Origin: Sialis fuliginosa
Taxonomy: Eukaryota > Arthropoda > Insecta > Megaloptera > Sialidae
Reading direction: 5' to 3'
Assembly: GCA_961205875.1 (NCBI GenBank)
Contig: OY540812.1
Coordinates: 15,376,001 to 15,440,000 of the forward strand
Length of the DNA stretch: 64,000 bases
Shown here: piece by piece, positions 1 to 64,000 of the stretch
How positions within the stretch are numbered: the first letter of the stretch is position 1
Layout: the number at the start of each line of letters is the position of its first letter
Translations under genes and position numbers: made by a program
The notes under the pieces: generated by a model
What the model was told of the DNA's origin: nothing
What the model saw: the letters and a program-made list of their open reading frames with translations, nothing else
The model's database searches: none

Positions 1-2139
1 GGGGCACCATTCTTTCTTTCTCTTTCTACCGACAGTTAGCGTTTTCGACTGTCTTACTTACTCTATGTTATATTATCTCTATGTTCCTGCATTTATAACG
101 TATGTACTATGGGTTTCGGAAGTCGTCAGCTACCGTAAAGCTCAGAATCGCTCACAACAGATTCGAACATATTAAGAGAAACATCATAGATTATCTTTTT
201 CTAGGGCGTAGCTTATATAGTTACATCATTTCAAATAAAAAACACAAATATACGTCAATTTCATTAACTAATTTTATATCAAGTTGAACATATTTAACAA
301 GTAAAATTCGGAATATCAAATATTTAATGCACTATAAACTTTATCTAGCAAATGAATTACAAAATATCTGTCTTTGTTTGATACATGGAAAAATGATTTA
401 AATATTATAATAATCAAATGGCAGCAACCTACTAACTTTGTGACAAGCTAATTTCAATGAAAATTTGACGACCACTTCTGCATTTCACTGTACATATGTA
501 TGCGTATCTACTTGTCAAAATTCCGAGGGCTACGATTACGGCGCAAAGTTCTGCGCATACCATTCACGCATGTCGAAGAGTATAGGATACCTCATTCGCG
601 TTCGTAGTACGGGAGTTCTCGGTTCCCGAGTCGTTCGTTATCGGCAGGTTCAAGTATATATATAAGTAATTCTACTCTACGTTGCTTGAAGAATTTAATG
701 ATATACTTAACATAAAGATCGCATTTAAATATCCAAAGTTATTACAAAAAAATATCTCTAAACATGGCAGGAATAGACGATCACCTTACCGCAAAATCAT
801 TTAATTTTGAATACTAAAATTATCAAAGGAAAATAAAATTCCATGTCTACAAATATAACGTACAATAATAAAACTGACTGAAAAAATAGCTAGAGCTTAC
901 ATAACTCCCCTCTACCGCACATAAATAATAACGATGTCTATTCATACAAATATACTTCTCATTGACTCAAATAGTGTTTGATACACACACGCGTCGTGGT
1001 TGTTATATTTAGATCGTTCCTCCAGCCGTGTTGGCTTTCTGCTGCTCCCCGAGCCCTCCCATGAGAGATCGCAGAGTGCTCCGCGCACCATCTCCAGGGG
1101 CACGGGCATTAAGGTACTACCACCACCACTACTCTGCGTTGCAACCGGATACTCTATCGCGCTGTTTCACTGCATTAAGTGTTATTTGATTTACCCGTAT
1201 ACGAATGCAGAAATATGGATACATTAAAACGCATCGAATCTTACACATCTTGCCTTTAATGGATCAATTAAAATGTTAACTCCTTAGTCGAAATAGTGGT
1301 GTAAGTGTAATATCCTTGTAAGAGAGGGAGGGGGTGTTGTGAATACAGAATATTATAAATTAAAATTGAGAATCAAAAGTGTGAAGAAAATCAAATAGTT
1401 TTGAATCTTCTTTTTTACATTTAACTTAAAAACGTATTTCTATAAAATAACCTCGTTTCCTATTACATTTCTATTTTAATTAAGGCAGATTGAATTTATT
1501 TTTCATAGTAAAAAATTGTTGTTTTTGCAGAAGTGAAGAAATGAGCAGTTTAATTACCTTATATGTGGCATTCCACATTAACATGGTAAATCTTTAAATA
1601 AAATAAATAATAAACAGTATAATTAGTTATATAAAAAATACAAAAAAGTTAATTTATTTTATTGATAAAGAAATAAAACGGGTATTTTTTCTACAAAGTA
1701 ATTAGTTTAATTCGTTAGAAAATCGACGAAGAATGGAGTTAATGGTAATACTAACAAGATTCTATAAAATATACCAACAAAAAATATTTTCAATATAAAT
1801 TGTAATTATTTTTGAAGGAAAAAAACATTTATACAATAAGGACTAATACCTTAATTGAATTCTCTAAAATCTTATGCCTTTTTTGTTCTTTTATGCACAA
1901 TGTATTTTATGTTCAGTATATTTTATCTTTTTATTATAGCGAATTTATTTAATAATCATTTTTATCAATATTATTATAAACTGATTTAAACAAATATTTA
2001 TATATGAAGGATTCAGTTGCCAAAATAATTAATACCAATCGCTGTAACCTTTAAACAAGAGATTAATTTTTCATTGATATTATCAAGGATTATTATTGTA
2101 TTGATACATGATACAAGCGTCAGAATTGAATATTTTATC
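1..2139. other. AT-rich DNA, no gene seen
   Basis: Apart from the GC-richer part at 1000-1170 this is AT-rich sequence with only short frames. It is probably intronic or intergenic. Confidence 0.5.
1000..1170. other. GC-richer segment without a recognisable gene
   Basis: The base composition rises (CTGCTGCTCCCCGAGCCCTC; GGGGCACGGGCATTAAGG). A 75-codon frame spans it but shows no motif. It may be an exon or a regulatory island. Confidence 0.2.
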
Positions 2140-2402
2140 TCCGGTATTATAAAGGAGCTAGCAACTTTGCTAGCACTTTCAAATGGGGTGTTAATTCTGT
2201 GATAGTATCTATGGAATTTAGAGCAGTGATACTTCAACCGTACTAAATAATTTTCATAATATCACCACTGTTTATATACCACGCGTGCACGAAAACTGTC
2301 AAAAATTTCATGAAACTTAAAGGGAACTGTCAGATAGTTTGAAACCACATTTGGAAGTGCTTGCAAGCTAGCAAATTTTGCTAGCTCGTTTATAATACCG
2401 GA
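2140..2402. mobile_element. MITE with TCCGGTATTATAAA ends
   Basis: The inverted ends TCCGGTATTATAAA(G/C)GAGC are followed by short GCTAGCAA palindromic words. The total is 263 bp. No convincing TSD was seen. The two minus-strand frames here come from the element. Confidence 0.65.
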
Positions 2403-4875
2403 CATTAATAAATATTTCTGGGTGTTCAAATATTGTTCCATGAATGTAAATTCTTGAATACAATCAATCACACATTTATTTTTGGAATAAGAAAACAATT
2501 AATTCGTAATTTTGTTTATATTATTTCCAAAGAGAAAACGTATTTCACACTTGTTAATACCTACATATGTACATGTCATAATATTTATAACATATTTAAA
2601 AATATATTTGCGATGTTTATCTCTCGAAATAGATCCTATGCAACCCGAGTGCAGTAAAGACAATATATTTGTATCAATTTAGAGATTTGATATAACGCTA
2701 ATCCAGTGGCAGCTCGAAAGAAGAGATTTACAAATTAATTATTATTTAATTTGTATATAACTATTAGTCAGATTAACTTAGTTAGATATTTAAAAAAAAA
2801 TATTATACATATATCATTTATCACACAAACAAGGAAGAAAAAATCTATCCCCTTTAAAATGAAAATATCCGAGATTTCTTGATTTTATGACTCTTGACTT
2901 GCAGTTTCTTTATAATTAAATTTTATTATTTATAATTATCACTGAATTTTTTGTATTTACTATCAGCTTTCAATGATGCTAATCAATTAAAAATATTTTT
3001 TTCACGAATGATTGATTTATCAGAAAAAAATGATGGTGATACAAAAAATTGTAGTAAAAAGAAATCTCATAAAATCCAGAAAAATCGAATATTTTAATTT
3101 TTAACTGGTGGATGAATGTAGAATTCCCTTGTTATATAAACATTTTTTTAATTACTTGGGAAGAGCATTTTATTTTGAAGAACATAGAAATTCAATATAA
3201 TTACATATTTTGAAACTTTAAAGATTAAAAATAACTATATGTTTCCTCCAGTGTTTTTATAAAATAACTATTTGACAATTTTAACTTCTTATATTAAATT
3301 TTCTTATTTTTTTAACATGTACCTACATTCAAATGTCTTTTAATCATATACTTTATATTAACAAATTGAAATTCCTCGTTACTCCTATATACAAGGCGCC
3401 ACTGTAAGTGTATACGTCATACACTTAGCGCGAATTGCTGCACAGGAGCCTGGGTACCCCGCATGTGGGCTGGCGACCACATGGGCCTGAGTCCTCATCC
3501 AAGCACATGTGGAACAACTGCGGGCCTGGACAGGGCTGTACCAATAAACCAAAGTCGTCTCGTCAACATTACAATATTTCGACTTTTAATTTTTGAATAA
3601 AGTACCTATCATAAATTTGAAATGCTGAAAAACAACCAGGGATATTGATAAGACCATTGAAATTAAAACGGGTGAGTTTAAATCTATTTTATTTGTTTTT
3701 TTTCCTTCGTAAATGTATATTATGAAAGATTATTATCGTCTGTCCATTACAATATACATATCTATTTAACCAAAATAAGAGGTAAACAATAAAAATAATG
3801 AGATCCTACTCTAGTTGTAATCACATCCCTCTATTTTAAAATTGTTGTTATAGGAAATTAAAGTGCCCTAAAAAATAGAACGTAAACACGCCTGCTATAC
3901 TGAACATAAAATTAATGACGAACCGAGAGTTGTAAAAATTAATTCCACCATATATCACAGTGTTTTAAAATGTTATTTCTACACCCCTTATCCAGCTATT
4001 CTAGACGCTGCTACATTTATATGTGTATGTTGATATAAACGGCCTTTAGAGAAAGAACCCACATTTACCGCACCATGCGATAAACAAAGAGGGTTCTGTT
4101 TTGTTTAGGAATTTTAACATACCCATGTAGGGGATCCAAGACGGGACGCATCTGTTCCACATAAGGGACAGATAAATAATAGCTGTATGGACTGATAGAG
4201 ACAGCATAACGACTGTGCAATGCATTAAAAAGAAGTACATTTCATTAAAATTGTTCGAGAGGAAGACGACTTGATGTGGTTGTGTTTGAAGAAGTAGGAT
4301 AGATTATTTGTATTTAAAATGCACATATGATTCTTACTATAAAATAGGGATTAGACTTATTGAATAGAAAAAGATAGTCTCAACTATTACGTATGGTATT
4401 CAGGGGTGATGAAATTATCTATTATTTATAGTTTTATTTACATTTCACTGCTAATGTAAGGAGAAATAAAAATTAAAACTTAAGTTAATGAATTAAATTT
4501 ATAAAAATAAATGACTGATATTGATATAAATTACTTTTGGTGTTACTTTTTTGTTCTCTGTATTTCAAACAAACTTACTTACATAGATTATTATAATGAA
4601 AGCTTTGGGCGACTCGAGTCTTACATTAATTCAACAAAATGATTAATTTTTACTGATTCATTTAGTGACTTGTTGATCAGACAACTAACAATTCATACCA
4701 CTATTAATATATTTTTATAACTAATTAAATACTGCAATATTATGAATTTACTAAATATATTTATCGAAAAATTATTTGCATGTGACGAAAAAAATAAATT
4801 GCATTACCACTGAATGAGGTGAACAAAAGAACAAATCGTTCGTGAATTACACATCTGTGGATATAAGATATGTAT

Positions 4876-5074
4876 ATGTAGATATGTAAATTGCACACAA
4901 ATAGATATTGTTCGTCATGTTATGGCTGTGGTATCGGATAGGTCAGACACAAATTTTATTTATAATCTTGGTAAAGATATTAGGTATTTATTTAAGGAAC
5001 ATGATGAATTCGAAAAAAATAGATTTAATCTTAGTAACCAAAAATGCGCAGGTTCTAAAACCTATATTTACTAG
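4876..5074 (+). pseudogene. Possible coding relic, unidentified
   Basis: A frame with protein-like composition (VSDRSDTNFIYNLGKDIRYL then FKEHDEFEKNRFNLS) runs to a TAG. A longer frame on the same strand (4908-5249) looks less protein-like. No splice sites and no family recognised. Confidence 0.15.
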
Positions 5075-5330
5075 ATTTTTAGTATCTAGATGTATTTTGG
5101 ATACAACCAAAAAATGTATAAAATTTCAACACTATAAAAAAAATTCTCTTCAAGTCCTATTTGAATACTACAAATTAAAAACATGGTTATTTGTGACAAC
5201 CCTGAAATTGTTAGTTTTCAGGCAAACGGTATCCTTAGAATTTTTTTGAATAATTCTATAGTCTGTCTAGAGAACGTCAGTGCTTATATGTAAAGATACT
5301 CTGAGTGAATCAAGATATAAATAAAGCAAG

Positions 5331-5348
5331 TGTGTGTGTGTGTGTGTG
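5331..5348. repeat. (TG)9 microsatellite
   Basis: A short uninterrupted TG run followed by CGTGAACACACGCG. Confidence 0.95.
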
Positions 5349-6192
5349 CGTGAACACACGCGTTCTGTTTGGTTGCGCGTCGCGAGTATGTAATTTTGGC
5401 CGACGCCGGTTTTGTGATTTTATACAGAGATCTTGACACCGTCCGTTAAAACTGCATCAATTTTTTCAGTGTAGAGGTTACCTTTTTTCATGCACCATAG
5501 CAAGCTCGATTTGTTTAACTATGTATATGTATTTTGATTTAATAAGGATTTATGGAAAATTATTTTTTTTTGAAATAGTTAAAATTTTATTCCGCAAAAA
5601 CATTTAGTTTTAATATATCTATGTATTGTTTTTGTAAATTTCGCCAATAGAAAAATATTTATTTACTATTTACTAGTAATGTTATACCTCGAGTTCCGGC
5701 TCTTCGAATTTCGCCACTTCCCTATTACGCATTAGTGCCAGTTCATATTCTAACACAGCCTTTTTATTTTAAAGGTAACAAAACCGATATATTTTCAAAT
5801 TTTTTGTGTGTTTTTTTGATAACAGTGCTTTAATTAACGGACATTTTCGAGCCATGTCAGACGTAACTTTGGGGTATGACTGTATAATAAATAAGCAATG
5901 TAAAACAAAGTACTATTGTATATTTAATGTGTACAGAACAATCGATACTTTAAAATGTTTAGAGAATGATGTAGCGATTATAAAATATTTCTAATTTACA
6001 TAAAATATAAATATTAAAGTAGTTTCATTTCGAACCGACAATATGAAAATATCCGAAACTCATTAAAATATATATCCAACAAATTCAATATGAGAAAAAG
6101 CTTCGAAGTCTATAAATATGTACCCTACAATCAGTGGCAGCGCTTGTGTGGTAACAAATGAGCTAGAACATTATCTAAATTAATGCGTTTTC

Positions 6193-6758
6193 TATACAGA
6201 GTGAGTAAATAATATGGAATATTGTTCATATTTTCTAAAATTATTTAAAACATGTTTCAGTAAAAGTTTTTAGAGAAATTATTTCCTTTGTAATGCTAAT
6301 CTTAAAAAAAGGTGCTATCAACATATATTTTTTATAGATTCTATGAATAGATCTTAATTTTTTGCATGCAACCCTATCAAAATTTTAATGACACTGTGTA
6401 CGAAAAATTTTGAGAAAAATTAACTTTTATAATCTCAACGTAACCATGTAAACCTTAAAAAATGACTGAAACTAATATCTATCTAACGACCAAATAAATT
6501 AATTTAACAAATGTTCAAAATGATTTACATTGTTGTCCAAACACAACTGTATTCTTTATTTATTTTGTTAAGTATGACCATTTTTTGCAAGTTTCACAAT
6601 CAGTGCTTATTGATATTACTTGGTTAAGTTGCAGTTAATGTGATCTGAGATTATAAAAGTTAATTTTTTTAAAATTTTTTGTATGCAATATCATTAAAAT
6701 TTTACAGGGTTGTATGTTTATATGGACAATATTCCATATTTTTTACTCATCCTGTATA
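6193..6758. mobile_element. MITE with TATACAG(A/G)(G/A)TGAGTAAA ends
   Basis: The left TATACAGAGTGAGTAAAT and right inverse TATACAGGATGAGTAAAA continue as a long imperfect inverted repeat (ATATGGAATATTG and AATTAACTTTTATAATCTCA are in both arms). TA at each border suggests a Tc1/mariner-like target. No frame was found. Confidence 0.7.
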
Positions 6759-8339
6759 CATATATACAAAATTATAATAGCAATGAGATGAAATTAGTGT
6801 ATAGTAAACGAATTAGTGAATATGTGAATAGACATTTTGACATTCAACAGCTAAAGTCGGTGATTAAATAAAATAAAACATTTGGGCTCAATATTTAAAA
6901 ATGTTGAAATTAAAAAGTTACCATTACAATGTTTTCAATAAATTTTTGATCGAGGAGGGAGTGAATAGATAATAAAAAATATATATTTTAGACATTGTTA
7001 ATATTTTGATAAATGTGTAGACAGTTTACTATGAAAAATAATGTTTACTATTTTATTGTACTACATTACTACTACAAGCAATAAATTGCGCCCCCGCGTG
7101 TTTCCTTTGGAGGTCGCCACTGTAGGTAATATTATCCGAGATCATCGTTTAAAGATTTAAATATAGCGCTGTTGGGGATTATAAAATTATTTTTGATACG
7201 TTGAAAAATAAATTTGTTTTAGTCGTTTTGCATTTTATTAAAGGCATGATATTTGCATATAGTGTCTAAGCTAAACATATATGAATTATGTAAACGTAAC
7301 AAAACCTAGTAGGTAATACATTTTATAGTATTTTTATTTAAAAAGAAAAGGACTTTTACATGTATAGTGGAATTTCAAGTTTGATATTTTAATGAAATTT
7401 TAGTTTATTATATATACATACATACATAAAATATAAGTAAGTGTTTTATATAAAAAAATTGTGGCGACTTCAATATTAATTATTAATATACGAAATATCC
7501 ACACATAACTTTGTTTTAGTTTAGACCAGCATGCGAGTTAAATGGTCATATTTTTTCTGACTTGCACAGTTAATTTATTACTGTTCAGCTCTTTTGAGTG
7601 ATAGCGTGATGATATGTACCCTATATAACTTGAGATTTCAAGGAACACGTTGGTGTTGGTTTAATTAACATCGGTCAAATAGTTTTCGAGATTACTTCGA
7701 ATAATCTTTCTCTCTTTATGATATTAGTATAGATATAATGTATTTGAAACGTGTTATTATATTATGTTGATATTTTTTATATAAAATTTGATAGTAGGTA
7801 TATAATAATTATAAGGTTGAAAAGAAAATACATCACTATAAAAAGCATAAATAATTAAAATATATCTTAAAAATCTTTTATAAGCGATTATTTAATTTAT
7901 TAATATTAAACATTAACAAATTAATAGAACAATCATTGAGATAATTTTGCAAAAAAATGACTTACTGTATATTTGAAAGATTGATATTTAAAATAAATAT
8001 GTCTTGTAATATTTTATTATACATCAATACAAAACCAGATTATAATTACGTATGAATGGATTTAGAATTTTAAATTTATGATAAATTTCCATTAACCATT
8101 AAGATTTGAATATTTAATCGTATTTCATTTAAATAATGAAACAACGATACAGTAGTAATGTAGATGTATCTGTTATAGTTTGTTATAATATATTTGAATT
8201 ATAAATCATTTAAACACGATACTCGTATCTATTTTTAATTAAATAGAATATCAAGCTAAATCATAACCTCTATTATATTTCTATTTGTAATATAGTTTTC
8301 TTATCCGTATTTGGAATATACAGTTATATTTTATTATAA
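6759..8339. other. AT-rich DNA, no gene seen
   Basis: The only notable item is a lone hAT-like terminus (GGAGGTCGCCACTG, ending 7122) after a C-rich word (GCGCCCCCGCGTG). No partner with a matching duplication was found. Confidence 0.45.
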
Positions 8340-8900
8340 GGTACTGGCACCAGTCTTGGATATAACACCAGTAATGGTTATTTTTTAATTAAATGTACTG
8401 AATTAGAAATATTTGTTGATATTTGATTACTACAATTTCTGAATATTAATCTTTATATATTTAACTGTCTTACAGCGTGATTTGATGTCAATCGGCCAAT
8501 AGGTGTTAAAACGGTGGACATTTAAACTAATTATTAGTATAATTTATTTATTAATTATTATATTATCATAGCAACTGTTTTACATTGTTTCAAATTTGAT
8601 GATTATTTCTTTTAAATCTTTTGTCTTGTAGTACTTATCATTTTGTAATCATTAGCAAGTGTCCATCACTGCGTGCTCATAACTGGTTTTACTTCATCCA
8701 TTACTGGGAAAAAAACATAAACAAAATAAAAGGCTATAATTTAAAAAACAAACTATATTTGCGGATTTTGGTAATTGAATAAATAAAGAGTTACTTGTTT
8801 TATTAGTAACATGAGTTCATGAGAAATACAAAAAAGAAACCCGTCAATCACAAAAACAGTAAACCTTGGTCTTATAGCGGCCATAACTGGCGCTAGTACC
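8340..8900. mobile_element. GGTACTGG-ended non-autonomous element, full copy
   Basis: The 561-bp element has ends GGTACTGGCACCAGT and inverse GGTACTAGCGCCAGT. The sequence is shared with copies at 35.0, 45.1 and 58.3 kb. Flanks TAA/TTA extend the symmetry. No coding frame was found. Confidence 0.75.
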
Positions 8901-9529
8901 TTAGTTGAGGTCGTTATCAAAATCAAAATAAAATAATTATTTAAAATGATAAAACTTAAAAATAAAGTTTCTATATAATTCTATATTTACTAATGGTAAA
9001 CAACATTAATGTTTCTGAGATAAAAATAAATGAAGAAACGTCACTCCTTAATGAGAATTTAAGTTTTTTAATTGTATTATTTAGTTTAGCGTAGGCGTTA
9101 TATTGTATTACAATTAAACACCATTAAAAAAAACAGATATTGTTTTTTTTTGTTACTTATTATTAAATCTATTTATTATTATTTATAGGAATTCATTTAG
9201 ATATATACGGATATAATTCATTAATATTAATTTCATCCACTTGAAAAATTTATACACAAGTAATTACATGTATTTTATGAATATGGACTGATAATAAAGT
9301 TAATACGATAAAACAAGCATGTACATATGTGCATACAAATATGAATATAACGTTCGTATATTAATATCACTAAAATTATATTTATCATATCCGTTTCCAT
9401 TAGCTCATGTAATATATGCACTGAATTATAACCAGTATTGGGTAACCGTCAAATAAAATAAATAGTTTTGGTTGTATATAGTAGATTTCTATGCTACAGC
9501 ATGACGAACAAGCGTCTTAAAACAGAAGT

Positions 9530-10055
9530 CATCCTACAAGGGGGCATTCACGTGTCAAGGTGGGGGTTAGTCCTACAGCCGGCGCGTCTATAATTACACC
9601 AAGCGTCGCCGCGCCCCCCAGCCTCGCGGGCCCCCCACAACCATCGCCGCCACTTCATGAGATCACATGGCGCGTGGCAAAGGTTTATTTTGGGAAAAGA
9701 CAAATTTGGGTAAAGAGGGGTTGACTTATAGTAAGCTTATATTGCTGAGTCTGCCAGCAGCCAATCGCCTTCGACGGAGCCATTTTTAGAATTAAACGAC
9801 GTCGAGGAGGGCGCCGAGACGCAGAACTTTTACACCATCGTCTGCTCATTCGACCGTCGACTAGGATCTGGTGAAGAAGACGTGGCCTCGTCTATACATA
9901 CACGTCCCAAACACGGACGTGCCAACCAAGCTTCAACAACACACGATCTCGTATATAATTCAGCGTCGCGATTGTTGGGATACTTTACAAGAATCCAAAT
10001 TCAGTGATTAGTGTTGACTTTTTTTTTTCAATCGAGTGATGAATTTGTAGTGAGT
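9530..10055 (+). promoter_or_regulatory. GC-rich island, candidate promoter and first non-coding exon
   Basis: The sequence is markedly richer in G+C and CpG than its surroundings (GCGTCGCCGCGCCCCCCAGC at about 9604). A TATATAA at 9953 and an initiator-like TTCAGTG at about 10000 precede TTTGTA|GTGAGTTAG at about 10049, a good donor. Only tiny frames occur, so any exon here is untranslated. All of this is inference from composition and motifs. Confidence 0.3.
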
Positions 10056-10441
10056 TAGCATACACTATTTTTAATTGTGAGCAATATATGTGATTTTTTT
10101 AGTAATGTGTTCTTATTTTTAGTGTTATTGTTGTGACTGTTATATTTAATGGAATTTTTTCTTCAGCCTGTTGAAGTTCCGTGCTTCCTTACTTCCCATA
10201 GTATTTTAAACGTATGGAATGTAAAGAAGTATGGAGCAAACATTGGCACATCAACAATGAACAAATTAAGACAATTCAATATAACAGTGAATTATTCAGT
10301 GATAAATAACGAAATATTGACGAAAGTGTGTATAAATATGTAATGACTAATAAGTACGAAAAATGTTTTTAAAATAACCGAATGGTAATATGAGACTGTA
10401 GATTCGTATATATTAATTTTAGAATTCAGCTGATGTGTACT

Positions 10442-10561
10442 AAGAATATTAGAAATTATTTCTGGTGCGGCTGCGCGTCTCACACCCGGCTCCATATGTT
10501 GTTCTCAGAAACAGACTCACTGTAACATCAGCTTCCGTTCTGGAGATATGGCAGCAAGGTG
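10442..10561 (+). CDS. Possible exon with start codon, unidentified
   Basis: A GC-richer 120-bp stretch begins after AAGAATATTAG and ends ATGGCAGCAAG|GTGTAT. If real, the ATG at 10549 would open only four codons before the donor. I do not recognise the product. It may belong with the island 500 bp upstream. Confidence 0.18.
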
Positions 10562-10721
10562 TATCGAGTTTCGCGGTGCTATATTATAATATTTCATTAC
10601 CTTAAATTAGCTAGTTATCATGTTTGCAGTAATAATTTTATTATATATGTGGAATTTATAATTTATACATTTGAGATAAAATTATGTTGAATTTTGAAAT
10701 GGATATTATTTTAGATATATG

Positions 10722-10744
10722 TATATATATATATATATATATAT
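10722..10744. repeat. (TA)n microsatellite
   Basis: A 23-bp TA run in AT-rich DNA. Confidence 0.93.
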
Positions 10745-13700
10745 TACAACATTTACAACTGATTTATAAAATTTTCCTTTGCAGTTTTCATAATAAAAAC
10801 AAAAATTAATAATTATTTTATTTTAATCTTCCAACCTAAATTAAAGATTGTAAATAAATAATACACGCCTGTTTGTTGTATAACTGTAGTTCACTTATAT
10901 TTCACGCAAAACTTTAGAAGATTTCAAAACAGAAATATGTAGTTATAAATGCTGAGTACCTTTATAAAATTCGTTTTGATTACATATTTCTAATTGCTAA
11001 TACTTTTTGCTGTCCCGACTACACGCGTAAAAACACAGTTAAAGATAACAAATGCTATCAACATTATAAAAAAAACAAAACACAAACACGTTATTATATC
11101 ATTTCATATCACAATACCAATAATTCCTGTTATGTTTTAACTTTTTCCACGCAACATGATTTGAATTATTCATTGTTGGGATAAAAATATGTGCTACAAT
11201 GCGATGGCAACTTCATTACGGGAATTGTGTTAGAATAATTACAACTCCAATGTGGATTGCGTTTTTTTAAAGAGACCATTTTAATTTCATTTTTCATTTA
11301 GCAAGTAAGTGTTTGCATACGAAATTGGCATCAGCGCAGTTGTGAAGGATAACACGCCATGAATTATATTGCCGTCATTGTGGATTCTCGAGGATTATGT
11401 ACTTGCGGTATATAAATATGACCTTTTATAAATTCAGTTTAAAACCCATCTTTCTCTCTTTCTCTTTTCACGTGTGTGCCAGTATTGTAGTAAGATTTTC
11501 GACGCCCTTAATAATTAATTTAAAGAAAATACTAATACTGAAACAGAACGTCTCAGAAGATAAGGTAGGTTTGTCGTTACAGTTTTTATAAATTTGTATT
11601 CTTGTTGTTTATGACAGAATATATTAAAAACATCATCAATAAAATAAAAATTGTTTATACAGACTATGAGTGATTAATAGCTTTTTTGATCTCTTCATTT
11701 TTAATTCTAATATTAGACGGTGAACTGTTTCTAATTTTCAGTGAAGTGAAGTTGTATATTTTTTTACTTTGATGGATTTTTTTAGTAAAAAATTACATAC
11801 CGTTTTTATGCTATGTGCTAATTTTTATTTGGCATAACTGAAACAATGATTGAATAGCTAATTTTAAAGATAATCATCTCGTGTTTTATTTAAATGATAA
11901 AACATTATTTTCGAAAATTCCTTTCTTTCAGATCATATTCTCGTCAAGACATTTAGATTGGCATCACAACGAAGTCAATAGCATTTTTTATTTGCGAGAT
12001 TTCGTGCACGTAAAAAATGACGTACGTTCACACACACACACACACACACATACATCTTTCTGAAAATAGTGTAAATATACTACAGTGACCTTGAAATATA
12101 AAAATATGTTGACATTTTTTATTTTCATTTTCGGACCGATTTCCTATTGGGAAACTAATAATACTTAATATTTAAGACAATAAGCTTAGAAATATCATTA
12201 ACATGAAAAATTGGTGACACTATTGGTTTTTGTTTTTATACATAATCAACCTAAGTCCGGCACTGCACAATTAGTATGTATGTGTGTGTGTCCGTGGGTA
12301 TTTTCATTGGAGCCGTTGTTCTACGTTATCGGCGCTATTTGAATAGAAATTTGAATTATATCGGTCATATATTTTTTGCACATTGGGTCTCTGTACTCAT
12401 TGTTGCGGACATTCATACATACATACGTACAAACATGCATTGAGTGTTTTGTTAGGTAGATATACGACTATATGTTTATTGTTAATTTTCCTTTTGTTGG
12501 TTTTCATTTTAATAGATACAAATCATATAAATGGTTACATATAAATTTTAAGTAACATTTTTATACTTTTTTTATTGCACGTTGGGAATATTTATTTTTG
12601 TAAGACCATTGTGTTGACAAAATATTCGAATATAATAATATTAATATAAATAGTTAAAACATATTTTTGACGTATTTCTTAACGAAAGTATTTATTTTTA
12701 CATAAAAAAAAATAGGTACATCATTTTTATTCGAAATGAGTGTTTTACCCATTCAATTTTACGACATTAAATTTATATGAAGTTATATATTTGATGATTA
12801 ATTTTTTTAAGTAATTGGACATGAATATTATACCCATCTAAAATCTTGGAAAATTAATTAAAAATGAAACAAATGCTCGTAATAATCGTTGGAAAAATAT
12901 CTAAAAATAAAGGAACATTAATTTTAATGAGGTAGCTCTTTTATATTTGTTCATGTAAAATATGAAAATATTATTTCAACGAAAATGAAATTTACAAAAA
13001 CCGGTGTTTACTTTATTTTGAAAAAATATTAATTTTAATTTTAAAATACATATAGGTCTTTAGAGATATTAAAATATATTAAGTATTTCGACAATCAATA
13101 AAATTAAAATATTTTTATACAATTTCCTTATTTAAAATATTTAGACAAATTTTTCAAGTTTCTTGTTTCTATACATTTATTTTTATTATTATACCCAGAG
13201 ATTGTATTAGTGAGTAGTGACCCTTAAATTTTAATGTTTTTAGTAAAAATGAATATAAGGACCTATATTTATCTTTATATTTAAAAAAAAATTGGGATAT
13301 TTAAATCAAATACATATCTCTTTTAAATTAATCATTAATTTATTTTTGCATATAAGCTTATTTTTCCGACTTGCAAGTCCTTTATCGGTGTAATGGATAA
13401 TATTCTATAAATAAAATTAACAGATTCAACTACATACAACATATCTTTATATAGGTATCTATAAACATATTAACTAAAATGTTATCATCACTGAAGCGAA
13501 TATATGATAAATCTAAATACAAATTTAATTTACCGTCAAACTATATGATACTTATACAAATATATTCCGTTAAATTGTCAGTATACTAAAGTTGAAACAA
13601 ATGAAGTGCCTTCATATAATTGCGATTAGTGTTCCATTTAGAAATGGACTACGTAAATTAATTTAACCGAATAGCGAACTATTTGTAGCATTTATTGTCT

Positions 13701-14230
13701 ATAAATCCCGATAAACCCCGATTAACGACGAATGATGAATATTAGTTTTCTATTTAATCTGATGTAATTTATATATAGTTTCATTACTACATGAACATTT
13801 GTAAATTAAATATACACATTTATATAAAAGCTTTGAATCACAACATTACTATATTATATTGATTTAAACAAGTTTAGTTATCAGTATTTCCATTAGACGA
13901 GTAGAATATATGTTTTTTTATGTTTTAATCTAATAACGTATAGATATTTTTGGTCAGCACATATCTGCATGTATATTTTGTTAATGCTCGAGTTATAGAG
14001 AATGTATGTAGATTATAATTTTCATAAGCAGAGTTGGCTTTAGATAAAGTTGCATAAAGGAGTTCATGGTACATTTCGTAAATACATACTTCAGGTATAC
14101 CAAACTATATCTGACTAAATATCAATATGATTAGTCGACTTGAATGACGAATCTATAGGTATTATTAAAAAATGCGTGAAATTCAATATCTGGATGAAAA
14201 TCAGAGAAAGTCAATGAAAAGAAAAAAAAC
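10745..14230. other. AT-rich DNA, no gene seen
   Basis: Only short frames and simple repeats are present; it reads as intron or intergenic sequence. Confidence 0.5.
12029..12050. repeat. (CA)11 microsatellite
   Basis: An uninterrupted CA run. Confidence 0.95.
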
Positions 14231-14233
14231 TAA

Positions 14234-14372
14234 TGCCGTGTTTAGACCAAAGAAAACAAAACAGCAACACGGTGTTTCAAAACACATCGTATTTAAAAAT
14301 GCATAGGGTTTATTGCACTTTTGTCAAAAAGACACGATGTTACTGTTTTGTTTTTTGGGTCTAAACACGGCA
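14234..14372. mobile_element. MITE with TGCCGTGTTTAGACC ends and TAA target duplication
   Basis: The 139-bp element has ~33-bp inverted repeats starting TGCCGTGTTTAGACC and is flanked by TAA on both sides (14231-14233 and 14373-14375). The TAA/TWA duplication suggests a PIF/Harbinger-type element. Confidence 0.75.
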
Positions 14373-14481
14373 TAAGAATAACATTTTTGTAAGGTGTATT
14401 ATCTTTATAATAGTACTTAATTTGCAATTCGAATGTAATCGAATAAACAGAATTAGAAAATTATAGAAAATCACAATGGCT

Positions 14482-14624
14482 ATGGATGGATCTTGTCTTC
14501 TGGGTGTAAGCCGCGGTTTGGTCGTGTTATCGGCCAAACTTTTATAAGAGCCCTGAAGAAAACACGACCAAACCGACGCGGCTTACACCCAGAAGCCAAG
14601 ATCCATATCAAGATCACCGCGGAG
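14482..14624 (+). mobile_element. Fold-back retroelement fragment, possible Penelope-like
   Basis: The 143-bp element is flanked by a 13-bp duplication AATCACAATGGCT (14469-14481 and 14625-14637). CTTCTGGGTGTAAGCCGCG in the first half is the inverse of GCGGCTTACACCCAGAAG in the second, so the element is a near-palindrome around 14545. The 3' part equals the 66-bp insert at 45268. The family assignment rests on TSD behaviour and is uncertain. Confidence 0.65.
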
Positions 14625-15874
14625 AATCACAATGGCTGTTTATTAAAGATAACGGATTTTCATTTCGTATATTAGAATACCATTACAAAAATTGTCAAGT
14701 GCGAGTCGAGCCTCGCGAATTACTGTGGAGTACCGTATAATTTTCAATTTTTTTTTATTATATTAATTTAATTTTAGCAAAGTAAAAAAACAGTATATTT
14801 AATCTATTAGAAAACAAATATCTCCTAATGCACTAAAATGTGAGTTTGAATATAATTTTATTAATTGTAGCAGTACATAACTGCCTATAATAAATAATAT
14901 GAATTTACAAATGACTATGCAATAAAACATAAAAATACAAATTCAATACGGTCTCTGAGAAATTAATTAGGTACGGTTGCAATTAGTATAATTCATATAG
15001 AAAGCTGCTACAGTGTAACAAATCAATCCATGTACAATAGTTGATGTAAGTTTACACTTGACACCAGGGAACACTGGTGGGACACACGCGTTTAGATTGA
15101 TTTCACAGAATTAATTAATTTATAATCGGAGTAATCTGGTCTCACAGTTTACTGAATAAGAAAATCATATTAATAATATAATGAACGTACCTTATTTGAT
15201 TGTACGACCCCAAATATAGTATTGGAAGTTACTCTTTCGTGAATTATAAGGGAGGGCATTAGAATATGGCTATAGCAAGCGAGAATATAATTTTACGATA
15301 AACTAATTTAGTTAATTAAAGTAATGTTAATTGTTTATGAACTTAAAAGACCAAATTAAAAGTAGCATGGTGAATTTACAAGCTAATATGATATACTTCA
15401 CTTGAAATATTAAATATGTGAGTATTAGATTAAGGAAATAATTTTGAAAAATAAATTTAAAAAATTGCTCAAATTTTATTTACCAATAAATTGTTTACGT
15501 TTTATCCCATAATCAGAGGTTTCCATAATTTTTTTTTCAAGTCAATTTTATGATAACCTTTTTTTGACAAGACAATAAGTAAGATCTTTTCATGTTTACG
15601 CTCATTCTAGCGTTAAAAGTAGCCATGTGCACAGTTCACGTGATACATTTTTAATTGTAGCGTTATGTAAAAATGCTGAGCTGGGTTGAGCTTATATGTC
15701 ACTAATTTCGAAGAGGTAAAGACCAATTAAAATTGTTAAGAAACTTTTGATGAGATAATTGAAAAGAAAATCAATCACTATAAAATCCTGATAGACCTCG
15801 TAAACGTTTAAATGTTTGACAGGCGTAAACGCTGCGTTTTTAACGCTATTTTCCCCTTCACCATCCCTCCACAG

Positions 15875-16098
15875 ACCGAACGAATCAGAACATCAAAATC
15901 GACCACGTGACCAGATTTGACGTTCGAAAACGAGTGTCGAGTGCCAATATGAAAATTAAGCCAAATTTAGCCAACAAGAAAAATTTTACCAAAAAGATTC
16001 AAATTTTAAGTATCATGCGGTTTGGGGATGTCTGTTGTATATATGTATTTATGAAAAAAATATCCAAAGCTCGATTATTTTATCAATTGAAACTATAA
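15875..16098 (+). CDS. Possible coding exon, unidentified
   Basis: A good acceptor (CCCCTTCACCATCCCTCCACAG) precedes a frame open for 74 codons to 16098, its first part (RTNQNIKIDHVTRFDVRKRV) of protein-like composition and the rest AT-rich. No clear donor or partner exon was found. Confidence 0.18.
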
Positions 16099-16953
16099 GG
16101 ATAGCTCGAATTTCGACAATAAAAATTGTTTCGTAATATCTAAGGTACTTTACTGGTTATTATAAGAAAGGTTTATTTAATATCAATACACAAATGATTT
16201 CCCCTATCGCTGTTTGTGTATTTACCCTTGCATCGTTCAACAGCATAGCAACACTTCTAGCGCCACCAAGCGGTAAAAATAAATAGTTTTGGTTTTCTGA
16301 CAAACGTAGAGCATGCATGTAGAGTTGTAGATTTCAATTCGCGTTCTATTGCAGTATTTTTATTTGGAAATTTTTGTTGTAAAAGCAGATTAGATTAGGT
16401 ACTGTGCCATAGATGTGCACAAAAAAAATCATGTGTGTTTCTTGCACGTAAAATATTGATCGAATTTCGACCAAGTGATACTAGTGTGTAATAAATACAT
16501 ACTTTATATTAATAAACTGATCATTAAAGTCCACTGAAATAATATTTTTATATTATTTTATTGTAACAGCATCTGAAAAATCACCCATGTATTACATTTT
16601 ATATGCATTTTTAATAATATTAAATCAGTAAAAAGCAGAACATATACATTTATACACATATGAAACAAAAGTGCAGTATTAAATAAGAAAATACGGAATA
16701 AAGCGATAAAAGGAAGTAAATAAAATGAAAAAGACATAACGACAAATAGCATAAAACAATATTGACCCAATTAACATTGACGAGATTTCTGTACAATGTA
16801 ATAATCGAAATGTATCGAATGAGAGGGACCACCAGTGATGAGAGCGGGCAGCGGGGAACTTTTAAAATCGTTTGCACAACAGCCCGTTAATTGTTAATGT
16901 CCAATTGAAACATAATGGGATAATAAACAGACATCAAACATGTACATCTATAG

Positions 16954-17020
16954 CTCGCCGTGCGAAGTTTCGTGTTGTAGCCAAACCGCATCAGGTTTTG
17001 GGGCATTGCGTGATGTTAAG
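16954..17020 (+). CDS. Possible 67-bp internal exon, unidentified
   Basis: Acceptor CATCTATAG and donor GTTAAG|GTAAAA bracket a frame with no stop (ends GFGALRDVK). The base composition is above the surrounding AT-rich DNA. The family is not recognised. Confidence 0.18.
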
Positions 17021-18299
17021 GTAAAACATGGGAATTAATAACAGAACGATACAGGGATTGCGTTCTTTAGAATGCATGTTTTTATTAACAATGCTATTAT
17101 ATTTGATTTTTTATTTATGCTTTGGATTCTTTATCTGTTACTACAGTCATTTAATATAATAATAGATTTATTAATATTTATGTAGGGGAGAGTGGGGAAA
17201 TGATGTGCACATAAGTAAGATTTATTCTTTATTATTTTACTTTCGCTATGTCAAAACAAAGATGTAAAAAAAATTATATTGCAAAGAATTAAAATATCCA
17301 TTTGTGTACCATTCCCACCTGATTGAGTAATTGTGCGCAAGGGGTGAGGAATTGGAAAATTATCTAAATAAAGGACATAAGCAAATCATCTATTTATTTT
17401 ACAATATAAAAGGTTTTCTAAATGTTTTGAAATAAAAAAAGTAATTTAGCTTCCCATTAAATTATATGTTAAGTAATATTGTACACTCATTTACTGTATT
17501 TTACTGACATTTTTAAAGCTAAATGGTAACCGAGAGAAGAATGCCTTCGGTAATTACTGGTAAGTTTGAAAATATTTACCAATTATTTTATTTAAAAAAT
17601 TTATGAAATAATTTTCAATGAAAGAAATGTTTGATTGGCGTGCCAATATTTCAAATACAGATTTTATGTACTACGGTTACATGGCACGGATTCCAAACGA
17701 TCATCCGACTAGCGACTGTATATAGACATTAGAAGTCATCATAATCAAGTTTTTTAGTGAACAAAAAAATAGAGGAACAACATATTTAGATTGTTAACAA
17801 CTGCTCTAGCAAGCGTGGAGTCTGAAAGATATAAATATTTCAAGTAAAGTAGGAAATCTATAGATTTGAATACCTGCATATTTTATAATTTTCGTTACTC
17901 TCGAGATATTTTTTATTATAAATATTTTATTATATTTATTAAATTTACCTAGCAATAAAAAATCAATTTTTATATGTTAACCACTAAAGTAGCATCGATA
18001 GCATAAGTTTGTCTCATTTATTTTATCAATGGTTGGCTATACAGTTGCATAATCAGGGGAGTAAGGAGTAGAAGCGAAAAAAGGTAATTTGGAAACATTA
18101 AGAAATCCTGGTTACGCCACTGAGTTTATAGAAGTTGTTTTATGTAGAATAAAAAAATTGGGAATACAAAATATCATGAATTAATATGAAATATTTCCAC
18201 GCACATTATAGTTTTAAAAATATAAAGGCAAGTTGAAGATTTTCTAAGGAAACATTAAACTCTCAACATTTCAAAATCCTGCATATAAAAAAACATCAG

Positions 18300-18620
18300 T
18301 ATAGCATGTTGTCATTATCCCGGAACCTATTCCCACCCGGAGGATGATAGCAGGGGCCTCGGCACGACGTGATTGTTTGAAACCGAACGCAGGCCACCGA
18401 GGGACTTGTCGGCCGTTTAACGCGCGAACCTATCTGATTGGAATGGCTGATATTCACGCACAGTAATTGGGATTTGATGAAGAAAAAATGTAAATTTTTC
18501 ATTGGGATTTGTTTGCTGAATGCGAAATGGAAAAAATAAAAAATACGTCACGGTCATTAACGATTGTGTATTGGAAAGTATCGATTCGGCTGCGGTTAGG
18601 GATGGCAAAATGTATCTCGT
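18300..18620. other. GC-richer segment without a recognisable gene
   Basis: GGGCCTCGGCACGACGTG and TCGGCCGTTTAACGCGCG stand out in composition. Two minus-strand frames overlap and look like by-products. No splice-bounded frame was identified. Confidence 0.2.
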
Positions 18621-19407
18621 GACATCGATAAAAAATGGAAATATGATATTATTTATTTATTTTTAAAATTTAATTAAGTATTTATAGTTATAGTTTTGTA
18701 CGATAATGAATTCAGATGTACGGAATATCTATAAAATAATAAGGAATTGCAGTTTCAATATTTAAGTACTTAAATACATATTATTTATTATCTATTTCAT
18801 AAGATATTTTGAGGTTTTCAAAGTAGGAATTAGTTTTAGGCATTCTGTGTTTCCGACTTAACTATTTTTTGTACTAATTATTTATGTACATACAATGAAT
18901 TATTTGAATCGCTTTGTAGACAATGTGCGTAACTTTACATTTTTCGATTTACTAATTTTGATACCAAAATACTTGATTAGTAAAGTACTTATTTGAGAAA
19001 TCATGAAATATTTAATTTACTGTATATTATATGCCAACAAACAGTTTAAATACTATCAACATTTCTGATATAAAAATATTGACATTTATTCCACTTTATT
19101 TTCGTGATCTATTTTGCCCTTTTTGTATTAGGTGTGCCCATTTCACATCACACAAACTGAAAATGATAATACATTTCCACCGTTAAAATATTGTAACGAA
19201 TCCTAAAAAAATAGCCAATTATTTTAATTAAAAAAAAAAAACACTTTCAAACTTACACAATTGCAGATTCTGACTTTATAAATGATACATTTCAAATAAA
19301 ACAACTGTGATAAAAACAAGCAAACATCGATACATATTTCACAAATATATACACACCGCCACCATCCCTAATTGCGAAACATAGAAGGGTATGTATGCGT
19401 ATGTGCA

Positions 19408-19410
<3 letters not shown>

Positions 19411-19440
<30 letters not shown>
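19411..19440. repeat. (GT)15 microsatellite
   Basis: 30 bp of GT, followed by GAGAGAGTGTGTGTA. Confidence 0.97.
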
Positions 19441-19447
<7 letters not shown>

Positions 19448-19869
19448 TGTGTGTATACGGTAGACGGGTGTGTGTACATAGCGGAACTTGGATCGTTTAT
19501 TTCGTTTATTTATTTTCCTTGATGTACATGTGTACGATATAGATAATGAAGTAATTAAAAGCTGTCGAAAAGTCAATATCATAAATTTTTATGTGTATAA
19601 ATGTTTAAAGCGGTCAAATCCAATTTAAATTCGATCCGTACATGTATATTAAATAATTGAATTACTGTTTTGTAAATTGCAATTCGAAAATTTATCTTAA
19701 AATAATTTGGGGCAATAATTGAACTTAAATACATACATATATTTATAAAAAAATCACAAAATTAAAATTCTGTTTCGGATAAAAATAAAGTTTTGATGCC
19801 TAATTTTATTATATAATATAATAATATTTTTAACAGAATAAGGGAGATCAATTTTGTGTCAGAGTATAA

Positions 19870-20016
19870 AGCCTTGGCACTTTACAGAAACGGTGTCAGT
19901 CAGCGCTTCGACCTTGCAAATCTATTATATGTGATTCAATACAAGTGGCATTTTAGCTGCGTCAAAATGCAGAGTTGAAGCTCTGACGGACACCGTTTCT
20001 GTAAAGTGCCTAGGCT
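19870..20016. mobile_element. MITE with AGCCTTGGCACTTTACAG ends and TAA target duplication
   Basis: The 147-bp element has inverted ends AGCCTWGGCACTTTACAGAA extending imperfectly to about 44 bp, flanked by TAA (19867-19869 and 20017-20019). A half copy lies at 61.9-62.04 kb. Confidence 0.75.
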
Positions 20017-20437
20017 TAAATGCAACTATCTCGATTATTGATCACATTTCGTGTTTGTTTCTCGTGTCATTTATGAAAATAAATTTGGAATAGGTCTAGA
20101 TTCTTTCAAATAAAAATTGAACACTCCAAAATATGAAGGTCAACAACAGTTAGATAATTAGATAGGTCTACAATAATCACGGAGTTCAGTATTCGCAATA
20201 ATTCTTAAGCATTTCTTTTGCACTTAATATATGTACGTAATATTAATTACATTTGCGCAATGATCCCAAAATATAAAGCTATAAGCTAGGCGCAATTCAA
20301 GTTCGAATGTGGAGATACTAGATCTGAACTGGAATATTTTGGAAGATTATGGTATTTATTAAGCCTCGAACTGAATTTCTTACATAAAGAAGAAATCAAA
20401 TAGATCATAATTACTTACTCATTTCAATAAGTCTATA

Positions 20438-20664
20438 ATCACGAATCATATCTTCTAGGTATAAGCCACGGCGATTAGGTTGTTCCTTCGGTCAACGTTT
20501 CATCATATATTGCAGTGGGCATCTTCAGGACTCTTGAAAAAGTGCTGAAGATGTCTACTGCAATATGTGCGACGAAACGTTGGCTGAGAAAATGACTAAA
20601 TCGACATAACTTATGCCTAGAAGCCAAAATTTATACCAAAGTTAGCGCGAAGCCTCAAAGTTTG
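20438..20664 (+). mobile_element. Fold-back retroelement with hammerhead-like core
   Basis: The 227-bp element is flanked by AGTCTATA (20430-20437 and 20665-20672). The halves are inverted copies: CAACGTTTCATCATATATTG in the first and the inverse of CAATATGTGCGACGAAACGTTG in pieces in the second. In the second half CTGAAGA and CGAAAC lie about 22 nt apart with a GUC/GAC pairing between them, resembling a hammerhead ribozyme core. Penelope-like elements are known to carry such ribozymes. Cleavage competence is not shown. Confidence 0.6.
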
Positions 20665-21719
20665 AGTCTATATTTATGATATTAAGTTATAATTTTAATA
20701 ACATAGTTAACGAGAATGTAAAAAAAGGAAAAATTAATATCCAACATAAAAACATTGATATCTCCATAAAGACAATTAATTTAATATTTATGTAAATCAG
20801 TTAAATAACGTTATATTCAAGTAATTATAACACATCGTATGAATGTGTGTCTGTATGTGTAAATGTACGATAATTTGTGAGTATTTAAGAGCTCGTGTAA
20901 AGTGTAAATAAGGGTGTGCTATGTACACATACACTAAATATGCTAATAATGCAACAAAATACTTTTAATTAGTTTCCTCCCTTGTTAATAATGAATTTAA
21001 CATACGTAATACATATTATATATGAGAGAGAGAAAGAGAGTACAGTGCAAAAAAATACTGTTTGTATTGGGATAATTTATATAAATATGTTTTAATCATA
21101 TTTTTTGCTGGAGTTAATAAAATAATTAGTGAATTACTAAAAAAAAGGTAAAAAAAAAGATTTTTTTTTGTAAAGAAAAAGAAAGGTGTTATATATTTTT
21201 TCATCTGGATACCCAAATAGTATTTCTCTGTAGTCAGAGATGATAAAAATATGAAATAAAATCTACAAATAGTTGAACTTTATGTATGGATGTGGAATTT
21301 TAAGTGTTTTGGAAGTTAAATGAGTTGAAATAGCTAAATCTATATAGATAATAATAAAAATCAAATACACATACATGTGTAACTTTTGATTCCTAATAAT
21401 TAATGAAGATTAATGAAGTTAAATAAACGTCAAGTATAATTTAATTTCTATATTATGATTATTTAAAAACAATATAAACAATAACCTCCTACAAAATTAT
21501 TTATGGCAACAGAATTTATAGTAGGTACATACGCATACATAGTATAGAAATACAAATATAATAACAAGCAAACATAATGCACCAAAACAAATAGAAGGAA
21601 ACTACATAATAGATTTCCTATACCCACATTGTATAGTATCTTGGTGGAGGTCGGAAATTAGTAATTAGTCACGTATCGACGTAGGCGTTTTGAAGTTTCT
21701 TCCTTTGTTGCACACACAC

Positions 21720-21726
<7 letters not shown>

Positions 21727-21790
<64 letters not shown>
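21727..21790. repeat. (TA)32 microsatellite
   Basis: 64 bp of uninterrupted TA preceded by CACACACATA. Confidence 0.97.
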
Positions 21791-21793
<3 letters not shown>

Positions 21794-21952
21794 ATGTACA
21801 CCGCATCTTTCGAGGTCGAGATTTCGATCCAGCGAATACTTTGGAGACATTTGCATACTTTGAGGTCGGTCCTCAAAGTAATCACATGTTGAAGGCATAG
21901 TTTGAGGACTTTCCGAAATCCATTATTGAGGGTATATTTTGAGGACGATTGT
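21791..21952. repeat. Repeat segment related to the satellite, next to the TA microsatellite
   Basis: TATATCTATGTACACCGCAT directly after the TA run is the inverse of the sequence at 30044-30070 (ATGCGCTGTACATAGATATA), which is also next to a TA run. GCATAGTTTGAGG at 21894 is the inverse of the satellite core CCTCAAACTATGC. Confidence 0.6.
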
Positions 21953-22239
21953 AATTTCAAATGATACGGATAGGTGGCGATACTGTGATCAATTTTTCAT
22001 GCATTTGTTTTTTTTGCATTTACAAACTGGTTTCATGATTTCATGTTAGACGATCGATGTACCTATATTGTATATGCGCGATATTTCAATTTTTATGTTA
22101 TTGATTCGTGGATTATGGGTAAAGGGCGTGTCTTTTAACATAATTTAAATTATATAAATAATTATTTATTCTAAAAAAATAATAATAATAATATAATTTA
22201 TTTGATAATAATTTCTATTATATAATTATTTTAATATTG

Positions 22240-24300
22240 TTTTGAGTCTTTCGCTGTTACGAAATGTTGATTCTTCGGTTATTGTCACAAACCGGGTCTT
22301 TGATAATAATTTATATTTTATGATTTATTTTATTATTCCTAGGTATAATTTATTTTTTATTAATTAATTACGTATTTGAATGTTGCTTTAAGTCTTCTGC
22401 TGTTACATGAAAGGCTGATTCTTGGATAACTGTCACAAGCTGGGTCTTTGATAATATTAATTATTACTGACATATTTCTTTATTTAAAAATATTTATTGA
22501 CGTGTTTAGGCTCTCGCTGTTATAAGAAACGCTTATTCTTGGATTATGGTCACAAGCCGTGTCTTTGATAATAATTTATATTTTATCATTTATTTTATTA
22601 TGCCTATAATTTATTTTTATTATTTAATTACGTATTTGAAAATTGCTTTAAGTCTTCTACTGTTACACAAAAGGCTGATTCTTGGATAACTGTCACAAGT
22701 TGGGTCTTTGATAATAATATTTATTATTTACATATTTCTTTATTTAAAAATATTTATTGACGTGTTCACGACTAACAATTGATTAATTGTTAACTGCAAA
22801 ATCTTACAATTACACTTATTAACTTACCCTAACGTAGTAATATAACAACGAGATGGGGGGGTTGTAGAATTAATTTACTTTTTAAAGTTCAGACACGTAT
22901 TAAGTGATGGTTTAGACCCGTATTGTTAAAATAACAAATACACATATACTATATAGAAATTTTGTTTATAATTAAATCAATTTAAAAAAATTGTACAGAA
23001 GCGTATTTACTGATATTTGAGGCCCGTGCTTTAAATTAATTAATAAATGCACAACTCGCCCCCTGTCACAGATGAAGGGTTGTAATTGGTCTCATTCGAA
23101 TTGGCGGGAAAAATACTTCGGGATTCAAGGGATGTGGGGGGCAAAACAACCCTCTATCTAGTACAGGAGTCGAGATATTTACGATTTTCTGTAATGAATA
23201 GGTAAGTAGCGAACCAAAAAAAAAATTTATATTTACAATAAATACAATATAAAAACATATGATAGGTATTAGTATTAAATTTAATAAAATGAAGAAAGAA
23301 GTCCAGACACGTATTAAGTGATATTTTAGGCTGGTATTGTGAAAATAACAAATACACATATACCTACTAAATAGAAACCTTGTTTATAATTTAATCAATT
23401 TAAAAAAAATGTACAGAAGCGTATTGAGTGATATTTAAGCCCCGTGTATTAAATTGATTAAAAAATGCACAACTCGCTTCCTGTCACAGATGAAGGGTTG
23501 TAAGTGGTCTCAATCGAACCGACGGGAAATATACTTTGGTATTCAAGGGGCGTGGGGGGAAAAACAACCCTCTATCTAGCACAGGAGTTGAGATATTTAC
23601 GATTTTCTGTAATGAATAGGTAAGTAACGAAACAGAGAAAAATTCATTATTTACAATAAATAAAACATAGAAACATATGATGATGATTATTAAATTTTAT
23701 TTTAAAAAATCCAGACACGGACTGATATTTTAGGCCCGTATTATTAAAATAACAAATTCACATATACCTACTATATAGAAACCATTTATTTAAATTGATC
23801 AAATTATAAACAAGGTTTGTATATAATAGTGTATGTGAAGAAACGCTTATTCTTTGATTATGGTCACAAGCCGGATCTTTGATAATAATTTCTATTTTAT
23901 AATTTACAATACCTATTTTATTATGCCTATAATTAATTTTTATTATTTAATTATTTAAATATTGTGTTAATTGTTTTTGTATACGTAAGGATGATTCTTG
24001 GGTTATAGTGACAAGCAGCGTCTTTATAAATAATGTTTTAAATTTACATAGTACCTATCTAACTTAATTATAAAATATATTGTTTTGGGGCTTTCACTGT
24101 TATAAGAAATGTTTTATTATTATTAAATATTCTAAACATAATAAAATTTAATAATGCGCGTGGGTTATGGGCACATGTGGTATCTTGATAGTCATAATTT
24201 TTAGGTCTTCCTTTGTTATACGAAATGTTGATTCTTGAATAATGGTGACTAGTCGCGTCTTTATAAATAATAACAAATAATTATGTACTTTGAATTAAAT
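22240..24300. repeat. Complex tandem-repeat block with ~262-bp dimer units
   Basis: Two related monomers (about 147 and 115 bp) alternate from 22240 to 22770, marked by CTGTTA...GAAA(C/T)G(C/T)T, ATTCTTGGAT and GGTCTTTGATAATA. The same units resume at 23835-24290 in decayed form. Between them lies a different tandem repeat (22889-23800). Confidence 0.8.
22889..23800. repeat. ~410-bp tandem repeat, just over two copies
   Basis: Starts at AGACACG occur at 22891, 23305 and 23713 (offsets 414 and 408). Units share CTGTCACAGATGAAGGGTTG, GGGATTCAAGGG-like words, AACAACCCTCTATCTAG and ATTTACGATTTTCTGTAATG. The third unit is truncated. No conserved frame was found. Confidence 0.85.
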
Positions 24301-25962
24301 AAATCCATTTTTTAATGTTTTTTTTTTATAAATCCCGTCGGCTAGTATATAAGCAAATCTTTATACTATTTTGACAAATGTAATCACCTTTTAGTCTTTA
24401 ATAACCATATTATTTTATTACATGCTGTATTTAATATTAATAATAGGTATATAAATTAATTCAAAATTTTGAAAAATATCTACTTTTTTAAATTCTTTAT
24501 TTGTTTTATATTTCATTTAAGATAGTACCATCGCCAAATGGGTTTTCTTAAGATTTTTTTTTAAATTTTGACAGATTAATCTTCAAATAAATCTGCATCG
24601 ATTGGTGCAAAATGAAATTTATGAACAACTAGTTCCGGAGATATTAAATTTTAAAAATTGAGTTTTTGAGACTTTTTTACATTGCGCTATACGAGAAACC
24701 AAAATATTTACCCACATATATAATTTTATCTCAGAAACTTTTCTTACGTTTTTTATAAAAAACTAAAGTAACATTGAATAGCAACTAAGCAATTTTTTAA
24801 GAGTAGTTTAATTCATAGTTACAACACAGTTTCCGAGATATTAATTAATATATAAAGAAAAAAACCGGAATGGGCGGGAACAAAATCGACTGAACGATAT
24901 CAGTCCATAGGCGTAGTCAAATACAAATACATTTATAGAATATATTACAATGACATATTTAAATTTTAATTGTCGTTCACATCAATGCAATATGTTTATC
25001 GAAAGCACGTGATTTTTTAAATTATTTTATGACAATGAAAGAAAGTAATGTCAGATTTTAATGAATTGTATTTTAATGAGTTGTATTGCCACTTGTGTTA
25101 TTAATTTGCGTACATAAATTCATTTAGAAATATTATTGAAATGTCTGATAAAGTGCATTATAAAAAACACGGTCTTGATGGTACCTTAAAAAATGGCTCT
25201 GGCTAAACTGTTTTCTAATAATTTAAGAGAAATTTTTATTGAAAAAGGTTAAGCCGAATTAAGTCATTTTTGTCAGAAAAAGTAAACGGTAAACCTCGAT
25301 TAACTAACCGATCTAAAATTATCAACAACATATGTAGTTATGTTTTTCAAAAACAATTAGTGATTAGATTTTATGTTGATTTACTGCATAATTATTATTA
25401 TTGTATTCTTTAGATATATATTTTATTGATAACTTTTTCAATTTATAGTAGTTAAATTTGATAATTATTTTATAACTTTCGTTTAATCTATGCAAGAATA
25501 ATTTAAAAAAAAATGTGATTAGTTTGTTCTTATGACTGTTATTTATATAATTTATATATGATAGAAATATAATATTATCTTTGTAAGACTTGTTAAACAT
25601 ACTTTATACCTAAGATTGTGCCTAAAAAATTATTTTCTGCATTAAATTTATTTATAAAAAAAATAAATAACAATAATTATTTCATAAAAATCGTATTGTT
25701 ATTTTTACAATCAGCTTGTGAATACATTTTTTTTTTTCGAACGCCACCACTGAGTTGCTGACTGTGGTCATCCAAACAAATACTGAACAGAACGTCGCGA
25801 AGAAATCTTGACTACTTAAGTGGTCCGCATTAGTATTAATCTATATAGAACGGCATACGAAAATACTTTATATTTTAACAAACAATGTAACATTTCGAGT
25901 ACGACGCTCTATATGCATAGTGGATAATACTCGTTCGGGATTGGCTAGAAATGGTACATAAA
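24301..25962. other. AT-rich DNA after the tandem block, no gene seen
   Basis: The stretch around 24510-24850 has the look of an old insect interspersed repeat (TTCCGAGATATTAATTAATA), but no ends are visible. ACGCCACCACTG at 25742 may be another lone hAT end. Confidence 0.4.
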
Positions 25963-26037
25963 CAGCAAAAAGTTTTGGGCTTATAAATAATGATTCCAAT
26001 ACTGATTGTACTGTATAAAAGCATAAACTTTTTGCTG
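25963..26037. repeat. 75-bp imperfect hairpin, miRNA-like or tiny MITE
   Basis: The arms CAGCAAAAAGTTTTGGGC and TATAAAAGCATAAACTTTT...GCTG pair over about 24 nt with a few mismatches, around a ~28-nt loop. No flanking duplication was found. The size fits a pre-miRNA, but so would a degenerate MITE. Confidence 0.4.
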
Positions 26038-26132
26038 CGACTGTCGCGATGGTAATACCTTAAACATGAAATAGATCTAGAATAACTTTATTATGAGTAG
26101 ATATAAATACATAAGTCTTCTCAATAATTTAT

Positions 26133-26162
26133 CAAACGATATTTTATGAAAAATATCGTTTG
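26133..26162. repeat. Perfect 13-bp stem hairpin
   Basis: CAAACGATATTTT, loop ATGA, then the exact inverse. It is short and AT-rich; no function is implied. Confidence 0.85.
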
Positions 26163-27359
26163 TTTTCTAATTTCTGTCTATTATAAAACTTTAAGTTTGA
26201 CCAATTAATAAACAGTTTGTTACATACGAGTACATATTACTATTACATATATTATAAACAGGCAAATAATGATTTTATAAGAGATTTTAAGACAATGCAA
26301 TATGATGTTCTATTATTATTAAAAACGTCGTACAAAATTGCTGACAAATTTTAATAACTTAATAACGGTAATTTCATATATTAAAGTATGTTTTTTTAGT
26401 GAAAGTAAATTTAAAAAAAGTTTATATAAAATATGTTATAAATTAACAATTATTTTGTAATGCAATTACTCGAAGAATAATTCAAGAAATCCTGAATAAA
26501 ATTGTTAAAATAAAATACCTAATTCACTCTGAAAAAAAGTAAAAAGTCAAAAAAAATTAATTCATAATTTTTTATTTATTTTTATTTACATAACAAAAAA
26601 ACACATCGTATCACATATTTTCACACATTGAAATCTAACATTTAAAATGTTTGTTATAGGTACTTATTAATAATGCAAAAAATATTAGGATGAGAATTAT
26701 TGTAATTTATGTCCGTCGGCCGTCGGCAACTGTATTTTTTTAGAAATTAAAAAAACAGCTTGTATATTAAATAATAGATAACATTTTAATATACCTACAT
26801 AACTGAACTAAATTATTTACAAAAAGCTTGTCACTTCTCGCTAAGATTGAATAAAATAAAATAACCTATATATCATCACAAAAAACAACACTAGAAGCCA
26901 TTAAAATCACAAGACACTTTTTTTGTATTATAAATACAAAACACATAAAAACTTTTTATGTTATTTACACTTTGAAAATCTAACATTTAAAACACTAATC
27001 AAATATATAAAATTTATAAAATACAATATTACGGCCTAATATAATGTATTCTTTAATTCAATCAAATATAAACGTCAACTACCAAAAGAAAGAAGAACAG
27101 TAGTCTTTTTGTCTCACTTCGATGTTAAAAAATGTGTTTGTTGAACACTGATTGGCAATAATTACAGCGCGCGAAGTTTAAATAACATATTTTTTACTTT
27201 TGCATTGATATTTCTTGAAAAACAGTTTATCCTATAATAAATAAGCAAAGTATATGTTTTTGTATTTTTTGCCGTGCAAATGTCTAACTCAGGAAAAAAT
27301 AGAGAACAAAAAAATAATAGATAAAAATCGATGGGCCCACTGGCGTCATACACTTCTGG

Positions 27360-27618
27360 TCTAAATCATAATTATTTAATACTTGAAATCAATAACACTT
27401 ATTAATACTAAACCCTGTATCAAATTTCATAACTTTAGCACAATTGATTCTCCAGATATTAAATAAAAACGAATTTTAAGTAAAATCTTTTGAGGGCTGT
27501 AGCTCTTTCACAAAAAATGTCCGGACACATGTTCATATAAAGTTTTTTGCTTAAAATATTTTTCTTAATTTACTGTTCAAGTTTGGCACGACAGTAGTGC
27601 TTAATCACCCTGTATATG
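27360..27618. mobile_element. Remnant of an arthropod-type repeat ending CACCCTGTATA
   Basis: The stretch ends AATCACCCTGTATA, the terminus form of many insect and arachnid non-autonomous elements. The opposite end is not clear. Low-information call. Confidence 0.35.
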
Positions 27619-27817
27619 AGCTAATCCAGTACTTTAAAAATAAAAAATAGGGTGCACATATGTCACCGATTCTGCTACCTATTTTTTAAACCACATATCA
27701 AAAACATGTTTCCCAAATTTTAACTCTCCTCCCTCATTCTTTTCGACCGAATAACATTTTTTTAAAGTTTTGAAATCGAGCAACATTACACATATATTTT
27801 GATAGAAAAATTATGTT

Positions 27818-27986
27818 TCGAAATGTTCCTTATTATGCATTTTATAGGGCTCATTCTTTTAGTTTTTTATTGAAGTTTCATTTAAAATCGGTTTTAGAGC
27901 CGAATATTTATTTAATTTTAAACAAATTTTGTTTTCTTTATAAAAACAGTCAATTTTAAAACTGCCGCCAAAAATTATAATAAATA
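27818..27986. repeat. Flank module of the satellite, three copies
   Basis: A ~150-bp module (GAAATGTTCCTTATTATGCA, CTCATTCTTTTAGTT..., AACTGCCGCCAAAAATTATA) immediately precedes the main array. It recurs at 29287-29402 (truncated) and 29437-29611, where it again leads straight into the satellite. Module plus array was thus duplicated together. Confidence 0.88.
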
Positions 27987-29270
27987 GACCTCAAACTATG
28001 CGTACGATACATAATAAATTGACCTCAAACTATGCGCACGATATCCGTATAATAAAAAATACCTCAAACTATGCGCACGATATACGTATAATAAAAAGAC
28101 CTCAAACTATGCGCACGATATACGTATAATAAAAAGACCTCAAACTATGCGCACGATATACGTATATTAAAAAGACCTCAAACTATGCGTTCGATATACA
28201 ATAAATAGACTTTAAACTATGTACACGATATACGTATAATAAAAAGACCTCAAACTATGCGCACGATATACGTATAATAAAAAGACCTCAAACTATGCGC
28301 ACGATATACGTATAATAAAAAGACCTCAAACTATGCGCACGATATACGTATATTAAAAAGACCTCAAACTATGCGTACGATATACAATAAATAGACTTCA
28401 AACTATGTACACGATATACGTATAATAAAAAGACCTCAATTTATGCGCACGATATACGTATAATAAAAAGACCTCAAACTATGCGTACGATATACGTATA
28501 ATAAAAAGACCTCAAACTATGCGCACGATATACGTATATTAAAAAGACCTCAAACTATGCGTACGATATACAATAAATAGACTTCAAACTATGTACACGA
28601 TATACGTATAATAAAAAGACCTCAAACTATGCGCACGATATACGTATAATAAAAAGACCTCAAACTATGCGCACGATATACGTATATTAAAAAGACCTCA
28701 AACTATGCGCACGATATACGTATATTAAAAAGACCTCAAACTATGCGTACGATATACAATAAATAGACTTCAAACTATGTACACGATATACGTATAATAA
28801 AAAGACCTCAAACTATGCGCACGATATACCTATAATAAAAAGACCTCAAACTATGCGCACGATCTACGTATAATAAAAATACCTCAAACTATGCGCACGA
28901 TATACGTATAATAAAAAGACCTCGAACTATGCGCACGATATACGTATATTAAAAAGACCTCAAACTATGCGTACGATATACAATAAATAGACTTCAAACT
29001 ATGTACACGATATACGTATAATAAAAAGACCTCAAACTATGCGCACGATATACGTATAATAAAAAGACCTCAAACTATGCGCACGATATACGTATATTAA
29101 AAAGACCTCAAACTATGCGTACGATATACAATAAATAGACTTCAAACTATGTACACGATATACGTATAATAAAAAAGACCTCAAACTATGCGCACGATAT
29201 ACGATAAATAAAAAGACCTCAAACTATGCGCACGATATAATAATATGTATAATAAAAATACCAAAAACTA
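27987..29270. repeat. 38-bp satellite array with 186-bp higher-order unit
   Basis: There are about 34 tandem units of the form GACCTCAAACTATGCGCACG + ATATACGTATAATAAAAA. A 34-bp variant (GCGTACGATATACAATAAATA) followed by a variant with TATGTACACG recurs at 28195, 28383, 28569, 28755, 28979 and 29127. The spacing is 186-188 bp (4 x 38 + 34), once 224 and once 148. The array therefore evolves by multi-unit duplication with single-unit gain and loss. It is non-coding. Confidence 0.95.
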
Positions 29271-29611
29271 TACACAATTAATTTAATTATGTTTTGAAAT
29301 GTTCCTTATTATGCATTTTATAGAGCTCATTCTTTTATTTTTTTATTGAACTTTCATTTAAAATCGGTTTTAGAACCGAATATTTATTTAATTTTAAACA
29401 AATAATAATATACCAAAAACTATACACAATTAATTTAATTATGTTTCGAAATGTTCCATATTATGCATTTTATAGAGCTCATTCTTTTCGTTTTTTTATT
29501 GAACTTTGATTTAAAATCGCTTTAGAATATTTATTTAATTTTAAACATAAATTTTGTTTTCTTTATAAAAATAGTCGATTTTAAAACTGCCGCCAAAAAT
29601 TATAATATATA

Positions 29612-29838
29612 GACTTCAAACTATGTACACGATATACATATAATAAAAAAGACCTCAAACTATGCACACGATATACGTATAATAAATAGACCTAAAACTA
29701 TGCACACGATATACGTTTAGTAAAAAAAGACTTCAAACTATGCTCACGATATACATATAATAAAAAAAAGACTTCAAACTATACGCCCGATATACGTATA
29801 ATAAAAAAATGTCTTCAAACTGTGCGCACGATATATGA
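29612..29838. repeat. Second, more diverged block of the 38-bp satellite (6 units)
   Basis: Six units (GACTTCAAACTATGTACACG and variants) follow a second copy of the left-flank sequence. Units are more diverged and have longer A-runs than in the main array. Further decayed motifs (CTCAAAGTATGCG) occur at 29918 and 30044. Confidence 0.88.
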
Positions 29839-30064
29839 ATATATATATTAGATACATTATATAGATATAGAAATAGAACGGGGACTGTCTCCATTCAATG
29901 CCTTGAGTCTCTGAGTCTCAAAGTATGCGGTACATTCGTAAAAGTAATATATCTCTTGATATATGGCCATATATCAAAAAATTCTATTTGATCTTAATTC
30001 GTACTACCTGATATAATGAACGTATGCAGTAAAAAAGGCATGTCTCAAAGTATGCGCTGTACAT

Positions 30065-30066
<2 letters not shown>

Positions 30067-30095
<29 letters not shown>
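30067..30095. repeat. (AT)14 microsatellite
   Basis: An uninterrupted AT run bordering the satellite-related segment. Confidence 0.95.
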
Positions 30096-30097
<2 letters not shown>

Positions 30098-30099
30098 TT

Positions 30100-31889
30100 A
30101 TAGAGAATGTGTAAGTTTCCATTTTCTTCTTTCTCAGTATTTTCACACAAAACAAAATTTAATATAACAACGTATACAATATGTGGCAGGGTAAGGTATT
30201 GGATACTTCGAATACAACCAAAAACCAGTCGTCCAACGATTTATATAATAATATTGTGCTTGTATTTCTCATAATTCCTGCGTATTTCCAATAAGTAGTT
30301 TAAGCAACTACCAGTGCTGGGGAATGAAATTGGAGAAACAAACAATCAAAACATTTAGAGCTTTCATTAGATATAGAAAACCTAATGTGTAAAAAAACAA
30401 TCTTTATTTTTTCTTGGTTTGCGGATAAACTATGTAGAAAACTATTAAACCGATTTGAATGCGGTTTTCACTAATGTATAGATAATTTAAGTGCACAGGT
30501 CTAAAAGAACTATAAAATTATATGCAATATAAATCAGCGACAGCATATATCTATCTATCTTTAACGAATATTATTCATCTATCGAATTTTACTCGATAAG
30601 CTAAAATCGAGAATTTTAATAAAAAAACCTATTATATTTTTTTCACATTATAATAAAATATGTTTCCTGATGAATTAATTAGGTTACTCCCTCTTACTGG
30701 ACAGTAAAAAGTGTTTAACATCTTTTACATAATATGTATAATTGTATATTTGCAAATGTTATATATGACATGATGTATATTGTTAATTTTACATTAGTAG
30801 ATATAAATATAATTATCCTTTACACTTTAGCGAATTCCATTATGAAAACTTTCCAACTATTCTCTCTAAACATAGACTCATCACCAACCAATAAAACACA
30901 ACCCAAACATACTGTATATGTATAAATGTATATACATTTATTATAATAACAACAACAGCACCGCCACATTTTCGGCACCTTTTTTCTGACGTCTTTTCAT
31001 CGCACATCAAGAATACACGGAACCATAGTAGTATGTACAATAATGTACAATGTGTTAAAAAAATCTAGATGTACGTATACTGAAGTAGGTATAGGTATAG
31101 TTTCATATGTATCAACAAAAATGTTATAGAATAGATTATGGATTTTAGAAGATTAAGTTTCCTGTAAATTTTTTTATAATTCATTTTTATTGTTTTAATG
31201 AAGTTTTTTAAAGAAAATCAGAAAAATGCCTCTCTTTAAATCACTTTAACAACATACGATAACATATCATAATTAGCTAAAAACTTTTTATTTATTTAAT
31301 AATAATTAAAATTTAATATTACTGTAATGTTTAGGGCGCTTGATATATTTTATGTACCACCTCTCATTAGTAGGTATTAGGTATATGGAAAGTTTTATTG
31401 TTTTTTTTTTCGTTTGGTTGACCAAGGGGTGACTTTGCAGGGAATGAAACTGTTTTTACACAAATAATTTCAAAATGGCAACTGCACTTCTCGGTTTCTT
31501 AAAGTGTAGGTACCAAACCAACTCTATATCAATTTTCGTTGATAAAGGAATTATTGTATTCGAAAAATATATTTTTCTTGTACTAATTATACATTTATAA
31601 CATTTGAATATATACCCGTGGTGACGTAATTCCCGCGCAAATGTTGATTGGTCAAGAAGCTACTGAAACTACCTTGTTTTTTTATATCGTGGTTTTCACT
31701 AACCTAAATTCCACGCGAACGAACATGTTTATTCATATATCATATATTAATATGTATAAAAAATTAACAAGTGTAAGTTTAATGAAAAATAGCTGATTTT
31801 AAGTTATCCCATGCGTAACTATTACTAAACAATTGGTTATTAGTTTATACATATACGTAATCTCTAGATTGCAAATTTAATAAACTTTG
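30100..31889. other. AT-rich DNA, no gene seen
   Basis: Short overlapping frames at 30734-31040 lie on both strands and lack motifs. Confidence 0.45.
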
Positions 31890-32195
31890 TTATGAAAACC
31901 AGACCGCTCAAGAGGCACCTTATACACGAGTGTGTGTTACCATCACTACCGGACGAACGCCGCCGCGTGTATGTCGGCGTGGGGGTGCGTGGGCGATGGC
32001 GTGGATATGGGGGTGGGGGGGTTCGTCGTGTTTATCCGCGAACTCGAATTCAGAACACGACGGCCGCGTCGGGGTGGCACAAGGGCGGCTATAGGGGATG
32101 GGGCGACCGGAGGTGGCGGTGGGACTACTACACGTGATACGCATAATGTACGAGGTGGTTTCTTTCTACAACCGAAGGGAGAATGTGTAAGTATG
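31890..32195 (+). promoter_or_regulatory. GC-rich island ending in a strong splice donor
   Basis: The stretch has very high G+C for this window (GGGGGTGCGTGGGCGATGGC). It ends GAATGT|GTAAGTATG, a near-consensus donor at about 32188. Three overlapping frames are open on both strands, which follows from composition. The best reading is a 5' exon of an unseen gene or a CpG-rich promoter. Confidence 0.3.
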
Positions 32196-32338
32196 TGACT
32201 GTATATATGTGTGTATGTGTGTGTGGTATGTCAGGTGACAGATCTCAACCAGGAGTATTTAAACTGTATAAGTTGTAGATAGTACAAATTATTCTTTTAT
32301 TTGTTATACCTTTATAAATCAAGACAGTTGTATTCTCC

Positions 32339-32674
32339 AAGGAAAAAATTTCAGATCTGAAGTGATGAAATCGTGGTAGATTTGCATTTTGAGAAAGCAT
32401 CATATTTTTTCACTGGGTTTTGACATGTTAAGATCTGCAAAGATCTACAACGACCTACAAAGATTTACAATGATTTACAAAGATCTCTAAAGATCGTTGA
32501 AGATCGTGATAGAGATTTAAACGATGAAAATTCATGAAATTGCAACGTTGAAAATTCATGAGTTTTCAACGTTACAACGATCTTCAGATATCTTTATAGA
32601 TAGTTGTAGACCTTTGTAGATCTTTGTAGGTCTCCACAGATGATTTGATCACTTCAGATCTGAAATTTTTTCTT
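32339..32674. mobile_element. Fold-back element with internal 12-bp AAAGATCTACAA repeats
   Basis: The left end AAGGAAAAAATTTCAGATCT and the right inverse AAGAAAAAATTTCAGATCTG bracket 336 bp. The interior is built of AAGATCTACAACG-like units in direct order on the left (32427-32505) and inverted on the right (32578-32635), with a central ACGTTGAAAATTCATGA palindrome. Confidence 0.65.
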
Positions 32675-33559
32675 AGAATTTTTATGATAATCAAAAATAG
32701 GCTAGCAACAATCATAATAATTAATTTCGATAAATATATAATATAATTTTTTTTTAATTTGAAACTTTTGTGGGAATAATCAGTTTCTCAATAGTTTCGC
32801 GATAAGATAAATTGTACCGTTAACAATTCCTAAAAGAAAAGTTTTACTGAATGTGTTACACTTCTACTATAATATAATTGAAATTTTATTTTACTCATAC
32901 AAAGTATGTATTGGCACATACCGACACATAACATGAAATAAAAGAAAATCGTTCACAAAGTTTACTCAAAGGACATTTTTGTTTAAACGAAGGTTCAGGA
33001 GGCAGCTTTATGAGCACACGCAAGAATAAACAAAAGATTCTGACCGGAAGGAAACGGGACGAGGAGCGGAGACAGGACCCTAGTGATATGGCTACTATAT
33101 TAAATTAATAACAATCATTTTTCGTCGGTATTCGTTCTTTGGGTGAAAGGAAAAAAGAGAGAAAGATAAAAACAAACACTCGTGATTGCTGCATCGATTT
33201 ATTAAAAATATTATATAGGTAGTATATATATGAGCATTTCCAGTACTTAAAAAAAAAAACAGGGCGCACGTATGACACCAATTTTGCTCTCGATTTTTTC
33301 TTCTAAAAGTACATATAAAAAAAATATATATAATATATAAAAATAAATAATATCTAAATTTTTAGTTTTATTGAATATTATTTTGTCCGAATTTACCTTA
33401 ATATCATAAACAGTTATATAGAGAAATACATATTTTTTTTTTAATTTAATACTCCCTCGAAACCCCTTTGTGGCTGAATTTTGGGAAATGCTGAAATATA
33501 TACGTATTTCATTATTTGTATTGTAGAGTGTGTAGAGTATTTATTTTAAGTTTAAAGTA

Positions 33560-33775
33560 AATCTAACAAAAAAAGATTTTTCCCATATAAACTTTTACAC
33601 CCTCTTTTACCCCCATAGGGGTTGGATTTCCAAAAGTTCTTTCTTAGTGGATGTTTACATCATAAAATGAAGACACCTCTGAAATTTCACATTTCTAAAT
33701 CCAGAAGTTTCGGCTCAGCGATAAGGAATCAGCTAGTCAGTCAGTCAGGATATGTTATTATATTTATATAGATTA
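33560..33775 (+). mobile_element. 3' part of a widespread insect repeat (GTCAGTCAGTCAGG tail)
   Basis: The stretch runs from ACTTTTACACCCTCTTTTAC to CAGTCAGTCAGGATATG and then TTATATTTATATAGAT. It resembles the end of common insect interspersed repeats. The 5' boundary is unclear and no protein is encoded. Confidence 0.4.
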
Positions 33776-34939
33776 TCTGGATAGGATTAAAGGTTGATAA
33801 TCTGGTGTCGTAGGAATATTGGTAAAAAGTTTGCTATAATATATAATATTAATTAATCAAACCAATATTGTACTTCAATCCCACGATTTTTTATCGAAGG
33901 CGCCACTGCCTGTAAGAAGAGGTTATTAGAATCTCGCCGTTAGCTTTTGCTGAATTTTTACTTAGAAAATCTCAAGTAGGTTTTATGATTTTATAATGAA
34001 TTACTTTGTATTGATTCTTTATTTATACATATATATCGCTGTATAATTTAAAATTATTCATGCTTGATTAAATATTTTTCATATAAATGAATTGGTTGTT
34101 AAAAAAGCAATTTTATGTGATTTTGAAATAAAAATCTAAATGAACGTATTTCTGATAAAAAAATAGGTAGGTAATTGTTTTTAAATGAAAATTGTAAAAA
34201 CGAATATTTACTAGAATTTTTTTATAAAATAAATACATTATGTTTAACAAGAAAAAATAAGAAACGATTTTAACTAAATATAGTACATATGTATATGTAT
34301 AGTATAATAACATGCATGTATGCATTTATATTTTATATCAACTTATTTTATTATTATTATTCATTGATAACATAGAAATTAAAATGATTTATTAATTAAT
34401 AAGAAATATTATGAAGTATGTATCGTAATAAAATTTAATTTTGTCTCTTTGATCAGTAATATAGATAGTTTCAAAAGTAATATGGATTTTAAATTAAATA
34501 TAGATAGTTTCAAAATATAATTATTTTCTAGATTCTATGAGACAAGATCATAATTAACACAAAAGCAAATTCTTTGTATACTTTGTATAATTACAAATTA
34601 GAACTAATATGATTATTATTAATGCATTCAATAAATACTCTTGAGCTGCTAAGTTAAATTAATTAAAGTTTGAGATCCTATTTCGTTATTTTAATTTATT
34701 CAGAATCAACCTGCTTTAGTTTTCTGTAATATTAAAAGTTTTACGATAGTTAATATTTAAATATTATTTTATAAAATATAATCATAAATAAAAATTTACT
34801 ACTACCTACATTACCAATTTTCTACATGTAAGTGCCTCTAAGCAAATTGGCGAAACCTGGTATTATTATACTTAAATGTTTTAATTTTTAGTTATATGGT
34901 AATTAATATTTTATTTCGGGTAATGCATCTTAATATATA

Positions 34940-35042
34940 GGAGGGGGGGGGGTACACGATATTATTATTTTGTCAAATATAAGGGAGAAGGGAATCAAAA
35001 AAAATTGCCCCCCCCCCCAATATTTTTAACAAGTCGGTGCCC
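34940..35042. other. G-run/C-run segment, possible hAT terminus
   Basis: A run of ten G (34943-34952) and eleven C (35008-35018) are followed by GTCGGTGCCCCTG. Read inversely, this gives CAGGGGCACCGAC, a hAT-like end. The other end was not found. Confidence 0.35.
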
Positions 35043-35572
35043 CTGCTAATAAAACAAGTACTGAACTCTTTATTCAATTAATTTAATTATCAAAGTCCGC
35101 AAATATAGTTTCTTCTTTAAGTTATAGCCTTTCATTTTGTTAATGTTTTTTCTCCAGTAATGAGTACGCAGTGATGGACACTTGCTAATGATTACAAAAT
35201 GATAAGTACTACGACACAAAAGATATAAATGAAATAATTTTCAAATTTGAAACAATGTAGAGCAGTTGCTATATATGATAATATAAATAAATAAATAAAT
35301 AAATAAACATTTTATTCTTTTTCACTACATGGTATAGTATAGAATAGGTCAGTGGAACTCTTTATAAATATTTGTATAATATTAATTAATAAATAAATTA
35401 TACTAATAATTAGTATCAATGTCCATCATTTTGACACCTATGGGCCGATTGTCATCAAATCACGCCGTAAGACAGTGTAATCAGAAATAGTAGTAATGAA
35501 ATATCAACAAATATTTCTAATTCAGTACATTTAATTATAAAATAGCCATTACTAGGGTCATATACCAGTACC
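35043..35572. mobile_element. GGTACTGG-ended element, truncated at one end
   Basis: In inverted orientation it matches the family from CTAATAAAACAAG to the terminus CCAGTACC. About 90 bp of the other end is missing and is replaced by a C-rich tract ending GGTGCCCCTG, which itself resembles a hAT terminus (inverse CAGGGGCACCG). Confidence 0.65.
35284..35307. repeat. (AAAT)n microsatellite inside a GGTACTGG-ended element
   Basis: About six AAAT units. Confidence 0.9.
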
Positions 35573-35829
35573 CTATATATTCCTATATATTTCCTATACC
35601 ACTTCTCAATCGGCATTTATTGTTTTAAAATGTTTTAAAATTTGAGCAAAGATGAGAAGTTGATAGCCATGATTTCACATATTTTATTTTTAAATTAAAT
35701 GTTTAATTTACATGCATTATATATGTGCATTGCATATCTCAGACATTCCATTTTCTCCAAATAATAAAATAGATAAAAACAGTAAATCACAAGTTGATAT
35801 ACTCAACGAACAGCCAGACAACACTGTTA

Positions 35830-36125
35830 AACTCTGAATACAAACGGAAATGGCATCAGAAGCAGTAGCCGGAGCTGCAACTTAGGCAGCCGTTGCTACG
35901 TGTCCGGCATGCTGGTTGCCGTTGTAAGGCGGAAAGTTGTCGCTAAACACACGACGCGCGACGCGACGTTTGCGGTTTCTTCTTGTGCAATTTTCGAATG
36001 CACTACTATTCTGCGCTGGATGCAATCAACCGACGAAACGTGCGGTAGAACCGCTTAGCGATGCTTACAAAGGGAATAATGGCTATACCGTTTACGGGAC
36101 GTTTTTCAATCGACCGAATTGAACT
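35830..36125. other. GC-rich island, possible gene relic
   Basis: A short frame from ATGGCATCAGAAGCAGTAGC is stopped after 11 codons. A later frame (35937-36122) has no recognised motif. CpG content is high (ACACGACGCGCGACGCGACG). It could be a promoter/5' UTR or a decayed gene. Confidence 0.25.
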
Positions 36126-37685
36126 TTTTGTAAAATGTATTTTCGTTAACGTTATTCAGAAATTGTGAATGATGTGAATTCATGAATTTGTATATGGGTA
36201 AATGTGTATGTTTACAAGATCGGGTTTAAAGTTTAAGATAAAATACGTCAGGGATTATTAATATTTAAATATGCTACTATTTTTAACAAAAATTATTTTA
36301 CTAGTAGAGAGTTAATTCCGAAAAATATTAAAATGTATTAAAGATATTACATACAAAATAGAAATAAATTAATATAAAATATATATATATATATACATAT
36401 TTTTCATTATAATTAACAATGGGATCATTATTAATTAATTAAAGATACACACACAACTTGGCAACTTTATTTTATACATATATGAAATAAATGATATAAA
36501 ATTTTTATATAATCTAATATATGCATAATCTATATTATTCTATATGATTAGCAAAAATTACAAAATATTAAAACTAGATGTGCGATTGGTTACTTTATCT
36601 ACGTAAGCACTCACGTTAATGTTGTGTTTGTAATAATGAAAACTTCACTAAAATCGGTTCAGTAGTAATTCACTTATTTGTTGTATGTGTGAAATATATG
36701 CTCATCTCTAAACTATACCTAGACTCTTATGTTTTTTGTGTTAAATAACCATTAAAATCGGTTCTGTAGTTTTAAATTGGAACACACAGATGACGATATT
36801 GCCTGTAATTTGAAGTATAGACTCAAAAAACCCCCAAATGTACATAGTGTACCTACAGTAAAATAATAAAACATACTTATGTCAATTAGTGCTCAAAACC
36901 GGACCTATATAATAACAATTACACATATAATAGTATATGAAGATATAAAGTAAATACCAACCAGAGACGGGGGTTTAATTTTAATTTAGTATATTTATTA
37001 CATCTGAAGTTACAAAGCTCGAACGTTAACAATAAAATAGTAACTTTTTTTATTCAGCATAAAATAAAACAACGGTAGACATAGCGTAATTAAGTTTAAT
37101 TAAATACTGTAAGACACCAACATAAATTACTGGGAAGTTTGTAAAGTTTTGTTCTGTACGCCGTTAGAATCACAAACTGTGAAACTCATAAATGAAATGT
37201 TTATTGTTAATGTTTACTTTTTATTGTAGTTGTTTCAGTTTGATTTATTGTTTTACAGTTTCTCGTTTGGTAAAAAAATCAGTACAGGTTTTTCAGTTGC
37301 GGTTGTCGAAAATGATTGTTGAATATTAAGTTTCAAGTTATGGAGTATTTCAATTTGTTACTTTCATCACAACGTTCAACTTTTGAATACTACTGTATTT
37401 TGATATTTTCATTTTTTTTGGTCTACGTGTATATTGCATTATATTTGATTTATTTGATGAACAAAAATTATAAACTTTATTGTTGTAGATTATTGTTGAA
37501 GCTACAAGATAGGTTAAATGGGCAAAGTAACAGTATTTTTATCCATGGTGTCAAAAAAAAAACAATTACTGGTTTAAATTCATAGATAGGAGCATTAAAA
37601 ATATTAATTTAAACAATTGTAAGAAACATTCTGTATATTAAAAGTTGATAACTACATAAAATATGATAATTAATTGTAATGAATA
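36126..37685. other. AT-rich DNA, no gene seen
   Basis: It includes 36590-36780, with AAAATCGGTTC(A/T)GTAGT words repeated twice, typical of old interspersed repeats. An 89-codon frame at 37316-37585 has no motif. Confidence 0.4.
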
Positions 37686-37693
37686 CATATAAC

Positions 37694-37982
37694 TAGAGAT
37701 TGGAAAAATAGTTTTTCAACTATTGCGTAAAAATGCATTTATTGTAATTTTTATTACATATCTCTACCGTTTTCAGAAAACTTGTTTGATTGAACACAAT
37801 TTGAAATCAACTATTTGCAACTACCATTCCAACTATTTTTAAACTATTTGCGACACTTTTTACTGCTTCGTTTGCACTAATTATTATTAAATCGTAAAAA
37901 AACTATTTATCAACTATTTTCCGAAAAAAAATTCAACTAGTAACTATTTCATTGAAAATAACAACTATTTTTCCAATCTCTA
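37694..37982. mobile_element. hAT MITE with TAGAGATTGG ends
   Basis: The 289-bp element has inverted ends TAGAGATTGGAAAAATAGTT and a perfect 8-bp duplication CATATAAC (37686-37693 and 37983-37990). The interior repeats the word AACTATTT in both orientations. Confidence 0.88.
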
Positions 37983-37990
37983 CATATAAC

Positions 37991-40086
37991 ACTATCATTA
38001 ATATAATGAAATATTATAACCCATAGAAAAAATGAACGAATTTAACCGATCTTCTAAATATAATATTAAAAATAATGATGTATGTAATACTTGCATAATT
38101 CCTATGCAACACTGTTTTAGTTTGGATTAAAAATAATAATTTCTACTCCATCGAGATAATTTTTAATTAATTAATAATTAATATACAATAATTTATAATA
38201 AGCACTTATAAATTAACAAACGATAGAAATACGTTTATGCGACGTGAATATCAAATAATTAAATATTTATGTTTAAAAGTATATTAATTCTGATATTGTT
38301 ATAAAAAATAATAACAAAAATTAATGCAAATCTATGTGTACAAATACACGCACACATTATATAACAAAAATAAGTGTAAATAACGTTTTGAACGTTAAAA
38401 ACAGCGCGAAACCACTCAACAGTTTCAATGGCCATTATTATAATTTGTTTACTTTATTTTGTAGTTACGCTCCTCGGTTCCATTATAAAATAATCTGTGC
38501 CAATTTCCTTACAAGACCAAGTGCTCGTTTAAAAGGTGGCGGAATAAGAAAAAATCTATGTAACATTATTTACACGAATTAATACTTTCAGTTCAAACTT
38601 TTTATATGTAAATTATTCGGTCCTTATTTTTACATTGATTATTTTTTAAAAATATTCAAAAAATTTCAGGGGAATTTTGATGTAATTGACATACATGGTG
38701 GACGTTTATCGTTTAATTACTCGAGACGAAATTACACTAATGACCTGAATTTTGTTCTAGTTATACACATTTGAAGAGTTTCTCAACTAGTGACCCATAT
38801 CACGAGCAATTACGATAACGAAAATAATCTCAGACCGAGAACTTTTCAACCCCCCTTCGTATAATTGTATAAATCAAATTAAATACTATAATATAAAAAC
38901 GAGAAAAAGAATAAATGAATAATCAAAAAATTAAATTAAATAGTAATGTAGATTAGTAAACATAAGTAACACTATTCTACGATTTCAAACCCAGTGTAAA
39001 ATAAACTACAATTTGTAAAGAAAAGAAAAATTTCATTACGACAAGAAGGCATTGTATTTAATTTTGAGTAATAAAAAGCCGCAAAGTACGGCCCTTTATC
39101 GCACACCCCGGCAGGACCGCCCAAGATATTACTCCAGCCTCGTAAGATTACCCTGGCGGAAGCTGCATATATATTGTCTACACCCATATATAATGCTAAA
39201 TTATGCATATTAAAGATGAGATTTTTTGTTGTCCTATCTGCATACATTATAACAGTCTACTGGATCTTGTAGAGAGAGGCGGAAATAAATCCAATAACAA
39301 TTCCTGACGTTATGAGATAAGTTTTCCTTTTGCTGCCGTTGTTGTTGTTGTCTTGTTATTGCTTATACTTTGTGACTCTTATTTCAGAAACATTGATTTT
39401 TTTTACTTTACTAATGGTGAAGTATTGTACACATTTATAAGTATGGTTGGTTAGAAATATTACGAGAATGCGTATAGAACGTTTCAAGAATGTTAGTTGT
39501 ATATTGACGGCAAGTTATTATATTATAAAAAACTGACAAAGTTAATTTAACTATAGGATCATTCCATGGTAACGGGTGGGACGTTTTGACAAACAATCGA
39601 ATACTTAAAGGTGTAAATAAAGCACATATTAATTACGATATTAGCATTCCTAGATATATTTTTTAAGATATGGTAAAGTGAAAAACGTGAATATCTGCCC
39701 TAATTTTGTTAAATTAATAGATTTGTATATGTGACGGGTGGGACACGAATTAGTCTCCTCTTTTTAGATACTTGTACATGACGTTGAAAATCAGATCAAA
39801 TAGATCATCTAAAAATCTAATTTTATTTTAGTACGTTACTTGAATAATGTCAATAATTGGTTTTTTTAAAAGAGGTGAGTGAAAAATCAATAGAAGTATT
39901 TTTTGTATTAACTGCTTATTTTTCGAAATATTATTTTTATACTTCATCGACATAAATACCAAATATTGATAAAAATTTTGTTTTGTATTTTGAAATAAGA
40001 GGGGCGCGGCATATAAAATTTGCGCACTCGTATATTAAACAATTCAAATTAAATTCTTAATATCTACATAATAAAAAATAAGTTTA
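37991..40086. other. AT-rich DNA downstream of PARP copy 1
   Basis: There is a GC-richer part at 39070-39170 and two GACGGGTGGGAC/AACGGGTGGGAC words (39570, 39732) that may belong to an old repeat. No gene is supported. Confidence 0.4.
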
Positions 40087-41114
40087 CTAATAATAATAAT
40101 AAACAATATAGTTAGGATAAAATTCATTATCATAATATTTAACATATACTTTGTTATTCCCAGTTGTTGTATCTCCTTTTCTTGGTAATTTACGAAAACT
40201 TGTTCCTTCTTCACAAGTACCAACAATAACGTCGGCGATAATCAAAGCACGATTTCGGCCAATGTTGCCATTACAAAACATATTTGCGTATTTTGTATCA
40301 TCAGAAAATGAAACACCTCTAAAATGTAAAAAAAAATCCGGAGTATGGATAATATACATATACAAATATTTTTATTGTTTATAAAAAACTACCGATAAAA
40401 AATATTGGTAGATAGAGTTATGGTATGAGCCAGCATGGGTAAACCCAGTGGCATGTTACAGAAGTTGAGGGCTCCAGGTAAAATAAAATTTTGGGGCCCT
40501 CATTAAAAGTTTTCTGGTATTTAACAGTCAAAAGAAAAAAGGCAAGGTCTTCACAAGGACTGAAAACCTTTTATTTTATTTTATTAATTTAATTACTTAT
40601 TTATTTTGTTTATAATTCACCAACTTAAGCCCTTCTTTTACTTCGGGGCCCTAAGTGGATGCTGAATGTGTAACACGCCTCTGGGTGAACATATTTTTTT
40701 GAAACAATGCAATATACATATGTATGTAATGAATAATAGTTATAAGTAAATAAAAATAATGTTTATAAATTGTATACCTACTTACTTTCCAAATTTATAA
40801 CGAGTAGTTAAACGCCAATCTAGATTTGTTGCTGCTATTGAATCAATATTGAAAGCTGAAGTTACATGGTATAACTGTTTTAAAGAACAATTACTATCAC
40901 GTGATTGGCATTCCATCAGTTTTAGTAAAACCTGTCCTCGTAGATATGGGTTTTCACAACGAACAATTTTTTTAATAGGATACTTGTATTGTTTGACAAT
41001 GGCTTGATATACCTCATTGCTTTGTGGTAACTCATACAAAACATGTTTTTTGTATGAACTCTGCGACCAATTATCTTGAACAAAATAACTTTCCAAGGTG
41101 GAATAACTCATCAT
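40087..41114 (-). CDS. Small stand-alone PARP-type ADP-ribosyltransferase, copy 1 (two coding exons)
   Basis: The coding exons are 41114-40786 and 40318-40087 (stop TAG), giving 186 residues. The donor reads GGAAA|GTAAGT, the acceptor TTTTAG|AGG, and the intron is phase 2. The product is nearly all PARP catalytic domain, with no zinc finger, WWE or macro domain. Residues 47-58 (IKKIVRCENPYL) match the RI.RIQNP.L strand, LYHVTS at 81-86 aligns with LFHGT (His83), FGKGVSFS spans the splice junction, and Tyr120 is in TKYAN. The third triad position, in KVYVKYYDNEFYP, is Val167 rather than Glu. In the family, His-Tyr-hydrophobic enzymes transfer single ADP-ribose units, and Glu is needed for chains. 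The Gly after His83 is replaced by Val, so activity may be altered. Met1 was chosen because it is the first in-frame ATG after a conserved non-coding exon junction. There is no signal peptide. A paralog lies 12 kb away on the same strand. Confidence 0.88.
40446..40683. mobile_element. hAT-like MITE in intron 2 of PARP copy 1
   Basis: The element is 238 bp with imperfect inverted ends CAGTGGCATGTTACA and CAGAGGCGTGTTACA. The flanking 8-mers GGTAAACC and GGTGAACA agree at 6 of 8 positions, as expected for an old 8-bp duplication. It has no coding capacity. Removing it and one TSD leaves an intron of about 221 bp. Confidence 0.65.
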
Positions 41115-41128
41115 AAAAGCAGAAAATA

Positions 41129-41344
41129 CTAAAAAATCATTTTACATATTTATTAATTTCAATAGATAATTTGTTACAATTATAAAAGAGTTTCAATACC
41201 GTGATAGAAGTAGTAAAATCTTCAGAAAATACACATTAAAAATACAAATTCTTATTCTACGCACTTCACAACATTAATACCTCACTCGGCTGATCACAAA
41301 ATTAATATAAACAAACTAGTAGTCACGATTTAAAAGTGCCAACT
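41129..41344 (-). promoter_or_regulatory. 5' non-coding exon, first intron and possible initiator of PARP copy 1
   Basis: On the minus strand a donor CACG|GTATTG (exon end 41200) and an acceptor TTTTTTAG|TATTTTC (exon 2 start 41128) define a 71-bp intron. The same sites occur in copy 2, which supports them. The frame of exon 2 meets a stop when extended into exon 1, so exon 1 is untranslated. A block ATTTTTATCAGTTG (TCAGTT at 41346-41341) is shared with copy 2 at the matching place and fits the arthropod initiator TCAGT, with the start at about 41344. The splice sites are seen directly; the start site is inferred. Confidence 0.45.
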
Positions 41345-41620
41345 GATAAAAATGAAAAATAAATAAACTGTACGGGCTGAATAGATGATGACTGTACTGA
41401 CCAAAATTGAAATGTAAAGTTAACATTTTTTTCACATAGTCGAGTAGCTAAATTTTTATTGCATGTATGCCATTTATGAATTTTTGGTAACTGCAGGGGA
41501 GTTAAAGCCAGAAAAATTAATAAATAAGATATTTTGAGAGAGTTTTCAAACATTCCCGAAGGTTAATTTCTTTTCATAAATTGGAAATACTATGTAGTAC
41601 ATAGAGTATGTACATTAGAG

Positions 41621-42169
41621 CGGTCCTTATATAGGGTTAGGACGAAGTTTGACCGGGCCGCCTCCCAAATCAGCTCCAAATAATTAAAAAAGAATGTGGA
41701 AAAAGTTTCAACCCTCTATCTTAAAAAATGGCTATTACCAGAGGGGGAGGGGGAGGGGGGAGTGATTTATATATGGGTCAATGAGTCATTTCATCAAGAG
41801 AACATTTAAAAAAAATTGTTTTTATAATTTGGCAATGAAAATATTGATCTTGAAATAAAAAATTTTGATTCTAAAATTAAAATTGAAAAAAAATTGGTCG
41901 CGCCAGTTAAAAATTGATATGGAATGATCTTTTTTGATTTTAGAATCAATTTTTTATTTATGTAAAAATCAATGTTTAAGACACTCTAGTATGCAGGTCT
42001 TTGAAAAATTGAAAAAACACGTGTATTTAAAATGGGAAAATCAGCCCCTTCTGGTAATGGCCATTTTTTAAGATAGAGGGTTGAAAATTTTTTCACATTC
42101 TTTTTTAATTATTTGGAGCTGATTTGGAGGGCGGCCCGGTCAAAATTCGTCCTAACCCCATATAAACCG
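41621..42169. mobile_element. Fold-back MITE with ~130-bp inverted arms
   Basis: The left arm (CGGTCCTTATATAGGGTTAG...) and right arm (inverse of CGGTTTATATGGGGTTAGGA...) pair over about 130 bp, including AAATCAGCTCCAAATAATTA and CAACCCTCTATCTTAAAAAA. The interior has AT-rich spacer and G-rich tracts. No clear target duplication was found. Confidence 0.75.
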
Positions 42170-42392
42170 AAATCTTTGTTACATCCCTGGCTAGTCACAA
42201 AACAATCGTGCAATTGTTATAATTTTGTACAGAAACACACAGCATGTATTCGAGTTCTCTTAATAGTGCTGACACGCGAGAACATTTGAGAATGTAAATA
42301 AACAATGTGTTTGGTTTTTCTAATGGAAAAAAATAATTACGTCACAAGTATGAATGGACGCTACACCTAAAAAAAATGTATAAACTTAGTGA

Positions 42393-42432
42393 AAACTATG
42401 GCGGAGAAAGTAGAATTTCTTAGGGTCTTACT
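42393..42432 (+). CDS. Possible first coding exon, unidentified
   Basis: An ATG in good context (AACTATGGCGG) opens 12 codons that run into CTCTG|GTGAGT, a strong donor match, just before the MITE at 42456. No acceptor or following exon was found, and 40 bp is little evidence. Low confidence. Confidence 0.12.
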
Positions 42433-42455
42433 CTGGTGAGTACCCCTGTATTGCC

Positions 42456-42804
42456 CATAGACATAGAGCATGGACCACGCATTCTGTATTTACATAAAGA
42501 TGTAACATTTTTTTAAAACAGTGAGAAAGATGAGATGGCGTTTGGGATATATCTATCTTTTTTCTAAGAAGAATGAAATATTTATTCCTGTTGAAATAAG
42601 GACAAGTACACCCAAACCATTCTGTTTTCGAGTCAGATGCGCGGTTTATGCTCTATGTCTATGGGAGTACTATGTATTTCATTTTTTTTACAATTAGAAA
42701 AATAGATAGATATTCGTATATTCCAAACTGTTTTCTCACTGTTTTGAAGAAATATTACATCATTATGTTTATATAGAATACGCGGTCCATGCTCTATGTC
42801 TATG
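42456..42804. mobile_element. MITE with CATAGACATAG ends and perfect 8-bp TSD
   Basis: The 349-bp element has ends CATAGACATAGAGCATGGAC and its inverse, flanked by GTATTGCC on both sides (42448-42455 and 42805-42812). A third, inward copy of the right-type terminus lies at about 42640-42663 (GCTCTATGTCTATG), and the DNA before it matches the left part of the 53.9-kb relative. The element is therefore rearranged or composite. Confidence 0.78.
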
Positions 42805-42812
42805 GTATTGCC

Positions 42813-42975
42813 TGCAATATTGGTCCAGATGATTGTCAAAACTACAGGACCGCTGCATTTCTGTGCCCTGTAGGTAACTCCAATTTAATCAGTGTAATTT
42901 CCGATATGATTATTGTATGTCCACGTTACAGAACCGTTGTATTATCTGTACCTTGTAACTGCGATAATTAATTTG
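42813..42975. repeat. Two-copy ~80-bp minisatellite with an open Cys-bearing frame
   Basis: Two diverged ~80-bp units can be aligned (CTACAGGACCGCTGCATTTC near 42843; TTACAGAACCGTTGTATTAT near 42928). A plus-strand frame stays open to a TAA at 42971 and contains several Cys residues, but its apparent start lies inside the neighbouring MITE. I recognise no family. A repeat open by chance is more likely than a gene. Confidence 0.35.
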
Positions 42976-43461
42976 TGATATAATTTCAAACTAAAGTTAC
43001 CCCGTCTAATAACTATCTATAACGAAGAAAACAATTCTATATTTAAAATTTATAATAATTAATATAAAAATTATATAAAAAACAGAGACCGAGAAAAGTA
43101 ACGGTTTCACTAATTATTATTGATAATCCTTTAAAACTGTGACTTGTTGATATCGTCTCGGTCTCGTCTTCGATATTAATCAGTAATGATTTGTTCAGTA
43201 TAATTAAGGTATTATGGAATACATTAATATATTATTATATTATATTAAAACCCTCCTTGTGGGATCTAGACATCAGGGCACATCACTCGCTGCCTAATCT
43301 CTCACTGTCATCGTCACTCACAACACAGACGCCCTCGCTCTATCGCTACGCCCCCAAGGCTTCCACGTTCGTAAACATGCTAATGCTGCCAATAACACAA
43401 AGGAATGTTTGTCTTTTAACTCTAAAGAAGCAGATATCCCTCTCTATCATTAATATATATA

Positions 43462-44242
43462 AAGCTCAACATATCTCTGTCTGTTTGTCTGTCTGTCTGC
43501 CCGTTAGTGCGCTTATAACTCGAGAATATATTCTCTAGCCAGATAGGATAATATAAAGAATAAGCAGTGACGATATTAGTAAAACAAGTCGGGTAAAAGT
43601 TTGCCGCCAGCGCGCTCTTTTGCTACGCTGCCTAAACCGTTAAATATATTGAACAATATAATGTAGTACAGAATTGTGTAGAATCAAAAGATCTAAAATA
43701 AAGTCCGCGATACCATATATCTTACTTTTATATTTAAGCCACGATGACTGCTTTTATGTTACAAAGAAAATTAAAAATGTTATGGTTCTGTTTACGTTGA
43801 CTTATGATCTGCAAAACATTAATCCTTATCGAAATAAATAATTTCATCGTCATAAGTATTTAATGTAGATATAATTTGTCCCTTACAGCATCCACTTTGG
43901 TTGTATAGTTTAGGAAATATCTTGAAATAAATTTATATACGGTAACAGGTAACATTAAATAACGCACGAACTAAGGAAAAAGTGCCTCGTCGGAGCGAGG
44001 GGCAAGAGATTGCGATTCGCATGTGCTCGGCCGGTATTCGGATTCCCTCAGCTTATTGTTAGTCGACTGTTTTGATCATCATTGTATTCAATAATTAACA
44101 TTTAATTCAAACAGCGCACAAATTATTTGTACTTTTTGTTCTGATTCGTATTTGTACTTAATTCAACTATATTTTTCTAAAATCCTAAACAATAATTCCG
44201 TAGTCCACGCCAGCGAAGCCGCGGGCACAGCTACTTATAATA
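43462..44242 (+). mobile_element. Likely interspersed repeat, TCTGTCTG start and GCCGCGGGCACAGCTA end
   Basis: The CTCTGTCTGTTTGTCTGTCT region at 43475 and the AGCGAAGCCGCGGGCACAGC region at 44210 resemble the two ends of a very common insect non-autonomous repeat. The interior holds a GC-rich part (43975-44055). No TSD was checked. Confidence 0.4.
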
Positions 44243-44639
44243 TATAATACAATAAAATGCACAATATGTATTTTTTACTGTATTTCTCTTTCAAAAGATA
44301 AAATCTGGACCGTTTTTATTATAAGCTTCTTTATAAATTAAAAATAATGTACATAATATTTTATTATAACTATGAGTAAATCACAAAAGGTAGATCCTAT
44401 ATACATAATAAACTTCCAATATCGTCTTAAAGAAATATTTTTTTTAGTTTTTATAGAAACTTTCGATTGTGGATAAATAATCCGAAACATAACGAATCAA
44501 GTTCAATTTCACTTTAGAAAATTACACATACTCGAATGCTTTAAATTATAAACTTGTATACCTATCTACATCCTGTCAGCAGTATATTGCAACAGTGATA
44601 GTAATCACGATAAGCAAATAGATAGCAGCGGTGTATTGT

Positions 44640-44815
44640 CCGGAATCATGTACATTTCCTGATTCAGTATCCCGGCCGTCGCGTCGTCGCGCTTGAGTTG
44701 TTCATAAACTCTACTCCTCCGAGCTATACAACCAGCTCACGTACGCTTTGCAACGTCGTTGCAGCAACACTTGGCCGAAGAAATACGGCTGCAACTGCAG
44801 ACTATACACACATAC
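44640..44815 (+). promoter_or_regulatory. GC-rich segment with initiator-like motif
   Basis: CTGATTCAGTATCC (TCAGT at about 44665) is followed by CpG-rich DNA (CCGGCCGTCGCGTCGTCGCG) and short non-diagnostic frames. It could be a promoter and 5' UTR; no donor is obvious. Confidence 0.2.
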
Positions 44816-45267
44816 ACACAAATCTTGCCTACTCATTCTCCCACTGCTAAACATAGGCGGGCGAAGAACTTATTTTTGGCGCATACGTATTTTATTTTGT
44901 ATTCTGAATCATGAACACATTTTGGGTATGCATATTTCTTATTAGACGAAAAGAGATCTCAGTTAGCTTTTAAGTTTCGTCTCGTCTTATACACATGGAC
45001 GAGACTGATTCTATATAATATGATCATATTATGTAACCATATATTACCATAAAAGATCATATAAATATAAACATGATTCCATATATAATAATATACATCA
45101 TGTATGACCACATAAGGTACTGGTACCAGTTATTGCCGCTATAAGAGCAAGGTTGACTGTTTTTGTGATTGACGGGTTTCTTTTTTGTTATTCTTATGAA
45201 ATTATGTTACTAATAAAACAAGTAACTCTTTATTCAATTAATTTAATTACCAAAGTCCGCAAATATA

Positions 45268-45333
45268 TGGATCTTGGCTTACACCCAGAAGCCAAGATTA
45301 ATATCAAGATCACCGCGGAAGCCTTAAGACTAT
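45268..45333 (+). mobile_element. 5'-truncated retro-insertion (same family as 14.5 and 20.5 kb)
   Basis: The 66-bp insert (GGCTTACACCCAGAAGCCAA near its start, ...ATCACCGCGGAAGCC) is flanked by a 9-bp duplication GCAAATATA (45259-45267 and 45334-45342). Uninterrupted copies of the host element lack it. The shared 3' portion with variable 5' extent and variable TSD length is typical of target-primed retroelements. Confidence 0.7.
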
Positions 45334-45630
45334 GCAAATATAATTTGTTTTTTAAATTATAACTTTTTATTTTGTTTATGTTTTTTCTCCAGTAATGGAT
45401 AAAGTAAAACCAGTAATGAACCCGCAGTGATGGACTTGCTAGTGATTACAAAATGATAAGTACTACAACACAAAAGATATAAAAGAAAGAATCGTCAAAT
45501 TTGAAACAATATAAAGCAGTTGCTATGATAATATAATAATTAATAAATAAACTATAGTAATAATTAATTTAAATGTCCACCATTTTGACACCTATTGGCT
45601 GATTGTCATCAAATCACGCTGTAAGACAGT

Positions 45631-46704
45631 CAGTGGCGTCACTAGGGTTGGTGTCACCCAGTGCGGTAACTCATGGTGTCACCCCCCTCTATTTTCTGAG
45701 CCATCAATAAAAAAAATCTGAAAAAATTCCAGGATGTAGCTTTTAATTAGTACATTCACTGAAAATTATAACGAACATTGTTAAAAATATTTTGGACCTC
45801 TCTTTTATAGACTGAAAAGTGAACTCACACTTTTTCCCACTCACCCCATTGAGTGGGGTGTCATTTATTGATAGGTCTCCTAAAATACAATAAAAAATTT
45901 TGAAATAACTCTTTTTTTATAAATCGCAGTGAGAATGACTACAGAAAGTGCATTGTGCATTAATTGCCGATAACATTTTTACCGCAAAATGAGTGCAAAA
46001 TTTCTATACGGCCGTGGTATCAATAAATAATTGATTAAAAATTAAAAAACATAGGTACACCAAACTATTGCTATAAATAGACAAAATTTGAAACCACGAT
46101 AAATTGCAGTTTTCCGTTTCCTGACTTTTTTCCCGATAACTTTGGAAACCGCACGTTTCTGCACCTAATTCTTATAAATGTTTAGAATGAATACCTAAGC
46201 TAGAAATCTATATTAAATATAAAGCGTGGGGAAGCGTGGGTGACTGCCAAATGTCTCGGTGAACTTGAAGAATTTTCTTTTCTCCCTTATTTTATTGTTC
46301 AATTAATTAATCGTTAACTGAACCGTATAATTAAAAACGTAAAATTGTCCTAAAATCTCCATAAGATGAGCTTTTCAGAAATGTATAATACATTACACAT
46401 ATTCCTACAAAGTTTTATAGAAAATTAACTTTTAAGTGATGAAGCGAACAGGTTTGAATTGAAAATCCACAAAAATAATGAACAGTAAGGCTTCAAAAAT
46501 AGTCTTTTTACATAAAATTATGTGAAATTCCTGCATTATAGTAAAGAATAAAGATTGACCCGGCTGAGGTGAAACAATGCATAAGAATAATTTCATGGAG
46601 TGACAGAATCGTAGATAGTGATGTTTTGCATTTGGGTGTCACCCCTTGTGATGGTGTCACCCGGTGCGGTCCGCACCCCCCGCACCCCCCTAGTGACGCC
46701 ACTG
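45631..46704. mobile_element. hAT-superfamily non-autonomous element, 1,074 bp
   Basis: The ends are CAGTGGCGTCACTAGGG and its inverse, with G/C-rich subterminal runs (GGTGTCACCC and its counterpart). A perfect 8-bp duplication AAGACAGT lies at 45623-45630 and 46705-46712. It is inserted inside the GGTACTGG-ended element, so it is the younger of the two. No transposase frame is present. An internal ~280-bp segment (45683-45960) recurs in the element at 59.7-60.8 kb. Confidence 0.9.
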
Positions 46705-46833
46705 AAGACAGTTAAAGTATATAGATTAATGTTCAGAAATTGTAGTAATCAAATATCAACGAATTTCTAATTCAGTATATTTAATTAAAAAATAACCATT
46801 ACTGGGGTCATATCCAAGACTGGTGTCAGTACC

Positions 46834-47944
46834 TTATATGATATGATATGTTTCATATAATATGTTTTATTTTTCCCAAGTAACTATTAAAATTAATGAA
46901 AGCGTACGCTACTGTTACCACAGATACAAATGCATATGATACTTTATCGAACTGGTGTGTTTAATTGAAAAACGTCAGTGTTTACTCTCTTAAAGTAATA
47001 TCGTCTTCTGTAAGCACAGTGCAACCTTCTAGAAACGTACCCACATGATTTAATGAAATTTTTTGTTATAATATAATATTTACTTGTACTTAGACTTCTT
47101 CCAACTTAAACGGTCATATTATTATAAATAGAAATAAGTTTCTATTAAAAAAATTCTTTACTTTTATGTACGAGTACCTATATTGTATATTGATTATGAA
47201 CATACAAATAAAAACTGGTTTCTTCATAACACTTTCTTTAAATCCTATATTTTAAAATTTTGTAAGTACTAGTCTAGACTAAAGCTTTGTAATTTCCTGT
47301 TTTATTATTTTTATGCTTTAATTCTTCTGTATGAAGCTATAGTTATTTTGTAGCCAAGCATATAATATTTACTTAAAAATTAAACAAACTGAAAACCTAC
47401 ATCTACATAATATATTTGATCTCAGAATAATTTATTAAAATAATAGGGTATTATTCTGTTTATAAGACCTGTAATGAATTTGTACATATCCTCCAGCATT
47501 GTCAACTTTGAGGTACAGCGCGAGTAAAAACTTTTCATTATCTTTATAGTTATTCTAAAGATCCAGTTAATTTAAGTTTCGCCGAATAAAGTTTATACTT
47601 AATAAAGTTTAACAAACTTTACCCAGTTTTGGAAATTACATAGCGTATATGTATATATATATATAATATAATATATTTAAACACAATGGAGTTTTTTTTT
47701 ATCACATATTGTTAACTTTTTATTTAATCGTTGAGAGGCAAGAGTATATTTAAAAAAATTATATTCAAGCGGCAAGGTAGATCAAAATTATATTATAGAC
47801 AAGTAATCACTAGTACTTTTAAACTGCAAAAGAAGTATTTTAGATATTATTTTAGATTTCATAACATGCTAAAGAATTTTTTATATATTTTATTTTTGTC
47901 TTCTAGCTCCTCTTGAACTTTTTTTATTATACTTATATATATAC

Positions 47945-47979
<35 letters not shown>

Positions 47980-48455
47980 TTTTTTTTTACTTTATATGCT
48001 AAAGAATAAAATAGGTATTAATTTATTAATTGCAAAAAAATAAAGAATCCAAGACAGTAAAATATTGCGAGTGATGATTTAGGTTAAAGTTTTTTTTTAA
48101 ATGATACAAAATTACTATACTTAAAAACTTTATAATGATAATTGAAATGAATATTGGGTAGCCTATAAGCCGTGTGTTCATTATCAAACTTACCACCTGA
48201 ATATTTCTGAAACTAAGCGTTTAAAAAATGTTTCAAATAAAGGTTGTTTAGTTTTGAGGGGAAAATAACATAGCGTTATTAGTTTTTCATTTGGTGGACC
48301 TTTTCAAGGTCAACATTTTTTTTGTTCAAATGGAAACTTATATTTTTTATTACGGTATCTTATTTTATAGAAACATAAGGAACTAGTATCTTAAATACTT
48401 TTTTACGACTTCATTTTCCAAGATATTTAACAATCTAATTAGAGATTTTGTTGAA
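46834..48455. other. AT-rich DNA, no gene seen
   Basis: Only simple repeats and short frames are present up to the LINE relic. Confidence 0.45.
47949..47978. repeat. (TA)15 microsatellite
   Basis: An uninterrupted TA run between two ACTTTTT words. Confidence 0.93.
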
Positions 48456-48640
48456 AGGGTATGCCTACGCGCAAGGGATGAATGAAGAAAGATGGCCCAA
48501 ATTAATTATTAACTGGTTACCTAGGAGAAAAAAAAAAGAGGTCGCCTAGCGGTGAAATGGAAAACATCAGTCCAGAACATAATGGCAGAGAAAGGGTTAA
48601 GTGAAGAAGATTGAGAAATTGAGAAGATAGATAGATAGAG
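48456..48640 (+). pseudogene. Decayed LINE (non-LTR) reverse transcriptase C-terminal relic
   Basis: In the plus strand MNEERWPKLIINWLPRR is followed, after a frame change in an A-run at 48528-48538, by RGRLAVKWKTSVQNIM and then a TGA replacing a likely Trp codon. The order RW..I..W.P..(K)RGR....W...(I) is the familiar tail of non-LTR element ORF2 proteins. Only this tail survives, with a frameshift and stop, so it is non-functional. Confidence 0.55.
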
Positions 48641-49930
48641 GACGGAAATCCTGTAATGAGAAAAGAGATGAAGAAGAAATTAGATTTTTGATTTTCATGA
48701 ATTTTTTACTCGAAAATCATCTACTTTAAAGAAAAAGTGCAAAAAAGTCCTAAATCGCGAATTATATTCTTGAAGAAAAATGAAGTCGTACAAAAGTTGC
48801 TTGTAATACCGACATATATAAAATTGTGAACAAAACATATAATATAGAATTTATAAATTAGCAAGAAGCTAAATATAAACTTGTGTTCTTAATGACCCAA
48901 AAGCTACAGATGTTATTATAATATATTTAATTTATTATATTTTTCAGTTTCATGTATTGAAAAATGTTATTTGATATGCACAGATAATATAAATCAATAA
49001 ACATATTAAACGAGGAAAATATTATGCCGACTTCCATCTTTGAAATTTGACCTATATCATTACAACCCAAATTTTTTTCATATTTTAATAACATGCATAA
49101 ACATGTAATAGTGTACTAATAATTATAGCTTGTATAGTGTATATTTAAAACTAACGTTCGATATTTATGTAGATATATTAGTAAAATTCGAAATTAATCA
49201 AATTTTACAAATACAATGAATATATGAAATCAATTTACATATTTACATTTGCATATACGTCCAGCATTACAAAAAAGTAATTATAATATATTGATTATAC
49301 ATAATAATGTAGGCAGTGTGTAAAAACATAGTATACTGATTAAATTTATCAATAACTGATGCACGTATATTTCCGCAAATGCAGTTTCTAAAGCAGAATT
49401 CAATTATTTTGTGACTGCATGTGCAAAACAATTCCAATTATCTTCATGATTTGATTTGTGAAAATAATTACACTCACTGTATGCATATTTAAATATTTTG
49501 TGTTGATTTAATTTTTCGGATAATGTTTTGTCAATTTGCAACTCTATATTTAGGTACAATTTCAATTTTTAAACATATCATTATAAAATGACTTGGGATA
49601 TACCTATATATAGGTAGATACTGATTTTTTTTATAAATAGGATTTAATATTATAATATAATATAATATTTATTTGAATGTAAGAAAGTTTATCAAATCCA
49701 ATAAATAAACATATAAGACTGCATATTGAAGTTGTATCTGTTTAATGTAAATATTTTTTTTTTTTTAAGCAAACACCTACAGTGTTGTACCCTGGTGGGG
49801 TGCTGGGGAGATTTTTCCCTCCAATATTATTATATTATATTATTGTACACTTTAAGAAAAATAATTATAAAAGTATGATAAATCAATGTTCGATAATTAT
49901 TTGGCTATTTATAAAAATATTAAGAACTAA

Positions 49931-49945
49931 CCCCCCCCCCCCCCC
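49931..49945. repeat. Poly-C tract, 15 bp
   Basis: Homopolymer near a G-rich stretch (CCTGGTGGGGTGCTGGGGAG at 49790). Poly-C/poly-G pairs of this kind also flank elements at 34.9-35.0 kb and 60.76 kb, which suggests subterminal parts of transposons. Confidence 0.9.
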
Positions 49946-50589
49946 ATCACCGAATTTTCTTCTCTGCTTTTAAAGAATACATTTGTCATAATTATTATTA
50001 TTACGTTTATTTTTTGGTATAAAATATTATAATTATTTCCAACAAAGTTTTCAACAGTTAAAAATAAATACGTACCTAACATAAAACGTAACACACAATC
50101 GAAAAAAAAATACGATCAAACAAAGTCGTTTTCGGAAAATACATTGTCGATTATTATTCAATACGCGTTCTCTAACAAATATAAATTTTCGTAATTTGGA
50201 GTCGATCGTTCGTCACGTATATGACAATGGGTCGTTGGCGCGTATTCAATTTTGATTGGGAATAATTAAATACGTAATAAATGTCACATGACGTTGTTTG
50301 AAAACAATCCATCATCATCATCGGCAGTTATAACCAGCGAGTCGCAGTCTGGACGAAAAATGAACGAGCGTTGAAACAAAGAGCAGCAATATAAACAATG
50401 CACCATCACCAGTGCTTTTAAAAATGTGCAGCTGTTATAATCAAACATATCGAACATTAAGTTATTGTTAGTCGACAATTATTTAGAAATTAAATTTTAA
50501 TGATGCTTTTTGATTCATGGATATCGTTTGTTGACCTATGTAGGTAGTGTCTATTTTTGCAGAATTTATTATTCATAAATATTTATATC

Positions 50590-50870
50590 CATGTAGAAAA
50601 TGCCAGCCTTGACGATGGGCCCAAGCTTGGCGCAGTATTGGGTTGCCAGTTTTGTTTTTTTCGATATTGGTCCTACTCTAGGCCAATATCAGATACCGAG
50701 CTTCGGTCACCTATTCTTTACCCAAGATTGGACCAACCTTCAGATACCGAGTTTCGGGTCAATATTTTACCTAAGATTGGGCCCTCTGGACCAGTCTTAG
50801 CCGAGTCTTGAACGAAGATATCATTTGTATCTAGCATTGGTGCAAGCCTGGGTCAATCGTGGCCTCTTTG
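50590..50870. repeat. Degenerate short tandem repeat (AGATACCGAG..TTCGG, AAGATTGG)
   Basis: Units of about 50-60 bp carry CAGATACCGAGCTTCGGTCA / CAGATACCGAGTTTCGGGTC and ACC(C/T)AAGATTGG. Two overlapping plus-strand frames stay open across it, as expected for a GC-richer repeat; I do not consider them genes. Confidence 0.55.
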
Positions 50871-52650
50871 TAATTTACTACATATCCTCATACGTGGATA
50901 TCATGCATAAAAAGAATAAATTATATACCATGCATTAGAGGGTTAATTAATGCCATAAGACCTTGATGTAACTACATTGTCTTTCTATATTGTAGCTACG
51001 CTACTGTGTTAGAGTACAAAGTTGCGATATACGATATATGTTACATGTGTGGTTCAAGATTTTTTTTTAAATATTTTTTATTTCTTTATGTACTTTTTAT
51101 TCAACTATTGTTAATATATTTTCGATAGGTGTATATATATATAGATTTATTATTCGAGACAAGTTTTTAGTATATTCAAATAAATAGACTATAGAATGCT
51201 ACAATATTTATTTTATAAATGTATTCACCACAAAATATATTATTGCACTAAAGCGAGTTATTATAAATAGAATGAAGTAGATTTCAGAGGAAAAATTATT
51301 TGAAAAATAATGTTTGAAAACTGCTTTTAATGAGATCTCGTATAGATAAATCAATTGATCGCTTAATCAAAGATTGAATAAAGGATAAAATTAGCGGCGA
51401 ATCAGCATAAAAAAGAGATAGAACGAGAAAAAAACATATTTGTGTTTGATTCAATAAAATCGAGAGCTTTTTAGATAAATAACGATTATAAAATTCAAAC
51501 GAAAAAAGGGAAATAAATATACCATCATACTATATAATAAATAAAATATATTTTTCAATGTAAATGTATTATAATTCTTATGATTTCCAATCGTCAAATC
51601 CGAAAAATAGTGTTAAATTAACAATAATATAGTGTGTAGATATTTAAAAGATATTGTCAAAACCAGTTTTATAATAAAAATATTAATAGATCACTGACCC
51701 TGCTTATCTTCAAATTCTTTCTTGGCTCTTTATCAAAAAGTTATAACATCTCTCATTCAGAACTTTTCTTAAAATAGAAGCATTGGTTTATTTTTAAGAA
51801 AATTCATTTAGTCATAAAGAATTCATTCTACTTTTTTATTTTCAGATATTTTAATTTGATATTCATACTTCGTATCAATATATCAAAATATTAGATTATA
51901 CACATTATTGATGTAAACAATATTTCTATATACTAAAATTTTAAGATATTTTAAGTAAAGGTAATTTATACAAAAGTAATTAAATTACATAAAGCTTTTT
52001 ATTTAAAATAAAAGATAGGATGTGTTATAGTTACAAAAGACACGAAATATTAAAGATCTCGTAGAATGTATTACCTACCTATCACATATTATCTTTAAGA
52101 ATAATGTATGTATGTGTAAAAAAAAGCAATATTTTTTTTCGCTCTCATTACGAAATAGTAAGTTAGTTTATGACCTAAAATAAATTCTTGTCGAAAGATT
52201 ACCCTGTAGTTTAAATTTAAAAGGTTCCGCAAGGGGGGTTTCGTTTTCCGTTTAAATAACATTGAAAATTATTTTTTACTACCAAAGTTGGTATTACTGA
52301 TTCATGATAACTAATAAAAAAATTTAAGGACGTCATTTTGTAAAGAATAAAATTATTTTGTAAAAATGCCAGTTATCGGCAGAGTAATTCTTTTTCTAAA
52401 TGCTCAGTAGAAGGGTTATACATTGCTATTTAATTGCTATTTATAGAATATTGACCTTAAAATGCTGATTTTTGTAAAAAAATATTTAAAGCGCTTATAA
52501 GTTTCAAATCATTGCATTTACACAGACCCCCTTTGCGGCACCTCTTAAAATTGAACTACAGGTAATTTTTTGGTGAGGATTTATTTTAGATCACAAACTA
52601 ACTTATTTCATAACAAGAACGAATGTTCATTTTTTGATACACCCTAAATA
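50871..52650. other. AT-rich DNA, no gene seen
   Basis: No inverted ends, tandem units or splice-bounded frames were recognised. Confidence 0.45.
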
Positions 52651-53326
52651 GGGGAAAGTATGGTATATTACACCACTCGCTAAATTGGACCACCCTTATA
52701 TCTCGAGAAGTAGTTTTCTGATTTCTTAAATGGCAACACCGTGCGATAGGCGCCTAACTTTATTGCATATCGGATATATTGTTTTCCTTGACAAGTTGAA
52801 TGTTAGTGTTTTGTTCCCGCAAATGTAAATAAGTGGTTTTTGATGTAATTTTGAGTGATTCGTGCTAAGGGTGTAATTTGTACAAAGGTAAGCATACAGC
52901 ATTTTTAATTTATAGTTTGCAGCAGCAATTTATCAACAATTATCTGTCATGGATTGATTGGCGGCTTTGATAGGTTTTATTTTTTATAATTTTTTTTTCT
53001 CACTTTTCACACTGTTGGTTAAAATGGACCGCACGTAGTTACCATAGCTAGAATCATGAAACTTATACCAATAATTCTGACATATGTGAAGTATTAAACT
53101 CCAAATTAGCAACCCCGTGGTCCAATTTACAGTACTGGTTGGTTAAATTGAAACAAAGCTTCGATCTCACATTTTGTTGACTTTTATCGAGTTTATAATA
53201 ATTACGTTGATTAATACTTAATAAAAACATAATCTATAAACTGCTGTTTCATTTCATAAAAAAATAATTTGTCTAAACCTTAAATATCTTAATTAAAAAA
53301 ATGGTCCAAATTAACCGACTTTCGCC
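52651..53326. mobile_element. Probable MITE with GGGGAAAGT/ACTTTCGCC ends
   Basis: Imperfect inverted ends (TAGGGGAAAGT and TAGGCGAAAGT) with TA borders enclose about 676 bp. Related words recur inside (AAATTGGACCACC, AAATGGACCGCAC, TGGTCCAAATTAACC). A similar lone terminus GGGGAGAGTGGGG lies at 17188. Confidence 0.5.
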
Positions 53327-53496
53327 TATATATTGAATTAAATATTTGATATTTATCTGGTCTCACAATCAGTCTTGTTTCATCCAAATTTAAGTATTTT
53401 CATAGACGATAGTAAACAGAAAAAAGTTTTGAATCGAGCGACGCCGCGCCGCGATGCAGATGTGAAGACTTAATATTCACATAGTAACACATAAAA

Positions 53497-55766
53497 TTAC
53501 AAATCATAATAAACGATGTAATAAGGATAAAATTCATTATCGTAATATTTAACATATACTCTATCAGCTCCAACGGTTGTATCTCCTGTTGTTGGTAATT
53601 CTTGAAAATATGTTCCTTGTTCACAAGAACCAACAATTACGCCAGCGATGATCAAAGCACGATTTCGACCAATGTTTCTGTTACAATACGTATTTGCGTA
53701 TTTTGGTGAATCAGAAAATGAAACACCTCTAAAATAACCAAAACAAAAGGTATAAGTAAATATAATAATATTAACAAATGTTTTTATTATTTATAAATAA
53801 CAGATAGAAATGATTGGTAGGATTGTAGGGATGAAATTTATAATGAAAAAATAATGTAATAAATATTTATAGTAATGAAAAAGTTTTATTACTCATAGAC
53901 ATAGCGAATGGACCAGACATCTGACTCGAGAGCAGAGTCGTATCAAAAGAAAGAGATAGAAACAGGTTTGGAATATACTTGTCCTTTTTTTAAACAGGAG
54001 TGTAACTATTTCATTCTTGGCCCCGAACATTAAAAATATTCATAGATATGTATATATAAAGAGGTGAAAAACAAAAAATAATTAATGTTATAAACAAATT
54101 TTATTAAAAAAAAAAACAATTATTGATTTCTAAATAATATAAGTTTCGAATTTTTTGACCCAATTTTAATATCTTGTTTTTCCTTTTTCGTAGCTTCGTA
54201 ATGTAACCTAATATCAAAAAAAATATTTAAAATTTTGTTAACTAAATCTTGTATGTGCTGTTTGTAAATGCAGCAATCCACATGGGAATTAATTTAAAAT
54301 TATTTTTTATTAATAAATATTTAATATTTTTGGTAGAAAAAATGTTATTTCCCGGAATATCCGTTCATAATTTTGCAAATTTCTATCAGATCAATTGATG
54401 TTTTTTTTTTAAACCTCGGTGAAATATGAACCATTATAGTATGTTTCTTGTTTATATTATTTACTTTTCTAATAAAAAACTTATTGCACAAAAATCACAA
54501 AATAGATATACAATAATATATCTGACAGAAATACTACCCTGAACTGTAGTAAGCTACCAATCAGATTCTTAGAAAAAGAGATAGATACATTCCAAACTAT
54601 ACTGCATCTCTCTCTCACTTTTTGAACAGATGTTACACCATTGTGTTAATACAGAATGCACTGTCCATTCTCTATGTCTATGTTATTACTGATTATAAAC
54701 AGGGAATTGAACTTGAACCCGAACCCGAAACCCGAAATAAGCCGTATTTTTCATTAACTTGAACTCGAACCCGAAACCCGAAAAAATCCGTATTTTTCAT
54801 AACTTGAACCCGAACTGAACCACTATGTTTCAAAGTCAACGAACCTGAATCTGAATCCGAACCTTTTCATGGATAACCGGTAACCATATATTTTTAAAAG
54901 GTTCAATGACTTATTTTTAATATTTTCCTCTAATGATTTTTAAAGAGATTATAAATTGTACTAACTGAAAATCAGTTTGAATTTTATGGTATGATGTGAG
55001 TTATCAAGTCCACTACTAAAATTTACATATTTATTAATTTCTTTTTTAATTCTATAATTGAATTACATTTCAATTTGTAAAAAAAATCTGAAAAGTAGAG
55101 ATTTCAATCTTTAAAATATAATTTTATTCTTGTTCCTTTTTCTAGCCATATTTTAATGGTAATTAATGTTTTTTTTTCTTCAGAAAATGTTTTATTTCTT
55201 AATAAATTTTTTTTTTCCAACAAAATTATTTTCTTTCAATTACAAACTTGAACCCGAACTCGAACTCGACCCTGAACACTGAAGAAATAACGGTTTTTGA
55301 ACTTAAATAGTTTGCACTATGTTGAACCCAAACCTGAACACGAACCAACATATATATTTGAACTCGAACAATAAATAAATTCCAGTTTAAGTCCCTGATT
55401 ATCAACAAATATACAAAAATCTATACCTACTTACTTTCCAAATTTACTACGGGTAGTCAAACGCCAATCTAGATTTGTTTCTGCTATTGAATCAATATTG
55501 GAAGCTGAAGTTACATGGTATAATTCCTTTAATGAACTGTCATTATTACGTGATTGACATTCCATCAGTTTTAGGAAAACTTGTCCCATTAGAAATGGGT
55601 TTTCACAACGAACAATTTTTTTTATACGAACGCCGAATTGTGCCACAATTTCTTGATATTTCTCGTTGCTTGGTGGTAATTCATATAAAACATGTTTCTT
55701 ATACGAATTCAAAGACCAATCTTTTTTAACTATGTGCATTTCTAGGTCAGAATAATAACTCATCAT
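53497..55766 (-). CDS. Small stand-alone PARP-type ADP-ribosyltransferase, copy 2 (two coding exons)
   Basis: The coding exons are 55766-55435 and 53728-53497 (stop TAA), giving 187 residues. The donor GGAAA|GTAAGT, acceptor TTTTAG|AGG and phase 2 are identical to copy 1. Exon 3 lacks its own ATG, so it is easily missed. His84 lies in LYHVTS, Tyr121 in PKYAN, and Val168 (in RVYVKYYDNEFYP) takes the third triad place. The Gly-to-Val change after the catalytic His is shared with copy 1, so it predates the duplication. Exon 3 matches copy 1 at 56 of 76 residues by eye, with the frame and the NIGRNRALIIA and VYVKYYDNEFYP blocks intact, which suggests constraint. An ATG also lies upstream at 55790, but it falls inside the predicted 57-bp first intron. 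The 1706-bp second intron holds two transposons. The role is probably mono-ADP-ribosylation or ADP-ribose signalling; the substrate is unknown. Confidence 0.88.
53894..54682. mobile_element. DNA transposon with CATAGACATAG ends in intron 2 of PARP copy 2
   Basis: The 789-bp element begins CATAGACATAGCGAATGGAC and ends with the inverse (...CTATGTCTATG). It is flanked by a perfect 8-bp duplication TTATTACT (53886-53893 and 54683-54690). A shorter relative lies at 42456-42804. The interior is AT-rich without a long frame, so it is non-autonomous. An 8-bp duplication fits hAT or P-type elements, and the CAT start resembles P-element ends; the superfamily is unresolved. Confidence 0.8.
54700..55397. 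mobile_element. hAT-like non-autonomous element with GAACCCGAA-type internal repeats
   Basis: The 698-bp element starts CAGGGAATTGAACTTG and ends with an inverted CAGGGACTTAAACTGG. The flanking 8-mers ATTATAAA and ATTATCAA match at 7 of 8 positions. Both flanks inside the ends are degenerate arrays of AACCCGAACCCGAA-like hexamers (54710-54870 and 55245-55370). It sits 17 bp from the CATAGACATAG element, in the same PARP intron. Confidence 0.75.
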
Positions 55767-55780
55767 AAAAGCAGAAAATA

Positions 55781-56025
55781 CTGAAATCATTATAGTTATT
55801 AATTGGATAGATATTTCATTAAAAATAGTAAAAATACCTTGATATCAGAGATAAAACTTTCAAAAAATACAAAATTTGAACAACAAAAATCTGATTCTAT
55901 ACAATCACAATATTATATACTACTATCTGACATTTTATAATATTACGATTCAATATCTATGTATGTACACAGTTATATATAGGTATAGAAAAATTATATT
56001 ATCATTTTTTTAAAATATCAACTGA
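55781..56025 (-). promoter_or_regulatory. 5' non-coding exon, first intron and possible initiator of PARP copy 2
   Basis: The donor TCAAG|GTATTT (exon end 55838) and acceptor GATTTCAG|TATTTTC (exon 2 start 55780) define a 57-bp intron matching that of copy 1. Exon 1 carries an in-frame stop just before the junction, so it is untranslated. The shared block TATTTTTATCAGTTG places a candidate initiator at 56025-56020, about 185 nt upstream of the donor. No strong TATA box is visible. Confidence 0.42.
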
Positions 56026-56302
56026 TAAAAATAACATAAATTAAGGTACTGCATTTACAATACAAAAAAGAGTGATGTAATATTAGCATTCGTGAAATTA
56101 TGGTTACCTGAAAGTCCTTCCCCCCAAATGGTTATGAAAAACAGCTCTAATTAAATCTTAAGAGGTTTAACCATATTTATACTTGATATATTTTTAATAA
56201 CATACAAATAACTGTATAAGTGTGAAAAAGTATAAATAGTAATATCTATTATATTTGAACTAGAAGAATTTGCATTTTTAACATAGCTAGCAGTACAAAT
56301 AT

Positions 56303-56663
56303 CTACAATGTAATGAAAGTACCTATACAAAATGTTATTGATAAATTAAATCGTATTATTAATGTATTTTTAATGTCGGGTAACTTGTTCGATCTAAAAT
56401 AATTACTAGTCATGTTTTGTAAACAACAAAGATACCTATAAAAAAGTCCAGAATTCGCTACTGAGGATGATTCAGCTGATGGGCCGCCGATATAGTCACT
56501 GTTCTGATTGATAACACCGAGATGGTAGAAAATTGCTTTGTCCTGGATAAGAATAGAATATGACAAAAATGAAAAATTACAAAAATGACCATTGGACCGT
56601 GCGAGACGAAGGCCGCCAATTGAAGTCACTTTTGACGTCTTTCTGGACCAAAATACGTCCCTG
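56303..56663 (-). pseudogene. Coding-like fragment, perhaps in a hAT-type remnant
   Basis: Read on the minus strand, the segment starts CAGGGACGTATTTTGG, like a hAT end, and then stays open for 108 codons (GGLRLARSNGHFCNFS; NQNSDYIGGPSAESSS). An acceptor-like TTCTTATCCAG occurs in the middle. No transposase motif is recognised and no opposite terminus was found. A host exon upstream of PARP copy 2 is the alternative. Confidence 0.2.
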
Positions 56664-58328
56664 GTATAGCTATAAATCAGGCTTGGATTAAGCTAAATAG
56701 TTTTTATTTTTAGTTCAAAAGGTAGGACTGATCGTTGGTTTATTTATTTTACATTTGTAACCCAAATTTTTTGGAAAATTCTAAGTAATTTGAAAATTGG
56801 CATTTGACACGCATTTATTTAGTCGTTATAAAGTAATAGGAATGTAAAAATATCTGCTAAATGGTTTTTTACGTGGTGACAGATGTCAAAAATCAGTGTT
56901 TTTATAAATATCTCGAAATCTACAAAATTCATCATAAAAATGGATATTTAAAAAAATGAAGATTAGAAAATCTATATACCTACACTTATTTTCTACAGTA
57001 AATAATTTCTACGGAACATAATTATATGATTATAACCATTTTTTCGTGGAATTGAAAGGGACGTTAGGTTAGATATTTTCGATAAATTGTGCTATTGACT
57101 TTCTGCATACCTATTATTATTAATGATCAAATAAAGGAGTACACCAATGTTCAGGCTATTTAGAATTTTTCGAAAGATAAGCTAGAATTATTAATTTGCG
57201 ATTGTAAAATATAAAAGTTATCGGTAGATATCATTATCAACAATTAAAAATACACGTTTTTCAATACACAAAAGAATTTTTGATTATCATTTAAATATTT
57301 AATCGTTGAAATATGTATAATGACGTATATATTATATTTTTAATAATGATTAAAATACAAACATTTTATGACTAAATTGACTTCCCACGTTTATTATATT
57401 TAGTAGTATGACTTACTTAATCATATTATTTATATCAAATACTTGAATTACAATGTTGAATTACACAGGTAACAAAATAATTTTTATTAAAAGAAAATAT
57501 AAAACATTTGAACCATCAATATTAAAAAATTAGAATTAGAAAACGATAATAATCCGTAAAGAAATTATTAGAAATATCCAAGTGACTAATTTTTTTCTGT
57601 TTGGCCAACCCTGCGACAAAACTCGACTGGCCTGTGATGGATCACTTGCGATTATCACAGTGTCTGAGTAAAGGCACGTTGATGAATCTTCCGTAAAATA
57701 ATGATGATAGAAAAATAAATTGTTTTTGCCACCATGTCATCTTTTATGTTTTTATTTATTTATAAGGGAACTTTAAATTAATTAAAACAAAAATGCGCAT
57801 TTCACAAGAAAACAACCAACACAAACAATTAAATTAAGAGTTATCCAGGACTGTTTTTCTTTCGGAGAAAAGAAAACAGGAAATTCCGGGATCTAAAGTA
57901 TATTTCTAATGTTATGTATACTTATATATATAATAGAAGTTATTCTTTGGATGAAGTTTGGAAAGTGTTGTTAAACAACCACAGTACTATTATTGTGTTA
58001 AACAGAAATTTCAAAGTAGCTTAAGTTATACAAACATACATAGATACACATAACGGCTTACGCAAAGAGGTCAGGGTTGATACAAACTTGTTAAATCCGA
58101 TGTAATCACACAGCTCAAAAGTTTCCAGTTCTACTGGGACTATATATCAAAATAGATTAAACTCAAAGAACAATGTAAAACTACATATTTTAAAGAAATA
58201 TTTCTCGTTGTGAAATAAAAACCAACATAGAATATTAATTTTTGATATTTATCATTTAAAGATGGCAAAAGGTCATCGATGCAAACGGAGATTATTTCGC
58301 TGATTAATATCTTCTTTTAAATATATAA
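56664..58328. other. AT-rich DNA, no gene seen
   Basis: A slightly GC-richer part at 57600-57680 has no recognisable content. Confidence 0.45.
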
Positions 58329-58883
58329 GGTAGTGGTACCAGTCTTGGCAAGGACCTCAGTAATGGCAAATTTTTAATTAATTGTACTGAATTAGAAATA
58401 TGTGTTGATATTTGATTACTACCATTTCTAAATATTAATCTATATACATTTAACTGACAGCGTGATTTGATGACAATCATAGGTGTCAAAATGGTGAACA
58501 TTTAAACTAATTATTAGTATAATTTATTTATTAATTATTCTATTATCATAGCAACTGCTTTACATTGTTTCAAATTTGACGATTCCTTCTTTTATATCTT
58601 TTGTGTCGTAGTACTTATCATTTTGTAATCATTAGCAAGTGTCCATGACTGCGTGCTCATTACTGGTTTTACTTTATCCATTACTGAAGAAAAAACATGA
58701 ACAAAATAAAAGGCTCTCATTTAAAAAACAAAGTATATTTGCGGACTTTGGTAATTAAATTTATTAAATAAGGAGTGACTTGTTTTATTAGTAACATGAG
58801 TTCACGAGAATTACAAAAAACAAGCCCATTAATAAAAAAAAAGAAAACTTGCTCTTATAGCGGTCATAACTGGTGCTTTTACC
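58329..58883. mobile_element. GGTACTGG-ended non-autonomous element, diverged copy
   Basis: The 555-bp element has a left end GGTAGTGGTACCAGTCTTGG and a right inverse end GGTAAAAGCACCAGTTATG. It is colinear with the 8.34-kb copy. No coding frame was found. Confidence 0.75.
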
Positions 58884-59932
58884 ATGTTAAATTATGCAAA
58901 AAAAAGCCCAGAACTTTTTTGCACACCTGAATTTATAACCGATCTGGTATCAAAAATAACGGGTTAGGTTTTAGGTTATTTAAATAAAAGATACAATACT
59001 TTAATGTTTAATGAATACGAAATAAACAACATAATACATTAAGTAAGTTGGTGACATTTTTTAATCTCTAATTTGTATTATAGTCATCCAAGATTATTTA
59101 TTAATACGAGTTTTGTCATTTTTATGATATTCATCATTTAAAATGAATTAATTTCAACTAAAACCTATACAACCACACAATGCGTAATCACAAGTAGGCC
59201 ATAAAAACCGAAATATTGGTTTGCATTCTCTCGCAAACGATATAGCAGCGATTTGAAACTCGTATAACATAACAATAACACTGCATAAATATTTCATGAT
59301 TGAATAGACTTCTGAATCAAAAACGTTGCAACCAAATAATGTTTCGCATTTCATTCGATATAATAAATTATGCAAGTCAATGAATAGAAGAGTATAAACA
59401 TTGTTGGAACCAACAGTAGATAGACGGCCTGGAATAATAATGCCCCCGGAATTATGTGAAATATATTCCGAGACTATCATATTCCGGGAACGGTTATAGT
59501 TATCTGATTTTTTGTTGTGCTCGCTCCGAGCGGCAATCGAAATAAAAGGGAAGGATATACTGTGTTTGCGTTCCGAAGAGCCAATTCACACGGGGAGATT
59601 CTTTAATAATAATAACATCTGTATTATATTATAGTTCGGCTCGCACTGCATATAAAGTAATCTTAATAGTGATAACAGGAAGCGTCCATTGATTACGTAC
59701 GGATAATTTTCTAAATTCTCGATCCTCCCCCTCGTATAAATTTTTTTAGGTTCCATTTGTTCCTTTTTAAGTTTCCGTAGAAAACTAGGAAACCTTATAA
59801 TTTCGCCATGTCCGTCCGTCCGTCCTCAAAAATTTTAGACCATTTAAGATGAAATTTGGTATACGGACGAAGACTGAAAACCCAAAAACAGAAATGATAA
59901 GATTTTTGAAAAAAAATTTTTTTTGGACCCCC

Positions 59933-60480
59933 TTTCCATAGACTGAAATGTATATTCAAAAAAAAACTTTCACTTAATCCATTAAGTAGGGTGTCTTTAG
60001 ATAGGTATTCTAAAATGCAATAAAAAATGTTGTATGGCATTTTGATTTTAACCCTTCAGTCACGATATATTTGCGTTCAAAGTCGTGATCAGAGCGTCCC
60101 CTCCTTCTATTTTTTAAACTATTAAAATAAAAAATCTGAACAAATTCAAGAATATAGTTTTTAATTAGTACTTCGAATGCAAATTATAACGAACACTGTC
60201 AAAATTATTTTGGACCTCTTCCCATAGACTGAAAATTTTACTCAATTTTTTTTTCACTTACCCTATTGAGTGGGGTATCTTTAGATAGGTCTCCTAAAAT
60301 GCAACAAAAAAAGTTATATGACCTTTTTAATTTTAACCCTTTAGTCACGATATATTTGCATTTAAATGTCGTTATCAGAGCGTTCCCTCTCCCCTTCTAC
60401 TTTCTAAACTATCGATGCAAAAAATCTAAAAAAAATCCAGAATGTAGCTTTTAGTTAGTAATTTCTAACGAACACTGTAG
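59933..60480. repeat. Tandem duplication, two ~277-bp units, shared with the 45.6-kb hAT element
   Basis: Each unit begins TTGGACC, then (T)CCATAGACTGAAA, and contains TTTAGATAGGT, TTTTAACCCTT(C/T)AGTCACGA and TTATAACGAACACTG or close variants. A third homologous unit lies in the hAT element at 45683-45960. Confidence 0.7.
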
Positions 60481-60639
60481 CTAGAATAGTTTATAAAAAA
60501 AATTGAAATAACTCTTGTTTATAAATCGTAATGACTACGGAAACCTATCATGTGCGTACCCAACACGCATTATTATATAATAGTATTAGAAAAGTACATT
60601 TATTTTAAAAAATATTGGACTTAATTATCTGAAAAAGTA

Positions 60640-60675
60640 TTTTCAACAGTCGAAACTGGTTTCGACTGTTGAAAA
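60640..60675. repeat. Perfect 36-bp palindrome
   Basis: TTTTCAACAGTCGAAAC and its exact inverse are separated by TG, giving a 17-bp stem. It lies inside the 59.7-60.8 kb element. Confidence 0.9.
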
Positions 60676-60806
60676 CATGTAATTATAAAAAAAAACATAT
60701 ATGTTACATTTTTGACCCCCTCACCTTTCTCTACGTAAGGATGAGTAAGATTTTGCAGACTTACCCCCCCCCCCCCAAAAAAAGTTTTACGTAATCAATG
60801 GACGCT

Positions 60807-61914
60807 CATAATAATATTTTGATGAAGATACCTTTGTATTTTGTTTCGTGCAACTTGAGTCTACACTAAAAAATTTTTACCAATGTATAATTGTTATATT
60901 GTTGGTACTTGTGTATAGAATTTGACAATAAACTGTCCACTGATTTCCAAAAATGTATTGCCATCATTAAAAAATATCAAAAAAATAGAAAATGAATGCC
61001 TTTTGTACATCAGACTTACCTCTTTGATTTTTTATCACTGTATGATCATTTTTGACCGAGTTATTTAAAGATTAGCTTGATTTAAAATTGTATCAGGACA
61101 TTTGTGTTTAGCAAAAAAATAGATTTCTAACGATGTGCAAAAATGACAGTGTTATTAAAAAATGTAATTTATTATGTCATCTAAACGCGACAAAAAAACA
61201 TATCTTTAAAAACAGGTAAAAAACCATGAAAAATAGTTAAAAAAAATATTTTATTAAATATACAGGTGTACTCAGGTATTAAAGTAAGAAATTGGATTAA
61301 ACAGTTTTAGATTCTGAATAAATAAACATATCAAACCTGTATGTATTTATTTTGTACAAGTGTCTACTGAGAAACCGATCCTGTGAAAGGACATTGAAGA
61401 AAGAGGTATAATGCGGTACGCCGACCGGATTGTTTTGCCTTTTGGTTAAATTATCACATATTTCACGGTATAGATTCTTTTTTGTTACTTTTATCATCGA
61501 ATTGGAAATTTTCCAAAGTTCAAATCAACTAAGATGATGAATGGAAGCTGTATAGGTATATAGTAGTATATACGTTTATAAAATGTATGTATATGAGAGA
61601 AAGTTGTTTCACAGAAATTGGAAAATAAAAAAGTAAATTTATAAATGGATCATAGCAAAAAACATACATAAACGATTATATCTCAGACGATTTTTACATG
61701 GAAAAATGATATTGCACAAATAAATTAACATTTATGTGAGTTTTTTTTTAAAGAAAATATACTTATTTAGTATCTACTTAAATATTATTTTCTTCTGGTG
61801 GGTTGAAAACGCTAAAATAATCGATACGAAATGAAACATAAACCATGTTTCATGGTTAGTAAACGAGCGATTAATCAACAATGAATATTTTTAATTTTTA
61901 CAATCCATTTTTAC
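60807..61914. other. AT-rich DNA, no gene seen
   Basis: Only short frames without motifs. Confidence 0.45.
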
Positions 61915-62040
61915 ATGTTTGTTGCGTCAAAACTCAGCGCCGTTTTGACGCAGATAACATGTTACTTGTATTGAATCACATATTATAGATTTGTAAGGTT
62001 GAAGCGATGACGAAGACCGTTTCTGTAAAGTGCCAAGGCT
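61915..62040. mobile_element. Partial copy of the AGCCTTGG MITE
   Basis: The right end (ACCGTTTCTGTAAAGTGCC...GGCT, then TAA) matches the 19.87-kb MITE, as does an internal stretch (GAATCACATATTATAGATTTG in similar form). The left terminus is absent, and GCGTCAAAA/TTTTGACGC forms a small hairpin in its place. Confidence 0.6.
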
Positions 62041-62043
62041 TAA

Positions 62044-64000
62044 TTGGTATAAAAGTGTATTAGATAACCTATACATGATTTATTTACTCTTGCATTACTA
62101 ATTATTACGCTCCATATTCAAAACCGAAAATTTCAGATATCTGAAACTATTTTGACCTCTGAAATCGAAACTGTATCCGAAATAATTAGATTTTGACCTT
62201 TAAAACTGAAACCAAGAAAAAAAATATCGCTATCCGAATCTGTAACCGATATGTCATATCCCTAACAACCCCAGTATAAAAATTTAATCTAATACATATG
62301 TATGTATATATCAATACAAATCATTACCTTATTTGAACATAAAAAAGTAGAATAGAAATACTTACTTTTATTCTACTAATAAAAAAACAACATAAAACCC
62401 ATTGGCAAAATCCTTAGACTAATACTATACAAATTTGCAAAAAGAAAAATGAAAAAGCGATCATAAAAAGACGGTATAAAATTTAATTTAGAGTAAAATA
62501 AAATATACAACGTACAAAAAGTAATTCTCAATTATCTGTATAAGAGCGCAACCAACACAATGACAATTGTTAGAAGGGTTGGGGAATAAATAAATGCATG
62601 AGTGAGTGGGTAATGCCGGTATTTCTATAGGTTCACAAATAACGCAGGGTAGTTTCTAGCAAAAACAATGCCAGGATAAATTGTGACCGTTACGAATACA
62701 CGCTTGTACGACGTATAATTTTATGCATCCTACGCGTACCTTAGTTTAATTAACTAAATTGGTACTTGTGATAGTAGATATTAAATTTTGAAACTGTGAC
62801 AAAATTATTTTGTACATTTATACAAAACATATTGTTCAAATGTGTTTTCTAACGAATTATTATACCTACTATATAATATATGAAGGTATGCAAATCATTT
62901 CAATAGAATTATGGAGCACACGCGTTTTTTACAACATTAATTGCGTTTTATCGAAAAATCTACGGTATTATTATATTCTTATATAATTTTGTTTTCGAAA
63001 TAAAATAGGTTGAATATAATTGTCAAATAGTATATGTACGTATTTTAGGTGTATGGGGTTAAAAAATTACAGTCATTTGAAAGCGGAGTACATCAACTTC
63101 AAAATGCCTTTTTACTTTCATGTTCTGAAGGAAATGGAAGTATTGTAATACCGCCAAAAAATGGTGTCCGGGATAACGACAGATTCTGATTGTACTAACT
63201 TCAAAACGTAAAGAAAAGTTGTTTTCCGCATGGCGGGTGTACGTGTTTGGATGTAGAATTTTCTTTCGTTTAAGATAACTACTGTAAAAATGCACCGATT
63301 TGAATTATTATTGGGAAAAATGTTTGTCTTGGTGAGTACTCCAGACATATTAATTTTGTTGTTCATCGGATTAAGGGTTTTGGAAATATTCGAAATTTTG
63401 TAATTATTATCGACTGAAAAATGAATGTTGCGAGTATTATCTCACTAATTTTGATAAGACTTGGTACATTTTGTTTAATTGAACCTAAGGTACATTTATT
63501 TCCTGTACGTGCCAGCTATTGAAGGGGTGAAAACCACTCTTAAAATTTGAATTTTAAATACTAATTAATATACTATACTAACTAATATTTGTGTATTTTG
63601 TTTTTGACATTAGGATATTAGAAAACTAATATTTATATACAAAAGTGAGTTTATTTCTGACAAATCCTATTGAAATTTTTCATATATTAAAAATTATTTA
63701 AAAAGATATTAAAGTACATGGAACTCATGTATGGTTCTACATAAGTACCGATATTTAATATTTGATTAAAGATTTTTTCCGTAAAATTAACTGACACTAA
63801 CAATAAGTAAAGCTTGTCTTATTTTTTCTTAATATTATACTCTGCGAAACGAAATAAATCGTATCTATACCAAGTCTAAATTAAACAATTTAAATATGAA
63901 ACTATGCAAAGAATCATAAGAATATTGACAATATGAATTTTAAAGATATCAATTATTTAAAATTTTTTTTTGCGATCTGTATCTAATGTATTTTTTATAC
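62044..64000. other. AT-rich DNA to the window end, no gene seen
   Basis: Two overlapping minus-strand frames at 63059-63366 have no recognisable domain or splice context. Confidence 0.45.

Follow-up and report, generated by a model that had tools for sequence, protein, structure and literature searches.

Within the window analysed here, a 64,000-nt stretch of DNA, we identified two paralogous genes, copies A and B, both on the minus strand and encoding predicted proteins of 186 and 187 residues, respectively. An earlier sequence-only reading had likewise described two same-strand paralogs of about 187 residues. The features of the pair are the following:

40087..40318, minus strand: copy A last exon, through the stop codon
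40319..40785, minus strand: copy A coding intron, 467 nt, predicted splice sites
40786..41128, minus strand: copy A first coding exon, CDS start at 41114
41199..41129, minus strand: copy A inferred 5' intron, 71 nt, donor inferred
41200..41280, minus strand: copy A inferred non-coding first exon in the upstream homologous block, donor inferred from sequence only
41329..41367, minus strand: copy A short conserved upstream block, putative promoter element
53497..53728, minus strand: copy B last exon, through the stop codon
53729..55434, minus strand: copy B coding intron, 1,706 nt, predicted splice sites
53894..54682, no strand assigned: MITE-like inverted-repeat element in the copy B coding intron, flanked by a perfect 8-nt target duplication
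55435..55780, minus strand: copy B first coding exon, CDS start at 55766
55837..55781, minus strand: copy B inferred 5' intron, 57 nt, donor inferred
55838..55920, minus strand: copy B inferred non-coding first exon in the upstream homologous block, donor inferred from sequence only
56008..56044, minus strand: copy B short conserved upstream block, counterpart of 41329–41367

The coding intron interrupts both genes at the identical codon position and in the same phase, as the sequence-only reading had noted, and its predicted splice signals are common to the two copies (GTAAGTAG at the donor and TTTTAG at the acceptor). Reading frames and predicted splice sites are intact in both. The proteins are identical at 138 of 185 positions when aligned with BLASTP and at 136 of 186 with MAFFT. 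At the DNA level, homology was found in a block corresponding to 41280..40767 and 55920..55416 (77.3% over 520 columns) and in a second one corresponding to 40411..40056 and 53820..53469 (78.5% over 362 columns). The MITE-like element can account for 797 of the 1,239 surplus bases of the copy B intron relative to that of copy A. No third copy was detected in the window by tblastn with both proteins (to E 10), the best match off the two loci having an E-value of 2.4.

Both proteins match the Pfam PARP family (PF00644), with E-values of 1.7e-9 and 5.9e-9 and scores of 37.9 and 36.2 bits, above the family cut-off of 26.7, which bears out the earlier description of them as little more than a bare PARP domain. 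Among 33 PDB matches, which do not include PARP7 or PARP11 and which were ranked rather than placed in a tree, the pair is nearer to PARP12 and PARP13 than to other PARPs. The top solved relatives are PARP13/ZAP (E 1.8e-12) and PARP12 (2.4e-11), followed by PARP15 (5.1e-05) and PARP14 (1.2e-04); scores range from 45.9 to 50.5 bits for PARP12/13 and from 23.8 to 26.3 for PARP14/15, and reach at most 17.0 for PARP2 and PARP1 (best E 0.034). Comparison with PARP12 and PARP13 fragments by hhalign gave a probability of 97.9 and an E-value of 5.4e-13 over 152 columns. An AlphaFold model built from a two-row alignment was unusable (mean pLDDT 43.5). Foldseek with this low-confidence model gave a best E-value of 1.1e-2 at a TM-score of 0.19 and none of 199 matches at E 0.001, the best 50 of the 199 being to PARP12, 14 and 15 at TM-scores of about 0.2. 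Relatives were identified by tblastn neither in viral contigs preselected by short peptide patterns (1, 108 and 346 pattern matches) nor in prokaryote genome contigs preselected likewise (79 and 594 pattern matches); these scans, seeded by few short patterns that distant relatives could escape, covered contigs without animal genomes as such.

The active site composition of both copies, as aligned to PARP12, departs from that of PARP enzymes. The His-Tyr-Glu triad reads H-S-V: the histidine is kept (H83 in copy A and H84 in copy B), the tyrosine is replaced by serine (S113 and S114), and the third position is occupied by valine in both copies, as in PARP13. The residue following the triad histidine is a valine in place of glycine (V84 and V85), and the pocket serine is replaced by alanine (A121 and A122). 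The position of the stacking tyrosine is occupied by a tyrosine in copy B and a phenylalanine in copy A. Because the triad tyrosine and glutamate have given way to serine and valine, with valine and alanine at two more pocket positions, both copies are probably devoid of ADP-ribosyltransferase activity, at odds with the sequence-only reading, which had called them stand-alone catalytic proteins. Weak NAD binding may persist in the pair, since the triad histidine is retained and copy B has a tyrosine at the stacking position. Based on the identity of the replacements in A and B, inactivation probably preceded the duplication, with gene conversion as the alternative.

It is unlikely that both copies are active mono-ADP-ribosyltransferases whose atypical active site could make do with the histidine and other residues. 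The retained histidine and the stacking tyrosine of copy B are compatible with such activity, and the loss of the glutamate is described as tolerated by clade 3 enzymes (PMC2964712). However, the tyrosine-to-serine, glycine-to-valine and serine-to-alanine replacements at pocket positions are present in both copies, and ZAP and RCD1, which lack at least two NAD-binding residues, are reported as inactive (PMC7532188).

In the first of the two homology blocks, the similarity between the copies extends some 150 nt upstream, beyond the first coding exon. The alignment of this upstream block scores 75 compared with a shuffle mean of 22, and that of the further short block (41329–41367 and 56008–56044) scores 40 compared with 21; neither score was matched in any of 500 dinucleotide shuffles of the copy A side. 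Conserved upstream blocks are thus present in both copies, as the sequence-only reading had proposed, and the promoter role that it gave them is putative. That reading had also assigned a non-coding first exon to each gene. In both copies, the upstream frame that would be continuous with the first coding exon contains stop codons, in agreement with this proposal, and a non-coding first exon, with donors placed after 41200 in copy A and after 55838 in copy B, is plausible for both.

We consider it quite improbable that the exons of both copies are parts of longer genes with upstream regulatory domains such as WWE or zinc fingers, a finding that would have counted against the sequence-only reading by its own account. 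Vertebrate PARP12 and PARP13 carry such domains, and remote exons can be missed without RNA. The homology between A and B, however, stops about 150 nt upstream save for the one short block, within a stretch where the joining frame is closed. Minus-strand three-frame Pfam scans of 41130–50900 and 55790–63990 (50901–53399 left out) gave no upstream match, and overall none of the 12 sequences scanned in this way had a match at E 0.1. This negative is weak, because the same type of scan misses the PARP exons themselves: it gave no match in stretches that include both copy A coding exons and the terminal exon of copy B. Individual exons fared similarly: PF00644 matches to the last exons alone had E-values of just 0.35 and 0.66, the copy A first coding exon matched only DUF4294 (E 0.04, under its cut-off), and its copy B counterpart matched nothing. 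A CCCH-finger pattern had no matches in 41129–53400 and 55781–64000, and about none in shuffles either. In the PARP7/11/12/13 branch, moreover, the insect and cnidarian members are reported to contain the PARP domain only, with WWE sporadic and "a few" such proteins in one genome (PMC4245714).

The sequence-only reading had regarded both copies as intact and functional and had suggested dN/dS between them as a check. The codon-model omega is 0.254 (LRT 27.8, p 1.3e-7), with values of 0.233 and 0.285 by exon, and NG86 gave 0.47 (bootstrap 0.30–0.77); across methods omega ranges from 0.23 to 0.58, as estimated from two copies with no outgroup. Differences between A and B number 31, 32 and 44 at codon positions 1, 2 and 3. 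When 107 random substitutions were simulated on copy A, the frame stayed open in only 4 of 5,000 copies, and the mean protein identity of the simulated copies was 64% versus the 73% observed. Both copies are under purifying selection, in line with that reading, and the constraint is moderate in view of the spread of omega and the differences by codon position. That one or both copies are pseudogenes whose function was lost too recently for stop codons to appear is very unlikely, for although the NG86 value, the modest third-position bias and the already replaced catalytic residues can be read that way, they are opposed by the frames and predicted splice sites intact in both copies, the low codon-model omega with its p-value, and shared active-site changes that are probably older than the duplication. 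Since those changes probably predate the duplication, loss of the active site would not have brought decay.

At a probability of roughly 0.7, we favour the reading that the locus holds two constrained paralogs, each a single PARP12/PARP13-type domain predicted to lack enzyme chemistry and kept for a non-catalytic role. Inactivation would have come before the duplication, and the degenerate domain would serve as a binding or scaffold module rather than as an ADP-ribosyl writer, by analogy with PARP13/ZAP, PARP9 and TASOR. The inactive PARP domains of these three proteins belong to larger proteins, which makes the role of the domain itself hard to tell. A natural protein that consists of the degenerate domain only, and exists as two constrained copies that have diverged, would allow a direct test of the domain alone.

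The C-terminal domain of PARP13/ZAP (ZC3HAV1), the best solved match of the pair, shares with it the valine at the third triad position and a replacement of the glycine after the triad histidine position, but has a Y-Y-V triad in place of H-S-V and only 48 of 157 residues identical with copy A. The C-terminal CaaX farnesylation box of the long ZAP isoform is missing in the predicted proteins, which end in IVYYYY and IVYYDL. The catalytic domain of PARP12, the second-best solved family, aligns over the whole domain and has an N-x-DWR stretch in common with the pair, whereas its residues H, G, Y, S and I correspond to H, V, S, A and V. PARP12 has N-terminal zinc fingers, in contrast to the predicted bare domains of the pair. 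A further likeness to ZAP would lie in its inactive domain still contributing to function, the YYV motif being reported to contribute to antiviral activity (PMC8568172). The pocket of ZAP is reported to be closed. Degenerate triads (Q-Y/S-T/S) are described for PARP9 orthologs (PMC2964712). TASOR and RCD1 are both presented as precedents for inactive PARP domains; TASOR resembles the pair in having a PARP fold without NAD chemistry and a non-catalytic role, but is a multidomain HUSH subunit acting via an extended loop (PMC7532188). Because mutation of the degenerate site of TASOR is reported to have left function unchanged (PMC7532188), the precedents do not reveal which surface would matter in the pair.

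The domain-only architecture is already known from stand-alone PARP12-like proteins of Tribolium castaneum, in a description that does not state triad loss (PMC4245714), and a bare PARP-domain protein from another part of clade 3, Dictyostelium DDB0304590, is described in PMC2964712. The modest new element is therefore the degenerate yet constrained pair. Among the open-licence PMC papers matching our search terms, we noticed none on an insect PARP that stands alone and carries an H-S-V triad. Published accounts of arthropod PARP12-like proteins disagree: arthropods are reported as apparently without ZAP/PARP12 homologs (PMC8102003) and insects as without most vertebrate PARPs (PMC10221186), whereas a few Tribolium proteins were assigned to the PARP7/11/12/13 branch (PMC4245714). 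If the host is an arthropod, the pair agrees with the last of these accounts. More doubtfully, the bare pseudo-PARP could recognise RNA or protein without catalysis, perhaps as an equivalent of the ZAP C-terminal domain in immunity or transposon control; in an arthropod host, such a factor would occur in a phylum reported to be without ZAP/PARP12 (PMC8102003).

Elsewhere in the window there are 10 non-PARP open frames of at least 95 residues. Six were compared with Pfam, of which five had no match and the frame at 4905–5246 had only SMCHD1_S5 (E 0.065, under cut-off). A search of the window for a miR-133 pattern, allowing up to three mismatches, found nothing. A mir-1 hairpin is present in the window and suggests a bilaterian animal.

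The two paralogous PARP-domain genes are arranged as follows:

41114 to 40087, minus strand: copy A, 186 aa, two coding exons
55766 to 53497, minus strand: copy B, 187 aa, two coding exons

According to BLASTP, 138 of 185 residues are identical between the copies. The common intron position and phase described in the sequence-only reading held, as the predicted intron cuts the same codon in both copies and is bounded in each by a GTAAGTAG donor and a TTTTAG acceptor. DNA homology between the copies, at 77–78%, covers the exons of both and approximately 150 nt 5' of them, with an additional short homologous block located farther 5'; the score of either upstream block was matched by 0 of 500 dinucleotide shuffles. 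The frame joining the inferred first exon, within the ~150-nt stretch, to the first coding exon contains stops in both copies, and a non-coding first exon is therefore plausible for each. A Pfam scan of the upstream DNA, covering 41130–50900 and 55790–63990, returned no domain match; scanning of this kind also missed the PARP exons.

Both copies matched PF00644 with scores above the curated cut-off. A two-row profile of the copies was run against solved structures, giving 33 matches (PARP7 and PARP11 not among them), of which the best were PARP13/ZAP (1.8e-12) and PARP12 (2.4e-11). PARP15 and PARP14 followed far behind (5.1e-5 to 2.9e-4), and PARP2 (best 0.034) and PARP1 were weak. Profile comparison of the pair with PARP12 plus PARP13 fragments gave a probability of 97.9 over 152 columns. 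Relatives of the pair were not found in the viral and prokaryote contigs scanned.

The active site composition did not bear out the description of these genes as encoding stand-alone catalytic proteins. In both copies the His-Tyr-Glu triad is represented by H-S-V, valine occupies the position of the glycine that follows the triad histidine, and alanine aligns with the pocket serine that contacts nicotinamide. At the position of the stacking tyrosine, copy A carries Phe and copy B retains Tyr. Residue roles follow PARP1, in which the corresponding positions are His862, Gly863, Tyr896, Ser904, Tyr907 and Glu988. At the triad positions PARP12 features H, Y and I, compared with H, S and V in the two copies. 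Departure from the triad is given as the cause of inactivity in ZAP and PARP9 (PMC8568172), two or more NAD-binding residues are described as missing in ZAP and RCD1 (PMC7532188), and PARP9 orthologs are reported with Q-Y/S-T/S (PMC2964712). By this standard, both proteins are predicted to be pseudo-enzymes. Because the replacements are common to both copies, the catalytic residues were most likely lost before duplication, although gene conversion could also have produced the shared replacements.

The pairwise codon model supported constraint between the copies, with a dN/dS (omega) of 0.254 (LRT 27.8, p = 1.3e-7) and values by exon of 0.233 and 0.285. Our own NG86 estimate was less favourable than the codon model (0.47, bootstrap 0.30–0.77), and omega from Biopython dN and dS was 0.41 (NG86), 0.58 (LWL85), 0.23 (YN00) and 0.27 (ML). 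Differences at codon positions 1, 2 and 3 numbered 31, 32 and 44, a weak bias. When 107 random substitutions, equal to the observed differences, were placed on copy A (n = 5,000), the open frame was kept in four simulated copies, and mean protein identity was 64% versus the observed 73%. We read these results as moderate purifying selection on the pair.

By analogy, the best-supported role would be that of a binding or scaffold protein, in which one degenerate PARP domain would constitute the whole protein. Mutation of the YYV motif in ZAP is reported to weaken antiviral activity (PMC8568172), so an inactive PARP domain can matter. Silencing is likewise described as requiring the inactive PARP domain of TASOR, via an extended loop and not the degenerate site (PMC7532188). 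The CaaX end present in ZAP is absent from both copies, which therefore would not share its farnesylation membrane targeting; an antiviral function would be a guess by family.

Proteins consisting of a PARP domain alone have been described before. On the PARP7/11/12/13 branch, Perina et al. place a few proteins from Tribolium, and they describe the cnidarian and insect proteins as having no domain other than PARP, with WWE occurring sporadically (PMC4245714); a Dictyostelium protein is listed as a PARP domain alone (PMC2964712). ZAP/PARP12 homologs are reported to be apparently missing from arthropods (PMC8102003). A bare, duplicated and constrained PARP domain with an H-S-V triad was not found in the open-licence PMC literature searched.

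Two inverted-repeat elements that are related to each other and have CATAGACATAG ends lie near or within the genes:

53894–54682, inside the copy B intron: 789 nt, perfect 8-nt target duplication TTATTACT
42456–42804, upstream of copy A: 349 nt, perfect 8-nt target duplication GTATTGCC

Insertion of the 789-nt element largely explains the greater intron length of copy B. By look, and on the basis of the 8-nt duplication, both would be hAT-type MITEs. A different inverted-repeat element lies just 5' of copy A (41627–42165; 121-nt arms, 93% complementary, 297 nt apart). The copy B intron also contains a short tandem array (54710–54815; 2.3 copies of a 46-nt GAACCCGAAC-type unit), which sequence near 55250–55370 resembles by eye.

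Elsewhere, a mir-1 microRNA hairpin was identified at 10170–10243 on the plus strand (65.2 bits, gathering score 45.6), which points to the genome of a bilaterian; a search with a miR-133 pattern gave no match. A satellite-like array spans 27976–29239 (38-nt unit, ~34 copies; periods of 148 and 186 nt too), and a similar 41-nt array occupies 29611–29835.
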